Positions 1 to 51,908 of a stretch of 51,908 nt of DNA are shown piece after piece. Both the position numbers and the translations under genes were made by a program. Below the pieces are notes generated by a model. The model saw nothing but the letters and a program-made list of their open reading frames with translations. It made no database searches and was not told where the DNA came from. Within the stretch, counting starts at the first letter, position 1; each line of letters opens with the position of its first letter. The stretch comes from Caldifarciminota bacterium. GTDB taxonomy: Bacteria > Hydrothermota > Hydrothermia > UBA1063 > CAJXJZ01. The DNA is taken from NCBI GenBank assembly GCA_026986775.1, contig JALSNX010000007.1, positions 1-51,908 of the forward strand, given 5' to 3'.

Positions 1-8
1 GTAATAAC

Positions 9-37
9 GTTGCAGCGTAACTACGAGGAATGGAAAC
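9..37 (+). CRISPR. Last repeat of a CRISPR array entering from the left
   Basis: One intact copy of the same 29-bp repeat as the array at 5463-5882 (begins GTTGCAGCG, ends ATGGAAAC). It is preceded by 8 bases of what is probably a spacer and followed by unrelated sequence, so it looks like the leader-distal end of an array lying outside the window. The plus orientation follows from the 3' handle ATGGAAAC, which resembles the ATTGAAAC handle of type I/III systems. Confidence 0.85.
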
Positions 38-123
38 TGTATCCTGTTACATCTCTATTAGAGGAGTGATGCGCAGTATATTTTTAGCATATGAATAATT
101 TGTAGTCTGTTTTTGTTTTTTTC

Positions 124-152
124 TTGACGACCCCTGCGAATAAGTCTATAAT
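124..152 (+). promoter_or_regulatory. Sigma70 promoter of the TonB-receptor operon
   Basis: TTGACG at 124-129 and TATAAT at 147-152 are separated by exactly 17 nt. Transcription should start near 159, about 25 nt before the first start codon at 184. No strong Shine-Dalgarno sequence is visible before that codon. Confidence 0.8.
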
Positions 153-183
153 TTTGATACACAGCACGGATAAATTGTAAGTC

Positions 184-1266
184 ATGAATATAATTTTTAC
201 ATTTATTTTAACCTACTCATCTTTGTATATGCTTGGCTGGAAGTTTTATCACAAGGGAGATTATAGGAGAGCAGTCAGGTATTTTTCTCTGGAATATTCA
301 AGAAATCATGCAGAAAATGTGGTAAGAGGAATAATAGATGCTTATACGAAATTAAATGACTTTGAAAATGCTGCCCGATGGTCTGATACATTAATGAAAT
401 ACAATAAATGTGAAGCCCTTTCAATGAAGGGTTACTTTTTAAGTAAACTTAACAGGGATAGTATGAAAATAGATTCCTATTTTGATAAACTGAAAATAAA
501 ATGTTCTGGAACACCTTATCCTTTTTATTATCACTCTCTTGTATTGTTTGAACGCAATCAAAATAAGGCACTCAAACTGCTTAAATGGGCATATAAGAAA
601 GATTCCACTTCTTTTCAGGTAAATTTTACAATGGGAGTGTTCTATTACCTCCTCAAGGACTATGTGAAGTCTTCGGTTTATTTTGAACGGGCGCTTGAAA
701 GTAAGTTTATAAAAAATCCTCGTTTTTTACGTATAATGGGGGAGGCTTTTTATAAAGCGCATAAGTATAATGAGGCAATACAGGTTTATGATACACTGTG
801 CAGGTATCAGAGAGAAAATAAATTGAACTGGATAAAACTTGCAAAACTGAATTTGAATGTAAACCGTGTAAAAGAGGCATTGAGAGCATACAAAAGTGCG
901 CTTAAACTTGATAAAGATGATGCTGATTTAAAACTGAATATTGGCGTTTTGTACGTAACACTTAATGATTATGACAGGGGAAGGAAATATCTTGAGCAGG
1001 TTGTTGCCGACAGTCATGTTGAAGCAAAAAATAAGGCAATAGCCAGTTATTATCTTGGATTTATCTATTATAAGTCAGGCTATGAAAGATATAGAAGCAA
1101 GGTGTATAAAGAGGCTATGGAGATGTTCTTAAAAGCGGAAAATTTTTACAAGGAATCCATTACTCTTGGTTTGCCGTCCGACCTTGAGAAAGAAGCAAAG
1201 AAACAGATTATAAATTCTCGTAAAGGCTATAAGGCCTCTTACAGAAAGTATCACAGAATACAGTAA
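184..1266 (+). CDS. TPR-repeat protein, probably exported
   Basis: A 360-aa protein with a hydrophobic N-terminus (about residues 3-17) and then tandem tetratricopeptide-like helices. The clearest repeats are around residues 140-180, 195-225 and 230-275, with typical A-x-x-x-Y/F spacing such as EALRAYKSALKL. TPR arrays are scaffolds, so no enzymatic role is proposed. It is first in a four-gene operon with a binding protein, a TonB-dependent receptor and a lipoprotein, and lies just downstream of a good sigma70 promoter. The hydrophobic start suggests a periplasmic or envelope location, but a signal peptidase site is not clear. The partner is unknown. Confidence 0.75.
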   Translation: MNIIFTFILTYSSLYMLGWKFYHKGDYRRAVRYFSLEYSRNHAENVVRGIIDAYTKLNDFENAARWSDTLMKYNKCEALSMKGYFLSKLNRDSMKIDSYFDKLKIKCSGTPYPFYYHSLVLFERNQNKALKLLKWAYKKDSTSFQVNFTMGVFYYLLKDYVKSSVYFERALESKFIKNPRFLRIMGEAFYKAHKYNEAIQVYDTLCRYQRENKLNWIKLAKLNLNVNRVKEALRAYKSALKLDKDDADLKLNIGVLYVTLNDYDRGRKYLEQVVADSHVEAKNKAIASYYLGFIYYKSGYERYRSKVYKEAMEMFLKAENFYKESITLGLPSDLEKEAKKQIINSRKGYKASYRKYHRIQ

Positions 1267-1284
1267 CAAAAGGAGGAGTTTTTT

Positions 1285-2181
1285 ATGGGGTTCTTGATGT
1301 CTTTGCTGGTAGTAACGAAGGTTATGGTCCTTTTAAGTGGTGAAAGTTTTGTCTTTGACAGTGTTCTCAGTGGTATGTATTCTTCGGGTCTTGATTCGGC
1401 TGAAGTCAAAGTTTTCAATATAAACAGGAATATTGACAGTGGAGTGATATATTTGCGGAATAATCTCAAAAAGGGTGACATAGTGGTTCTTATGGGGATA
1501 GAGTCCTATAATTCATATAAAAAATATGTAAATGGTGGAGGATATAAAAACTATGGCATAGCCATACTTGCCATGGATAGAAACCTTAGAAATGAGATTG
1601 TATCAACAGGTTATCTGGTTGGATTTGACCTTCTTGTAAGTTTTTCTGATAAGATTAAGATGATTAAAGATGCGTTTCCGGATATATCTAAAATAGCCTA
1701 TTTTTATACTCACAAGACATCTGAAGACCTTGACTATCTCGTTAATGAGGCTAAAAGTAAGGGTATGAATGTTGTTGCTATTGAGACATCCTCAAAAGAT
1801 GAAATAAAGAACAATATTAAGGCTCTTAAAACATTGAAGGTTCAATTCTTACTTCTAAGCCTTGACCCATTATTCTTAAGTGATAGGAACTTTCAGTTTA
1901 TACTGAAGAATGCCATGAAAGAAAAAATACCTGTATGGGGCGAGACAAGGAAATATGTGGCAATGGGAGCCGTTATGGGAGCAGAGGTTTCTTTTTCTCA
2001 ACTTGGCAGTATTGCAGGCGATGTAATTAATCTAATAAAAGGTGGAGAGGTTAACCCTGGTCTGTTCAGTACCATTCAGGCTTCAAGTTATAGCCTGTTC
2101 TTTAATGAAAAAAGCATTAAAAAGTTAAAACTTAAGGTTAGAGAGGACGTGCTGAAAAAGGCGGAAAAAATCTATAAATAG
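1285..2181 (+). CDS. PF04392-type periplasmic binding protein
   Basis: A 298-aa protein with a hydrophobic N-terminus and the two-lobed type I periplasmic-binding pattern of the ABC_sub_bind (PF04392) family. Lobe one is about residues 20-125. Then come a segment of the type 'DISKIAYFYTH', repeated Lys/Asp helices, and a C-terminal part containing AVMGAEVSFSQLG and NEKSIKKLKL, which are hallmarks of this family. A strong SD (AGGAGG, about 10 nt upstream) supports the start. No ABC permease or ATPase is adjacent. Instead the gene is sandwiched between a TPR protein and a TonB receptor, so it may feed or sense the receptor's substrate. The ligand cannot be read from the sequence; amino acids and related small molecules are known for relatives. 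Confidence 0.75.
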   Translation: MGFLMSLLVVTKVMVLLSGESFVFDSVLSGMYSSGLDSAEVKVFNINRNIDSGVIYLRNNLKKGDIVVLMGIESYNSYKKYVNGGGYKNYGIAILAMDRNLRNEIVSTGYLVGFDLLVSFSDKIKMIKDAFPDISKIAYFYTHKTSEDLDYLVNEAKSKGMNVVAIETSSKDEIKNNIKALKTLKVQFLLLSLDPLFLSDRNFQFILKNAMKEKIPVWGETRKYVAMGAVMGAEVSFSQLGSIAGDVINLIKGGEVNPGLFSTIQASSYSLFFNEKSIKKLKLKVREDVLKKAEKIYK

Positions 2182-2190
2182 GAGGTGAAT

Positions 2191-4371
2191 ATGTCAGGGC
2201 GGAGGGTAGTCAGAGTAATACTGTTGGTCTTTGCAATTGTTGGGGCTCTCTATGCCCAGATAAGTGAACTTGACCTGTTCACACAGAAAGAAGTCATAGT
2301 GGTTACGGCTACAAAAACTGCCCAGAAACTTGAAGAGGCACCCAGCATAATGAGTGCTTATCTGGAAAAAGAGTTACGGGAAATGCCATATGATGAACTT
2401 GTTGATTTTCTGAATACAGTGCCGGGTCTTGTGGTCAGTATGGCTCCGGATGGCCGGTATAGATTAACTGTTAGAGGACAGAGGGCTCCTGGAGAAGTGC
2501 TTGTTTTGATTGATGGTCAGAAGATTAACGATATTTATACAGGTGAGGGTAATTATGAAATACCCCTTGAATGGATTTCAAGGATAGAAATATTAAGAGG
2601 TCCTGGGTCTTCACTTTTCGGTAGCAATGCTTTGACGGGTATTATTAATATTATAACAAAGCAGCCCGATAATGAAAGCAAAGGACATTTTGCGTTTATA
2701 GAAAAAGGTGGGGTAATACTTGGCGATAATACAGATAATGGTATAAGGAAATCGCTGAGATTATACGCAGGATATAATGGTGGTTTATTCAGGTTGGATG
2801 CGAATTTAAGGCTGGAAGACCCATTCGCAATGCGGGTAACACGAGATATATATGCTGATAGAGACCCTAATTCTCTTTTGTATGGGGGCAAAACAGGATA
2901 TACGTATCGTAAGTTCAATGGTGCAAATTTCAAGGTGAGTTTGAAAAAGGATAAGTTTCACGCACAGATTATGTCATTTTACAGAAAGCGTGATGCCTAT
3001 GCCGGTTATACATTGTGGTATGCCCCGGGTAGTGACCTTAAAGATAATACCCTTATTGGCAATTTAGGGTTTGATTATCTTAACAGTGAAAAAGTTACAT
3101 CATCCTTTAAACTTGGTGGCATTTATGTAATACATGATTTTCTCATAAAGGAAAGACCTGATGGATATATTGATCCCGTAAGCGGTGATACATTCTCTGA
3201 GGGCATGCTCACAAAAGAATACTACAAAGAATTTACCTTTAATGCAGAGAACCAGATTAACTATAATGTGAGTGACAACCTTCTTTTTTCTCTGGGACTC
3301 CAGTTTGAGTACTCAGGAATTCCCGATTTTTATGTTTACAGAAATTACAGTGCTCTTACACACGAACATTATAGTGAACTTGGAAACTATGATAGTTTGA
3401 ACTTTGCAGACATAAAAAATAAAGCAAGAAGTGTATTTGCAGGTTATGCGCAGGCTATTTACAGAGGTAAATTAATGGACAGAGACTGGCAGGTAGTTCT
3501 CGGTGGAAGATACGATAAGTATTCGGATGTTGCTGAAAAAATGCCATTTGTTCCCCGTATATCTTTTATGTTTGTTCCTGTTGAGAACCTGAGAATAAGG
3601 CTCATGTATGGAGGCGCGTTCAGGGCACCAACGTTTAAAGAATTATATGACAGGAGCTCCATAGGTAAGGATGCTATATATGGAAATGAAACATTGAAAC
3701 CAGAGCAGATTATCACACCAGAAGCAGGAATTGAATGGCATCTTGCTAAGGGTGTCTTCCGTGCCAACGTTTACCAGAGTAAACTTAAGGATATAATAAG
3801 AGCATTTGACCCACAGGGTTCTGGAAAATATGGATGGTATGAAAATATTGGAGATATAAAAAGCCTGGGTGGTGAAGTGGATTTAAGATACGCTCTTTCG
3901 GATAACATAGGTATAATGGCCAATTATTCGTATGTTCTTCCTGTATTTTACTGGAACAGGGAGAAACTTGGAACTGACTTTCTCGCAAGCATAGGCGCCT
4001 ATGATGGCACATGGATAAACAATATCCCTCATTACAGAGCCACTTTTGGAGTGAGGTTTAATGCGCTTAAGAAACAAAACGGTTATGCTTTAAAGAGCAT
4101 TATAATAGGAAAGTATTTTGGAAAGCGTGCAAACAATAACAGAGTTAATATAGAAACCCAGCACACAGTTGATATACCATCTTCTTTTACTTTTGATGTG
4201 TATCTTCGTTACAGCATTGCTAAAAATGTATATCTTGGTCTTAGAGGCTACAATCTCATTCCTTCATATTATGCAGACCCAACAGAGACAAATGACATAG
4301 ATAGTTATGGAGAAAAAGGTCTGATACAGCCAGCGAGAAGGATTGAAATTGAGGCTGGAATAAATATCTAA
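2191..4371 (+). CDS. TonB-dependent outer-membrane receptor
   Basis: A 726-aa protein. A signal peptide (about residues 1-22, ending ALYAQ) precedes a TonB-box-like segment (EVIVVTAT) and a plug domain (about 40-160) with the motifs VLIDGQKIND, IEILRGPGSSLFGSNA and GIINIITK. The rest is a 22-strand-type beta barrel ending in a short terminal strand. The ATG at 2191 was preferred to the in-frame GTG at 2185 because the GTG lies inside the SD AGGAGG. The family imports siderophores, cobalamin, nucleosides or sugars using proton-motive force passed through TonB-ExbBD; a complete ExbB/ExbD/TonB set is encoded at 17670-20156. The substrate is unknown. The neighbouring nucleotidase-C lipoprotein weakly suggests nucleotide-type compounds. 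Confidence 0.93.
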   Translation: MSGRRVVRVILLVFAIVGALYAQISELDLFTQKEVIVVTATKTAQKLEEAPSIMSAYLEKELREMPYDELVDFLNTVPGLVVSMAPDGRYRLTVRGQRAPGEVLVLIDGQKINDIYTGEGNYEIPLEWISRIEILRGPGSSLFGSNALTGIINIITKQPDNESKGHFAFIEKGGVILGDNTDNGIRKSLRLYAGYNGGLFRLDANLRLEDPFAMRVTRDIYADRDPNSLLYGGKTGYTYRKFNGANFKVSLKKDKFHAQIMSFYRKRDAYAGYTLWYAPGSDLKDNTLIGNLGFDYLNSEKVTSSFKLGGIYVIHDFLIKERPDGYIDPVSGDTFSEGMLTKEYYKEFTFNAENQINYNVSDNLLFSLGLQFEYSGIPDFYVYRNYSALTHEHYSELGNYDSLNFADIKNKARSVFAGYAQAIYRGKLMDRDWQVVLGGRYDKYSDVAEKMPFVPRISFMFVPVENLRIRLMYGGAFRAPTFKELYDRSSIGKDAIYGNETLKPEQIITPEAGIEWHLAKGVFRANVYQSKLKDIIRAFDPQGSGKYGWYENIGDIKSLGGEVDLRYALSDNIGIMANYSYVLPVFYWNREKLGTDFLASIGAYDGTWINNIPHYRATFGVRFNALKKQNGYALKSIIIGKYFGKRANNNRVNIETQHTVDIPSSFTFDVYLRYSIAKNVYLGLRGYNLIPSYYADPTETNDIDSYGEKGLIQPARRIEIEAGINI

Positions 4372-4384
4372 ATGGAGGTGTGAA

Positions 4385-5224
4385 ATGAAGAAATATTTTA
4401 TTACAGGCATTTTATTGAGCGCTTTAACTTTCATTTTTATGACTGGGTGTGATAATCTTTTTAAGGAAGATATTACACAGTATGAACTTGAAACAAAAGA
4501 AGCAGTGTACACACCGGATACCACAAATCCGATAGTTGTCGCAAAGATAATAATTGACTCATTGAATGTAAAAAAACAGTACGTCAGAACGCATGAATCT
4601 TTATTAGGTGATCTCATAACAGATGCAGTAAAGTGGTACGTTAAGGAGAAAGACGGTATAGATGTTGATATTGTCCTTGAAAATGCTGGAGCAATAAGAA
4701 CAGATACAGTTTATTATCCAGACCATGGAGACACACTGTACCTTACAGATGTTATGCTTGCAAGGATTTTTCCATTTAAAGAGGTCGGGGTTAAAATTAC
4801 CCTTACAGGGCAGGAACTTAAGAGCGTTCTTGAGAGGGGAGCAAGTGGACTTCCATTGGCAGAGGGAAGGTTCCTTCAGGTAAACAGAGAACTTGAGATA
4901 ACCATAGATACCACAAAGAATCCACAACTTTTAAACCTTGACGAAAGTGCAATAGTTCAGGAAGGAGAAAGGATTGTTGGTTGTAAATATAACGGAAATG
5001 ACATATCACCTGATGCCACATACACTGTAGTAATGAGCAGATTTGTGGTGTATTCAGGTGGTGATTCATATATTGCAGTCATAAATCTGCCGGGAAATAA
5101 GAAAGAGGACCTTGGTAGATACTATTTAAATGCCCTGATTTCTTATTTACAGCACATAGATGCAGTAAATAATCCCATACAGGCCGATACAATAGTTGGA
5201 AGAAGGATACATATAGAACCATAA
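4385..5224 (+). CDS. Lipoprotein with stand-alone 5'-nucleotidase C-terminal domain
   Basis: A 279-aa lipoprotein with a lipobox ending at Cys22 (MTGC). The mature part matches the 5_nucleotid_C domain (PF02872): LLGDLITDAV, ENAGAIR, a PFKEVGVKITLTGQELKSVLE block, FLQVNREL and a C-terminal SGGDSY. Normal UshA/YfkN-type 5'-nucleotidases are about 550 aa with an N-terminal metallophosphatase domain that carries the catalytic metal ligands. That domain is absent here, and the residues before the C-domain are only a short linker, so catalysis is unlikely. The C-domain normally binds the nucleoside base, so a nucleoside-binding surface lipoprotein partnering the TonB receptor is a reasonable inference. 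It is the last gene before a strong terminator. Confidence 0.8.
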   Translation: MKKYFITGILLSALTFIFMTGCDNLFKEDITQYELETKEAVYTPDTTNPIVVAKIIIDSLNVKKQYVRTHESLLGDLITDAVKWYVKEKDGIDVDIVLENAGAIRTDTVYYPDHGDTLYLTDVMLARIFPFKEVGVKITLTGQELKSVLERGASGLPLAEGRFLQVNRELEITIDTTKNPQLLNLDESAIVQEGERIVGCKYNGNDISPDATYTVVMSRFVVYSGGDSYIAVINLPGNKKEDLGRYYLNALISYLQHIDAVNNPIQADTIVGRRIHIEP

Positions 5225-5242
5225 CAACGTATTCACTGTTTA

Positions 5243-5286
5243 CTCCTCTCTGCAATCAAAAGGTTGCAGGGAGGAGAACTTTTTTC
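5243..5286 (+). terminator. Rho-independent terminator of the TonB-receptor operon
   Basis: A 13-bp stem (5243-5255 with 5264-5276, one G-T wobble) and an 8-nt loop are followed by a T-rich tract at 5280-5286. It lies 18 nt after the stop codon at 5224 and separates this operon from the CRISPR leader. Confidence 0.85.
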
Positions 5287-5294
5287 TTTCAATC

Positions 5295-5340
5295 TGTCAC
5301 AAACCTCATATACGACCAAAACCCCGGGGGGTTTGTGACA
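5295..5340. repeat. Inverted repeat upstream of the CRISPR leader promoter
   Basis: Perfect 11-bp arms at 5295-5305 (TGTCACAAACC) and 5330-5340 enclose 24 nt that contain a GC-rich core, CCCCGGGGGG. No T-run follows, so this is not an obvious terminator. It ends 30 nt before the -35 box of the array promoter. It could be an operator, a processed RNA structure or a remnant of a mobile-element end. Confidence 0.6.
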
Positions 5341-5370
5341 CTGTGAAAAATAATATCTTACGCATTATAC

Positions 5371-5399
5371 TTGACAATTCGGATTTCATGGGGTATAAT
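5371..5399 (+). promoter_or_regulatory. Consensus sigma70 promoter in the CRISPR leader
   Basis: TTGACA at 5371-5376 and TATAAT at 5394-5399 with a 17-nt spacer match the sigma70 consensus at all twelve positions. The predicted start near 5406 gives a leader of about 57 nt before the first repeat at 5463. No coding sequence follows, so the product should be the precursor crRNA. Confidence 0.88.
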
Positions 5400-5462
5400 T
5401 TTCAGCGTTTCGTGAAATATGACTGTTTGGTCTAAAATATTGATTTTGAATAACATAAATGG

Positions 5463-5882
5463 GTTGCAGCGTAACTACGAGGAATGGAAACATATTCTAT
5501 ATTCTATTATATTTTTATCTTCGTTTAGGTTGCAGCGTAACTACGAGGAATGGAAACAAGACATAAAACTCCCACCAGCATTGAAGTTAAGTTCAGGTTG
5601 CAGCGTAACTACGAGGAATGGAAACCGCATATGATAACTCTTACTTATCCTTCTGATTATCCGTTGCAGCGTAACTACGAGGAATGGAAACAAAGGCAGG
5701 TTAAACTTAACCGTCTTTCTGTAATCGTTGCAGCGTAACTACGAGGAATGGAAACTTCTATCATTATAAAGAACTGTAAAAACTACATTACCGGGTTGCA
5801 GCGTAACTACGAGGAATGGAAACGCTTTTTGCGTTCTTTGTCTTAATTGGGGTGTCGTGGTTGCAGCGTAACTACGAGGAAT
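5463..5882 (+). CRISPR. CRISPR array, six full repeats and one truncated
   Basis: Repeats of 29 bp (begin GTTGCAGCG, end ATGGAAAC) start at 5463, 5529, 5597, 5663, 5727 and 5795 and are identical. A seventh at 5860 matches for only its first 23 bases and then diverges, as expected for the leader-distal end. The six spacers are 37, 39, 37, 35, 39 and 36 nt, AT-rich and all different. The repeat resembles the type I-B/III repeats of thermophilic bacteria when read in reverse complement (starts GTTTCCATTCCTC). The array lies directly behind the leader promoter. No cas gene is present in the window, so processing and interference proteins must be encoded elsewhere. Confidence 0.97.
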
Positions 5883-5993
5883 AAGCAGGATATATACTTT
5901 TAAGATGGCAGAGTGCTCTTGAGGTTTTTTAAAAACCTGATATGATTTGTGGTTCGGTAATGAAGGGAGTGCAAATAATGGTTTTTTACTCTG

Positions 5994-6935
5994 TCAAATA
6001 GTGTCCAGAATCTCCTCTATAAAAGGATAGTTTGATTTAAGAGTCTTTATAAGTGATTCTGATTTTTTTCTTTTAAGCAGGATTTCTGTTATCTTCTTTT
6101 CCTTTCTTGTAATAGGCCAGTTCAGGAGTTCATCTTTGAAAATGGGATATAGTAGAAAAATCCATGAAGTTTTGCTGTAAGGAAGAATCCTGTTTAATTT
6201 TGACAGTGTTTTCTGTGCTGTTTCTTCAATTTTAATATCTAAAATCTGAAATCTGGCAAGTTCTTTCAGTGCCTCTATTCTTGCCTGTTCCTCTGATATT
6301 TTTTTGAACTCGTTTATTATGCGTTCTTTTGTAAGAAGTTCTATGTATTTTTTCCCTGTTTCTATTTCATGCAGGGTGAGGCTGTCATATTTCAAATTCA
6401 TTCTTGTTTTGTATCTTACTGCCCTGAAAATTCTTGTTGGGTCATCTTTGAAACTCCCATTGTATGTTACTCTTAAAATGCCTTTTTTTAAATCAGCAAT
6501 ACCATTTAAGGGGTCAATAACCTCTTTTCTGTATATATCAATGTATATGCTGTTTATAGTGAAATCCCGTCTCTTTGCATCCTCTTTAATGCTATATACT
6601 GGTTCAACTGCTGGAAGTTTTGCTGGCTCTGGATAAGTCTCCTTTCTGAAATGTGCGATATTTATAGTATGACAGTTTTTTAATACGTAATTGACTGTGA
6701 GAAAAGAGGTTTTTATCTTTTTTTGAATGATGTATGTGTTCTCTATGAGTTTTTCAATAAAAGATAGTCCGTGATTAACTGCAAAATCCACGTCTTTTGG
6801 TGTGGTGTTTAAAAGTATATCTCGTGGTATTCCACCAACAAGATAAATATGGTAATCTGTTTCTAAAAGTGTGTGAATAAGGGGGTGGATGTAATAAGGC
6901 AGGCTTTCTAAAAGCCTGCCTGTATTGAGTTTCAC
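5994..6935 (-). CDS. CCA-type tRNA nucleotidyltransferase (class II, short)
   Basis: A 313-aa member of the class II nucleotidyltransferase/poly(A) polymerase superfamily, which adds or repairs tRNA 3' ends. Motifs: YLVGGIPRD (residues 31-39), the metal-binding DVD (48-50), RRDFTIN (122-128), DPLNGIADL (141-149) and DDPTRIFRAVRY (164-175). At 313 aa it is shorter than CCA enzymes that carry an HD domain (about 400 or more), and its C-terminal part shows no HD motif. Whether it adds the whole CCA or acts as an A-adding or CC-adding enzyme cannot be decided by eye. The start is a GTG two bases after the accB stop, without its own strong SD, which suggests translational coupling. It is the last gene of the minus-strand operon. 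Confidence 0.88.
   Translation of the reverse strand: MKLNTGRLLESLPYYIHPLIHTLLETDYHIYLVGGIPRDILLNTTPKDVDFAVNHGLSFIEKLIENTYIIQKKIKTSFLTVNYVLKNCHTINIAHFRKETYPEPAKLPAVEPVYSIKEDAKRRDFTINSIYIDIYRKEVIDPLNGIADLKKGILRVTYNGSFKDDPTRIFRAVRYKTRMNLKYDSLTLHEIETGKKYIELLTKERIINEFKKISEEQARIEALKELARFQILDIKIEETAQKTLSKLNRILPYSKTSWIFLLYPIFKDELLNWPITRKEKKITEILLKRKKSESLIKTLKSNYPFIEEILDTI
6897..6921 (-). repeat. Perfect hairpin at the start of the nucleotidyltransferase gene
   Basis: Two perfect 11-nt arms (6897-6907 and 6911-6921) are separated by 3 nt, covering about codons 5-13 of the gene starting at 6935. No T-run follows, so it is not a standard terminator. In mRNA it would form a very stable structure just inside the coding region after the accB stop. 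Confidence 0.75.
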
Positions 6936-6937
6936 AT

Positions 6938-7414
6938 TCAGGATGATGTGTCTATTAGAAAGAGTACCTGGTTGTATTCAACGGGTTGTGCATTCTCTAC
7001 AAGTATATCTACGACAGTACCGTCTACGTCAGACTCTATTTCATTCATGACCTTCATGGCCTCTACAATGCATAAAACCTGACCTTTTTTGACTCTGTCT
7101 CCTTTTTCCACAAATGGGGGGGCACCGGGTGATGGGGCTCTGTAAAATGTTCCGACTATGGGAGAGCGTATCTCGTGGTATTTTTTATCTGAAGCTGTTT
7201 TTTGCTTTTTTTCTTCCACTTCTTCCTTTGAAGGTATGCTCTGTGTGCCTGTGCTGCTAAGCGGTTCCCTTGTTACGTATTCATACTGCCCCAGGGGTAT
7301 TGGAGCGTGTTTGAAGACGATTCTTATTCTGGAAAACAGGGATCTGTACTCAATTTCATCAACCCCGTTTTCCTTTCCTATTTTTACAAGTTCTCTGATT
7401 TTTTTGAGGTTCAT
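6938..7414 (-). CDS. accB: Biotin carboxyl carrier protein of acetyl-CoA carboxylase
   Basis: A 158-aa protein with an N-terminal helical region, a linker rich in Ser, Lys and Glu (about residues 50-78), and a C-terminal biotinyl domain (about 80-157). The biotinylation motif EAMKVMNE has its acceptor at Lys121. It carries biotin between the carboxylase and transferase parts of acetyl-CoA carboxylase, the first step of fatty-acid synthesis. It lies one nt after efp, an order common in bacteria, but the biotin carboxylase gene accC that normally follows is replaced by a tRNA nucleotidyltransferase gene. accD is in the window at 47412-48275; accA and accC are not. Confidence 0.96.
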
Positions 7415-7415
7415 A

Positions 7416-7967
7416 TTATTTGACCCTTTCTATGTATTTGTCTGAGCGTGTGTCTATCCTGATTTTGTCGCCCACCTGAATGAACAGGGGAACCTGAATG
7501 ACCTTGCCTGTTTCTAATTTTGCAGGCTTTGAACCCCCTGACGCTGTATCCCCCTTGAGTCCGGGGTCTGTTTCCACTACTTCAAGTTCAACAAATGTTG
7601 GTGGCTCTACGTTTATAGGCATGCCTTCAGCATATAGAATCATGACTTCCATGCCTTCTTTTATATAGCCCAGTATATCCTCTATCTGGTCTTTTTTGAA
7701 GAGAATGTCCTCATAGGTTTCTGAATCAAGGAAGTGGTAGTTTTCACCCTCTATATAGGAGAATGTTGCAGGACGTCTTTCTATATGCACTTCCTCTATC
7801 TCGGAATCGTCCTTTAAACTTACATCTTTTGTAAGGCCTGTTGTTGCATTTTTCAACTTGAGTCTGAGGGTTGCACCACCTCTTCCCATGTGAGTGTGGG
7901 AGAAGTCCACTATAAAGTATATTTCACCGTTGTAACGTATTGCCATTCCTTTTCTTACATCGGGCAT
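7416..7967 (-). CDS. efp: Translation elongation factor P
   Basis: A 183-aa protein with the three beta-barrel domains of EF-P, which rescues ribosomes stalled at polyproline. Typical segments are GMAIRYNG near the N-terminus, PPTFVELEV and [17 protein letters not shown] in the middle, and [17 protein letters not shown] at the end. The loop reaching the peptidyl-transferase centre reads HMGRGGA with Arg29 at the tip, the Thermus-like form, rather than the modified Lys of E. coli. A strong SD (AGGGAGG) precedes the start. It lies between a proline peptidase gene and accB in one operon. Confidence 0.96.
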
Positions 7968-7986
7968 ACTTCACCTCCCTTTAAAG

Positions 7987-9054
7987 TTAAAGTTCAATGA
8001 GCTCCTTTGGGCTCTGAGTAATAATCTCAAAACCATCCTTTTTGACAATTACCATATCTTCAATTCTGACACCAAATTTGTTTTTAAAATAAATACCCGG
8101 CTCAATGGTTATTACCATGTTTTCCTCAAGGATTTCTTCCGAACGCCTGTTAACTCGTGGAAGTTCATGAACCTCTATGCCGACTCCATGTCCGAGACCA
8201 TGGGTGAACTGTTCTCCATAACCTGCATCTTCTATGATTTTTCGCGCAATTTGGTCTATTTCATTGGCTTTTTTACCTTTCTTTACTGCGTTTTCTGCTT
8301 CTTTCTGTGCATTGAGTACTATATTGTATACCTTTTTGAATTCTTCGCTTGCATTTCCTATGTGGATGGTTCTTGTCATGTCTGATGCGTATCCCATGTA
8401 ATATACTCCAAAGTCCATTAAAAGGTTTGTTCGGGAACCTATTTTTACATTTCTCGGTCTTGCATGGGGGATTGCAGAATTTTCTCCAGCAGCCACTATT
8501 GTTTTAAAGGAATACCCTTCTGCACCCAGTTTTTTCATCTGGTATTCCATCTCTGCGGCAAGGTCAAGTTCAGTCATGCTGGAGAGATTGAGATTAAGAA
8601 CGTGTCTGAAAATCCTGTCAGTTATTTCCTGGGCTTTTTTCATGAATTCTATTTCTTTTTCGTCTTTATTCTTTCTGAGTTCACCTGCAAGATTTGAAAT
8701 GGGCCGAATTTTATCAGATAGAGCACAGAAAAGGTCTTTATATATGGAGTGCGTGATATAATCCTTTTCAATGGCCATGCTGTGTGAATCTTTAAGGTCA
8801 TCCTGAATTAACTTTAAGTAAGATGAATCTTTCAATATTCTGACATTTACTTCTTTTGTGGTCTGTTCTTCTGCCTCCATCATAAAAAGGGGATAGGTGT
8901 AAAGATAGGCCTCTTTAAGGGTTACAAGAAGGTATCCTGTATCTCCTCTGTATCCTGAAAGATAGTATATATTTGCAGGATGCACTGTAAAATATGCATC
9001 CAGCTTTCTTTCCTCCATCAGGCGTCGGAGGTTGTCAAGTCTTCTTTCGTACAT
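7987..9054 (-). CDS. M24 family Xaa-Pro aminopeptidase/dipeptidase
   Basis: A 355-aa protein with an N-terminal creatinase-like domain (about residues 1-125) and a C-terminal pita-bread metallopeptidase domain. The five metal ligands appear in order: Asp in LMDFGVYY, Asp in ASDMTRT, His in GLGHGVGIEVHE, Glu in TIEPGIY and Glu in RIEDM. It cleaves N-terminal residues ahead of proline in cytoplasmic peptides. The length fits the PepQ/YqhT-type short enzymes of many bacteria, where the gene sits next to efp as here. Whether it is an aminopeptidase or a dipeptidase cannot be told from sequence. Confidence 0.93.
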   Translation of the reverse strand: MYERRLDNLRRLMEERKLDAYFTVHPANIYYLSGYRGDTGYLLVTLKEAYLYTYPLFMMEAEEQTTKEVNVRILKDSSYLKLIQDDLKDSHSMAIEKDYITHSIYKDLFCALSDKIRPISNLAGELRKNKDEKEIEFMKKAQEITDRIFRHVLNLNLSSMTELDLAAEMEYQMKKLGAEGYSFKTIVAAGENSAIPHARPRNVKIGSRTNLLMDFGVYYMGYASDMTRTIHIGNASEEFKKVYNIVLNAQKEAENAVKKGKKANEIDQIARKIIEDAGYGEQFTHGLGHGVGIEVHELPRVNRRSEEILEENMVITIEPGIYFKNKFGVRIEDMVIVKKDGFEIITQSPKELIEL

Positions 9055-9312
9055 TTAAAGACCCTCCATTTCGTCTTTTATATCTGAAAGGATGTTTTTC
9101 CTGGTGCGTTTTTTTACCAGAACCTCGTTTTTGAGTTTCAGATATTCGTCCCATAACTCAGGTTTTAAAGGAAAAAGAAGCAAAGCTGCACGTCTTAAGT
9201 ATGCAAATGCAAGTTTTTTATCTTTTTTAAGAAGTTCCCTGTATTTTTTTTCATAAAATGGCCCAATAAACTCTTTTGAAGGTTCATTCTTCTTCTTTTT
9301 CAATGACAGCAT
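9055..9312 (-). CDS. Small hypothetical basic helical protein
   Basis: An 85-aa protein, rich in Lys, Glu and Leu and predicted to be largely helical (for example KLAFAYLRRAALLLF and DEYLKLKNEVLVKK). Its start overlaps the end of pth by 29 nt in another frame, with a GAGGA sequence upstream, and its stop abuts the peptidase gene, so it is very likely translated within the operon. I do not recognise a family. A short helical-repeat protein is possible from the helix pattern. Confidence 0.65.
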   Translation of the reverse strand: MLSLKKKKNEPSKEFIGPFYEKKYRELLKKDKKLAFAYLRRAALLLFPLKPELWDEYLKLKNEVLVKKRTRKNILSDIKDEMEGL

Positions 9313-9889
9313 ACTTTTTCCTCAGTGCGTTAATATCTCCCTGCAGGTTTTTCATGTCTTTTATACCTATATTCTGAAGTATATTGCTCATATCTTCAAA
9401 CAGTAAGTAATACCTTTTTAACTCATCTTGAGGAATTTCAGACAGAACATAATCTCTGGGGGGGGTATTATCAGGTTTTCCTATGCCTATCTTTAGCCTC
9501 CAGAAATCCTCTGTTTCAAGATGATAGATTATTGATTCTATGCCTCTATGGCCACCGCTTGAGCCACTAAATTTCAGTTTAACGGAGAATTTTGGCATGT
9601 CAAGGTCATCATGGACCACAATGATATTCTCTGATTCAATGTATAATTCTCTTTCAAAAAACTCAATGAGTGCTTCACCCGAAAGATTCATAAAGGTTGT
9701 GGGCTTTAAAAGTATAATTCTATTCTTTTTGGCAATATAATATCTTCCCTTACCAGGGATAAAATTGAAGTTGAATTTTTGAGCAAAAAAGTCTAAAAAA
9801 AGGAAACCTAAGTTGTGGTAGGTATTAAAATAGGTGGGACCAGGATTCCCAAGTCCCACCAGAAGATAGGTATTATTCTGTCTCGCCAC
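9284..9889 (-). CDS. pth: Peptidyl-tRNA hydrolase
   Basis: A 201-aa Pth1-family enzyme that releases tRNA from prematurely dropped peptidyl-tRNA. Visible motifs: GLGNPG (Asn15), the catalytic His25 in TYHN, FMNLSG (Asn68), HDDLD (Asp94/95), GGHRG (His114) and RLKIGIGKP. The usual T-R-H-N motif reads T-Y-H-N, with Tyr in place of the Arg before the catalytic His. The gene overlaps the 3' end of rplY by 17 nt, the common bacterial rplY-pth arrangement. Confidence 0.95.
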   Translation of the reverse strand: MARQNNTYLLVGLGNPGPTYFNTYHNLGFLFLDFFAQKFNFNFIPGKGRYYIAKKNRIILLKPTTFMNLSGEALIEFFERELYIESENIIVVHDDLDMPKFSVKLKFSGSSGGHRGIESIIYHLETEDFWRLKIGIGKPDNTPPRDYVLSEIPQDELKRYYLLFEDMSNILQNIGIKDMKNLQGDINALRKKYAVIEKEEE

Positions 9890-10499
9890 CTTCTTCCTGT
9901 TTTTCTGTAACTTCGCCCTCGCCCTCAGTGGTGGTTATTTCCTCTTCCTTTCTACCGTGGTGTATTACACAGATAATCTCTTCAGGATCATCAAGTACCT
10001 CAACGCCATCTATCTTTATGTCCTCAACTTTAATCATGTCACCAATTTCAAGGTTCTCAATGTTGAACTCAATATGAGGAGGTAGTTTTGCTGGTATAGC
10101 CCTGACCTGTACCTCTTTGAGGTTTTGTTCAAGCACTCCACCTTCTTTTACACCTTTAGGTGTACCATTTAAGATAATTGGAACACTGGCAACTATCTTT
10201 TCACCCTCGTGGATAATCTGGAAATCAACGTGTTCTAACTTTCCGTAAACAGGGTCCCTCTGAATGTCCTTTACTATAACTTTTTTGGCACCGTTTCCTT
10301 CTATCTTAAGGGTAACTATAACATTTTCACCATGTGATTTTCTGAAGAACGTTTCAAATTCGTGGGTGTTTATAGAAATAAGCGTGTTTTCTTCGCCCCT
10401 TCCATACATAATAGCAGGAATCCAGCCCTCTCTTCTCAATTTTTTTGCGTATTCCTTGCCTTTTTTCTCTCTTGGTCTTGCGGTTAATGTGTATTCCAT
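9873..10499 (-). CDS. rplY: Ribosomal protein bL25 (general stress protein Ctc form)
   Basis: A 208-aa long-form bL25/Ctc, which binds 5S rRNA in the 50S subunit. The N-terminal L25 domain (about residues 1-90: EYTLTARPREKKGKEYAKKLR, EGWIPAIMYGRG) is followed by the TL5-type C-terminal domain (VKEGGVLEQNLKEVQVRAIPA, HIEFNIENLEIGD). An acidic Glu/Gly-rich tail ends the protein. The start at 10499 was chosen over the longer frame from 10565 because AGGAGG at 10509-10514 is correctly spaced and because the family begins here. It is first in its operon behind its own promoter. Confidence 0.94.
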   Translation of the reverse strand: MEYTLTARPREKKGKEYAKKLRREGWIPAIMYGRGEENTLISINTHEFETFFRKSHGENVIVTLKIEGNGAKKVIVKDIQRDPVYGKLEHVDFQIIHEGEKIVASVPIILNGTPKGVKEGGVLEQNLKEVQVRAIPAKLPPHIEFNIENLEIGDMIKVEDIKIDGVEVLDDPEEIICVIHHGRKEEEITTTEGEGEVTEKQEEGGETE

Positions 10500-10536
10500 G
10501 TGAATATACCTCCTCTTCAAATCTTTAAGTTGTAAT

Positions 10537-10565
10537 ATTTTAAGAGATTGAAGTAAGACGGTCAA
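10537..10565 (-). promoter_or_regulatory. Sigma70 promoter of the rplY operon
   Basis: On the minus strand TTGACC (10565-10560) and TAAAAT (10542-10537) are spaced by 17 nt. The predicted start lies near 10530, about 30 nt before the rplY start codon, and the SD is within that leader. Confidence 0.7.
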
Positions 10566-10595
10566 ACTGTAATTGGTATAAATCGGGTTGGATTT

Positions 10596-10623
10596 TTGAA
10601 TACCGATACCTCTCCAATATAAT
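10596..10623 (+). promoter_or_regulatory. Promoter of purA, close enough to give a nearly leaderless mRNA
   Basis: TATAAT at 10618-10623 with TTGAAT at 10596-10601 (16-nt spacer). The ATG of purA is at 10633, so transcription should begin about 3 nt before it. The promoter diverges from that of rplY. Confidence 0.6.
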
Positions 10624-10632
10624 AAAAGGGTT

Positions 10633-11892
10633 ATGAAAAAGGGATATGTGGATGTAGTACTGGGACTTCAGTGGGGAGATGAAGGAAAGGGCAGGATAGT
10701 GCACCTCTTTTCAAAGGACTACTCGCTTGTTGTCAGGTTCCAGGGAGGGGCCAATGCCGGACATACTGTTTATATAGGGGGAAAAAAAAACGTTCTACAT
10801 CTTATTCCCACAGGTATTCTGCATAATAACACCCGTGTGGCAATAGCATCAGGTGTTGTTCTTGACCCTGAGGTTCTGGCTCATGAAATAGAATTTCTTG
10901 AAAGTGAAGGTGTGAAGGTAAAAGGGCGGTATTTTATTGATTACAGAACCCCTATCGTTTTTCCATTTCATAAAAAAGAGGATGGACTTTTTGAAGAGAA
11001 GGGCGGAATAGGAAGTACAAAGAGGGGTATCGCTCCTGCTTACAGAGATGTCTATCAGAGATTTGCCATAAGAGCAGGAGATGTCCTTGATAAAAAACAT
11101 TTTGAGAGCATTTTGAAGAAACAGATTGAATTTAACAATGCAGTGCTCAGGCATTTTGGAGCGAAAGAGCTAAAGGAAAAGGAGGTCCTTGAATGGTTTG
11201 ATAGATACAGGTGGACCTTTGAAGATGCTCTTTGTGACGTTTCCCTGCTTATCAAAGATGAGATTGAAAATGGGGGAGCGGTTTTAATGGAGGGTGCACA
11301 GGGAACGTTGCTGGATGTATTTTATGGTAATTATCCATATGTAACTTCTTCCCATACTATACTTGGTGGAGCACTAATAGGCGCAGGTTTTGGCCATTCG
11401 GTAGTAAGAAGGGTTTACGGAGTGTTCAAGGCATACGTTACAAGGGTTGGAAAAGGACCTTTTCCCACAGAACTAAATGATGAAAATGGTGAAAAGATTG
11501 CAAAAATTGGTGATGAATATGGTGCAACAACGGGACGCAAGAGAAGGGTGGGCTGGCTTGATCTTCCTCTTCTCAAGTATGCCATCTGGATTAATGGTGT
11601 TACACACCCTGTTATGACAAAACTGGACGTATTTGATGGCTTTTTGAGAGTTAACCTTGCTGTGTCCTATGAAATGTCAGGAAAACAGTATGAGATGATT
11701 TCACCGCTTACATCTCTACTTGAAAGGGTAAGTCCGGTTTATGAATCGTTTACCGATTTCCATGGTATCAAATATGCCAGAACAAGAGACGATTTTTCTG
11801 ATGGGGTTAAGAAATATATAAGAAGGATTGAAGAGTTCATTGGTATCAGGATAGCAAGTATTTCCAAGGGGAGGGAAGACAATTTAATTTAA
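10633..11892 (+). CDS. purA: Adenylosuccinate synthetase
   Basis: A 419-aa enzyme joining IMP and aspartate with GTP to form adenylosuccinate in AMP synthesis. Motifs: QWGDEGKG (catalytic Asp16), GANAGHTVY (His44), EGAQGTLLD, TRVGKGPFPTEL, GATTGRKRRVGWLD and TKLDVFDGF. The length is normal for bacterial PurA (about 425-430). There is no proper SD: GGG lies two nt from the ATG, and the promoter is so close that the mRNA is probably leaderless. Next comes a TGS-domain GTPase gene one nt after the stop. Confidence 0.97.
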   Translation: MKKGYVDVVLGLQWGDEGKGRIVHLFSKDYSLVVRFQGGANAGHTVYIGGKKNVLHLIPTGILHNNTRVAIASGVVLDPEVLAHEIEFLESEGVKVKGRYFIDYRTPIVFPFHKKEDGLFEEKGGIGSTKRGIAPAYRDVYQRFAIRAGDVLDKKHFESILKKQIEFNNAVLRHFGAKELKEKEVLEWFDRYRWTFEDALCDVSLLIKDEIENGGAVLMEGAQGTLLDVFYGNYPYVTSSHTILGGALIGAGFGHSVVRRVYGVFKAYVTRVGKGPFPTELNDENGEKIAKIGDEYGATTGRKRRVGWLDLPLLKYAIWINGVTHPVMTKLDVFDGFLRVNLAVSYEMSGKQYEMISPLTSLLERVSPVYESFTDFHGIKYARTRDDFSDGVKKYIRRIEEFIGIRIASISKGREDNLI

Positions 11893-11893
11893 T

Positions 11894-12880
11894 ATGCCTG
11901 CGAATTTAACGCCTCAATACCTTGCAGCTGAGGAGGAGTACAGGAGGGCAAGAACAATTGAGGAAAAGATTGCTGCCCTCCGTAAAATGTGGGCTTATCT
12001 TCCAAAGCACAAGGGTACGGATAAACTGCAGGCTGATATTAAAGCCAAACTCTCACGACTTAAAAAAGAACTTGAACAGGAAAAAAAGTCCGGGAAAAAG
12101 AGAACAGGGTTTTATGTCAGAAAAGAAGGTGCCGGACAGATTGTACTTGTTGGACCACCAAATACAGGAAAGTCCTCACTCCTTAAAGCCCTGACAGGAA
12201 AAGATGTATCAATTGCTGAATATCCTTTTACCACGCAGGTTCCTGATGTGGCAATGATGCCATATGAAGATATACAGATTCAGATTGTGGATTTACCACC
12301 TATTACAAGGGAGCACTTTGTATACTGGCAGATTGATATTATAAGGGGAGCAGACCTCATTCTCATGGTTTTTGCCCTTGATGATGGGGATTCTGTCTTC
12401 ATGTTTGATGACCTGATTGGCCTTCTCAGGGAAAAAAATATAATACCTATAGGTGAGGGAGAAGGTGGCATGGAGCTTTTTGGGCCTGTAAAGAAAAAGA
12501 CCATTGTGATAGCCAATAAAAAAGACCTTGATGAGGATGGTGAAATACTTGGTTTTCTAAAAGAAGAAATAATAAAAGGGCGCTATCCTGTAATTCCTGT
12601 TTCCTCACTGGAAAATACAGAACACTTAAAGCCACTTTTATTTGAGAGTCTTGATATAATAAGGGTTTATACAAAAGAGCCGGGGAAACCGCCTTCCATG
12701 GAAGACCCTCTTATATTAAAGAAAGGAAGCACTGTTAAAGAAGCCGCAGCAAGGATACACAAGGATTTTGCAGAGCATTTGAAGTTTGCGAAAGTGTGGG
12801 GCTCGTCTAAATTTCCCGGTCAGAGGGTAGAACAGGATTATGTACTCAAAGACAAGGATATAGTGGAGTTTCATATTTGA
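11894..12880 (+). CDS. DRG/Obg-like GTPase with TGS domain
   Basis: A 328-aa protein. A charged helical N-terminus (about 1-75) is followed by a GTPase domain with G1 GPPNTGKSS, a switch containing YPFTTQVPD, G3 DLPP, G4 NKKDL and G5 PVSSLE. A C-terminal TGS domain follows (about 255-328, VKEAAARIHKDFAEHLKFAKVWG). The architecture matches DRG/Rbg-type GTPases, which act on ribosomes in eukaryotes and archaea; a ribosome-linked role here is inferred from the family. The G3 motif has Pro where most Obg-family members have Gly. It follows purA by one nt and probably shares its transcript. Confidence 0.88.
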   Translation: MPANLTPQYLAAEEEYRRARTIEEKIAALRKMWAYLPKHKGTDKLQADIKAKLSRLKKELEQEKKSGKKRTGFYVRKEGAGQIVLVGPPNTGKSSLLKALTGKDVSIAEYPFTTQVPDVAMMPYEDIQIQIVDLPPITREHFVYWQIDIIRGADLILMVFALDDGDSVFMFDDLIGLLREKNIIPIGEGEGGMELFGPVKKKTIVIANKKDLDEDGEILGFLKEEIIKGRYPVIPVSSLENTEHLKPLLFESLDIIRVYTKEPGKPPSMEDPLILKKGSTVKEAAARIHKDFAEHLKFAKVWGSSKFPGQRVEQDYVLKDKDIVEFHI

Positions 12881-12910
12881 CTTGCAGGTCCCCTTAATAG
12901 GTATTATAAT
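12877..12910 (+). promoter_or_regulatory. Possible promoter of the envelope operon
   Basis: TTGACT (12877-12882) overlaps the stop codon of the GTPase gene. It is followed by TATTAT (12902-12907, 19-nt spacer) overlapping TATAAT (12905-12910). Spacing is long, so confidence is moderate. A 40-nt leader with SD GGAGG would follow. Confidence 0.45.
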
Positions 12911-12947
12911 TAAAAACAAAGTCTAAAACTAAAATGGAGGTTTTAGT

Positions 12948-13910
12948 GTGATATTTTTGTTTGCATTGCTAACAATAGCACCATTTTTACAGATAAACCA
13001 TAGAGATACGCTGTTACAGGGTGAAAGAGACACAATTTTTATAAATGTTTCTGATTCTACGGGCAGTGCTCTTGATAGTGTGGAGATTAGAGTCATGGTG
13101 GGTACAGCGGGTATAGTTGATGTGGACGATACAGTTTTATTCAGTGATTCTGCAGGAAATGCCTATACAGAGGTTCTTGCTCGCCTGCCGGGATATACGG
13201 ATGTATATATTACTGCAATAGATAGTGCTGATACCACAGTGGATACGACGGGGATAGTTGTCCTTGATAGCACCCAGCATTTTTATATTTCTGTATATCC
13301 TGCCCTTATGACGATTAACTCGGATAATTATGATACTGTATATGCAAGGCTTTACTCAAGGGATTCTATTGTGGCAGGAAGGGCAATACATTTTAATGTG
13401 GTAAGTGGCAGTGGTCATGTATCCCCGCCTGTTAATAATACAGATATTAATGGTATTGCCTATACGGTGTTTTATCCCTTCGTGGGGGATACGGTGTTTG
13501 TAGAGGGTTATTATGAGGATAATCAGGGTAGGCGCATTGCAGACACAACAAGAATTATTGTTAATCCGAGTGAGGTGGATACCCTGAGGGTATTTGGAGA
13601 CAGTTTGTTTTTCTATCCATCACCCATAGGTCATGGTCATGACAGGGCAAATATAGAGTACCTTCTTCCATCAGATTTTTCTGATGTTGAGATAAGAATT
13701 CTTGACCCCTTTGGAAATACCGTGTATCTGAAAAGAATAAAGCCCGGGGAAAATGGAGGAATCGGAGGTAGCTGGAATAGAATCCAGTGGGATGGTACAA
13801 ACAACAATGGAAAGAAGGTTGCATCGGGGCTGTATATTCTTGTAGTTAGAATATACAGAGGAACGGCTCTATTGCGTGAACTTACAAAACGGGTAGGTGT
13901 GGAATGGTAG
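12948..13910 (+). CDS. Secreted protein with two Big-1-like and one FlgD-like Ig domain
   Basis: A 320-aa protein with a short hydrophobic N-terminus. Two Ig-like domains of the Big-1/invasin type follow (about 15-105 with SDSAGNAYTEVLA, and 110-205 with TDINGIAYTVFYP). A C-terminal FlgD-like Ig domain (about 215-318) carries the signature WDGTNNNGKKVASGLYILVVR. The start is GTG with SD GGAGG. The stop overlaps the next gene by 7 nt. It is the first gene of the TPR-ExbB-ExbD-ExbD-TonB operon and is presumably a periplasmic or surface component of that assembly. Confidence 0.8.
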   Translation: MIFLFALLTIAPFLQINHRDTLLQGERDTIFINVSDSTGSALDSVEIRVMVGTAGIVDVDDTVLFSDSAGNAYTEVLARLPGYTDVYITAIDSADTTVDTTGIVVLDSTQHFYISVYPALMTINSDNYDTVYARLYSRDSIVAGRAIHFNVVSGSGHVSPPVNNTDINGIAYTVFYPFVGDTVFVEGYYEDNQGRRIADTTRIIVNPSEVDTLRVFGDSLFFYPSPIGHGHDRANIEYLLPSDFSDVEIRILDPFGNTVYLKRIKPGENGGIGGSWNRIQWDGTNNNGKKVASGLYILVVRIYRGTALLRELTKRVGVEW

Positions 13911-15091
13911 GTAATATATTGTTAATGTTAATGGGGTTTCTGGGAGGGAGCACGGGATACCTGCTTGATTATGGGTACGGAGCCCGTGCATTTGCCATGG
14001 GGTCTGCTTATTATGGTTTATCTGGCGATGTAATATCTGGGGCGTATAATCCTGCTTCCCTCGGCTTCCTGCGGGAGAACGGTTTTTCAGCAACCTATGC
14101 TCCTTTATCATTTGATGAGACGTTTACTTCGCTCGTTTTTTCTAAGGTGGTTCAGGGGAATCTTAATTATGCGGTTTTTCTTGCCGGGCTGAATACACCG
14201 GGTTTTGAGGGTAGAGATGAATTCAATAGAAGAACCGGAACCTACTGGTTTGTGCAGTATGGTGGGGGGGTATCCATAGGCAGGAGATTGAGTGACCCTG
14301 TGGCTGTTGGATTAAAGTTAAAGTTTCTTTATTCAAGAATAAGAGAGGATATAGGGGCAGGATTTGGTGCTGATGTTTCTACCTATTTTATAGTAAATAG
14401 TTATCTGCGTGGAGGTTTAGGCATTAAGAATATTATACCGCTGTCAGTGTCCTATCTGGGTGAGAAGGAAAGAGCACCGCTTGAACTTATTACCGGATGG
14501 GATATACGGCCCACATCTTTTTTACACTTCAGTGTTGATATGTCCTATTCTGCTTTTTCAGGGTTTAACATGGCCTTTGGTGGGGAGGGCAGGTTTCTTG
14601 ATGTATTTAGAATCAGAGGTGGGATAAATTCCCGTGAGATTACAGGGGGTATAGGTGTGGCAAAGGATTATCGCAACTATACTCTCAAGATTGATTATTC
14701 ATATGCTATGCCAAGAGGTATATCTGTTTTCCATGATATGCACAGAATTTCCTTTACGTTCAATTTTGGTGGATACAGGGTTTATGCTGTTTCAGAACCT
14801 TTTGTGTTGAGTATCACAGAGGAAAATGCTGTGGCAAAGATAAGATTGCATATCCATCTCCCATACAGAGTAAGTCAGTGGAAACTTGTTATCAAGACAA
14901 ATGGAGGAGAGTTTGTCAGGTCATTTGAAGGGAAAAATGCGCCACCGCTGGTTCTTATCTGGGATGCAAGAGATTCAAATGGTATGATTGTTCCTGATGG
15001 TACCTACAGGTATGAACTGCATGTAATAGACGAGTATGGTAATGAGTATACAAAATCAGGAAATCTTGTAAAGGTAAGGCTGGCATTATGA
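13904..15091 (+). CDS. PorV/UPF0164-like outer-membrane barrel with FlgD-like Ig domain
   Basis: A 395-aa protein with an N-terminal signal segment. Then comes the PorV/UPF0164 pattern (GYGARAFAMGSAYYGLSGDV, AYNPASLGFL) and a predicted beta barrel to about residue 300. The C-terminal domain (about 305-392) is FlgD-like: WDARDSNGMIVPDGTYRY, then DEYGNEY. PorV-type barrels shuttle substrates in type IX secretion, but relatives occur in many FCB bacteria without a known role. It overlaps both neighbours, which argues for stoichiometric co-production with the TPR and ExbB genes. Confidence 0.8.
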   Translation: MVGNILLMLMGFLGGSTGYLLDYGYGARAFAMGSAYYGLSGDVISGAYNPASLGFLRENGFSATYAPLSFDETFTSLVFSKVVQGNLNYAVFLAGLNTPGFEGRDEFNRRTGTYWFVQYGGGVSIGRRLSDPVAVGLKLKFLYSRIREDIGAGFGADVSTYFIVNSYLRGGLGIKNIIPLSVSYLGEKERAPLELITGWDIRPTSFLHFSVDMSYSAFSGFNMAFGGEGRFLDVFRIRGGINSREITGGIGVAKDYRNYTLKIDYSYAMPRGISVFHDMHRISFTFNFGGYRVYAVSEPFVLSITEENAVAKIRLHIHLPYRVSQWKLVIKTNGGEFVRSFEGKNAPPLVLIWDARDSNGMIVPDGTYRYELHVIDEYGNEYTKSGNLVKVRLAL

Positions 15092-17673
15092 ATTTGATGG
15101 TATTGTATGCACTTTTAATTGGAGTAACTCCACAGAAAAAAGAGGAGTTTTCACTCAGGGATAGATACCTCTACGTGGAGCATCTTCTTGGAGAGGAAAA
15201 GTACGAAGAGGCTTTGAATGTATTTAAAAATGATATGGAGGCTTTTTCCAGTACTCCGTATCATCTTGAAGCAAGGTTTCTGTATGCTGAACTTCTGTAC
15301 GATGCGGGGTACTCTGAAGAGTTTTTAAAACAGAGCAGAAAACTCCTCAAGAAGGTAAAAGGCACGTATCTTGAGCCTGAACTCTACTACAATTTGAGTG
15401 TTTATTATCTTACGAGGGGCTTTACTGATAGGGCACTTGAATACATAGAAAAGCTTGAAAAGTTTCCTGATTATAAAAATTCCAGCAGGTATTTCTTCTT
15501 AAGAGGGTTACTCCAGTACGTTAAGGGCAACTATCTTGAGTCCATCAAGTTCTTTGAGAAGACCTCTATTCCCTGGGGTAAACTGTTTGAAGGAAGGGCA
15601 TATGCCTTTACTGACAGGCCAAAGGAGGCAATTTATCTTTACAGGTCAATGCTTGACAGTTTTCAGAATACTCGTCTTGAGGGTGCAATTAAGTATGGTA
15701 TAATTGAAGCCCTCTTTATTTACAGTGATTATCAGGGAGTGGTTCTCAAAGGAGAGGAGTTTTTAAAGGATTTCCCGGACCATAAACTCTTTGACTACGT
15801 CAAGTATCTTGTAGGAGTCTCGTACTATAAACTGGGAAAATATGACGAAGCCATTAAACAGCTACTCCCACTTGCTCAAAAAACATCGTTTGAATATGCG
15901 CCCTTATCTGCGTATTTTGTGGGCAATGCAAAAATGCGAGAGGAAAAATATGAAGATGCTATTAAATACTTCCAGAAGGCTCGTTCACAGGTGCTGAACA
16001 ATGATTTGCAGGTACTATCGTTTTTCCGAATTGCGCAGAGTTATTATCTTGCCAATGATACTGCAAACCTCAAACTTGCAGTGTTGCAACTTAAGTCAAT
16101 GTTCCCGGGTGGGATTTTGGGCGGTATGGGGCCTTATTTTGCAGGAGCTGTTGATTTTGAAAAAATGAGATATACAATGGCGGAAGCTGAGTTTAAAGAC
16201 GTAGTTGAAAATAATTTTGTCACTGCCCTGAGATTTCCGGCGATAACCTTTTATTTTGCCTCTCTTTTAAGGGAGGGCCGTGCTGATAAGCTTGCTACTG
16301 TAAGCGCTGTTTTTGCTGATGAGCTTGCAAAAAGTAACGATATATGGGCGGGCTGGGCAGGTCTTTTGCGGGCTGAGGCACTGTATCGGACGCAAAGATA
16401 CGAAGAGGCAGAGAAGGTTTATCTATCCATTATATCTAAATACAAGGATAAAGGACGTTTACTTGTTGGTAATGCCAAAACATCGCTTGGATGGACGTAC
16501 ATAGCTGAGAAAAGGTATGAGAATGCAGAGAATGTGTTGAAAGAGGTTGCAGAGATATATACTGATACCCTGTTTGTTATACAGGCTCACATGGGTCTTG
16601 GAGTTGTTTATTTTAATAAAGGAAATTATAAGGACGCCTATAGAGAATTTGCTGCAATAAGCAATACTTTCCCGGATATGGACTGGGTAACTCCTTATGC
16701 TTTGTATTACAAAGGTTTTGCCCTTTACGCCATGAAGGCATATGGTGATGCCGTTGATGTGTGGGAGAATCTGATAAGACGATTCGGCTCATCCCCTATA
16801 TGTGAAGAGGCGGCATACAAACTTGCTGATACTTACAGTAAAGCAGGAGAATATACAAAATCCAATACCTATATAGACTGGCTTCTTAAGAGTTTTCCGA
16901 AGGGAAAACGTGCTCCTAAAGCACAGTTATTGAAGGCTCAGAATTATTTTAATATGAAAGAATTTGAAAAGGCCATTGAAGAGTATCAGAAATTCCTTTC
17001 ACTTTATCCTGATGACGAACTGGCACAGGCAGCGCAGACGGGTATGTCTCAGGCTTTTTATTATCAGAGTCAGAACGACCCTGATGCTCTTAAGAAGTTC
17101 ACAAAGAAATTCCCCACAAGTGAATATGCAGCGCAGGCCATTTATGATCAGGGTGTTAAGTATTACGAAGAGAAGAAATATAAAAAAGCAGCAGCTTATT
17201 TTATGACCCTTGCAATTGATTATCCAAAGAGCGAAAAGGCTCCTAAAAGTCTTATTTATGCCGGACAGTTGTATGCCATGGTAAAGGATTGGGACAATTC
17301 TGCATCAGCCTATAAGAAATATATTGATTTCTTCCCTCGCGGTGAGCATATACAGGACGCGTATTTTGGACTTGGTGTTGCGCTTCTTCAGAGTGGACAT
17401 TATAAGCGTGCTGCAGATGTATTTAAAGAACTGCTGGATAAGTATCCAGATACAAAATATAAGGAGAAGGCATATAAAAACCTCGGTATAGCACTTTATT
17501 CATCAAATGATGCTTATGGGGCAGTTGATGCATTGAAAAAAGCGGCTTCTTTATATGAGGCAAAGGGAGAAAAGGATGAAGCCCTTGCCATTTATCAATA
17601 CATATATGAAATCGCTCCTGATGCTGAAATAAAAAGATTTGCAGAAGTAAAAATCAAGGAGGCACAGCAATGA
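15088..17673 (+). CDS. Large periplasmic TPR-repeat protein (CpoB/BamD-like)
   Basis: An 861-aa protein with a short hydrophobic N-terminus followed by about 20 tetratricopeptide repeats over almost its whole length. Examples are YFVGNAKMREEKYEDAIKYF, AYKLADTYSKAGEYTKS and GLGVALLQSGHYKRAADVF. The C-terminal third resembles the TPR_6 type of CpoB/YbgF and BamD. The gene overlaps its neighbours by 4 nt on both sides, in the same position relative to a proton-channel pair that cpoB holds in tol-pal clusters (though upstream rather than downstream). A scaffold linking the inner-membrane motor to outer-membrane partners is the likely role. Confidence 0.82.
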   Translation: MNLMVLYALLIGVTPQKKEEFSLRDRYLYVEHLLGEEKYEEALNVFKNDMEAFSSTPYHLEARFLYAELLYDAGYSEEFLKQSRKLLKKVKGTYLEPELYYNLSVYYLTRGFTDRALEYIEKLEKFPDYKNSSRYFFLRGLLQYVKGNYLESIKFFEKTSIPWGKLFEGRAYAFTDRPKEAIYLYRSMLDSFQNTRLEGAIKYGIIEALFIYSDYQGVVLKGEEFLKDFPDHKLFDYVKYLVGVSYYKLGKYDEAIKQLLPLAQKTSFEYAPLSAYFVGNAKMREEKYEDAIKYFQKARSQVLNNDLQVLSFFRIAQSYYLANDTANLKLAVLQLKSMFPGGILGGMGPYFAGAVDFEKMRYTMAEAEFKDVVENNFVTALRFPAITFYFASLLREGRADKLATVSAVFADELAKSNDIWAGWAGLLRAEALYRTQRYEEAEKVYLSIISKYKDKGRLLVGNAKTSLGWTYIAEKRYENAENVLKEVAEIYTDTLFVIQAHMGLGVVYFNKGNYKDAYREFAAISNTFPDMDWVTPYALYYKGFALYAMKAYGDAVDVWENLIRRFGSSPICEEAAYKLADTYSKAGEYTKSNTYIDWLLKSFPKGKRAPKAQLLKAQNYFNMKEFEKAIEEYQKFLSLYPDDELAQAAQTGMSQAFYYQSQNDPDALKKFTKKFPTSEYAAQAIYDQGVKYYEEKKYKKAAAYFMTLAIDYPKSEKAPKSLIYAGQLYAMVKDWDNSASAYKKYIDFFPRGEHIQDAYFGLGVALLQSGHYKRAADVFKELLDKYPDTKYKEKAYKNLGIALYSSNDAYGAVDALKKAASLYEAKGEKDEALAIYQYIYEIAPDAEIKRFAEVKIKEAQQ

Positions 17674-18308
17674 TAATGGGTAAATCTATTGCAGAAATCA
17701 TAATGGGCAGTTATACCATGCAACTTCTATTTGTTACATCGGTTGTTGCCCTTGCTCTGATTATTGAAAGAGGGATATATTTTCTGAAAAACAGGTTTGA
17801 TTACTTCAAGTTCATTAGAGAGGTAGAAGAGCTCCTCAGGGAAGGTAATAAAAAGAAACTGGAGCGTGTCGCTTATGCGAAAAACACGCCGGTTCACAGG
17901 GTTCTGAGAGTGGCTGTGGATAACCTTGATATAAGCGAGGATGAACTTAGAGAACTTCTTACCTCACAGGTACAGGAAGAGGTGGCAAAATCCAAAAAGT
18001 TTCTTGGAGGACTTGCCACAATAGTTGCTATTGCCCCACTTCTTGGTCTCTATGGTACAGTTGTTGGTCTTATAACTGCTTTTCATAACATTGCAGTTAC
18101 AGGCTCTGGTGGTCCTGAGGTCGTTGGAGGAGGTATCGCAGAAGCACTTCTTACAACTCAGTTTGGCTTGATGATAGCCATTCCAGCCCTGATTTTTTAT
18201 AATTATTATGCCAAGAAAACCGAAGACATGGAAGACTTTCTTGAAGCTCTTGCCAGTAAACTTGTATCATACAGAAAGATTCTGTGGAATAAGATGCTTG
18301 AAAAATGA
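17670..18308 (+). CDS. ExbB/TolQ/MotA family proton-channel protein
   Basis: A 212-aa inner-membrane protein with three membrane segments (about 17-37, 112-135 and 155-177). The family signature APLLGLYGTVVGLITAF lies in the second, and GIAEALLTTQFGLMIAIP leads into the third. ExbB-type proteins form pentamers around an ExbD dimer and use the proton gradient to do work on the envelope. The start overlaps the TPR gene by 4 nt. Two ExbD genes and one TonB gene follow with 1-4 nt overlaps, so the complex is probably made of these four products. Confidence 0.95.
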   Translation: MIMGKSIAEIIMGSYTMQLLFVTSVVALALIIERGIYFLKNRFDYFKFIREVEELLREGNKKKLERVAYAKNTPVHRVLRVAVDNLDISEDELRELLTSQVQEEVAKSKKFLGGLATIVAIAPLLGLYGTVVGLITAFHNIAVTGSGGPEVVGGGIAEALLTTQFGLMIAIPALIFYNYYAKKTEDMEDFLEALASKLVSYRKILWNKMLEK

Positions 18309-18739
18309 AAAGCAAGAGAAAGAAAAGAAGGGATAGTAAAAAATCCATGGTCAATCTCGCACCAATGGTGGATATAACACTGTCTCTTCTTATCATGTTT
18401 GTCCTGTCAATTCCATTTCTCATTGAATCTGGTATATTTGTACAGCGTGCTGCTGCTGGAAAAGCCCGCAGGACTGTTAAAATAAAGCAGGAACAGACAA
18501 AGGTTGTGATTTACATAGATGCTAATTATAATCTTTTCCTTAATGAAGAAAAAGTTTCCGAGGATTCTCTAAAAAAACTACTGCCCGAACTTTTAAAAAG
18601 AAGTGTTACAGGCAGGGTGGTTGTGAGTGCAGATTCTGTGGTTCAGTACAGCAGGGTCATACATATAATTGACCTTTCCAAGCAGCTTGGTGCAAAAAGT
18701 GTGCTTATACTTAAAAGAAGGAGCAAAAGCAGGGCATGA
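18305..18739 (+). CDS. ExbD/TolR family protein 1 (with membrane Asp)
   Basis: A 144-aa protein with a basic N-terminus, one membrane helix (about 18-42) and a periplasmic ExbD/TolR domain. The proton-carrying aspartate is present as Asp23 in APMVDITLSLLIMF. The periplasmic part shows the usual pattern (VVIYIDANYNLFLNEEKV, GRVVVSADSVVQYSRVIHI). It overlaps exbB and the second exbD gene by 4 nt each. It should supply the active proton path of the motor. Confidence 0.94.
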   Translation: MKSKRKKRRDSKKSMVNLAPMVDITLSLLIMFVLSIPFLIESGIFVQRAAAGKARRTVKIKQEQTKVVIYIDANYNLFLNEEKVSEDSLKKLLPELLKRSVTGRVVVSADSVVQYSRVIHIIDLSKQLGAKSVLILKRRSKSRA

Positions 18740-19143
18740 ATCAGATTGACATTGGTGAAAAGCTTTTCCCAATGGCGGGTGTTTCTCTTCTTGTGCTTGT
18801 TATACTCATAGCCTCTGCGCCAACACTTATGACAAAGACCAGTACAAAGGTTGATTTGCCACGTGCACACGTTGTTGAGACAGATCTGGAGGATAATATA
18901 TCCATTTCCCTTAAAAAAGACGGTTCCCTCTTTCTCAATGATAAACCCGCTTCTTTAGATACCCTTGTGAGAGCGGTTAAGAGGATGGAAGAGGCAGACA
19001 CGGCGGCTCCTTATTATAAACTCGTGATTATCAGGGCTGATAGTGAACTTGATTTTGGAAGGATTCTTGAGGTCCTTGATTCAGTAAAGAAGAGTGGAGC
19101 AAAAAGAGTAGCATTTTCAGTTATAAAAAAGAAGGGTGAGTAA
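18736..19143 (+). CDS. ExbD/TolR family protein 2 (lacks the membrane Asp)
   Basis: A 135-aa protein with the same layout as its neighbour: one membrane helix (about 11-32) and a periplasmic ExbD-type domain (ISISLKKDGSLFLNDKPAS, KLVIIRADSELDFGRILEV). Aligning PMAGVSLLVLVIL with the PMVDITLSLLIMF of the first ExbD puts Gly15 where the essential aspartate belongs, and the helix holds no other acidic residue. The fold is intact and the frame clean, so this is not a decayed gene. An ExbD heterodimer with one protonatable and one silent helix is inferred. Confidence 0.9.
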   Translation: MNQIDIGEKLFPMAGVSLLVLVILIASAPTLMTKTSTKVDLPRAHVVETDLEDNISISLKKDGSLFLNDKPASLDTLVRAVKRMEEADTAAPYYKLVIIRADSELDFGRILEVLDSVKKSGAKRVAFSVIKKKGE

Positions 19144-20156
19144 TGAGTAAAGAAAGCAGAAGACTTATTATTGCACTTGTATTTTCGGTTATTTTTCATG
19201 TAGTTCTGTTATTTTATTCAAATAAATATGCTGAAAAAAAGAAAGAAGCGCTTGCAGAGCTTCGTGAGGTAGAACTCCTTGAGGAAAAAGTTGGTCCAAG
19301 AGTAAATCCGAAGGTTTTAAAAATGCTCGCAGAGAAAAAGGCCGAGAAAGAGAAACCCGAAGAGGCTCCATCAGGAGGGCCTACTCTTGACCTTACAAGA
19401 AAAAAGGTGGGGCTGGGGGTGGAAAAGGTTGAAGGTCCGAAGATAAGTCTTGATAAAAGTATAGAGGAACCACAGATACAGGGTCCTTCCATTTCCCTTG
19501 ATCAGGCGAGTATTACGCCGAATATAGAAAATGCCCAGATAGACCTTTCGGCAACTTCAGAAAATGTTGATGTGGAGGGAGCTGATGTTGTTCTTGCATT
19601 TTCCGGCAAAGGAAAGAGTACCAGTGAGATATTGAAGGAACAGCCTGTATCAGGTGGTATAAGTCTTGAAAGAAGTGGTATGAGTGATGCAGGTGGTGGG
19701 CTTGGAATAGGTGGTACAGGTAATGGGACTGGAGGCAAAATTAAACTTGTAAGTTCTGGTGGAACATCTTTGAAAGACCTTGAGCAGGAGACACCCACCA
19801 TAAGCAGTGCTGTAAAAAAGAGGCCGAGTATAAGCCTGAGACAGGGTAAAACATCAAAGAAGAGCAAAAGACCTCTTATAAGCCTCAGTGGTCCCCTGCA
19901 AAACAGAAAGATTTTGAAGAAGATAGCCCCTATTTATCCCCGGTCAGCTCTGCGTGAAGGTGAAGAAGGCACATGTGTTTTAAAATTCTGGGTTTCAAGG
20001 GATGGGAAGGTGAAACCAAATATACTTATTCTACGCTCAACCGGTTATCCTGATCTTGACAGAGCAGCCATGCAGGCGCTTCGCATGTGGGTATTTGAGC
20101 CATCATCAAGAGATGATGACTGGGGTGTTTTAACAGTTGTATTTCAGTTGCTTTAA
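19143..20156 (+). CDS. TonB-like energy transducer
   Basis: A 337-aa protein with an N-terminal membrane helix (about 8-25), a charged segment, a long low-complexity spacer (about 75-250) and a C-terminal TonB domain (about 258-337: IAPIYPRSALREGEEG, VSRDGKV, LDRAAMQALRMWVFEP). The spacer is not the usual Pro/Lys type. It repeats a short ISL-type motif at residues 101, 117, 133, 173, 230 and 246. The gene shares one base with the second exbD gene. It may energise the TonB receptor at 2191-4371 or act only within this operon's machine. Confidence 0.92.
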   Translation: MSKESRRLIIALVFSVIFHVVLLFYSNKYAEKKKEALAELREVELLEEKVGPRVNPKVLKMLAEKKAEKEKPEEAPSGGPTLDLTRKKVGLGVEKVEGPKISLDKSIEEPQIQGPSISLDQASITPNIENAQIDLSATSENVDVEGADVVLAFSGKGKSTSEILKEQPVSGGISLERSGMSDAGGGLGIGGTGNGTGGKIKLVSSGGTSLKDLEQETPTISSAVKKRPSISLRQGKTSKKSKRPLISLSGPLQNRKILKKIAPIYPRSALREGEEGTCVLKFWVSRDGKVKPNILILRSTGYPDLDRAAMQALRMWVFEPSSRDDDWGVLTVVFQLL

Positions 20157-20168
20157 AGGAGGCTTATT

Positions 20169-21020
20169 ATGTTGACTCTATTATTTGCGATAATTCTTGC
20201 GCAAACTCAGGGTTTAAATGAAAAAGAGGTTGTTCAGGAAAAGGCTCTTTTTACAATAGAAGATTATCAAAAACCTGGAGGAGTACTTTTGCCCTCCCCA
20301 ATATCTCCTCTTGATTCTTTAACAGGTATAAAGGAGAGGAAGTTGAGTCTTAAGATATCCAACCTCAGTGAGAATTACTATAAAAATTCCATTAAATTCA
20401 GACCGGTATATCTTCGTGTGCCTGTATCTAAGAGCATAGCAGTTTCACTTATTACTATAAAAGTTCCGTCTCCTCCTAAAAAATACGGTGTAAAGAAATG
20501 GAGCCTCTCTGTTTTTGGACCGCGAGGTGAGGTTGTAAGACAGTTTGAGGGAAAGGGGTATCCGCCAGAGTTCGTCAAGTGGGATGGGAGATATACGGAT
20601 GAGTATATTATCCCCGGTGCAACATACTCTACGATTCTTACGTATACCGATAGATATGACCGCAAAAGAAACATTATTGGTGATGATATTAAGGTTGCAG
20701 GCATTACAGGAAAGATTAAAGATAAGTATATTCTGAAGATGGTGGCAGATTCAATATTTATAAAAGGCACATATAAACTGAGAATGGACAGTTCCGAAAG
20801 AATAGATGAAATTGCAAATTTCTTGAAAGAACACTTTTTTGGTGTTATGATAGTTAGGGTGAAGGGAGACCCCGGAGAACTTTTGACTAAAAGGGTTGAG
20901 GTGCTGAAACATGAAATTTTAAAGAGGGTTCCGGTTGACCCTGCAAGGCTCAAGATGGAGAGTATCTATTTTTCGCCAGACGACCTTAAAATATATACCA
21001 TTGAAGTGATAGCGGGATGA
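20169..21020 (+). CDS. Secreted protein with FlgD-like Ig and degenerate OmpA-like domain
   Basis: A 283-aa protein with a signal segment (1-14). A middle FlgD-like domain (about 90-180) contains VVRQFEGKGYPPEFVKWDGR, closely resembling the C-terminal domain of the barrel protein at 13904. The C-terminal stretch (about 195-283) looks like a shortened OmpA/Pal peptidoglycan-binding domain: SSERIDEIANFLKEH, LLTKRVEVLKHEILKR, VDPARLKMES. The loop that normally carries GHTD and the following glycines is largely missing. A strong SD (AAAGGAGG) precedes the start. It is probably the wall- or barrel-linked partner of TonB. Confidence 0.72.
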   Translation: MLTLLFAIILAQTQGLNEKEVVQEKALFTIEDYQKPGGVLLPSPISPLDSLTGIKERKLSLKISNLSENYYKNSIKFRPVYLRVPVSKSIAVSLITIKVPSPPKKYGVKKWSLSVFGPRGEVVRQFEGKGYPPEFVKWDGRYTDEYIIPGATYSTILTYTDRYDRKRNIIGDDIKVAGITGKIKDKYILKMVADSIFIKGTYKLRMDSSERIDEIANFLKEHFFGVMIVRVKGDPGELLTKRVEVLKHEILKRVPVDPARLKMESIYFSPDDLKIYTIEVIAG

Positions 21021-22012
21021 TAAGGGATATACTGTCTTTAGAGGATAATACAGAGGTAGAGATAAAAGCCCTGTTAGTAAAAAAAGACATCAAAAAGTCC
21101 CAACGAACTCAGGGGATAAGACTTGAAATGGAACTGAGTGACAGTTCGGGAACCATAAAAGGTATTATCTTTGAAGATGCAGAAAATGTGGATGCCGGTT
21201 TGTCAGTTGGGAAGGTATACAACATTAAAGGTATGCTTGGCACATTTAACAGGGAGAGAAGAATAATTATTACACCGTCCAATGTTCTGGAACTTACTGA
21301 AGAGGATATTTATGCCTATCTGCCAAGGAGTGAGAGAGATATAGAGGAGATGTGGACACAGCTTCTTGGTCTCATCAGGGTTGTTAAGGACAGACATATG
21401 TCCGGACTATTAAAATATATTTTCGTTGATGACAGAGAATTTGCCGATAAATTCAAAAAAGCACCGGCTGCTGTTTTTTATCATCAAAACTATGTTGGGG
21501 GTCTACTTGAGCATACTCTGAAGGTTGTTAACATCTGTATGGTACTTGCAAAGGAATATGAAAATATTAACAGAGATCTTTTGATTACCGGCGCGCTTCT
21601 CCATGATGTTGGAAAGGTTCTGGAATACAGAGTCTTTCCACTTGAACGCACCTATGAGGGAAGACTTTTGGGGCATATTGCTCTTGGCTATAACATGGTA
21701 AAGTCAAAGATAGATAATTTAAGGTCTCTGCCGGGCACGGGTTTTCCGAAAGTTTTAGAGCTCGGTATTCTTCACATGATACTTTCGCATCATGGAAAGC
21801 TTGAATGGGGGTCTCCTGTCGTACCAATGACACCAGAGGCGCTTGTTCTTCATTATGCAGATGTAATTGATTCTAAGATGTGGAGTGTTTTTAATAAATT
21901 AAAGGAAGCTGAAAGGCAGGGTGATGTCTGGACCGACGCTATAAAAAACCTTGACAATATAAGATTTTTCAATCCCTCCTCTTTAAAGGAGAATGCAGAA
22001 GAAGATTTTTGA
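21017..22012 (+). CDS. YhaM-type 3'-5' exoribonuclease (OB fold + HD)
   Basis: A 331-aa protein with an N-terminal OB-fold domain (about 1-95) and a C-terminal HD phosphohydrolase domain. The metal-binding series runs LLEHTLKVVN, LLHDVGKV, GHIALG, LSHHGKLEWG and HYADVIDSK. This combination and length match the YhaM/CBF1 exoribonucleases. It overlaps the preceding envelope gene by 4 nt and rluD by 20 nt, so it is co-transcribed with them although its RNA role seems unrelated. Confidence 0.88.
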   Translation: MIRDILSLEDNTEVEIKALLVKKDIKKSQRTQGIRLEMELSDSSGTIKGIIFEDAENVDAGLSVGKVYNIKGMLGTFNRERRIIITPSNVLELTEEDIYAYLPRSERDIEEMWTQLLGLIRVVKDRHMSGLLKYIFVDDREFADKFKKAPAAVFYHQNYVGGLLEHTLKVVNICMVLAKEYENINRDLLITGALLHDVGKVLEYRVFPLERTYEGRLLGHIALGYNMVKSKIDNLRSLPGTGFPKVLELGILHMILSHHGKLEWGSPVVPMTPEALVLHYADVIDSKMWSVFNKLKEAERQGDVWTDAIKNLDNIRFFNPSSLKENAEEDF

Positions 22013-22976
22013 GCGGGTGGTCTCCAGAAAGATGGAGAATACCCGCCTTGATATGTATTTGCTGAAGGGGGGGATAGGTCTTTCACGTTCAAGAACAGAA
22101 AAACTTATAAAGGAAGGAAAGGTTCTTGTCAATGGAAAAAAATCTAAACCGGGTTATAAAGTCAAGGAAGGCGACCATATTTATGCTGAATTTGAGGTTT
22201 ATGAACCTATCAAACTTATAGCGCAGGAGCTACCTGTCCCCGTAATTTATGAGGATGATGATGTGATAGTTATCAACAAACCAAAAGGGCTTGTTGTACA
22301 TCCTGCAAAGGGCAATGCAACAGGCACACTCGTTAATTTTCTGCTTGCTAAATACAGGAAATTGCCTACCAGTGAGCAAAAGCAACGTCCGGGAATAGTT
22401 CACAGACTGGATAAAGATACAACAGGGTTGATGGTTGTAGCCAAATCACAAAAAGCACTTTTCAGTCTCGGAAGACAGATGGAAGAAAAGACTGCAAGGA
22501 GAACTTATATTGCTTTTGTATGGGGAAAGGTGCCACTTGATGAGGGAACTGTTGATGCTCCCATTGGAAGGCATCCTGTTGACAGGACTAAAATGGCTGT
22601 TACTCCTTTTAATTCCCGCATGGCTATTACGCATTTTAAAGTGATGAAAAGATACAAAGAACTTGGCACCAAACTACAACTCAATCTGCATACAGGCAGA
22701 ACACATCAAATAAGGGTCCATATGGAATATTTAGGTTATCCTATTATTGGTGATGAGACATATTCTGGACGGGACCCGAGGAAGATTCTGAGAATTGTCC
22801 CATCATCATATAAAGCAGAGGTGGCTGAAATTTTAAAGATTATAGATAGACAGGCACTTCATGCTGCAAGGTTAACATTTTTCCATCCAGGGCTTGGGAG
22901 GCGGGTTACCTTTGAAGTAGAATTACCTGATGATATGCAGAGTTTAGAGGATTATCTTGAAGAGATAGCAGGTTGA
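21993..22976 (+). CDS. rluD: Large-subunit rRNA pseudouridine synthase RluD family
   Basis: A 327-aa protein with an N-terminal S4 RNA-binding domain (about 16-75) and a PseudoU_synth_2 domain. The catalytic Asp140 lies in HRLDKDTTGLM; later motifs include LHTGRTHQIRVH and GDETYSGRD. RluD makes pseudouridines in helix 69 of 23S rRNA. The exact target cannot be read from sequence, since RluC-type relatives are similar. AAAGGAG precedes the ATG at 21993, which lies inside the preceding gene. It is the last gene of the operon. Confidence 0.92.
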   Translation: MQKKIFERVVSRKMENTRLDMYLLKGGIGLSRSRTEKLIKEGKVLVNGKKSKPGYKVKEGDHIYAEFEVYEPIKLIAQELPVPVIYEDDDVIVINKPKGLVVHPAKGNATGTLVNFLLAKYRKLPTSEQKQRPGIVHRLDKDTTGLMVVAKSQKALFSLGRQMEEKTARRTYIAFVWGKVPLDEGTVDAPIGRHPVDRTKMAVTPFNSRMAITHFKVMKRYKELGTKLQLNLHTGRTHQIRVHMEYLGYPIIGDETYSGRDPRKILRIVPSSYKAEVAEILKIIDRQALHAARLTFFHPGLGRRVTFEVELPDDMQSLEDYLEEIAG

Positions 22977-23001
22977 CTTTGCGGTTGTATTTAGTTATTA
23001 T
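22973..23001 (+). promoter_or_regulatory. Promoter ahead of the ether-lipid gene cluster
   Basis: TTGACT (22973-22978) overlaps the rluD stop codon and is followed after 17 nt by TATTAT (22996-23001). A second TATAAT at 23001-23006 overlaps it. The 23033 gene follows with SD AAGGAGGG. Confidence 0.6.
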
Positions 23002-23032
23002 ATAATATCACAGGACGAAAAAGGAGGGTTTT

Positions 23033-23983
23033 ATGAGACGGTTTATAGGTAGTTGCATAGCTATACTTGTGTTAGCCCTGCCTCTCTCAGCTGGTGCTGT
23101 GGGAGACTACACGGGATTAACCACAGTGGAAAAATGGATATATGAGGAAGTAACAAAGGATTCTTCCTTTAATTATCCTCAATGGACGGTTACGTATGAC
23201 TCTGTTCCCTATGATAGTGTTGCAATCTCGTCTTTTTTTACCCTTGATGGTAAAGAAGCGTATGAGAGGTACTCGTACAAGTATCACGCAGATGGCAGTA
23301 CCACTGAGACAAAAGACACGCTTTATGAGACCGGGAATGAGATGTGGCTTAAATTTTGGATCTATACGGTAGATACGGCTTTCAGAGCCTATTTAACCCC
23401 CTTAAATGTAGGTGACTTCTGGGCTATGGAGATTGGCGGGATGTATACAGGTGATTACGATAACGATGGAACTGAGGATACAATAATTGTTTCCCATGAT
23501 ACAACGTATGTGTTGTCATATGGAAGTTTCACCGTACCTGCTGGTACATACGATGCTTTTGAACTTTATAGAGTAGGTCGGGTTGAACTACGTATGTCTT
23601 CCCAGCCTCCTACTATAGAATGGGCTTTTGACCATGAAAGGTTTGTGCCCGAAGTGGGAATAATATATGATTCTACGGTTGTTGTTGATAGCGTTGGAGG
23701 CTTTGAAACACACTGGAGATTCGTTACCAATAAATTGCTTGGTGTTGTGAATGTGCATGAAAACTCTTTACATCAGAATGTTGTTGTTGATAAAGTAGTT
23801 ATAACAGATGTTTCAGAGGTTAATATAGAGAATGTGTTGATGGGAAATTTGTATGGAGTTGATGGGACACTTATTGATAGAAACATAACGGAACATGTAA
23901 CTCTGCCCAGAAAAGGTATATACATTTTGAAAGGCATTGATAAAGACCACAAAAGTGTGAGTGTTAAGATTATTTATAGATGA
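23033..23983 (+). CDS. Secreted protein of unknown function with T9SS-like tail
   Basis: A 316-aa protein with a clear signal peptide (about 1-22, LSAGA). The body is rich in Asp, Thr, Tyr and Val and predicted to be beta-sheet, with a DNDGTED-type calcium-loop-like motif near residue 145. The last 55 residues (NLYGVDGTLIDRN, LPRKGIYILKG, SVKIIYR) resemble a type-A sorting domain for type IX secretion. I do not recognise the central domain. It overlaps the reductase gene by 4 nt (ATGA). Confidence 0.7.
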   Translation: MRRFIGSCIAILVLALPLSAGAVGDYTGLTTVEKWIYEEVTKDSSFNYPQWTVTYDSVPYDSVAISSFFTLDGKEAYERYSYKYHADGSTTETKDTLYETGNEMWLKFWIYTVDTAFRAYLTPLNVGDFWAMEIGGMYTGDYDNDGTEDTIIVSHDTTYVLSYGSFTVPAGTYDAFELYRVGRVELRMSSQPPTIEWAFDHERFVPEVGIIYDSTVVVDSVGGFETHWRFVTNKLLGVVNVHENSLHQNVVVDKVVITDVSEVNIENVLMGNLYGVDGTLIDRNITEHVTLPRKGIYILKGIDKDHKSVSVKIIYR

Positions 23984-25200
23984 ATTTTAACAAGAAATAC
24001 GATGCCATTGTCATAGGCGCCGGTCCCGCAGGGAGTGCTTTTGCTTATTATGCATCCCGAGCGGGACTTTCTGTCTTACTTGTTGAAAAGCAGCGGGAAG
24101 TGGCTCATACCGTCTTATGCGCCGAGGGGGTATCCTCGGAGCTTTTGAAACTTTTGGGGAATGAGAGTTTTACAAGAAATTTCATTGCCACCTATGTTTA
24201 TGGTGGTATTCTTACGCACAATGGTAAACGGATAGTGGAAGTTTCACTTTCAGAGCCAGGAGGTGCAATTCTTGAAAGAAAGATATTTGACAGGTATCTT
24301 GCAGAACGTGCTGTTCTTGCAGGCAGCGATATTGCAGTAAATACAAAGTTTGTTGGCGCAGAGAGAAAAGGTGATGAAGTTGAGGTTCAACTTATAACAG
24401 GTGAAAGAAAAGTACAACTTTTAACTCCACTTCTTGTAGGAGCAGATGGTCCAGCATCAAAGGTTGCAAAAACCCTTGGAATTTTTGACCCCTATGATAA
24501 AAATGACGATTTCTTTGCATATCAGGTGTATGCATACTGCGATGGTATCAAAGATAACTATCTCTACTTTGGAATTGGTGAGCATATAGCACCTCTGGGT
24601 TATGCGTGGATATTCCCTAAAGGTGGTGGTTTTGCCAATGTGGGGGTGGGAATACCCGGAAAAAGAGAAAATCTTGATAAGTATCTTAATAACTTCTTGG
24701 AAAAACACTGTGAATCCTTTAAAATATTAGGTATAACTCATGGAGTTGTCCCCACAGGGTTTCATAAAAGAAGAATCTTTGACGATAACGTTCTCATATT
24801 AGGCGATGCGGCGAGACTTGCAGACCCTCTTACAGGCGGAGGGATTGCCAATGCCTATATATCGGGAATGACAGCGGCAAAGGCAGCGGAAAAAGCAAAA
24901 AAAGAGAAGGATTTTTCAAAAAGAGTTTTGAAGACATACTATAGAGAGCTTAGAAAATGGATATTGCATGACTATATGGTTACCTTGTTCGCAAAACTGT
25001 TTTATCATTCTCTTTCATCAGAAGAGCTTGAGGAGTTTATGAATTCCATCAGGGATGCAATTGGAAAAATGGAAATAACCCCACCGATTAATCCATTGAG
25101 CATGTTAATGAAGATAGTAAAAAAAGACCCGATGTTTTTACTCAGATTTGGCAGGAAAGGGATTTATGCAGCAAAAGAGAGTTTACGAGAATTTATTTAA
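23980..25200 (+). CDS. Geranylgeranyl reductase family FAD enzyme
   Basis: A 406-aa flavoprotein. An N-terminal Rossmann motif GAGPAGS is followed by the CAEGVS segment, GADGPASKVAK, the substrate-site signature GYAWIFPKGGGFANVGVG and the FAD motif GDAARLADPLTGGGIANA. Family members reduce the double bonds of geranylgeranyl chains, in chlorophyll tails of phototrophs or in archaeal ether lipids. No chlorophyll genes are here, and the 3' end overlaps a GGGP-synthase-family gene by 35 nt, so reduction of an isoprenoid glycerol ether or a quinone chain is the more likely job. Confidence 0.9.
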   Translation: MNFNKKYDAIVIGAGPAGSAFAYYASRAGLSVLLVEKQREVAHTVLCAEGVSSELLKLLGNESFTRNFIATYVYGGILTHNGKRIVEVSLSEPGGAILERKIFDRYLAERAVLAGSDIAVNTKFVGAERKGDEVEVQLITGERKVQLLTPLLVGADGPASKVAKTLGIFDPYDKNDDFFAYQVYAYCDGIKDNYLYFGIGEHIAPLGYAWIFPKGGGFANVGVGIPGKRENLDKYLNNFLEKHCESFKILGITHGVVPTGFHKRRIFDDNVLILGDAARLADPLTGGGIANAYISGMTAAKAAEKAKKEKDFSKRVLKTYYRELRKWILHDYMVTLFAKLFYHSLSSEELEEFMNSIRDAIGKMEITPPINPLSMLMKIVKKDPMFLLRFGRKGIYAAKESLREFI

Positions 25201-25876
25201 GAGATGTGATAGTGGGTTAATAGTACTTTTTGACCCTGATAGAACGAAACTGTCCGAAGCAGTTAAAAAGATTGAAAAACTCAACAGAAATGACATGATA
25301 AAGGCGTATTTCGTAGGTTCAAGTTTTCAGACAAGTTTCGGACTTGATGAGTATGTGAAAGGTGTAAAAGATAACACTGATTTGCCCGTCATAATGTTTC
25401 CTTCAAGCCATTCACAACTTTCAAAGCACGCTGACGCCATGCTGTATATGTCACTTATATCAGGCAGGAATCCGTATCTCTTAATAGGCGAACAGCTCAG
25501 GATGGTGCCATTTATAGTTGAAACAGGTATTGAGACCATACCTACAGGGTACATTCTGGTTGATGGAGGAAAAATCACCTCTGTTGAATTTATGAGCAAC
25601 ACAAAGCCTATCCCAAGGGACAAAAAGGACCTTGTGGCCTATCATGCAAAGGCGGGAGAACTTTTTGGTTTTAAACTTATTTATCTTGAAGCGGGGTCAG
25701 GAGCCCTGTATCATGTACCATTTGAGGTAATTAAAGCAACCTCTTCGTTTCTTGATATACCCGTAATAGTGGGTGGGGGCTTCAAAAATATAAAAGACAT
25801 TGAAAACGCTATAAAAAGCGGAGCAAAACACGTGGTCGTTGGGACTGCTGTTGAAAAGGAAATGCTATTTGTATAG
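25166..25876 (+). CDS. Geranylgeranylglyceryl phosphate synthase (PcrB/GGGPS) family
   Basis: A 236-aa TIM-barrel prenyltransferase that joins glycerol-1-phosphate to a polyprenyl diphosphate, the first step of archaeal ether-lipid synthesis. Motifs: LFDPDRTKL, MFPSSHSQLS, SGRNPYLLIGEQ, PTGYILVDGG, YLEAGSGA, VIVGGGFKN and VVGTAVE. The ATG at 25166 with an AGGAAAGGG upstream was chosen over a TTG at 25148. Bacterial PcrB can use C35 heptaprenyl chains, while FCB members of the family can use C20. The adjacent reductase favours C20 but does not prove it. Glycerol-1-phosphate dehydrogenase and DGGGP synthase are not in the window. Confidence 0.92.
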   Translation: MQQKRVYENLFKRCDSGLIVLFDPDRTKLSEAVKKIEKLNRNDMIKAYFVGSSFQTSFGLDEYVKGVKDNTDLPVIMFPSSHSQLSKHADAMLYMSLISGRNPYLLIGEQLRMVPFIVETGIETIPTGYILVDGGKITSVEFMSNTKPIPRDKKDLVAYHAKAGELFGFKLIYLEAGSGALYHVPFEVIKATSSFLDIPVIVGGGFKNIKDIENAIKSGAKHVVVGTAVEKEMLFV

Positions 25877-25885
25877 GAGGTAATA

Positions 25886-26560
25886 ATGCAAAAGACATTG
25901 AAAGACATCAGAAAGAATCCAAAAGTTGAGCTCTTTATAAGAAAGGCTGATGAGCAGCTTGCAAGTCTCGGTTATACCGAACACGGAATAAGACATGCCA
26001 CCTGGGTGTCAAAGAATACGGCTTATGTGCTTAGAGAACTCGGGTATGACAAAAGGACCGTTGAACTTGGCGAAATTGCTGGATTCCTGCATGATATTGG
26101 AAATCTCATAAACAGAGACCATCATGCACAGGTCGGCGCTGTGCTTGCTGGAAGGATCCTTGAAGAAGAGGGTTTTGATCTTGATGAAGTGGCAGATGTT
26201 ATGATGGCTATAGGAAATCATCATGAAGAGGACGGATATCCTGTTTCCATCCTATCAGCGGCGCTTATTCTTGCTGACAAGGCAGATGTACACAGATCAA
26301 GGGTGAGAAAGGGCACTGTAAACCTTGACAATCTTCAGAAGGATATACATGACAGGGTTAACTATTCTGCTACAAGGTCCTTTATTGAAGTTGACTCAAA
26401 TTTAAGGGTTGTTAAGTATAAAATAGAGGTAGATACCCAGATAGCACCTGTTGTGGATTATTTCAGGATATTCTTGCAGAGAATGTTGATAGCATCCAAG
26501 TCTGCAAGTTTCCTTGATGCAAGGTTTGAGCTTTACATAAACGATACAAAAATGATGTAG
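25886..26560 (+). CDS. HD-domain phosphohydrolase
   Basis: A 224-aa protein with the HD metal-binding series: HGIRHATWV near the N-terminus, GFLHDIGNL, RDHHAQVGA, GNHHEEDGYP and LADKADVHRSR. The rest is helical. HD proteins hydrolyse nucleotides or phosphodiesters, and the substrate is unknown. A strong SD (AGGAGG) precedes the start. It lies between the GGGPS-type gene (9 nt upstream) and rho (11 nt downstream); neither neighbour reveals its role. Confidence 0.85.
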   Translation: MQKTLKDIRKNPKVELFIRKADEQLASLGYTEHGIRHATWVSKNTAYVLRELGYDKRTVELGEIAGFLHDIGNLINRDHHAQVGAVLAGRILEEEGFDLDEVADVMMAIGNHHEEDGYPVSILSAALILADKADVHRSRVRKGTVNLDNLQKDIHDRVNYSATRSFIEVDSNLRVVKYKIEVDTQIAPVVDYFRIFLQRMLIASKSASFLDARFELYINDTKMM

Positions 26561-26571
26561 GGGAGGTGGCA

Positions 26572-27870
26572 ATGAATATAAACAGTGTGGAGATAAACAT
26601 TCAGGAGATAATGAACAAAAAAGTCGTTGAACTTTATGAACTTGCCAAGCAACTTGAGATACCAAATGCTTCCAATTTAAGAAAAAGGGAACTTGCACTT
26701 AAAATAGTTGAGACGTATGCCCAGAAAGAAGGGCTTAAGTATGTAGAAGGTGTTCTTGATATAAAAAATGACGGATATGGGTTTATAAGACACAAAGAAC
26801 ACAATTACATGACAAGCTCTGAAGATGTCTATGTCTCCCAGACACAGATTAAAAAATTAGGGCTGAGAAGGGGAGACTTTATTCAGGGATTTGCAAGGCC
26901 TCCTAAGGGTGATGAAAAGTATGCGGCTCTGGTGAAAGCAGAACTTGTAAACGAACGTCCCTGGATGGAGATGAAATACAATCGTCCTGTATTTGAAAAG
27001 TTAACGCCTGACTACCCGAATGAAAAATTTGACCTTGACATGATAAGGGGTGATGACTATTCCCTCCGTATAGTTGACCTATTTTCTCCCATTGGTAAAG
27101 GACAGAGGGCACTTATTGTTTCACCACCGAGAGCGGGTAAAACAGTCCTTCTTCAGAATATTGCCAATGCAATACGCCAGAATCATCCTGATGTGGAACT
27201 TATTGTCCTTTTAATTGATGAAAGGCCTGAAGAGGTTACAGATTTTAAAAGACAGATAGATGCCGATGTAATAAGTTCAACGTTTGACTTATACGCTGAG
27301 AGGCACACAGAGGTGGCTGAGGTTGTGCTTGAACGTGCAAAGAGACTTGCAGAGCTGGGAAAAGATGTGGTAATTCTTCTTGACTCTATTACGAGACTGG
27401 CAAGGGCTTATAACACAATAACTCCCCATAGTGGAAGGACGCTTACAGGTGGTATTGACTCAACTGCACTTGTAAAGCCCAAGAAGTTTTTCGGCTCCGC
27501 AAGAAACATTGTGGAAGGTGGTTCACTTACCATAATAGCCACAGCGTTGATTGAAACAGGTTCCAAAATGGATGAGGTAATATTTGAAGAGTTTAAAGGT
27601 ACAGGTAACTGTGAGATTGTGCTTGATAGAAGACTGGCAGACAGAAGAATTTTCCCTGCAATAGACCTCAATAAATCAGGAACAAGAAGAGAGGAATTGC
27701 TGCTTCCTCCTGAAGTATTAAACAAAGTATGGATTTTGAGGAAGACCCTTTCAGAGATGGACCCGATAACAGCAATGGAATTCATATTACAAAATATGAA
27801 ACTCTCAGTGAACAACCGGGAGTTTCTGGAGATGCTTACAAAAAAACTCAGGGATACTTCAGACAGTTAG
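26572..27870 (+). CDS. rho: Transcription termination factor Rho
   Basis: A 432-aa protein: N-terminal Rho_N helix domain (about 1-45), cold-shock-like RNA-binding domain (about 50-120, DGYGFIRHKEHNY) and RecA-type ATPase with Walker A PPRAGKTVLL, VLLIDERPEEVTDF, the Q-loop region KPKKFFGSARNIVEGGSLTI and the R-loop helix. Rho terminates transcription by RNA-dependent translocation. The ATG at 26572 sits 6 nt after GGGGAGG; the in-frame GTG at 26566 falls within the SD. The length is typical. Confidence 0.97.
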   Translation: MNINSVEINIQEIMNKKVVELYELAKQLEIPNASNLRKRELALKIVETYAQKEGLKYVEGVLDIKNDGYGFIRHKEHNYMTSSEDVYVSQTQIKKLGLRRGDFIQGFARPPKGDEKYAALVKAELVNERPWMEMKYNRPVFEKLTPDYPNEKFDLDMIRGDDYSLRIVDLFSPIGKGQRALIVSPPRAGKTVLLQNIANAIRQNHPDVELIVLLIDERPEEVTDFKRQIDADVISSTFDLYAERHTEVAEVVLERAKRLAELGKDVVILLDSITRLARAYNTITPHSGRTLTGGIDSTALVKPKKFFGSARNIVEGGSLTIIATALIETGSKMDEVIFEEFKGTGNCEIVLDRRLADRRIFPAIDLNKSGTRREELLLPPEVLNKVWILRKTLSEMDPITAMEFILQNMKLSVNNREFLEMLTKKLRDTSDS

Positions 27871-27887
27871 TTCCCTGTTGAATGTAA

Positions 27888-29405
27888 ATGCTATCTTTCC
27901 TTTTCGCAATTTTATCTCTGTTACCCATTAATCCAGGACGGATATTTATAACCAGTGATTTTGGGGAAGCAAGGCCGTTGCGCTACCACATGGGCATAGA
28001 TTTTTCCACACATGGCAGAATTGGATTACCTGTATATGCTGTTGATAGTGGTGTTATAATAAGAATCAAAAGGTCATATTATGGATATGGAAACGCCATA
28101 TATCTTATGACTTCGGATAGTTTCATTTATGTATATGCTCATCTTGACAGGTTTATAGAGCCACTTGAAGATACTGTATTCAAACTTCAGATGGCAACCC
28201 ATAGGTACAGGCAGGATATTTACTTTGAAGATACAGCGATACATGTCAATAAGGGAGATGTTATTGGATATAGTGGTGAAAGTGGTGTTGGGTATCCTCA
28301 TCTGCACTTTGAGAAAAGAATCAGCTGGCTTATGCCGATTTTCCCCCTTGAAGACACCATTTTGCTTTATCCTGCTTTAAAAGGTGTGTTTATGGAAACT
28401 CCATCAGCAAATTATGAGGTTCTAAATATCAAATTTCGCAGAGTAATGCTTCCCTATGCGAGAAGATTCAAACTCTTTTTACTCGTATCACATACAAAAG
28501 AGATTAAGATAATCCAGAATAATGATACGGTTTTCTATTTTTATCTGGACACTTTAAATTATCTAAAACAAAAAGAGTCAGGGCTCCTTTTTAAGCCAAA
28601 AAACGAAACATTTAAGGGCTTTGTAAGAACAAATTTTGACACACTTATTCCATCTTCAGTAAAAAAGAGTGTAGGGGAATATACGCTGTCTGGTAAGATA
28701 AATGAGATGAAGGTTGAACTTACATCCTTCTATGGTGATACTTCCATATATACACTTGTATTCTCTAAGAATTTTAAAGGTGGTGCATTCTTTTATAAAA
28801 CGCATGAAGGAATACCGTACAGTTTTTCTGATTATGGCATATATGTGAGTGAAAAAGCGAAAAAAATGGGGTATCGTTTTGTACAGTTTGGGGATGATAC
28901 CCTGCTTATTGTTGGAAACCACAGGATTTATGCAGAGATTAACCCCAAATACTTGCCGTATCTTAGAGGGCTTTTTTACAGGGTAAACAGGGATTCACTT
29001 TTTATATATCCCGAACTACCACAGGTGACTGGTTATGTTTACGTTAAGACACAGGACAGTGGAAAACAGGTTTACAGAATAACTGAAAAAGGGAAAAAAT
29101 ACACTACAAGAACACTTAAACTTGGAGTATTTGTATCTAAATGTGATACAATCCCACCATATATTAAGTTCGTCGGTAAAAATGACAGTATTGCCTTTTA
29201 TGTGGACGATTACCTTTCAGGTATTGATGCAGATTCCATGTCTTTGTATGTGAATGGAAAATGGTATCCTGTTTATTACGATTTTGAGCGAAAAATAGCC
29301 GTTTTGCGTTATCCCCTGCCAGAAGGAGAGTATGATGTGAAGTTCAGAGCAATGGACAGGGCACACAATGTTGCCCTGTGGAAAAAGAGGGTTTACTTAA
29401 GATGA
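27888..29405 (+). CDS. Secreted M23 (LytM-type) peptidase
   Basis: A 505-aa protein with a signal segment (1-14). An M23 endopeptidase domain (about 18-160) carries the zinc ligands His34 and Asp38 (HMGIDF) and catalytic or zinc-binding His in YAHL (about 85) and HLH (138-140). The long remainder (about 165-505) is predicted beta-rich with no domain I recognise; its last part contains DYLSGIDADSMSLYVNG, resembling Ig-like folds found in secreted FCB proteins. The metal site is complete, so peptidoglycan cleavage is likely. No SD is evident. It overlaps rsmA by 4 nt. Confidence 0.86.
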   Translation: MLSFLFAILSLLPINPGRIFITSDFGEARPLRYHMGIDFSTHGRIGLPVYAVDSGVIIRIKRSYYGYGNAIYLMTSDSFIYVYAHLDRFIEPLEDTVFKLQMATHRYRQDIYFEDTAIHVNKGDVIGYSGESGVGYPHLHFEKRISWLMPIFPLEDTILLYPALKGVFMETPSANYEVLNIKFRRVMLPYARRFKLFLLVSHTKEIKIIQNNDTVFYFYLDTLNYLKQKESGLLFKPKNETFKGFVRTNFDTLIPSSVKKSVGEYTLSGKINEMKVELTSFYGDTSIYTLVFSKNFKGGAFFYKTHEGIPYSFSDYGIYVSEKAKKMGYRFVQFGDDTLLIVGNHRIYAEINPKYLPYLRGLFYRVNRDSLFIYPELPQVTGYVYVKTQDSGKQVYRITEKGKKYTTRTLKLGVFVSKCDTIPPYIKFVGKNDSIAFYVDDYLSGIDADSMSLYVNGKWYPVYYDFERKIAVLRYPLPEGEYDVKFRAMDRAHNVALWKKRVYLR

Positions 29406-30181
29406 GCAAGAGAAAGAAAAATATAAAACTCAGTCAGGTTTTCTTAAAGGATAAAAACATAATAGAGAAAATTGTTAACAGCATAGATGTCAAAAGAGAT
29501 GAAGTTATAGTAGAAATCGGTGGTGGAGAGGGTGCAATAACATTCCCTTTACTTGAAAAAGAGGCAAGACTAATAGTTTTTGAAAAGGACGAGATTTTGA
29601 GGGAAAAATTGATAGAAACATCCGTAAAAAAGCATTTTCATGACAGGATTTTGATACTTGGAGATTTCCTGAAGTTTGAGTTTGACTATTTTCACAATCT
29701 ATATGGCCTTGAAAAAATAAAACTTGTGGGCAATTTACCGTATCACATAACAGGTATGATACTGCGGAGAATAATAGAGGAGTATGGAAGGATAGACAGT
29801 GCCTATCTTATGGTTCAGAAAGAAGTTGCCGAAAGGCTCATAGCCAGGCCTTCAACAAAACAGTACGGTGCACTCACCGTTTTGACCCATGCGCTCTTTG
29901 ATGTAAAGATTTTATTTGACATAAAACCCGGTTCATTTTACCCCATACCAAAAGTCACATCTTCTTTTGTTAAGCTCACTCCTAAGAAAGTACCGCCAGA
30001 AATCAAGGGACATTTCAGAGAATTTGAACAGATAGTAAAAAAAGCCTTCTCTTCCAGACGAAAAAAACTTAAAAATACACTCTCTGGTTATCTGAATATA
30101 ACAGGAACTGAATATGAAAATAGGAGGGCAGAGGAGCTTACTATTGAAGATTATTTATCAATATTGAAGTTCAAATTATGA
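29402..30181 (+). CDS. rsmA: 16S rRNA dimethyladenosine transferase
   Basis: A 259-aa SAM-dependent methyltransferase that dimethylates two adenines near the 3' end of 16S rRNA. Motifs: KLSQVFLKDKN (SQ[N/F]FL region), VEIGGGEGAIT (SAM site), NLPYHIT (catalytic NLPY), FYPIPKVTSS and FSSRRKKLKNTL. The ATG at 29402 overlaps the preceding stop (ATGA) and places the family's N-terminus correctly. The stop overlaps that of the convergent GGDEF gene by 6 nt. Confidence 0.95.
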   Translation: MSKRKKNIKLSQVFLKDKNIIEKIVNSIDVKRDEVIVEIGGGEGAITFPLLEKEARLIVFEKDEILREKLIETSVKKHFHDRILILGDFLKFEFDYFHNLYGLEKIKLVGNLPYHITGMILRRIIEEYGRIDSAYLMVQKEVAERLIARPSTKQYGALTVLTHALFDVKILFDIKPGSFYPIPKVTSSFVKLTPKKVPPEIKGHFREFEQIVKKAFSSRRKKLKNTLSGYLNITGTEYENRRAEELTIEDYLSILKFKL

Positions 30182-33100
30182 ATATAAATCATTTTTTAAT
30201 ATATTTTCCACCTCTTCCATATATTTTATATGGTTCTTTTTTTCAAATATTTTGAGGGCTTCTTTTAAGAGGGTATAGGCTTTTTGTTTTAATCCTATTG
30301 CAAGATATGCCTCTCCTTTTTCCTTCATGAAGTATGCCTGTCTGATTTCCGGGAGCATCTTAACTTTTTCATTGTAAGGGTGTTCCTCTGCTAATTTGAT
30401 GTATTTTTTGGCCTCTTCTATCTGTCCCATTTTGCCCAGAAGACGTGCAAATACGAGATAGTTGATACAGTAAGACCTGTCGTTTTTATCTCTGGTAAGT
30501 TTTTGGGTTACTTCATGGGATTTTATAGCATATTCGTACGCTTTCCTTAATTCTCCGGTCTCTTCGTAAAATCGGGATATAGAATCATAGAGGTAAATAA
30601 GTGAAGGTTCATCTCTGTAGGTTTCCTCATATTTCATTAGCGTAGGTAATAGCCTGCGTGCCTCTTCGTACTTTTTTCTGGAACCAAGAAAGTTGAACAT
30701 GGAGAGTGTGGTATCAAATATAGTGTATTCATGATTTATTTCGCGAGCAATTCTCTGTGATTTCTTTAAGGCTGGCATTACCTCATGATAGAGTCCAAGT
30801 ATTTCATACAGCATTGCAAGGTTGGTATATACAAGTGTGAGAGAGTATTGGGAGCGTATGAGTTCAAAAATTTCAGCTGATTCCTTTAAGTGCTTAAGGG
30901 CCTTATCAAATTCACCTATCGCGTGGTAAAGAAGTCCCATGTTGTATGTCATTATCGCCTCACCTTCCCTGTATCCAATTTCACGATAAATTGAAAGGGC
31001 TATGTTATAGTGTTTTATCACTTCGTCATATCTTAACATATTGTCGTATAGTATGCCAAGGTTGTTATGACTTCCAGCAAGTGCCTTTCTGTCGCCTGTT
31101 TGTTCTCTGTACTCTATGGACTTTAAAAAGTGTTTCTCTGCTTTTTCATACTGTCCCAGATTCATGTAGATTGCTCCAAGTATGTTGTGTGCGGTTCCAA
31201 TGGCAGTTTTTTCATGTTCCGGTATGTGTGGAAGCGATGCTTCTACTATTTTTAAGGCTTTTGTGGTTTCTCCATTCTGATGATATTCCCATGCAATATC
31301 AAGGGCATATATGTATTTTTTGTATTCGGGGTAGGCTTCATCCTGGGCTTTTCTGTACCAATCTATCGCGTCTTTGCTTCTGCCGAGGTACATATAAGCA
31401 TCGCCTATTTTCTGGGCAATATCTGACTTAGTTCTGTAGGAAGCTTCATTATGGGCTATAAGATAGTATTTTAAGGCCATTTCAAATTCGCTGGCAGATG
31501 TGTAGGCTTCACCAATCATAAAGGCCAGTTCGGATTTTTCCTGAGGATTTGATGCTGCTTCGTATGCCCAGAGGTAATACTGTGCTGCTTTTTCGTATGC
31601 ATACATTTGCATTGCTTTATCACCAGCCTTTTTTGCATAGAGTTTGGCCTTATGCCTTTCTTTACCTTCCCTGAAGTGATATGCAAGTTCCTCTATGTAA
31701 TGCTCAATTCTTGTGTTGTAAAATTTTTCTATCGCATTGCCAATAGTTCTGTGCATGATAGAGAGTTTTCCCTTTGAAATGTTTTTTACAATTATTTCTT
31801 TGATTATTCCCTCTTTAAACTGATAAAATCTGTCGTTAATATTGACAAGTATAAGTTCTTTTGAGAGCTTATCCAGTATATCATATACCTCCCCTTCATT
31901 CATCTTTAAAGTAAAAGCAATGAATTCAGGGTCTATTTCCTTTCCTGAAAGAGCAAGGTAATTGAGAATATTAAGGTCCTCAGCATTGAGCCTTTTTATG
32001 CGCTGTTTTACAGTATCTTCTATTGTTTTAGGAATGTTAAATTCATTTCCCTGTAAGGACCAGACCTTTTTTGATAGTATCAGTTTGTTTTCTTTATAGA
32101 GAGTTCTTGTTATCTCCTCTATAAAGAATGGGTTGCCTCCACTCTCTTCAAAAACAATGTCTACAAGTTCATCTGAAACATCTTGTCCGAGTATAGCGGT
32201 TAACATATTTTTTGTAGATGTCCTTGAAAATGGTTTGAGATGAAGTGTATCGTATAGGCGCTCACGTCCAAGAAGTGTTATTATTTCTTCTGCCTTGGTG
32301 TTAGTGAGTTCTCTGTCACGTGCTGTGGCAAAAAATACCAAGTCTGTTGCAACTCTGAGAAGGTAATATAAAAGCTCAGCACTTTCTGAATCAATCCAGT
32401 GAAAATCATCAATGAATATAACAGGGTTGTGTTTAAGAGATAGCATGTTAAAAAAGCGAAATATGGATTCATACAGGGTGTATTTGTCAAATCCGTGCCA
32501 TGTGATATTCGTCTCGCTTTTTGAGCTGTAATATGGTACAATCTTGAGAAATTCGTTTTTAAGCACAGGTGGGAGGTCTTCCATGATAATCTCAAAAATC
32601 TCCTGTCTGGATAAATAAAATCCTTTGAGTAGTTCTCTTATGGCGTAAAAGGGAATGTTTGCTATAGCGCCAAGTGCACTGGTTTTGAGGAGTAAAATAT
32701 CGTCTTTTTCTTTTAGAATGAAGTTCAGGAGTCTTGTTTTTCCGATGCCCGCCTCACCAGTTATAAGATGAAGCTTTCCCGCCTGCTTTAGCATGGTAAG
32801 AATGATACCTCTTTCCTCCCTTCTATCTATTAGCATTGGAAGTGGAATTTTAAGACTTGTGATTCTTGAGGTTTTTGTACCTATACGACCTTTACCCAAT
32901 CTTTTTGCAGCATAGAGGGATTCATCCGCTTTTTCAAAAAGCTCCTCCCATAAAAGTCCGTCATCTGGAAAAGTGGCTATTCCAATACTACAGCCGAGTG
33001 GCATGCCATTAATCTTTTCTTCTTTCACTCTCTCAATCAGTCTTTCTGCCAGTCTATATGCACCCCTATAGGAGGTGTCAGGCAATATGAGAACAAACTC

Positions 33101-33358
33101 GTCTCCTCCATACCGTGCAGCTATATCTGATTCTCTTATAATTTCTTTCACCACGCCTGCAAATCTTTTAAGGGCAGAATCTCCCGTGAGGAGACCCATT
33201 GTATCGTTAATTTCTTTGAAGTTATCCAGGTCAAGAATGAGTATGCTGAAGCTGCTTCTGTATCTTTTTGCACGCTTTATTTCCTGCTCAGCGTATTCTC
33301 TCAAATACTTACGATTATAAAGCCCTGTGAGTTCGTCATAATAAAAATTTACAGGCAT
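30176..33358 (-). CDS. GGDEF diguanylate cyclase fused to AAA/STAND ATPase and TPR repeats
   Basis: A 1060-aa protein. The GGDEF domain (about 1-165) holds DLDNFK, ND, GD at 59-60, GGDEF at 84-88 and an RxxD inhibitory site at Arg75-Asp78. A STAND-type AAA_16 ATPase (about 178-430) shows Walker A GEAGIGKT (201-208) and Walker B VIFIDD (about 313-318). A winged-helix-like region follows (about 460-540), then some 12 TPRs to the C-terminus. The usual His of the GHxxGD segment is Leu56. The start at 33358 was chosen over 33415 because it matches the N-terminus of the related gene at 51518. No SD is visible. c-di-GMP synthesis gated by ligand sensing is inferred. Confidence 0.88.
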   Translation of the reverse strand: MPVNFYYDELTGLYNRKYLREYAEQEIKRAKRYRSSFSILILDLDNFKEINDTMGLLTGDSALKRFAGVVKEIIRESDIAARYGGDEFVLILPDTSYRGAYRLAERLIERVKEEKINGMPLGCSIGIATFPDDGLLWEELFEKADESLYAAKRLGKGRIGTKTSRITSLKIPLPMLIDRREERGIILTMLKQAGKLHLITGEAGIGKTRLLNFILKEKDDILLLKTSALGAIANIPFYAIRELLKGFYLSRQEIFEIIMEDLPPVLKNEFLKIVPYYSSKSETNITWHGFDKYTLYESIFRFFNMLSLKHNPVIFIDDFHWIDSESAELLYYLLRVATDLVFFATARDRELTNTKAEEIITLLGRERLYDTLHLKPFSRTSTKNMLTAILGQDVSDELVDIVFEESGGNPFFIEEITRTLYKENKLILSKKVWSLQGNEFNIPKTIEDTVKQRIKRLNAEDLNILNYLALSGKEIDPEFIAFTLKMNEGEVYDILDKLSKELILVNINDRFYQFKEGIIKEIIVKNISKGKLSIMHRTIGNAIEKFYNTRIEHYIEELAYHFREGKERHKAKLYAKKAGDKAMQMYAYEKAAQYYLWAYEAASNPQEKSELAFMIGEAYTSASEFEMALKYYLIAHNEASYRTKSDIAQKIGDAYMYLGRSKDAIDWYRKAQDEAYPEYKKYIYALDIAWEYHQNGETTKALKIVEASLPHIPEHEKTAIGTAHNILGAIYMNLGQYEKAEKHFLKSIEYREQTGDRKALAGSHNNLGILYDNMLRYDEVIKHYNIALSIYREIGYREGEAIMTYNMGLLYHAIGEFDKALKHLKESAEIFELIRSQYSLTLVYTNLAMLYEILGLYHEVMPALKKSQRIAREINHEYTIFDTTLSMFNFLGSRKKYEEARRLLPTLMKYEETYRDEPSLIYLYDSISRFYEETGELRKAYEYAIKSHEVTQKLTRDKNDRSYCINYLVFARLLGKMGQIEEAKKYIKLAEEHPYNEKVKMLPEIRQAYFMKEKGEAYLAIGLKQKAYTLLKEALKIFEKKNHIKYMEEVENILKNDLYS

Positions 33359-33401
33359 GAGAAAATTGTGGTATAAATTTCCCGAATTTCCAAAAAGTGC
33401 C

Positions 33402-33430
33402 TTAACAAAACGCAAAAAGAGTTATAAAAT
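33402..33430 (+). promoter_or_regulatory. Sigma70 promoter of the Gld-like ABC operon
   Basis: TTAACA at 33402-33407 and TAAAAT at 33425-33430 are 17 nt apart. The predicted start is near 33437, and AGGAGG lies just before the ATG at 33458. Confidence 0.6.
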
Positions 33431-33457
33431 ATAGTAACTTACACAGGAGGTATTCTC

Positions 33458-34384
33458 ATGATTCGGCTTGCTAATGTCACGAGAAGGTTTGGCGATATCG
33501 TGGCTGTCAACAATGTATCACTGTTTGTAAAGCCGGGTGAGATTGTGGGATTTCTTGGGCCCAACGGGGCTGGAAAAACTACCACCATGCGAATGATTAC
33601 AGGCTTTCTGCTTCCTGATTCAGGTGAGATAGAAGTGGGTGGAGTGGATGTATTAAACTATCCTGAGGTAGCCAAGAGAAAGGTTGGATATTTACCTGAA
33701 GACAATCCACTGTATGAGGACATGACGCCATACGAGTATCTCCAGTACGGTGCTGTTATGAGGTATGTCTCCCAGCATGAGTTTAAGAAAAGGCTCAAGG
33801 ATGTGGCAGATAAAACAGGTATAGGAGATGTCCTCACAAGGCCAATAGGCGAGCTTTCAAAAGGATACAGGCAGAGGGTGGGACTTGCACATGCACTAAT
33901 TCACGACCCTGAGGTGCTTATTCTTGATGAACCTACATCAGGACTTGACCCTTCACAGATAGTTGCCATGAGGGAACTTATAAAGGAACTTTCAAAGGAG
34001 AAAACGGTGGTTCTTTCCACACATATAATGCAGGAAGCACAGCATATAAGCGATAAGATAGTGATAATAAATAAAGGAAAAATTGTAGCAGAAGGCAGTC
34101 CGGAAGAACTTGAAAAGATGGCAAAAGGTGAACACATGGTGCATGTGGTTACCAAAAACCGTGGGTTTGAAAAGGTCCTGAGTTCTTCAGGTATTGACAT
34201 ACTTGAAATAAGAGAAAAAGACGGTGAAACAGAATTTTTGGTGGCATCTGAAGATAAAAAGGATTTAAGAGAATATATATTCAACCTTGCAAAAAAGAAT
34301 AATGTAACACTACTTGAAATGTGGAAAGAGCGGGTGTCTCTTGAGGAGATATTCCTTAAGTTAACACAGGAGGAAGAGCCATGA
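33458..34384 (+). CDS. ABC transporter ATP-binding protein, GldA-like
   Basis: A 308-aa ATPase of the ABC-2 exporter class with Walker A GPNGAGKTTT, a Q-loop, the signature ELSKGYRQRVGLA, Walker B VLILDEPTSGLDP and the switch His in STHIMQEA. A C-terminal extension (about 215-305) is typical of GldA/NatA-type ATPases. It overlaps the permease gene by 4 nt. With the following permease, GldG-like and DUF4340 genes it forms a complete module resembling GldAFG of gliding Bacteroidetes, though such modules are also widespread in non-gliders. Confidence 0.93.
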   Translation: MIRLANVTRRFGDIVAVNNVSLFVKPGEIVGFLGPNGAGKTTTMRMITGFLLPDSGEIEVGGVDVLNYPEVAKRKVGYLPEDNPLYEDMTPYEYLQYGAVMRYVSQHEFKKRLKDVADKTGIGDVLTRPIGELSKGYRQRVGLAHALIHDPEVLILDEPTSGLDPSQIVAMRELIKELSKEKTVVLSTHIMQEAQHISDKIVIINKGKIVAEGSPEELEKMAKGEHMVHVVTKNRGFEKVLSSSGIDILEIREKDGETEFLVASEDKKDLREYIFNLAKKNNVTLLEMWKERVSLEEIFLKLTQEEEP

Positions 34385-35088
34385 AGAGATTTCCAACTGC
34401 CATTAGAGACCTTAACCTATCACTTTATTCTCCAATGGCTTACATATTCATGGTGGTATTCAGTGGCCTTTTGCTCTTTCTATTTTACAGGGGTTTTTTC
34501 GTTGTTGGCGAGGCTTCAATGCGGTTTATGTTCTCTCTGCTCCCATGGTTCTTTATCATCTTTGTCCCGGCTATCACCATGAAGAGTTTTGCTGAGGAAC
34601 AGAAAACAGGAACACTTGAGGTACTTTTGACCTATCCTGCATCATCAGGAAAGATTGTTTTTGAAAAGTTTCTTTCCTCCTTTCTTCTTCTGTGTATTTC
34701 GCTTGCTTTTACTCTAATTGTGCCGTTGACCCTGTTTATAATAGGGTCACCTGATACAGGAGAAATCATAAGTGGCTATATAGGTGCTTTGCTTCTTGGT
34801 GGAGCCTATGTTTCCATCGGAGTTTTTGCCTCATCACTTTCCAGAAATCAGGTTATCAGTTTTATTCTTGGAGTTATTTTTTCCTTTGTGCTATTCTTTC
34901 TTGGTAGGCCAATATTTACCATGGGGCTTTCCAGCTCACTTGCTTCTTTCCTATCCTATCTTTCACTTGGCTCTCACTACGATGCTATGGTGCGCGGCCT
35001 TATTGATACAAGGGATGTTGTGTACTACATTTCAGTGATATTCATCTTCCTTTATGCCACATATTATTTGCTGGAAAAAAGGAGATAG
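34381..35088 (+). CDS. ABC-2 type permease, GldF-like
   Basis: A 235-aa integral membrane protein with six predicted helices. Between the first and second lies the FVPAITMKSFAEEQKTGTLEVLLTYPAS segment (only part quoted: SFAEEQKTGTLEVLLTYP), a hallmark of GldF/NosY-like ABC-2 permeases. It pairs with the preceding ATPase, overlapping it by 4 nt. The substrate is unknown. Confidence 0.92.
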   Translation: MKRFPTAIRDLNLSLYSPMAYIFMVVFSGLLLFLFYRGFFVVGEASMRFMFSLLPWFFIIFVPAITMKSFAEEQKTGTLEVLLTYPASSGKIVFEKFLSSFLLLCISLAFTLIVPLTLFIIGSPDTGEIISGYIGALLLGGAYVSIGVFASSLSRNQVISFILGVIFSFVLFFLGRPIFTMGLSSSLASFLSYLSLGSHYDAMVRGLIDTRDVVYYISVIFIFLYATYYLLEKRR

Positions 35089-35091
35089 ATC

Positions 35092-36573
35092 ATGAGAAGA
35101 GTTAGCATTCTTGATCTTATATATTTTGTGGTACTTGTATTTGTTATAAACTTTGTTTCTGCGGCTTTTTACACGAGGATTGATCTGACAGAGAATAAAA
35201 AATACACACTTTCCAATTCAACAAGGAAGGTGCTTAAAGAACTTGATGATATTGTCCGCATAAAAGTCTATGTTTCTTCAAAGCTTCCAGCAGAATTATT
35301 ACCCATCAAGCAGGATGTTATGGATATTCTTGAAGAATACCGACAGAACAGCCATGGAAAGATAAAAATAGAGGTTATTGACCCCTCAAAATCAAAAGAA
35401 CTGGAGATGGAGGCATCTGCAAGTGGTGTTACCCCTGTTCAGATGAACGTTTACGAGAAGGATCAGCTTAAGGTTATAAGAGGATACTTTGGGATAGTGC
35501 TTTCCTACAAAGATAGAAAGGAGACGATACCTTTTGTAAAAAGTGCTGCCAATCTTGAGTATGAAATTACCTATAGACTTGTCAGACTTGAGCGTGGAAA
35601 GAACATGAAGGTAGGACTGTTATTCCCTTCCGGTATTAAGGTCAATGAAAAGTATTCCAGTTTAATGGATGTATTGAAGAAGACATATAACGTTGTAATT
35701 GTACCTGATACACAGTTTATCCCTGTAGATGTACTGATTGCGGGTGATATAGGAAAATATCAGGACACAACGATATCCATTCTCAAAAAGTATATAGAGG
35801 AAGATGTACCGACAATCATAATGGCTTCTGGTATAGATTTGCCAGAAAATTCCCTGTTTGGACGCACACTTCCGGATGATAGGTTCTCTCCGTTTAAAAA
35901 GTATGGTTTTGAGATTAAAAGAAACGTGGTGATGGACCGTTCCTGTGAACTTGCTCCATTTAAAGCACAGTTTTTCGTTGTTGAAAGGCCTTATTATCCC
36001 TGGTTGAGGATACTACCACAGAATATGAATAAAGACTTTAAGTCTCTTAAGGGTATCAAGATGTTGATGCTTCCATGGGCAAGCAGTGTTGACACCTTTA
36101 AGAAAGATAATGTCAAATTTACCCCTCTTTTTACAACTACAGAATATGCATGGGAAGATACGCTGGGGATGATACTCAGCCCGGATTACATCACCATTCC
36201 TAAGGATAAAAATTCATTTAAAAGGTTTCTTCTTGGTGTTAATATTGAGGGAAAACTTGATAATGACAAAAATTTCCGTATTACAGTAATTGGAAACTCT
36301 CGCTTTGTTGAAGACAGATTCGTGGGTGTTTATACTTCAAATCTTGTATTTCTGGCAAATCTTGTGGACTATTACGCACTTGGTGGTGGGCTCAGTGATA
36401 TTAGAATCAAACAGGATCTTATAAGGCCCATAAAGCCTCTGTCAGATAGACAGAGACTTCTGGTAAGATACACAAATATACTTGGAGTGCCACTTATTAT
36501 TGTGCTCTTTGGTATAGTTTACAACATTAGGAGAAAAAGAAGACTCCTGAGAGTAAAGGAGGAATTGAGATGA
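35092..36573 (+). CDS. GldG-like ABC auxiliary protein (PF09822)
   Basis: A 493-aa protein with one membrane helix at each end (about 9-27 and 462-480) and a large extracytoplasmic domain. The start matches the ABC_transp_aux family: FYTRIDLTENKKYTLSNSTR, then VRIKVYVSSKLP, then DVMDILEEYRQ. It is translated 3 nt after the permease gene. In Flavobacterium GldG is required for gliding, but the biochemical role of the family is unresolved. Confidence 0.88.
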   Translation: MRRVSILDLIYFVVLVFVINFVSAAFYTRIDLTENKKYTLSNSTRKVLKELDDIVRIKVYVSSKLPAELLPIKQDVMDILEEYRQNSHGKIKIEVIDPSKSKELEMEASASGVTPVQMNVYEKDQLKVIRGYFGIVLSYKDRKETIPFVKSAANLEYEITYRLVRLERGKNMKVGLLFPSGIKVNEKYSSLMDVLKKTYNVVIVPDTQFIPVDVLIAGDIGKYQDTTISILKKYIEEDVPTIIMASGIDLPENSLFGRTLPDDRFSPFKKYGFEIKRNVVMDRSCELAPFKAQFFVVERPYYPWLRILPQNMNKDFKSLKGIKMLMLPWASSVDTFKKDNVKFTPLFTTTEYAWEDTLGMILSPDYITIPKDKNSFKRFLLGVNIEGKLDNDKNFRITVIGNSRFVEDRFVGVYTSNLVFLANLVDYYALGGGLSDIRIKQDLIRPIKPLSDRQRLLVRYTNILGVPLIIVLFGIVYNIRRKRRLLRVKEELR

Positions 36574-37484
36574 AAGGAAAATGGAATTTGAGAATAGGTA
36601 TTCTGTTGTTTCTTTTGGTGTTTGGTATATATGTGAGGTTTCATAGAAGGAGTGCGTCGTATATAAAACGTTACAGGCTGCTGAATATACCTGATTCAAC
36701 GCATATTGTTGAGTTTGACATTATAAAATCAGGTGACACAATTCGTTTGAATAAAAAGACGAATAGATGGAGCGTATCGCTTGAAGGAAGGAAACTGCCT
36801 GCAAATGCAAATAAAATTGAAAATCTTGCCTCCAAATTAGCGGAAGCAAAGTATCAAATAGCTGGATTAAATACGAAAGATTTAAAAGAGTATGGTATAA
36901 GTGATAGTGCTTCAACCATTTTAACTATTAAGACAGACAGAGGTGAGACTAAAACGCTGATTATCGGTAAAAGAGGACCCACCTACAGTTCTTTTTACTT
37001 TGTTTTCCCGGATAAAAAGAAGGTTTATCTTCTTCTTGGAGTTGCACCCTATATTGTTTCCACGGAGGCTGAGGCTTACAGGGACAAGAATGTAGTTAAT
37101 CTGAAAGTGGATGACATTAAGAGTTTCACTCTTATTTCAGACAGGGATACTCTGAGGATTACCCGGATGGGCGATAGTTTAAAATCGGATCCACCCAGAG
37201 ATACAGCAACTATAAAAGCCACATTGAACCGTGCAAGAGTGCTTACTGCATTTGGTTTTGCTGATGAACTTCCTGATTCTATCACTGGTATTAAGTCTTC
37301 CAACAAAAAGATTGTTTTCATAACGCAACAGGATGATACCATTAAAATAACAGTGGGCAAGAAGGGAAAACATGCCCTTTATGTAGCTTCCAGTAAAAGA
37401 CCGGGTGAAGTTTTTAAAGTATACCTCAGCTGGTTTGATGAAGTATTGAAAAAGGCTGGTATGTTGACCAGCTCTCGTAGTTAA
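36570..37484 (+). CDS. DUF4340 protein of the Gld-like ABC module
   Basis: A 304-aa protein with an N-terminal membrane helix (about 7-23) and a soluble extracytoplasmic part of DUF4340 type: WSVSLEGRKLPANANKIENL, LKEYGISDSASTI, IGKRGPTYSSFYFV. It overlaps the GldG-like gene by 4 nt and ends the operon. DUF4340 genes regularly accompany GldG-like genes in bacteria; the function is unknown. Confidence 0.85.
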   Translation: MKGKWNLRIGILLFLLVFGIYVRFHRRSASYIKRYRLLNIPDSTHIVEFDIIKSGDTIRLNKKTNRWSVSLEGRKLPANANKIENLASKLAEAKYQIAGLNTKDLKEYGISDSASTILTIKTDRGETKTLIIGKRGPTYSSFYFVFPDKKKVYLLLGVAPYIVSTEAEAYRDKNVVNLKVDDIKSFTLISDRDTLRITRMGDSLKSDPPRDTATIKATLNRARVLTAFGFADELPDSITGIKSSNKKIVFITQQDDTIKITVGKKGKHALYVASSKRPGEVFKVYLSWFDEVLKKAGMLTSSRS

Positions 37485-37492
37485 AACATAAT
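37464..37492 (+). promoter_or_regulatory. Sigma70 promoter of the sugar-modification pair
   Basis: TTGACC (37464-37469) lies inside the end of the DUF4340 gene and CATAAT (37487-37492) follows after 17 nt. The predicted start is near 37499; an SD (AAGGAG) precedes the ATG at 37518. Confidence 0.65.
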
Positions 37493-37517
37493 ACTAAGTG
37501 TACAAGGAGAAAATGTT

Positions 37518-38528
37518 ATGAACATACTTCTCATAGGTAGTGGAGGCTGGGGATTCAATCATTTGAGAGCACTTGCCTCAAACAGCGAAATCAAGAAAAT
37601 ATTTGTGGCTGACCTTTCTGATGACATGCTTAAACGAGCCCGAAAAGAGGTGCCCTCTGCAATTGTAACGAAGGATTACAGAGAGTATATTGAAGAGGCG
37701 GACGGTGTAATAATTGCCACACCTGCAGAAACACATGTAAAGATCTCTTTAGATGTGCTTGAGTCCAAAAAGCCATTGCTTGTTGAGAAACCCCTTGCAC
37801 TGAAAACCACTGAAGCGCTTCTGGTTTACGAAAAAGCTAAAGATGCGGGAGTCCCACTACTTGTGGGACATCTTTTGCTATATCATCCGGCTGTGATTAA
37901 GGTTAAGGAACTTCTTGAAAGAGGTGAAGTGGGAAAGCCTTACTATATTTACTTTCAGAGATTAAATCTTGGCAAGATAAGAAGGTTTGAGAATGTTATG
38001 TGGAGTCTTGCGCCGCATGATATTTCTATAGCTTTATACCTTTTGAATAGGAAAGTAACAGCAGTAAGGGGATATGGTAAGAGTTTCATACAGAAAGACA
38101 GGGAAATAGAGGATGTTGCCTTTCTGGATATAGAGTTTGAAGATGGAAGTATGGCCCATATACATGTCTCGTGGCTTGACCCGCACAAAGTCAGACTCAT
38201 GAAGCTTGTTGGTTCTGAGAAGATGGTGGTATTTGATGATATGGCTCAGGAAGAAAAGATTAAGGTGTACAACAAGGGTGTAAACTGGGACATCTATGGT
38301 TCAGACTTTCCATATTCACCGAGTGTTGCTGTGCGATATGGTGATATTTTCTCACCAAGAATAAAAAATGCAGAGCCTTTAAAAGAGGAGCATAGAGATT
38401 TTATTGAATGTATAAAAACAGGTAAGGAGCCTGTGTCTTCAGGTAAACTTGCAGTTGAAATAACGAGGATCCTTGAAAATGCAGAAAAATCCATGAAAAA
38501 AGGAGGGGAAAGAATTGAGCTCAGATAA
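37518..38528 (+). CDS. Gfo/Idh/MocA family sugar oxidoreductase (WlbA-like)
   Basis: A 336-aa NAD-dependent dehydrogenase with an N-terminal Rossmann fold ([13 protein letters not shown]) and the family motif VEKPLAL with its catalytic Lys (about residue 94). A C-terminal alpha/beta domain contains [12 protein letters not shown] (the usual H-D pair). It overlaps an acyltransferase gene by 14 nt. This pairing matches UDP-GlcNAc(3NAc)A pathways, where WlbA/WbpB oxidises the 3-position before amination and acetylation; the aminotransferase is not adjacent. It is probably used for surface-polysaccharide sugars. Confidence 0.86.
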
Positions 38529-39279
38529 ATATATACATGAAAAGGCCAAAATAGGGAAAGATTTTGTCGCAGGTCGCAATGTCATAATAGAGGAAGATGT
38601 GGTTATTGGAGATGATGTTTATGTTGGGCATAATGTAATAATAAAAAAGGGGACAATCATAGGAAACGGCGTAAAGATAGAAGATAATACTGTTTTAGGA
38701 AGGATGCCCATTAAATCCAAAATTTCAGCAACCACTCAGGAAAAAGAGCTTCCACCATTAAAAATAGGAGATGAAGTAAGAATTGGTAGCCTTGTGGTCA
38801 TTTACAGAGGAGCTGTAATAGGCAACAATGTTTTCGTGGCAGACCTTGCAAGTGTGAGAGAAGACGTGGAAATCGGGGAGTATACTGTTGTTGGTCGTGG
38901 TGTTACAGTTGAGAACAGAGTTAAAATAGGAAAGTACTGTAAACTTGAAACAGAAGCCTATATTACAGCCATTTCTGTAATTGAAGACTACTGCTTTATA
39001 GCACCTGAGGTAACCTTTACCAATGATAATTTCCTCGGAAGAACGGAGGAGAGATTTAAATACCATAAGGGAGTGCATGTTAAGAAAGGTGCAAGAATAG
39101 GAGCAAATGCCACGTTTTTGCCCGGAATAGTCGTTGGAGAAGACGCTCTGGTGGCGGCAGGGTCCGTTGTTACAAGGGACGTTCCCCAAAAAACCATTGT
39201 TATGGGCGTTCCTGCAAGGCCTGTAAGGAACGTGCCAGAGGAACAGCTTCTGATCAATCAGACTTATTACAAGGGATAA
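38515..39279 (+). CDS. Left-handed beta-helix N-acyltransferase (WbpD-like)
   Basis: A 254-aa hexapeptide-repeat protein. Repeated [I/V]G-x-x-[V/A] units run through the whole sequence ([35 protein letters not shown]), followed by [10 protein letters not shown] and the coenzyme-A site region [20 protein letters not shown], then GVPARPVR. The start is a TTG at 38515 preceded by AGGAGGGG, inside the dehydrogenase gene. Its neighbour suggests N-acetylation of a 3-amino-sugar nucleotide. The C-terminal extension is typical for WbpD/QdtC relatives. Confidence 0.86.
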
Positions 39280-39340
39280 GTTAAGGTCTTTTGTATACAT
39301 ACTTGACGGTTCAAAGGAGGGGGTGTAACTCTATATTGTT

Positions 39341-39928
39341 ATGAGAATAAAAAAATACGTGTTTGTTTTAGTTATTCTTCTCCTCTCCTGCAGTGGTGCC
39401 ACATTGAAGTATTCTCACAGGCCCTACGCTAAAATTACTGCTGCAAAATCCCTTATTATAAATTTCAAAGGAGCCTATTTAAATCCAGACTCCGGCAAAG
39501 TTTCTCTGTCTATTTTAGGAACACGTCCAGGTTTTGAATCCTTTTTCGGCATGAAGTTTGATACCTTCTTCACTCGCAGTTTGAGGGTTGAACTGGATTC
39601 AGTTGAAAACTGGAAGATAGACGAAAGCTCACCTCTTCTGCTCAAATTTGTGGTTGACAGGTTCATTCTGACTTACAGAATTGATGATATAGGAGAGCAG
39701 CCCAATGGAATAAGGTACGAGTACGTATTTGACTGTGATATTGAGGGACGTGGCATAATGAGAACTTCTGAAGGATTGCTTGAAATTCCTGTGAGGGGCA
39801 AAAGACATTCCAGATGGTTTCTGTATCTATGGGGTGCATGGCAACCAACACTGCAGGATGAACTTGATATAATGTTCTCTCAAATAGCTGAAGAACTTGT
39901 AAAGGGTGTGTCTGCACGTATAAGGTAG
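39341..39928 (+). CDS. Hypothetical lipoprotein
   Basis: A 195-aa protein with a lipobox ending at Cys17 (LLLSC) and a mixed alpha/beta body with no motif I recognise. The size and position of a strand-rich region after the lipobox recall LptE/DUF-type lipoproteins of the outer membrane, but the similarity is only in outline. AGGAGG lies 20 nt before the ATG, too far for normal spacing, and the closer GTG and TTG codons run into stops at once, so the ATG at 39341 stands. Its stop lies 4 nt from that of the convergent SAM enzyme gene. Confidence 0.7.
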   Translation: MRIKKYVFVLVILLLSCSGATLKYSHRPYAKITAAKSLIINFKGAYLNPDSGKVSLSILGTRPGFESFFGMKFDTFFTRSLRVELDSVENWKIDESSPLLLKFVVDRFILTYRIDDIGEQPNGIRYEYVFDCDIEGRGIMRTSEGLLEIPVRGKRHSRWFLYLWGAWQPTLQDELDIMFSQIAEELVKGVSARIR

Positions 39929-39932
39929 AGTT

Positions 39933-40712
39933 TTATTGTTGAGGTATAGTACAGAGGAGAGGAGTAAGAGGGGATATGTTGTATTTTTTAGCGAAGTTGT
40001 TTTCCCTCAATGCAATTTCAAGAAAACCTGAAGAGCCACAGTAAATAAAGGGGGTCTCAAAAGGTGCATAACCGAAAGAGGGGAATTTGTCTTTAATAAT
40101 TAGATTTTTGATGCGGAGTTCAGAGATACTGTTAATATGATCGCAGGGTATACTGGTAATTGCATTGCCGAATCTGTCTATATGAATGATAATTCCCTGA
40201 TATGTATAGTCATCTATTTTCTGGGGTTTCCACCACTCAATAATTGTAGGATTTTTCTCCCTTACTCCAAGATTGTGGGGAGACTCACCTCTTGAGAGCA
40301 ATCCCCCTATTGGTGCAAATACATCCCTGCCATGAAATGTGGAGGAAATTTGTCCAAGTAACTCAAACTTTGTAAACCTGAAGGTTTCTCCTTCTTTAAA
40401 GAATGGGCTTAACAGTCCATTATCGGGGGCAACAAAGGTGTAATTATTGTACAGTGTTATAAGGACAGACCTTTCTGTGCCAACCCCGGGGTCCACCACA
40501 GCTATGAAGATGCTTCCTTCAGGAAAGTATTTGTATGAAGTATGAAGTATAAATGAAGCCTCAAGCACACTGAAGGCCGTTATGTTATGAGTGAGGTCAA
40601 TGACAACTGTATAGGGATTATACCTGAGTATAACCCCGTGCATAATGCCCGTATAATGGGAAGCACCGAAATCCGTAAGTAGAACTACAATATTTTTACT
40701 CTTTCTTTCCAC
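39933..40712 (-). CDS. SAM hydroxide adenosyltransferase (SAM hydrolase, DUF62)
   Basis: A 259-aa protein of the duf62/fluorinase fold, which splits S-adenosylmethionine into adenosine and methionine. Motifs: LLTDFG, VVDPGVGTER, APDNGLL, STFHGRDVFAP and DRFGNAITSI, all in the expected order. It overlaps the DUF1232 gene by 17 nt. The family is common in archaea and thermophilic bacteria. Its physiological purpose remains unsettled. Confidence 0.92.
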   Translation of the reverse strand: MERKSKNIVVLLTDFGASHYTGIMHGVILRYNPYTVVIDLTHNITAFSVLEASFILHTSYKYFPEGSIFIAVVDPGVGTERSVLITLYNNYTFVAPDNGLLSPFFKEGETFRFTKFELLGQISSTFHGRDVFAPIGGLLSRGESPHNLGVREKNPTIIEWWKPQKIDDYTYQGIIIHIDRFGNAITSIPCDHINSISELRIKNLIIKDKFPSFGYAPFETPFIYCGSSGFLEIALRENNFAKKYNISPLTPLLCTIPQQ

Positions 40713-41229
40713 TCTGCAACATAAGTTCTGCGAATCTTAGTGCCTTCTGCTCCAGGTTTCCTCCTATTGTAACGAGTAAATTCTTAACCTTCTGTGCGTA
40801 GATATGGATATTCTTTATAACTTCAGGGTCTCCAGGCCAGTTGTCCAGTAGAACCTCAAGTTCAGTATCTGCAAAGAGCGAGTCCAGAACATAAAGAGTT
40901 ATCAGTATGTCGTCCAGGTATCCAATTGCCCCCGTGAGTATTTCAGGCAGTATATCCGTTGGAAGAATCCAGTAAGTTATAACGGCTCCAAGGACAATTT
41001 TCTTTTTAGTATCCACCCGCGCGTCTCGCATCAATCTTGTTAAATGGACAAACAGGTCAGGTGCAAGAAGTATGATATCAACACCGTTTTTTCCAAAACG
41101 CTCTTCTACTTTATGAAGCTTTTTTCTGATGCTTTCTCTTAGTTTCTTATAGTATCCACCTGTAGCTTCTTCATCAATATATTTTATCTCTTCCTCGCTG
41201 ACCTCAACTGTTCTGTTTTCCTCATGCAT
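40696..41229 (-). CDS. YkvA/DUF1232 domain membrane protein
   Basis: A 177-aa protein. After a charged helical N-terminus (about 1-75) comes the DUF1232 block, about residues 90-130: VLGAVITYWILPTDILPE followed by GAIGYLDDILI. The C-terminal helix region is charged. The start at 41229 was chosen over 41259 because AAGGAGC at 41236-41242 is well placed. The longer frame would begin inside the terminator hairpin of the upstream unit. Function unknown. Confidence 0.82.
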   Translation of the reverse strand: MHEENRTVEVSEEEIKYIDEEATGGYYKKLRESIRKKLHKVEERFGKNGVDIILLAPDLFVHLTRLMRDARVDTKKKIVLGAVITYWILPTDILPEILTGAIGYLDDILITLYVLDSLFADTELEVLLDNWPGDPEVIKNIHIYAQKVKNLLVTIGGNLEQKALRFAELMLQSGKKE

Positions 41230-41242
41230 TCTTATGCTCCTT

Positions 41243-41270
41243 AAAAGAAAAGGGGGCAAAAGCCCCCTTT
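41243..41270 (-). terminator. Rho-independent terminator of the pilin/secreted-protein unit
   Basis: A perfect 9-bp stem (41249-41257 with 41262-41270, five G-C pairs plus one C-G) and a 4-nt loop are followed on the minus strand by TTTTCTTTT. It lies 15 nt after the stop of the gene ending at 41286 and just before the SD of the DUF1232 gene. Confidence 0.85.
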
Positions 41271-41285
41271 GTCAAGTGTGATGTA

Positions 41286-43163
41286 TTATCTATTTATAAG
41301 TTTTATGTTAAGACCACTGGACCTCAAGAAGTAAACACCGGCATTGTTTAAAGGCAATTTCGGGGTGGTGAGGAAACCGTTAAATACCATTCTCCCATCC
41401 CGTGAATAGACCCTTATCTTCTTGTTTCTGAGTTTTGAGAACAGGGATGCAGGAAGGACAGCATTGTTTAATATGGTTGCAGAAGAAAAGTCCCCACTTC
41501 TCTCTGTTTTTTCATTAATCCCGACTTTTTCCCACTTGAGTCCCATTGATACCTTATAAATTGCATGTCCTTCAATGGTAAGATAGGCTACAATCCAGTT
41601 GTTCGGGTTCTGACCATAACTGTATTCTATGTCACCTCCTGTGGGTGCATAGTCAAGTGAATCTACAGCAAGCATAGTATAAGCATCTGTACCCTGAATT
41701 GAGACCAAATTTATGACTTTTGAACCTGATGATTGCAAAAGGAAAAGTGTATCACAGATAACTCCAAGTGTGGCAGGTATTCCTCCGGGAATCTGGGCTA
41801 CAGTAACACTATCAATGAAGGAGATTGAGTCAAGGTTATCAAAATCGTTTTCAACAAGTGTGTATGGTTGAATGAATTCAAGACTCGCAGAATACAGGAT
41901 ATTTGATGCAAATGGCTTATCATCTATAGAGGAGGGTACTCCCACTTCTGTGCCGTCATTATTTGATGGGACAGCCCTTCCTGCGATGAGGTTCCAGTTA
42001 GAGTCGTATTTGAGAACATAAGAGTAATTGGACGCACCACCCTGTTTAAATGCTGTGACCCACCAGTTCCCTGTTTCATAATCATAGGCGAGGTCCCAGA
42101 ATACCAATCGGTTATTATCAAACATTGTGTCAAGTGTAACTACGTGATAGAAATTGCCGGTTCTGGGATTGAATCCCATGATTTCTCCTGAAAGAGAATT
42201 TAAAATATACAGTATACCTCTGTTGTAATCAGCTCCCCACCAGAAAGAGTCAGTTGCAGGTATTTCCCACTTCTCAATAACGCTTCCAAATAGTGGATAG
42301 GAGTAAGCGAAGGAGTAGGCTGTATCGTTTGAAGGGGTCGGGTCACCGGCAAGAGAAGTATATGCGATTACATTGTAAAATGAAGTGTCATCAGGGGCTG
42401 TAAAGTCAGAAAGTGAAACAGTAAGTGTTTCTCCTGCCTGGATATCAAAGTTTACTGAATTATTATAAACAGTACTCCCTGTTGAAGTATCAGTGATTTC
42501 AACCGTTAAAGGTACCCCATTGAGTGCAGAGCTTGAGTTGTTGCAAACAACAACCTCAACAGGTACGGATGATGTACCAATGTAGCCTGCTGGCGAATTA
42601 ATGCTTATTACTTCCACATCATTTGGCACAACCACTTCACCGGATATTTCTACATTATCAACAGCAAAATATCCCCCTCCTCCTGTTGTATCGGTGGAGT
42701 AAACAAAACCCACCTGAAGGCTGTCCATGTTCTGGGCACTGTTGTAAATATCTATGGTTTCTGTTTGCTGAACTATATCGCCACCATAAACCATTAAAGG
42801 ACTCCACGAGCTCCAGCCTGTATTTTGGGAGTAGTATCTTATAATAACTATGCCGGTATCAGGAGTGCTGGGGTCTCCAAGAAAGGCCATTGAGTATATA
42901 AGGTAAAGGGATGTGTGTTCCGTTGTTATATCAATTGAGGGACTTACCAGGGTGTCCTTTGCAAGGGAATCAATGTTATAGTCCAGTAATGCATAATAAT
43001 TTCCGTGATTATCTGGTTCCAGCCATTCGGTTCCGCTTGGTGCAGCAAACCATGTTGAACCTGTAACACCATGATCATATATGGACCATGTTGAAGGTAT
43101 ACTCCCACTTTCAAAGTTTTCACTCATAAAAACAAAAGACACCAATACCATATAAATTAGCAT
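41286..43163 (-). CDS. Large secreted protein with choice-of-anchor, CARDB-like and T9SS-like domains
   Basis: A 625-aa protein with a signal segment. An N-terminal MAM/choice-of-anchor-like jelly roll follows (about 12-175: ENFESGSIPSTW, YFAVDNVEIS), then a CARDB-like Ig domain (about 178-290). A predicted beta-propeller-like region comes next (about 295-545) with repeated strand pairs such as WWVTAFKQGG and WNLIAGRA. The C-terminal tail, about residues 578-625, resembles a type-A sorting domain for type IX secretion: RNKKIRVYSRDGRMVFNGF, then AGVYFLRSSG. SD AAGGAGG precedes the ATG. It is the second gene after a Flp-type pilin and ends at a strong terminator. Confidence 0.8.
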   Translation of the reverse strand: MLIYMVLVSFVFMSENFESGSIPSTWSIYDHGVTGSTWFAAPSGTEWLEPDNHGNYYALLDYNIDSLAKDTLVSPSIDITTEHTSLYLIYSMAFLGDPSTPDTGIVIIRYYSQNTGWSSWSPLMVYGGDIVQQTETIDIYNSAQNMDSLQVGFVYSTDTTGGGGYFAVDNVEISGEVVVPNDVEVISINSPAGYIGTSSVPVEVVVCNNSSSALNGVPLTVEITDTSTGSTVYNNSVNFDIQAGETLTVSLSDFTAPDDTSFYNVIAYTSLAGDPTPSNDTAYSFAYSYPLFGSVIEKWEIPATDSFWWGADYNRGILYILNSLSGEIMGFNPRTGNFYHVVTLDTMFDNNRLVFWDLAYDYETGNWWVTAFKQGGASNYSYVLKYDSNWNLIAGRAVPSNNDGTEVGVPSSIDDKPFASNILYSASLEFIQPYTLVENDFDNLDSISFIDSVTVAQIPGGIPATLGVICDTLFLLQSSGSKVINLVSIQGTDAYTMLAVDSLDYAPTGGDIEYSYGQNPNNWIVAYLTIEGHAIYKVSMGLKWEKVGINEKTERSGDFSSATILNNAVLPASLFSKLRNKKIRVYSRDGRMVFNGFLTTPKLPLNNAGVYFLRSSGLNIKLINR

Positions 43164-43189
43164 GGAAAAACCTCCTTTTGAAAGTATCT

Positions 43190-43390
43190 TTACGGATTAT
43201 TCTGTGGTTGTACGTACATTCTAAGATACATTGTCATCAGGTTAATTATTCTTTTTACTTCAAACCCCAATTTCTGAAAGGCTATAAACGCAACAAGTGC
43301 AATAAGGCCAACAATCATTGCGTATTCAACTGCAGTTGCTGCTTCTTCCCTGATCAAAAGATTCTTCAATAATACGTTTAACTTTTTCAT
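43190..43390 (-). CDS. Flp/Tad-type class IVb pilin
   Basis: A 66-aa prepilin with a basic 17-residue leader and the Flp core AATAVEYAMIVGLIALVAF, with Glu22 at the +5 position and adjacent Tyr23. By the Flp rule the cut falls between Ala17 and Ala18, so the -1 residue is Ala rather than the usual Gly. SD AGGAGG precedes the ATG. No tad/rcp assembly genes (prepilin peptidase, TadA ATPase, RcpA secretin) are in the window. It is co-transcribed with the 41286-43163 secreted protein. Confidence 0.9.
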   Translation of the reverse strand: MKKLNVLLKNLLIREEAATAVEYAMIVGLIALVAFIAFQKLGFEVKRIINLMTMYLRMYVQPQNNP

Positions 43391-43412
43391 AGGTCCTCCT
43401 TTGTTTGTTATA

Positions 43413-43441
43413 TTTATAAACCAATGAATTCAAATTGTCAA
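43413..43441 (-). promoter_or_regulatory. Sigma70 promoter of the Flp pilin gene
   Basis: On the minus strand TTGACA (43441-43436) and TATAAA (43418-43413) are separated by exactly 17 nt. The predicted start is near 43406, giving a leader of about 16 nt that holds the SD. Confidence 0.8.
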
Positions 43442-43442
43442 G

Positions 43443-44531
43443 TCAGTTGATAAGCCTTACAAAAATCCCAATAAAATCGCCGTTTTCTGATTTCAGTTTT
43501 CTCAAAACGAGGTTTCTGAATAACAGAATTTCGACACTGTAGTAAAGGTATTTCATGTTTTTAAACTTCAAAAGCAGAGAGAGCTGAAGCTCTCCATTGT
43601 AAAAGGATTGTTCTGAGGATAAAATTAGAGAGGCATGTGAGGTGTTTTGTGAGTTTGAAAGTATGAAACCACCATTTAACAAGGGAGAGGGTTCTAAAAG
43701 GAACGCAAGACCATAGGTTGTATCATTCATTCCTGAGTTTATCCAGATGGCGGTGTACAGACCATCCGGTGTAAGTGTTAAAATTCCGCGGTTATTTATA
43801 CGTGTTGTGTCATAGTTTATGTCATACTTTAAATCTCTTTCAATGTATAGATTCAGGAATGAATGTCTAAACCATGCATTATAGAAAGGTTTTACAGGGT
43901 CAGTTATGGAGATGTATATATTTGCTAAAATCCTTTTATACTTCAGGATTCCTGTAATGCCGTAGTAAGCATCCGGGTTTTGCCAGTAGAAGGCGCCTAT
44001 TTTGAGAGTACTTTTTCCATACAATGCCCTGTTTTTAGATAGTTTCAGCCTGTTTTTCAGGACATTCTCTGTCTCAAACAATAGCCTGGATGAAGAAAGA
44101 GTTGTTGAGTTTAAATAATAATCTGTGCTTGTTCTTAAAAGAAATGTCTGGGCCTTTAAAGATTTATAAGAAAATGCATACGTGGCAGCATAATGTGTGT
44201 TATAAGTGTTATTTCCATAAGATGATGCTTCTATCATTATTTTATGTGATGTGTTCACTAAAGGGGTTACAAAACTGATTGTTATCAGGTTTGATGAGTC
44301 CCTTTGCTTCAGTGAAGATGCATCTAAAACAGGCACTTTTGTAATCATGGATGAGTCGTTTAAAGTCCATATTCCCCTTAAAATGTCAGGTTTAAAGAGG
44401 AGAGAATAGGAGAGGTTATCCTCTAAAATAAAGGAATGAAATGTGTTACTTTCAAAATATGGAAGATAAAGGGTTATATTTTTTCCCGTAATGCCGTAAA
44501 AAAAAGAAACCAGAATTAGAGATAACCACAT
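43443..44531 (-). CDS. Hypothetical outer-membrane beta-barrel-like protein
   Basis: A 362-aa protein with an N-terminal signal-like segment (about 1-14). The body is rich in Tyr, Ser, Asn and Leu, with alternating polar and apolar residues characteristic of transmembrane beta strands (for example YGLAFLLEPSPLLNGGFILS and SHASLILSSEQSFYNGELQL). I do not recognise a family. The gene overlaps pyrF by 16 nt and is the last of the long minus-strand operon. Its stop precedes the promoter of the pilin gene immediately. Confidence 0.65.
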   Translation of the reverse strand: MWLSLILVSFFYGITGKNITLYLPYFESNTFHSFILEDNLSYSLLFKPDILRGIWTLNDSSMITKVPVLDASSLKQRDSSNLITISFVTPLVNTSHKIMIEASSYGNNTYNTHYAATYAFSYKSLKAQTFLLRTSTDYYLNSTTLSSSRLLFETENVLKNRLKLSKNRALYGKSTLKIGAFYWQNPDAYYGITGILKYKRILANIYISITDPVKPFYNAWFRHSFLNLYIERDLKYDINYDTTRINNRGILTLTPDGLYTAIWINSGMNDTTYGLAFLLEPSPLLNGGFILSNSQNTSHASLILSSEQSFYNGELQLSLLLKFKNMKYLYYSVEILLFRNLVLRKLKSENGDFIGIFVRLIN

Positions 44532-45202
44532 TGTTCTATCTCTTCAAGGTACTGTTTCATCCTGTCGGTTATGTTAGCATGATGTGTTATATCCCTTCCC
44601 ACAACTATATAGTCTGCGCCATTTTGAAGGGCTTTGCATGGGGTTGACACTCGTGATTGGTCGGATTTATTGCCATTAAGTCTGATACCCGGTACTACAG
44701 TTCTAAGTCGTGGAAATAAGGTTTTTATTTTTTTACTTTCGTGACCTGAACAGACAATGCCAAAGAAACCTGTTCTGTGAGCAATATCTGCGAGTTTAAT
44801 CACGCTCTCATTTAAAGATACGCCGTAAATTGATTCAAATTCTGAAGGAGCAATACTCGTAAGAATTGTAACTCCAAGAAGTTTTATGGCAGAGGAATAG
44901 CCTGTGACAGTTCTGGCGAGTGTCAGTCCACCCTGTAGATGGATTGTTAGAAATTCTATGTCAAGCTCCACAATGTTCTGTATAGTCTGGTCAATAACAG
45001 AGGGAATATCATGAAGCTTAAGATCAAGAAATATCCTGGCATCGTATTTTTTTGCCTCTTCCACTATAGATTTGCCGTATCTTACAAAAAGTGGAAGACC
45101 AATTTTAAACCTGTCAACAAACGGCCTGAGTTTTTCAACTACCTTCAGTGCTTTTGATTTCTCAGTAAAGTTAAGCGCTATGATTACTGGATTTTCTGCC
45201 AT
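44516..45202 (-). CDS. pyrF: Orotidine 5'-phosphate decarboxylase
   Basis: A 228-aa TIM barrel enzyme that makes UMP in pyrimidine synthesis. Motifs: ALNFTEKSKAL at the N-terminus, FKIGLPLFV, the catalytic DLKLHDIP and, near the end, VVPGIRLNG and ADYIVVGRDIT. The ATG at 45202 with GGAGGT 8 nt upstream was preferred to a TTG at 45208. It overlaps the 3' end of the yihY-family gene by 32 nt. No other pyrimidine genes are nearby. Confidence 0.95.
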   Translation of the reverse strand: MAENPVIIALNFTEKSKALKVVEKLRPFVDRFKIGLPLFVRYGKSIVEEAKKYDARIFLDLKLHDIPSVIDQTIQNIVELDIEFLTIHLQGGLTLARTVTGYSSAIKLLGVTILTSIAPSEFESIYGVSLNESVIKLADIAHRTGFFGIVCSGHESKKIKTLFPRLRTVVPGIRLNGNKSDQSRVSTPCKALQNGADYIVVGRDITHHANITDRMKQYLEEIEQCGYL

Positions 45203-46352
45203 TCTCAAGGACCTCCATAATTGTCCTGTTTATTTCTCTGTTGTTCAGAGTATTAATTACAGGTTCTAAAATAGCTGAAATTTCAGAAGTGTGTGGTACA
45301 TGAAATTTTAACATTCCAAGTTTTAAGAGGAGTTTTTTCAGCGTTATTTTTTTCGGGCTTATGGTTGGAATGACTTTTCTGCTATTGATAAAAGTAATAA
45401 GTCCTGCGTCATAAAGTTTATTGAGAATGTATATTATGACAGGTTTTTTTAGCCCGGTTTCTTTGGAGAGTGCATCCATGGATACAGCTCCTTCCTTTGT
45501 GTAATAACGGAAAAGGGTAATCATTATTGCTAAAGATATGGCATCTTCGTTTACTATAGCTCCAAACCCTTCAAGCACATGTACGAGCTCTGCTCCTGTG
45601 AGCGCAATAAGCCAGGAGAGATATATCCAGATTAAAAACATGGGAAGAACACTTATGGCTCCATATATATAAGGCACAAGACTGAAATGCTCTACGTAAT
45701 AGTCAAACAAATACTTGGAGAGTTCCCAGAAGAATCCAGAGGTTGCTGCAGCTATAATGGCATTTTTTATGGAAAATGGGAAACTCGGAAGTACATAGTA
45801 AAGTATAAAGAATGCTATACTGGTAAGCAGCCAAGGAAGGGCTATTTTGAAAAAGCTTGTAAATAGTATGTTGGTCAGAAGTTCCTGGCCCATAGAAGTC
45901 TGTCTCACACGTGAGGATAGATAGAGTGATAAAGCTATAAACAGTGGAGCAAGTGTAATAAATGCCCAGTAAGATACGTATTTTAAATATCGGGAACCCC
46001 GTCTTTTAACACGCCATATTTCATGGAGTGTATTATCCACAGTCTCAAGAAGCAAAACAGAGAATACAACAACTCCTATAATCCCTATAATTCCCATGGA
46101 CCTTGATTTGTTAATTAAAGAGTCTATAAGGGACTGGATTCTTAATACATATTGAGGCATAAAGAGCTTGAGTAGCAGAGCGTTAATATCCTTTTCAAAC
46201 TCCTTAAACTGTCCAAACCTTGAGTAAAGAGAGAATATAACCGTTAAAAGAGGAATAAGGGAGAGAACAAATGTATAGCTTAAAGCGCTTGCCTTTATAA
46301 ATACTTTATCTTCTTCTAATTTGTGCCAGAATCTCCTTATAAAGTCTGTCAA
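45171..46352 (-). CDS. YihY/BrkB family inner-membrane protein with winged-helix-like tail
   Basis: A 393-aa protein with six predicted helices (about 20-270) bearing the YihY/UPF0761 features: KASALSYTFVLSLIPLLTV, then SGFFWELSKYLFDYYV, then YGAISVLPMFLIWIYLSWL. The C-terminal about 110 residues contain a DALSKETGLKKPVIIYILNKL helix-turn-helix-like segment, found in many members of this family. Its start overlaps the UgpC-like gene by 4 nt. The name 'ribonuclease BN' given to relatives is historical and not supported. Confidence 0.88.
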   Translation of the reverse strand: MTDFIRRFWHKLEEDKVFIKASALSYTFVLSLIPLLTVIFSLYSRFGQFKEFEKDINALLLKLFMPQYVLRIQSLIDSLINKSRSMGIIGIIGVVVFSVLLLETVDNTLHEIWRVKRRGSRYLKYVSYWAFITLAPLFIALSLYLSSRVRQTSMGQELLTNILFTSFFKIALPWLLTSIAFFILYYVLPSFPFSIKNAIIAAATSGFFWELSKYLFDYYVEHFSLVPYIYGAISVLPMFLIWIYLSWLIALTGAELVHVLEGFGAIVNEDAISLAIMITLFRYYTKEGAVSMDALSKETGLKKPVIIYILNKLYDAGLITFINSRKVIPTISPKKITLKKLLLKLGMLKFHVPHTSEISAILEPVINTLNNREINRTIMEVLENGRKSSNHSA

Positions 46353-47434
46353 ATTGTTAGATTCTTTCCTCTTTCAGCATCAAAAATGTGTATTTTTTCA
46401 AGGTTCAGCTTTACAGCTATCTTTGACCCACTGGCTGGAGGTTCTATTGGTTCCATCCTTACTATGAACTTAAAGTGTTCGGTTGATAGGTAAAGGAGTA
46501 TTTCATTGCCGAGGGTTTCATGGAAATCAACAGTGGCTATTATCTCACCCACACTCTGAACCCGCATATTTTCGGGTCTTATGCCAAGAATAACACTGTG
46601 CGTATCTTTTAGTTTAAGTAGATGGGCTTTATTTTCCGGAATGGCTACCTTGAAGTCTTCAGATTTGAAATATAATGCTCCATTTTCCTCCACCAATGTG
46701 CCTTCAAAAAAGTTCATGGGAGGTGACCCGATGAATCCTGCAACAAATCTGTTTGCTGGTTTGTGGTACATTGTGAGCGGGTCAGCGATTTGCTGAATTT
46801 CTCCTTTGTTTATCAGCACGATTTTATTGGCAAGGGTCATGGCTTCTACCTGATCATGTGTAACATAGATTGATGTTGCATGTAGCTCCTTGTGTAATCG
46901 TGAGAGTTCAGCTCTCATTTTTACTCTCATTTTTGCATCCAGATTGGAAAGGGGTTCATCAAAAAGAAACACCTTGGGTTCCCTCACAATAGCTCTTCCA
47001 AGTGCCACTCTCTGCCTCTGTCCACCAGAAAGCTCCTTTGGCTTTCTGTCTAAAAGAGCTTCTATTCCCAGCATTTTTGCAGCCTTCAGGACCCTTTGAT
47101 GTATTTCGTGTTTTGGTATTTTTCTCATTTTGAGGCCGAAGGCCATGTTGTCATAAACATTCATGTGGGGATAGAGTGCGTAGTTCTGGAATACCATTGC
47201 GATGTCACGGTCTTTTGGCGGGACGTTGTTCACCTTTTTGTCGCCTATGTATATATCTCCAGAGGTGATGGTTTCAAGACCAGCAATTAACCGCAGTGTT
47301 GTGGTTTTACCGCATCCAGATGGTCCAAGTATAACGCAGAATTCTCCATCTTTTACCGTAAAAGTGGCATTCTTAACACCAACAACTCCTTTATCGTATA
47401 TTTTCGTAACTTCAATCAGTCTTACTTCTGCCAT
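46349..47434 (-). CDS. UgpC/MsmK-type ABC transporter ATPase
   Basis: A 361-aa ATPase of the carbohydrate-importer subfamily. The first about 235 residues hold Walker A GPSGCGKTTT, the Q-loop QNYALYPHMNV, signature LSGGQRQRVALGRA, Walker B VFLFDEPLSNLD and H-loop THDQVEA. The C-terminal OB-type regulatory domain includes GIRPENM. The ATG at 47434 has SD GGAGGA, and the gene overlaps accD by 23 nt. No permease or binding-protein genes are adjacent, so it probably serves several sugar importers encoded elsewhere, as MsmK does. Confidence 0.92.
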   Translation of the reverse strand: MAEVRLIEVTKIYDKGVVGVKNATFTVKDGEFCVILGPSGCGKTTTLRLIAGLETITSGDIYIGDKKVNNVPPKDRDIAMVFQNYALYPHMNVYDNMAFGLKMRKIPKHEIHQRVLKAAKMLGIEALLDRKPKELSGGQRQRVALGRAIVREPKVFLFDEPLSNLDAKMRVKMRAELSRLHKELHATSIYVTHDQVEAMTLANKIVLINKGEIQQIADPLTMYHKPANRFVAGFIGSPPMNFFEGTLVEENGALYFKSEDFKVAIPENKAHLLKLKDTHSVILGIRPENMRVQSVGEIIATVDFHETLGNEILLYLSTEHFKFIVRMEPIEPPASGSKIAVKLNLEKIHIFDAERGKNLTI

Positions 47435-48275
47435 TTTCTCCTCCAAGATGCTTTAAATAGAAGGTTAACTTTTCTTTCAGTTCTTTTCTGGAAACGACAT
47501 CATCAACGAATCCTTTTTCCAGAAGGAATTCTGAAGTCTGGAATCCTTCTGGAAGTTTTTGCCTAATCGTCTGCTCAATTACTCTGGGCCCTGCAAATCC
47601 GAGGAGAGCTCCTGGTTCCGCAAGTATAATATCACCAAGGGAAGCAAAAGACGCCATAACTCCGCCCATGGTTGGATGAGCAACCACAGAAATAAATGGT
47701 ATATTGGCTTCATTTAATTCAACAACGCCAACCACAGTCTTTGCCATTTGCATTAAAGAGAATATGCCTTCGTGCATTCTTGCCCCTCCACCGGATGTGG
47801 TAAGAGAAATAAATGGTAAGTTTTCTGAAATAGCCTTTCTTGTCCCTCTAAGGAATATTTCACCGTACACGGACCCCATGCTTCCGCCCAGAAATTTAAA
47901 GTCTGTCACAAAGAATACCACCTTTATACCGTTTATGTGTCCTGTACCGCATAGGGCTGCATCGTTTAATTCAAGTTTTTTATAGTAACCTTCAAGTTTC
48001 TTCGCATAACCGGGAAATTTTAAAGGGTCATTGGCATAAATATTCTGTCCGATTCTCTCTTCAAAGTCGCCTTCATCCAGTATGTACTCCACATATTTTC
48101 TGGCAGGTATTCGAAAGTGATATCCACATTCAGGACATACCCATAATTCTCTTTCAAGTTGCTTTTTGTAGTATAGGGCTCCGCATTTCTCACACTTGGC
48201 AAATAATTCTTCTTTAATTTCTTTCCTGTCTTTTCCTGAGGGAAGTTGCTTCTTCTTTTTAAAGAATGGAATCAC
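47412..48275 (-). CDS. accD: Acetyl-CoA carboxylase carboxyltransferase beta subunit
   Basis: A 287-aa protein with an N-terminal four-cysteine zinc ribbon (Cys28, Cys31, Cys47, Cys50) and a crotonase-type carboxyltransferase domain (SGGGARMHEGIFSLMQMAKT, PTMGGVMASFASLGDIILAEP, GFAGPRVIEQTI). It transfers CO2 from biotin to acetyl-CoA with AccA. The accA gene is not in the window, and the biotin carrier is 40 kb away at 6938-7414. It overlaps the small membrane protein gene by 4 nt and the ATPase gene by 23 nt. Confidence 0.96.
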   Translation of the reverse strand: MIPFFKKKKQLPSGKDRKEIKEELFAKCEKCGALYYKKQLERELWVCPECGYHFRIPARKYVEYILDEGDFEERIGQNIYANDPLKFPGYAKKLEGYYKKLELNDAALCGTGHINGIKVVFFVTDFKFLGGSMGSVYGEIFLRGTRKAISENLPFISLTTSGGGARMHEGIFSLMQMAKTVVGVVELNEANIPFISVVAHPTMGGVMASFASLGDIILAEPGALLGFAGPRVIEQTIRQKLPEGFQTSEFLLEKGFVDDVVSRKELKEKLTFYLKHLGGENGRSKTD

Positions 48276-48478
48276 GGTTTTCTTTCCTTTTTAATACGTT
48301 CTTCCAGTCTATCCAGCTTATTTTCAAGCCTTTTGAGTTTTTCTTCTATGGTTCTTTTCCGGACCCCTATTTTCTTTTGCATCTCCTCTCCACTCCAGGG
48401 TGCAAAAACTGTTCCAAGGATAAAACCAGCCGAAATGCCCAGTATTCCTGCTATAAGAACCTTCTCACTCTTATTCAT
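48272..48478 (-). CDS. Small YtxH-like membrane protein with coiled-coil tail
   Basis: A 68-aa protein. One membrane helix (about 5-24) containing GISAGFILGTVFAPWSGEEM resembles the YtxH family, and a charged heptad-like tail follows (LKRLENKLDRLEERIKK). The ATG at 48478 was chosen because the GGGGGA overlapping the sucC stop serves as SD; the longer frame from 48496 starts inside sucC. The function is unknown. YtxH-type proteins are stress-linked in Gram-positives. Confidence 0.75.
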   Translation of the reverse strand: MNKSEKVLIAGILGISAGFILGTVFAPWSGEEMQKKIGVRKRTIEEKLKRLENKLDRLEERIKKERKP

Positions 48479-48479
48479 C

Positions 48480-49622
48480 TCATCCCCCGCCTGCAAGCTT
48501 TATGGCAAGCTGTGCTCCTTCTCTCATGGTGCTGGCAGTATGGATGGGAAGACCTGATTCTTTGAGCATTTTTCTGCCAATTTCTTCATTTGTACCGGTA
48601 AGTCTTACAACCACCGGAACTTTTATATCAAGTTCCTTAAAGGCCGAAATAAGTCCCGTGGCTATATCGTCGCATCTTGTTATGCCTCCGAAAATGTTAA
48701 CGTATATGGATTTCACATTTTTATCAGAGAGTATTATATTCATCGCATTTTTCATTTTTTCTGGATTGGAGCTTCCTCCGACATCAAGAAAGTTTGCAGG
48801 TTCTCCACCGTACTTTTTGATTATGTCCATTGTTGCCATGGCCAGACCTGCACCGTTTACTGCACAGCCTATATTACCATCAAGCTTTACGAATGATAGT
48901 CCTTTTTCTTTAGCCTCTATCTCATAAGGGTCCTCGTAATCCAGGTCTCTGTAGTTTGTAAGTTCAGGCTTTTTGAAGAGTGCATTATCATCCAATATAA
49001 TTTTTGCATCAAGAGCAAGGAGATTCCCATCGGTTTCTATTACGAGGGGGTTTATTTCTACCAGCTGTGCATTGAGTCCCACGAAAGCATTGTACATTTT
49101 GTAAAGGCACGTGGCAACCTTAAGGGCCTCTTTATTGTCAAGCCCCAATCTGAAAGCCACTTCTCTGGCCTGAAAAGGAAAAAGTCCGTAAGCTGGGTCA
49201 ATATAGAGCTTTATTATGGCGTCTGGATTTGTACGTGCCACTTCCTCTATTTCAACACCACCCTCGGCAGATACCATGAGTACTGCTTTTTCGTTTTTCC
49301 TGTCCAGGAATATCCCCGCGTAAATCTCTTTTGTGAAATCTGCAATTTCAACAACATAAACTTTCTTCACCTCAATGCCCTTTATCTTCATGCCCAGAAT
49401 GGCTCTGGCCTTTTCGTACGCCTCTTCTGGAGAGTTTGCCAGTTTTATTCCACCAGCCTTTCCCCTTCCTCCCACTGGTACCTGGGCCTTTATGACGCAT
49501 CTTCCTCCAAGCTCCTCACAAATACTCCGGGCTTCTTCTGGTGTTGTGGCGAGTTTACCTTTCTTTATAGGGAGACCATATTCCTTTAAGAGTTCTTTAG
49601 CAGCGTACTCCAGTACCTTCAT
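48480..49622 (-). CDS. sucC: Succinyl-CoA synthetase beta subunit
   Basis: A 380-aa ATP-grasp protein: N-terminal grasp domain (about 1-235: KAQVPVGGRGKAGG, LVEINPLV, LDAKIILDDNA) and C-terminal ligase domain (VKLDGNIGCAVNGAGLAMAT, FLDVGGSS, NIFGGITRCDDIA, VRLTGTNEEIG). It forms succinyl-CoA or ATP/GTP in the TCA cycle. A good SD (AAAGGAGG) precedes the start. The alpha-subunit gene sucD, usually next, is absent; the following gene is a small membrane protein. Confidence 0.95.
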   Translation of the reverse strand: MKVLEYAAKELLKEYGLPIKKGKLATTPEEARSICEELGGRCVIKAQVPVGGRGKAGGIKLANSPEEAYEKARAILGMKIKGIEVKKVYVVEIADFTKEIYAGIFLDRKNEKAVLMVSAEGGVEIEEVARTNPDAIIKLYIDPAYGLFPFQAREVAFRLGLDNKEALKVATCLYKMYNAFVGLNAQLVEINPLVIETDGNLLALDAKIILDDNALFKKPELTNYRDLDYEDPYEIEAKEKGLSFVKLDGNIGCAVNGAGLAMATMDIIKKYGGEPANFLDVGGSSNPEKMKNAMNIILSDKNVKSIYVNIFGGITRCDDIATGLISAFKELDIKVPVVVRLTGTNEEIGRKMLKESGLPIHTASTMREGAQLAIKLAGGG

Positions 49623-49650
49623 GTTTCCTCCTTTAGGTTGGTGCAGGTTA

Positions 49651-49679
49651 ATTATAACTCAAAATTAACGTGAAGTAAA
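49651..49679 (-). promoter_or_regulatory. Possible internal promoter ahead of sucC
   Basis: On the minus strand TATAAT (49656-49651) lies 17 nt after TTTACT (49679-49674). The -35 is weak. It would add sucC transcription to read-through from fmt. Confidence 0.45.
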
Positions 49680-50594
49680 ATAAAGATTGTGGGGATGGTA
49701 TCCATTGATGAATTCCTGAGCTGTCATTTCTCTTTTACCTGATGGCTTAAGGGAGAGTATTTCAAGAGGCATGGTTGACGTTCCAACGTAAAGCCTCTTA
49801 CCATCAACATAAATTCTTCCAGGGTTAAGTTTCAGAAAGAAATTGTCAGGTATACGGACCCTTAAAAACTGAACTATCCTGTCTTTAAAATTACTCCGTG
49901 CTCCTGGTATCGGAGAGAGTGCATGTATCTTGTTTTTTATTGTTGTTGCTTCTTCATTCCATGTTATCCACAATTCATCTCGCTTGAGTTTTTTTGCATA
50001 GGAAGGTTTGCCACTCTGTGGAAGAGGTTTTATACTGCCATCTTTAAGTCCATTAAAAGCCCTTCGTAGAAGTTCGCATCCTATGTCTATAAGTATCTCT
50101 TCAAGCTCTCCTCTTGTAATATCTTCTGGTATTTCAACTTTTTCCTGCAATACAATGTCACCTGCGTCTATCTTTTCATTCATTTTTATGATGGTTAATC
50201 CTGTGTTTTTTTCTCCATCCATCATTGCACGGATAATGGGGGCAGCACCTCTGTATTTTGGAAGTAAGGAGGGATGTACGTTAAGGGGTGCAATTCTGGG
50301 AAGTTCAAGGATTTTTGAGGGTACCTTCTGTCCGAAGTCAAAAACCACAAGAAAACTCGGGGATTCAATCTGAATCTTCCTTATGATAACAGGGTCGTCA
50401 AGAAATTTAGTCTCAATAACCGGTACGCCTTTGTCGTGTGCAACCATGAACACAGGGGTATGGGTCATCTTCCTTCCCCTTCCTGCAGGCTTTGACGAGC
50501 CTGTCAATACAAGTTTGGGAACAAGTCGTCTGGATATAAGTTTTTCAAGAAATCTGGCTGATAATAGCCCTGTTCCAAAATATATCCAGCGCAT
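49665..50594 (-). CDS. fmt: Methionyl-tRNA formyltransferase
   Basis: A 309-aa enzyme that formylates initiator Met-tRNA. The N-terminal formyltransferase domain holds YFGTGLLSARFLEKL, the catalytic NVHPSLLPKYRGAAPI and the GLTIIKMNEKIDAGDIV segment. The C-terminal domain (about 205-309) includes KIHALSPIPGARS. The start overlaps the def stop by one base. Together with def upstream it forms the usual start-methionine processing pair. Confidence 0.95.
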   Translation of the reverse strand: MRWIYFGTGLLSARFLEKLISRRLVPKLVLTGSSKPAGRGRKMTHTPVFMVAHDKGVPVIETKFLDDPVIIRKIQIESPSFLVVFDFGQKVPSKILELPRIAPLNVHPSLLPKYRGAAPIIRAMMDGEKNTGLTIIKMNEKIDAGDIVLQEKVEIPEDITRGELEEILIDIGCELLRRAFNGLKDGSIKPLPQSGKPSYAKKLKRDELWITWNEEATTIKNKIHALSPIPGARSNFKDRIVQFLRVRIPDNFFLKLNPGRIYVDGKRLYVGTSTMPLEILSLKPSGKREMTAQEFINGYHPHNLYFTSR

Positions 50595-51118
50595 TATGCG
50601 TATTCAGGATGTTCTCTCTTCCACTTTGCTAAAAGCACTCTTCTTTTAATATCATCAAGTCTGTCCACAAAAAGGATTCCGTTTATGTGGTCTATTTCAT
50701 GTAAGAGGGCGCGTGCATAAAGGTCTTCTGCTTTAATTCTAATTTTTTTTAGCGTTCCCTTTGGTAGTTTTAGCTCCTGTGCTTCCACCTCAACGTAGTA
50801 AGGCCTTTCCAGCTTTGTATAGAGTCCGGGTATTGAAAGACAGCCCTCTTCCTGGACATCAGAACCTTCACTGTATACAACTTCAGGATTTATGAGAACC
50901 ATGTCTTTTTTTCCGGCACCTATGTCTTTGAGATTGAGTACCACAAGTCTTTTTGCCACTCCAACCTGATTTGCTGCAAGGCCAAGACCATTTGCGTTAT
51001 GCATGGTTTCTATCATATCCTGTGCGAGTTGAATAATTTCAGAGTCAACAGTTGTTATTTCTTCACTCATCTTACGCAGAACGGGGTCTCCTATAATCCT
51101 TATGTTTAGAACAGACAT
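50594..51118 (-). CDS. def: Peptide deformylase
   Basis: A 174-aa metalloenzyme removing the formyl group from nascent proteins. The three motifs are complete: GLGLAANQVG, EGCLS (Cys93) and HEIDH (His140, Glu141, His144). The third has Ile where the most common form has Phe. It starts one nt after the yajC stop and shares a base with the fmt start. Confidence 0.96.
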   Translation of the reverse strand: MSVLNIRIIGDPVLRKMSEEITTVDSEIIQLAQDMIETMHNANGLGLAANQVGVAKRLVVLNLKDIGAGKKDMVLINPEVVYSEGSDVQEEGCLSIPGLYTKLERPYYVEVEAQELKLPKGTLKKIRIKAEDLYARALLHEIDHINGILFVDRLDDIKRRVLLAKWKREHPEYA

Positions 51119-51119
51119 G

Positions 51120-51434
51120 TTATTCTGCTTTTTCTATTATGCCTTTTACAGCTGATTTATCAAATTTGATGTTGGTTTCCTGAGAAACTTTGAGTATTAC
51201 AAATTTGTCATCCACTTTATTTACTGTACCGATTATTCCACCAATAGTAATTACCCTGTCTCCCTTCTTCAGCGAAGCAAGCATTGCCTGCCTCTTTTTC
51301 TCGGTTCTCTGCTGGGGAATTATAATGAATATGTAAAATACCCCGAAAATTACAAGAAGGGGCACCATGAGACCAAATAAACTTCCCCCTGCATTCTGGT
51401 TTGCCTGTGTAAAGAGTAAATGTAATATCTGCAT
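51120..51434 (-). CDS. yajC: YajC-type preprotein translocase subunit
   Basis: A 104-aa protein with a membrane helix (about 20-40), the IIPQQRTEKKRQAML segment after it and the cytoplasmic YajC fold (LKKGDRVITIGGIIGTV, KVSQETNIKFDKSAVKGI). YajC associates with SecDF. No SD is visible, and a TATACT hexamer ends 7 nt before the ATG, so its mRNA may start at or very near the start codon. It is the first gene of a ten-gene minus-strand operon. Confidence 0.92.
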   Translation of the reverse strand: MQILHLLFTQANQNAGGSLFGLMVPLLVIFGVFYIFIIIPQQRTEKKRQAMLASLKKGDRVITIGGIIGTVNKVDDKFVILKVSQETNIKFDKSAVKGIIEKAE

Positions 51435-51481
51435 GCTATTTAGTATAAAGCAAGAGAGAAGTTTTTAGAAATCCTATCTAC

Positions 51482-51508
51482 TTGACAGAACGCTTATGAT
51501 GGTTAAAA
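51482..51508 (+). promoter_or_regulatory. Tentative promoter of the right-edge GGDEF gene
   Basis: TTGACA at 51482-51487 is a perfect -35. The best -10-like sequence is TTAAAA/TAAAAG around 51503-51509 with a short 15-16 nt spacer. Transcription would start close to the ATG at 51518. Confidence 0.4.
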
Positions 51509-51517
51509 GTTTATAAC

Positions 51518-51908
51518 ATGCAGAATGAGCATTTCTATAAGGATGAGTTGACTGGGGTATTTAACAGGCGTTATCTTCATATCGCTGTTGACAGAGAAAT
51601 CAAAAGGTGCAAGAGGTATGGAGGTACTTTTTCAGTTCTTATTCTTGATCTGGACAATTTTAAAGAAGTAAACGATACGTATGGACATCTTAAAGGAGAC
51701 AGGGTTCTGGCTGAATTTGCCCGTATTATAATGAATTCCATAAGGGATGTTGATATACCCGTCAGGTATGGAGGAGACGAGTTCATCGTCATATTACCGA
51801 ACACAGACGGGATGGGAGCGGAGGTAGTAGCGCAGAGGATAATAAAGAGTATGGAGTCAAAGGAAGTAGGAGGGATAAAGTTAGGGGTGAGTATAGGGAT
51901 AGCGACGT
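51518..51908 (+). CDS. GGDEF domain protein, cut by the window end
   Basis: The first 130 residues of an open frame that continues past the window. It contains a GGDEF domain with DELTG, DLDNFK, NDTYGHLKGD (His57 present), RYGGDEF (85-89) and an RxxD inhibitory site (Arg76-Asp79). An in-frame TGA at 51497 and no other start codon after it fix the ATG at 51518; no SD precedes it. It is clearly related to the GGDEF domain of the 30176-33358 fusion, including the N-terminal M-x3/4-FY-x-DELTG pattern, so a similar ATPase/TPR tail is possible but unseen. Divergent from yajC. Confidence 0.9.
   Translation, partial: MQNEHFYKDELTGVFNRRYLHIAVDREIKRCKRYGGTFSVLILDLDNFKEVNDTYGHLKGDRVLAEFARIIMNSIRDVDIPVRYGGDEFIVILPNTDGMGAEVVAQRIIKSMESKEVGGIKLGVSIGIAT

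Follow-up and report, generated by a model that had tools for sequence, protein, structure and literature searches.

The window analysed here, a stretch of 51,908 nucleotides from a Caldifarciminota bacterium, carries a block of eight genes (P1 to P8, in gene order) that combines an ExbB/ExbD motor and a TonB-type arm with a PorV-type outer-membrane barrel. This energised block is recurrent; it differs from Tol-Pal and, on the features compared, from Agl-Glt. Its most unusual feature, new here and visible only through alignments, is a pair of ExbD proteins of which usually only one retains the ion-carrying Asp. Among the open-licence papers listed by full-text searches, none deals with this operon or with Asp-less ExbD pairs, as judged by title and the start of the abstract, which is a weak sign that no such paper exists.

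Organization and components of the block

All eight open reading frames described in a first-pass annotation of 12948-21020 were found there on the + strand (Table 1), with neighbouring genes sharing 1 to 7 bases except before P8, where there is instead a gap of 12 bases. A YhaM-like open reading frame at 21017, after the block, overlaps P8, so the transcript may continue past the block; among the loci of relatives this neighbour recurs only in L033, from the other genome of the same genus.

Table 1. Coordinates of the genes of the block and of selected features within them.
Feature	Position	Strand	Evidence
P1, exported protein, weak Big_1, C-terminal FlgD-Ig domain	12948..13910	+	FlgD_ig 8.6e-10, above cut-off
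P2, PorV/FadL-type outer-membrane barrel, C-terminal FlgD-Ig domain	13904..15091	+	NF033709 3.7e-24, just below cut-off; model
P3, 861-aa periplasmic TPR protein	15088..17673	+	TPR families (Pfam)
P4, ExbB/TolQ-type ring subunit, both pore Thr present	17670..18308	+	PF01618 1.9e-31; alignment
P5, ExbD with transmembrane Asp	18305..18739	+	PF02472 7.7e-19; D in Asp column
P5 ion-carrying Asp codon (residue 23)	18371..18373	+	counted on translation; alignment
P6, ExbD without transmembrane Asp	18736..19143	+	PF02472 2.3e-17; Gly in Asp column
P6 Gly15 codon, at Asp column	18778..18780	+	counted on translation; alignment
P7, TonB-type arm: N-terminal transmembrane helix, S...H motif, long linker, TonB_C	19143..20156	+	PF03544 3.2e-15
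P8, exported FlgD-Ig and OmpA-fold protein	20169..21020	+	model; Foldseek and VIA matches
P8 segment EKEVVQEKA, conserved, behind signal peptide, weakly TonB-box-like	20220..20246	+	alignment; matrix test
P8 FlgD-type Ig domain, ~residues 93-176	20445..20696	+	3osv_A Z 8.2, rmsd 2.1, 74 aligned
P8 OmpA/MotB-fold domain, ~residues 183-283	20715..21017	+	structure-comparison rows over domain

Most of the parts originally listed (FlgD-Ig, TPR, ExbB, two ExbD and TonB) have Pfam matches above the cut-offs, while the Big_1 domain assigned to P1 scores 19.9 bits against a Pfam cut-off of 34.9. FlgD-like domains had likewise been placed on the outer-membrane parts, and they are present in P1 by profile (FlgD_ig 38.9 bits, cut-off 27) and in P8 by fold, with P2 falling just short of the cut-off at 25.1 bits. 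The C-terminal domain of P1 is by eye of PNPF type and resembles a type 9 secretion system (T9SS) CTD; it is present again in homologues of 147-1754 amino acids, some of them cut by the end of the stretch. P2 was previously read as a PorV-like barrel. Despite a score of 85.9 bits against the NCBIfam PorV family (NF033709), 4 bits short of the cut-off of 90, the fold bears this out: the two best PDB matches of its predicted model (pLDDT 87) are PorV in the type 9 translocon (8gl6_F, 3.5e-13; 6h3i_F, 5e-11), and the PorV matched sits in a substrate-bound T9SS complex. P3 has no lipobox by eye, and its NCBIfam matches include TIGR02795 (5e-58) and PorW/SprE (1.5e-15) amid many TPR cross-matches; because so many TPR profiles match, its identity as YbgF, BamD or PorW was set aside as uninformative.

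P8 has no significant match among Pfam and NCBIfam profiles. Structure comparison of its predicted model (pLDDT 82) assigns one domain to the FlgD-type Ig fold (3osv_A, Z 8.2) and another to the OmpA/MotB type, whose best rows have Z scores of 9-12 and include TagL (5m38_A, Z 11.0), MotB (3s03_A, Z 10.9) and OmpA (4rha_A, Z 9.8). The label "OmpA-like" given to P8 at first was correct by the fold of the model, with no sequence-profile match behind it.

The block recurs across the phylum and beyond

The gene order recurs across the phylum (WOR-3/Stahlbacteria) and in genomes outside it, so the arrangement is not unique to this genome. Of 147 genomes from the phylum, 90 have a P8 match. Among 30 long loci from the phylum, P1-P8 are present in order and on one strand in 22 and P2-P8 in 24, and P3, ExbB, TonB and P8 stand in order on one strand in 27. 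This conservation excludes chance as the source of the block. Loci were scored with all open reading frames, since non-overlapping calling hides genes beneath long antisense frames; two P8-matched genomes (G163 and G353) were left out of the inspection of loci, and L099 and L102 were dropped as duplicates of G140 and G141.

Outside the phylum, 8 genomes carry all or part of the block. P1-P8 were found in 4 of them, P2-P8 in one and P4-P8 in one (both at contig ends), while L203 and L222 have P3-P8 but no PorV match upstream, though the stretch covers that region. Two genomes in the genus of G262 have no P8 match at E<=1e-18, and G218, G351 and G310, which lack the block, match P8 weakly through the FlgD-type portion of PorV-like proteins. 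In G016 a 5-kb contig carries an ExbB and a PorV-type FlgD match but not P8, so the lack of a P8 match is only a stand-in for the lack of the block.

Usually one Asp per pair of ExbD proteins

Exactly one ion-carrying Asp is present in the ExbD pair of 82 of the 90 scored operons, two in 8 and zero in none. The scored set includes the window and 8 operons from genomes outside the phylum; 5 of the 87 phylum loci (G089, G011, G131, G143 and G016) lack scores for both ExbDs. In the window, the alignment places D (P5) and G (P6) at the Asp column. By comparison, of 22 ordinary ExbB-ExbD-ExbD-TonB loci in the phylum, 21 are D/D.

Which ExbD keeps the Asp varies among lineages. On the concatenated tree, Fitch parsimony counts 3 changes in P5 and 4 in P6, although the count of independent losses varies with the tree and with whether regain is allowed. 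Among the 8 outside genomes, the Asp is lost in P5 in two and in P6 in two. The two-Asp operons comprise 3 with two separate ExbBs, 4 from outside genomes and that of G091, which has a single ExbB and is nested in a one-Asp clade. In 72 of 82 Asp-less helices, positions -5 to +17 are free of charged residues and of His. In the ExbD tree the P5-type proteins form their own clade and the P6-type proteins do not. A single ExbB serves both ExbDs in 71 of 82 phylum operons, and in 8 of the 82 a second ExbB forms a fusion with the Asp-less ExbD, only ~5 residues longer than the joined tails of the unfused forms. The ring Thr residues are present in all 97 aligned ExbB sequences (4 of them canonical); a Glu in the third ExbB helix, which we take to be E176-like, is kept in only 58 of the 97.

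These features set the block apart from known motors of the same family. The 5:2 motors (MotAB, TolQR, ExbBD, ZorAB) share with it the ExbB/ExbD family and the ring Thr; however, in the known 5:2 ion motors, as described in two papers, the axle is a dimer of one protein and so has two Asps (PMC12215075, PMC12905483), whereas in the block usually just one of two paralogues carries an Asp, and 8 genomes join the Asp-less axle protein to a ring subunit. Agl-Glt is more similar in having one ring protein with two ExbD-type proteins, an arrangement that one paper gives for AglRQS (PMC3169522), as well as TPR and OmpA-like parts. In contrast to the block, which usually has only one Asp, AglQ and AglS are both predicted to retain theirs, according to a review (PMC9389320). 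The first-pass statement that this gene set matches neither Tol-Pal nor Agl-Glt is supported, for Agl-Glt as far as the presence of both Asps can tell.

A different reading of the pair is that the Asp-less ExbD forms a separate regulatory or structural homodimer while the Asp-bearing ExbD alone makes a normal two-Asp motor. This is less likely. In its favour, the same review states that even for AglQ and AglS it is not known whether hetero- or homodimers form (PMC9389320); against it stands the single ExbB shared by both ExbDs in most operons. Moreover, the Asp-bearing role lies with different proteins in different lineages and double loss is not seen in 90 operons, a pattern easier to reconcile with one shared axle than with separate roles fixed for each protein. 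We infer that the two ExbDs heterodimerise.

P8 is a candidate partner of the TonB-type arm

Of 93 homologues of P7, 73 have the S...H motif somewhere in their first 90 residues. The block has no TonB-dependent receptor, and the TonB-box evidence in it is a conserved segment of P8 that appears weakly box-like. The matrix was made from boxes chosen by eye in 14 of 20 receptor starts and in the receptor of the window, leaving out L231, L232, L238, L239 and L242 (no placeable box) and L241 (a repeat of L240). P8 sequences score a mean of 4.85 on it versus -0.21 when shuffled, with p<=0.05 in 56% of 91; the corresponding control values are 4% of 26 for P1, 3% of 31 for P2 and 12% of 82 for P3. The average p exceeds 0.05 in most families. 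It is 0.14, not significant, in the window's own family, some other families being stronger, and by the matrix test the signal is absent in f8, f16, f17, f24, G318 and G171. Real TonB boxes score 11-21, values inflated because the matrix was built from the same boxes, and P8 scores are mostly lower.

It is improbable that the block simply gives the cell another TonB energiser for taking up ordinary nutrients, P8 and PorV being accessory to it. Its core is indeed ExbB-ExbD-ExbD-TonB, all 80 of 80 genomes have matches to the Plug domain of TonB-dependent receptors, and the window encodes such a receptor at 2185-4371, outside the block, but the P2-P8 genes there leave no space for one, the recurring neighbours are PorV, the TPR protein and P8, and the same genome has a separate ordinary ExbB-ExbD-ExbD-TonB operon. 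The block is like TonB-ExbB-ExbD systems in encoding the ExbB, ExbD and TonB_C profiles together, in the mostly present S...H motif and in the ring Thr, and unlike them in adjoining PorV, TPR, P1 and P8 rather than receptors and in having mostly one Asp per pair.

Relationship to Tol-Pal

The block resembles Tol-Pal in its TolQ/TolR-type proton motor (PF01618 and PF02472), TonB/TolA-type arm, OmpA-fold protein and TPR protein, and differs in its PorV barrel and FlgD-Ig domains and in lacking TolB and a Pal lipoprotein. That lack had been noted at the outset and holds: TolB is not in the block, and P8 has neither a lipobox (by eye) nor an hhalign match to a Pal profile, which was built from 2 sequences only. 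The same kinds of parts and the OmpA-type fold of P8 could nevertheless suit a variant of Tol-Pal, or a substitute for it, serving to constrict or stabilise the outer membrane, with TolQ, two TolR, a TolA-like TonB, a Pal-like P8 and a CpoB-like TPR protein, TolB having been lost. We consider this improbable, as P7 matches TonB_C and Tol-Pal has no counterpart of PorV or P1. In addition, G057 has a complete Pal-CpoB-TolQ-TolR-TolA-TolB operon (L114) plus the block, and G010 a tol-pal-type cluster plus the block. TolB_N matches occur in 14 of 80 genomes, and P8 is present in 12 of the 14, including all 9 with E<=2e-7. A general replacement of Tol-Pal, first raised as a possibility, is rejected because of this coexistence. 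A profile search gave no TolB_N match in the window's own genome, so a replacement confined to that genome may have occurred, but the genome also has a separate ordinary ExbB-ExbD-ExbD-TonB operon.

Relationship to type 9 secretion

Co-occurrence with type 9 secretion, which had been put forward as a pointer to function, gave a mixed result. SprA_N is found in 76 of 80 genomes, and the window's own genome encodes SprA outside the block (TIGR04189, 410 bits, cut-off 200). GldM_1st (PF12081) is above its cut-off in 0 of the 80 and below it in 1, with no control genome above the cut-off either. These counts, the PorV fold of P2 and a TPR protein comparable to PorW/SprE, which acts as a bridge in the T9SS according to one paper (PMC8754138), would suit an obligate type 9 secretion motor of the phylum in place of GldLM. 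However, a P8 match is limited to 47 of the 80 genomes, and of the remaining 33, 32 have SprA, among them the four genomes of genus g2 with completeness of at least 98%. Type 9 secretion therefore does not need the block, and an obligate role, weakened by these genomes, is improbable. Overall, the block is like the T9SS (SprA/PorV, GldLM, PorW/SprE) in the PorV fold of P2, the FlgD-Ig/CTD-like end of P1 and the SprA elsewhere in the genome, but its drive is ExbBD-TonB rather than GldLM, and many SprA genomes lack it.

A proposed trans-envelope machine

Conserved co-localisation of the genes, the folds predicted for P2 and P8, the ExbB, ExbD and TonB families and the one-Asp pattern are the computed basis for proposing a single trans-envelope machine, whose 5:2-type motor, with a one-Asp heterodimeric axle, would act on an outer-membrane complex of PorV type by way of TonB and P8. 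We judge the chances of this proposal to be about even; the architecture is well supported, and the biological task is a guess from the components. In the inner membrane, five copies of P4 would surround a heterodimer of both ExbDs. The usually single Asp of the pair would take up a proton near the conserved ring Thr residues; as only one ExbD has the Asp, the axle would have one ion site, not two. Proton flow would move the axle against the ring, and P7 would carry the force over the periplasm to P8, its probable outer-membrane partner, through the weakly TonB-box-like segment that precedes the FlgD-Ig and OmpA-fold domains. P3 may link P8 and TonB to the PorV-type barrel P2, which may hold or release P1, a FlgD-Ig/CTD-bearing surface protein. 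Such a machine could power the export, assembly or movement of surface proteins bound to PorV, using ExbBD-TonB where Bacteroidota use GldLM, as an accessory rather than an obligate type 9 secretion motor. More tentatively, and at somewhat less than even chances, the single-Asp axle may be an obligate heterodimer that arose in several lineages, with the Asp on either partner and, in 90 operons, never on none, and with the TonB-type arm pulling the OmpA-fold protein to power a PorV-based surface-protein machine.

Implications

Present models of ExbBD, TolQR and MotAB assume an axle made of two copies of one protein, and one published model has its two Asps swap protonation in 36-degree steps (PMC12905483, PMC12215075). 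The one-Asp and fused operons are natural experiments on the need for both Asps, on the possibility of heterodimeric axles and on the freedom of the axle to turn; if the reading is true, the fusion of the Asp-less axle protein to a ring subunit in one branch would block free continuous rotation of the axle. For the phylum itself, the block is a possible source of force for PorV-type surface systems where GldM is not found above the cut-off.

An eight-gene envelope operon

The genome bearing the window (2.18 Mb, 98% complete; the window is its contig C7) encodes a block of eight ORFs whose neighbours overlap by 1-7 bases, the exception being a 12-base gap before the last gene, P8, and the tight packing described in the first-pass annotation therefore holds. 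Profile searches of the window proteins confirmed the TPR array (P3), ExbB (P4), the two ExbDs (P5 and P6) and TonB_C (P7). The surface protein P1 had been called a Big-1/FlgD-Ig protein; FlgD_ig matched above its cut-off, Big_1 weakly and below its own. The barrel protein P2 lies 4 bits below the cut-off of the NCBIfam PorV-family model, and the top structure matches of its model (pLDDT 87) are PorV of the type 9 translocon (8gl6_F, 6h3i_F), with FadL next. The C-terminal end of P1 is CTD-like (PNPF...WDGKN...SG.Y), and this end and the P2 barrel are reminiscent of a type 9 substrate with PorV. Pfam and NCBIfam profile searches gave no significant family match for P8; its model (pLDDT 82) combines an Ig domain of the FlgD type with a domain of the OmpA/MotB type. 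Profile comparison with PDB sequences lends this fold weak support (best E 0.0032), and it is the fold that bears out the earlier OmpA-like assignment.

Coordinates of the block and of other features
Feature	Location	Remarks
Eight-gene block, P1-P8	window, 12948-21020 (+)	
TGS-domain GTPase gene	window, 11894-12880	upstream of block
TonB-dependent receptor	window, 2185-4371	728 aa; outside block; TonB-box-like KEVIVVTA by eye
Exported protein	window, 23033-23983	C-terminus type 9 sorting-domain-like by eye; no significant family match
ABC_transp_aux + DUF7088 protein	window, 35092-36573	presumably GldG-like
Candidate ABC partners	window, 33458-35088	upstream of the preceding protein
OmpA-family match	own genome, C18:99095	798 aa
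Tandem duplicate of P8	L124 (G088:C12), 10240-12114	behind TonB
Ordinary-looking ExbB-ExbD-ExbD-TonB locus	L189 (G014:C5:18300-20700)	Asp replaced by N and S; perhaps a dead or repurposed motor

The gene order recurs within and outside the phylum

The gene order proved not to be unique to this genome, recurring in the phylum (WOR-3/Stahlbacteria) and, in whole or in part, in 8 genomes outside it. A single P8 sequence used as query had matches in 49 of 80 relatives. A P8 profile matched 90 of 147 phylum genomes at E<=1e-15, own genome counted, and 124 of 147 at E<=0.001, the weak additional matches lying mainly over the FlgD-type part that is common to PorV-like proteins. Among 30 long phylum loci, the order TPR-ExbB-TonB-P8 was conserved in 27, with the PorV gene in 24 and also P1 in 22; in the two loci of family f21 the front half does not adjoin the motor.

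Outside the phylum, the P8 profile was searched against 243 genomes and hit 10 of them at E<=1e-15; the operon was present in 5 of the 8 hit genomes that were retrieved. A second search of 386 genomes around genome G262, mostly the same outside genomes, added G483, G486 and G427. P1-P8 are complete in half of the eight outside loci (L204, L205, L206, L220), and two partial loci lie at contig ends (L202, P2-P8; L221, P4-P8). L203 and L222 comprise P3-P8, with no PorV match upstream, though the sequence continues there, and two genomes in the genus of G262 had no P8 match at E<=1e-18.

An additional gene of ~181-184 aa, with no block-profile match, separates the TPR gene from ExbB in L046, L108 and L109 (family f14) and L130 (f16); the TGS-domain GTPase gene is also found just upstream of the block in the three f14 loci. 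Two P8 matches of genus g20 (G122:C19 and G041:C28) contain one stop (TGA) or split frames (3 TAA), which may represent sequencing errors or decay.

Most ExbD pairs retain exactly one Asp

The transmembrane Asp of ExbD, TolR and MotB is described as "absolutely required for activity" (PMC12905483). In the window, P5 has kept this residue (PMVDITL) and P6 has lost it (PMAGVSL). With the ExbD region of additional genomes included, both ExbDs were scored in 82 of 87 phylum loci, and no Asp-free pair was seen among these 82. Writing presence of the Asp in P5/P6 as D or -, phylum operons with a single ExbB were D/- (60), -/D (10) or D/D (1), those with two ExbBs of which the second is fused to P5 were -/D (8), and those with two separate ExbBs were D/D (3). 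The residues in the 8 outside loci are D/N, N/D, D/D, D/D, D/D, D/D, D/A and N/D, such that exactly one Asp per pair is found in 82 of 90 operons overall (82 phylum, 8 outside). In place of the Asp stands C (24), G (21), N (20), A (12) or S (5). Between positions -5 and +17, 72 of the 82 helices lacking it are free of charged residues and of His. The control set consisted of 22 ordinary ExbB-ExbD-ExbD-TonB loci from the same phylum, L112 and L117 among them; 21 were D/D, and the exception, L189, has lost both. Both ring Thr residues are conserved in 97/97 aligned ExbBs, 4 canonical ones among them, and the Thr part of the ring thus looks intact; a third-helix Glu is conserved in 58/97.

In 8 genomes of families f12, f17 and f24, the second ExbB is continuous with the Asp-less ExbD. 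Between the ExbB helix motif (ALLTT/ALVTT) and that of the ExbD helix lie 77-79 residues (74-76 counted from the Thr pair), compared with ~70 for the joined tails of unfused ExbB and P5 in the window and locus L049. Were the fused ExbD to sit inside the ring, the axle would be tethered to a single ring subunit and could turn less freely. Two consecutive ExbB-ExbD pairs followed by TonB and P8, both ExbDs with Asp, occur in L047 and L129 (genomes G062 and G051) and in G140, an unfused equivalent of the fusion.

Phylogeny of the losses

In a midpoint-rooted ExbD tree, P5-type proteins form one clade (89 tips, support 0.957) that includes the outside genomes, and P6-type proteins form no clade of their own. 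Given this single P5 clade, the ExbD pair probably predates the Asp losses. A tree of five concatenated proteins, rooted on the 8 outside genomes (one clade, support 1.0), contains a phylum clade of 21, made up of 18 -/D members and a nested D/D group of 3 with two separate ExbBs, and another of 61, with 60 D/- and one D/D (G091). Under Fitch parsimony P5 needs 3 changes and P6 needs 4, and in a loss-only count 6 and 7 respectively; the tips are not independent and no probability is attached to these counts. Within the phylum as well as beyond it, a single Asp has been lost from P5 in some operons and from P6 in others; loss of both is not seen in the block.

Comparison with Tol-Pal, TonB and type 9 systems

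Replacement of Tol-Pal by the block had been suggested for the case that no separate tol-pal locus exists. Genome G057, however, has a complete operon (L114: consecutive Pal, CpoB, TolQ, TolR, TolA and TolB) and the block on a different contig. TolB_N matched 14 of 80 genomes, 13 above its cut-off, and P8 is present in 12 of the 14; together these speak against the block as a general replacement of Tol-Pal. TolB_N found no match in the window's own genome, where the second ExbB is part of an ordinary TonB operon adjoining a receptor with below-cut-off matches to SusC/RagA and further TonB receptor models. It has two OmpA-family matches, one of which (C18) best matches a T9SS-type/OmpA-like outer-membrane family, below cut-off.

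As to co-occurrence with type 9 secretion, among 80 genomes 76 have SprA_N and 47 have P8, but SprA is also found in 32 of the 33 genomes without a P8 match, which speaks against the block as an obligate type 9 motor. GldM_1st was above its cut-off in 0/80 genomes and below it in 1, control genomes also having none above.

A proposed mechanism

In a cryo-EM study the environments of the two TolR/ExbD Asps differ, and dimer rotation was suggested (PMC12215075). An axle with one Asp would take a larger step for each proton that it binds, or else act as a ratchet. The TonB arm (P7), whose homologues carry an S...H motif in 73 of 93 cases, would act on P8. A conserved stretch of P8 that follows the signal peptide has a weak TonB-box-like score (mean 4.85 vs -0.21 for shuffles; the boxes from which the matrix was built score 11-21). 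At p<=0.05, such segments occur in 56% of 91 P8s, which are related to each other, 4% of 26 P1s, 3% of 31 P2s and 12% of 82 P3s. The segment is not significant in the window's genus (mean p 0.14) and, in the matrix scan of 91 P8s, is missing in several families. In P. gingivalis the TPR lipoprotein PorW connects the motor ring with the translocon (PMC8754138), and by analogy it is plausible that P3 serves as a bridge.

Among the matches listed for open-licence full texts, judged by title and start of abstract, no publication on the operon or the one-Asp pair was found. What the computations show is the architecture and the one-Asp pattern; the heterodimer, the force path and the task of the block are put forward as hypotheses. 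The motor itself is of the ExbBD family, and the full gene set and the one-Asp pair match none of the systems compared.
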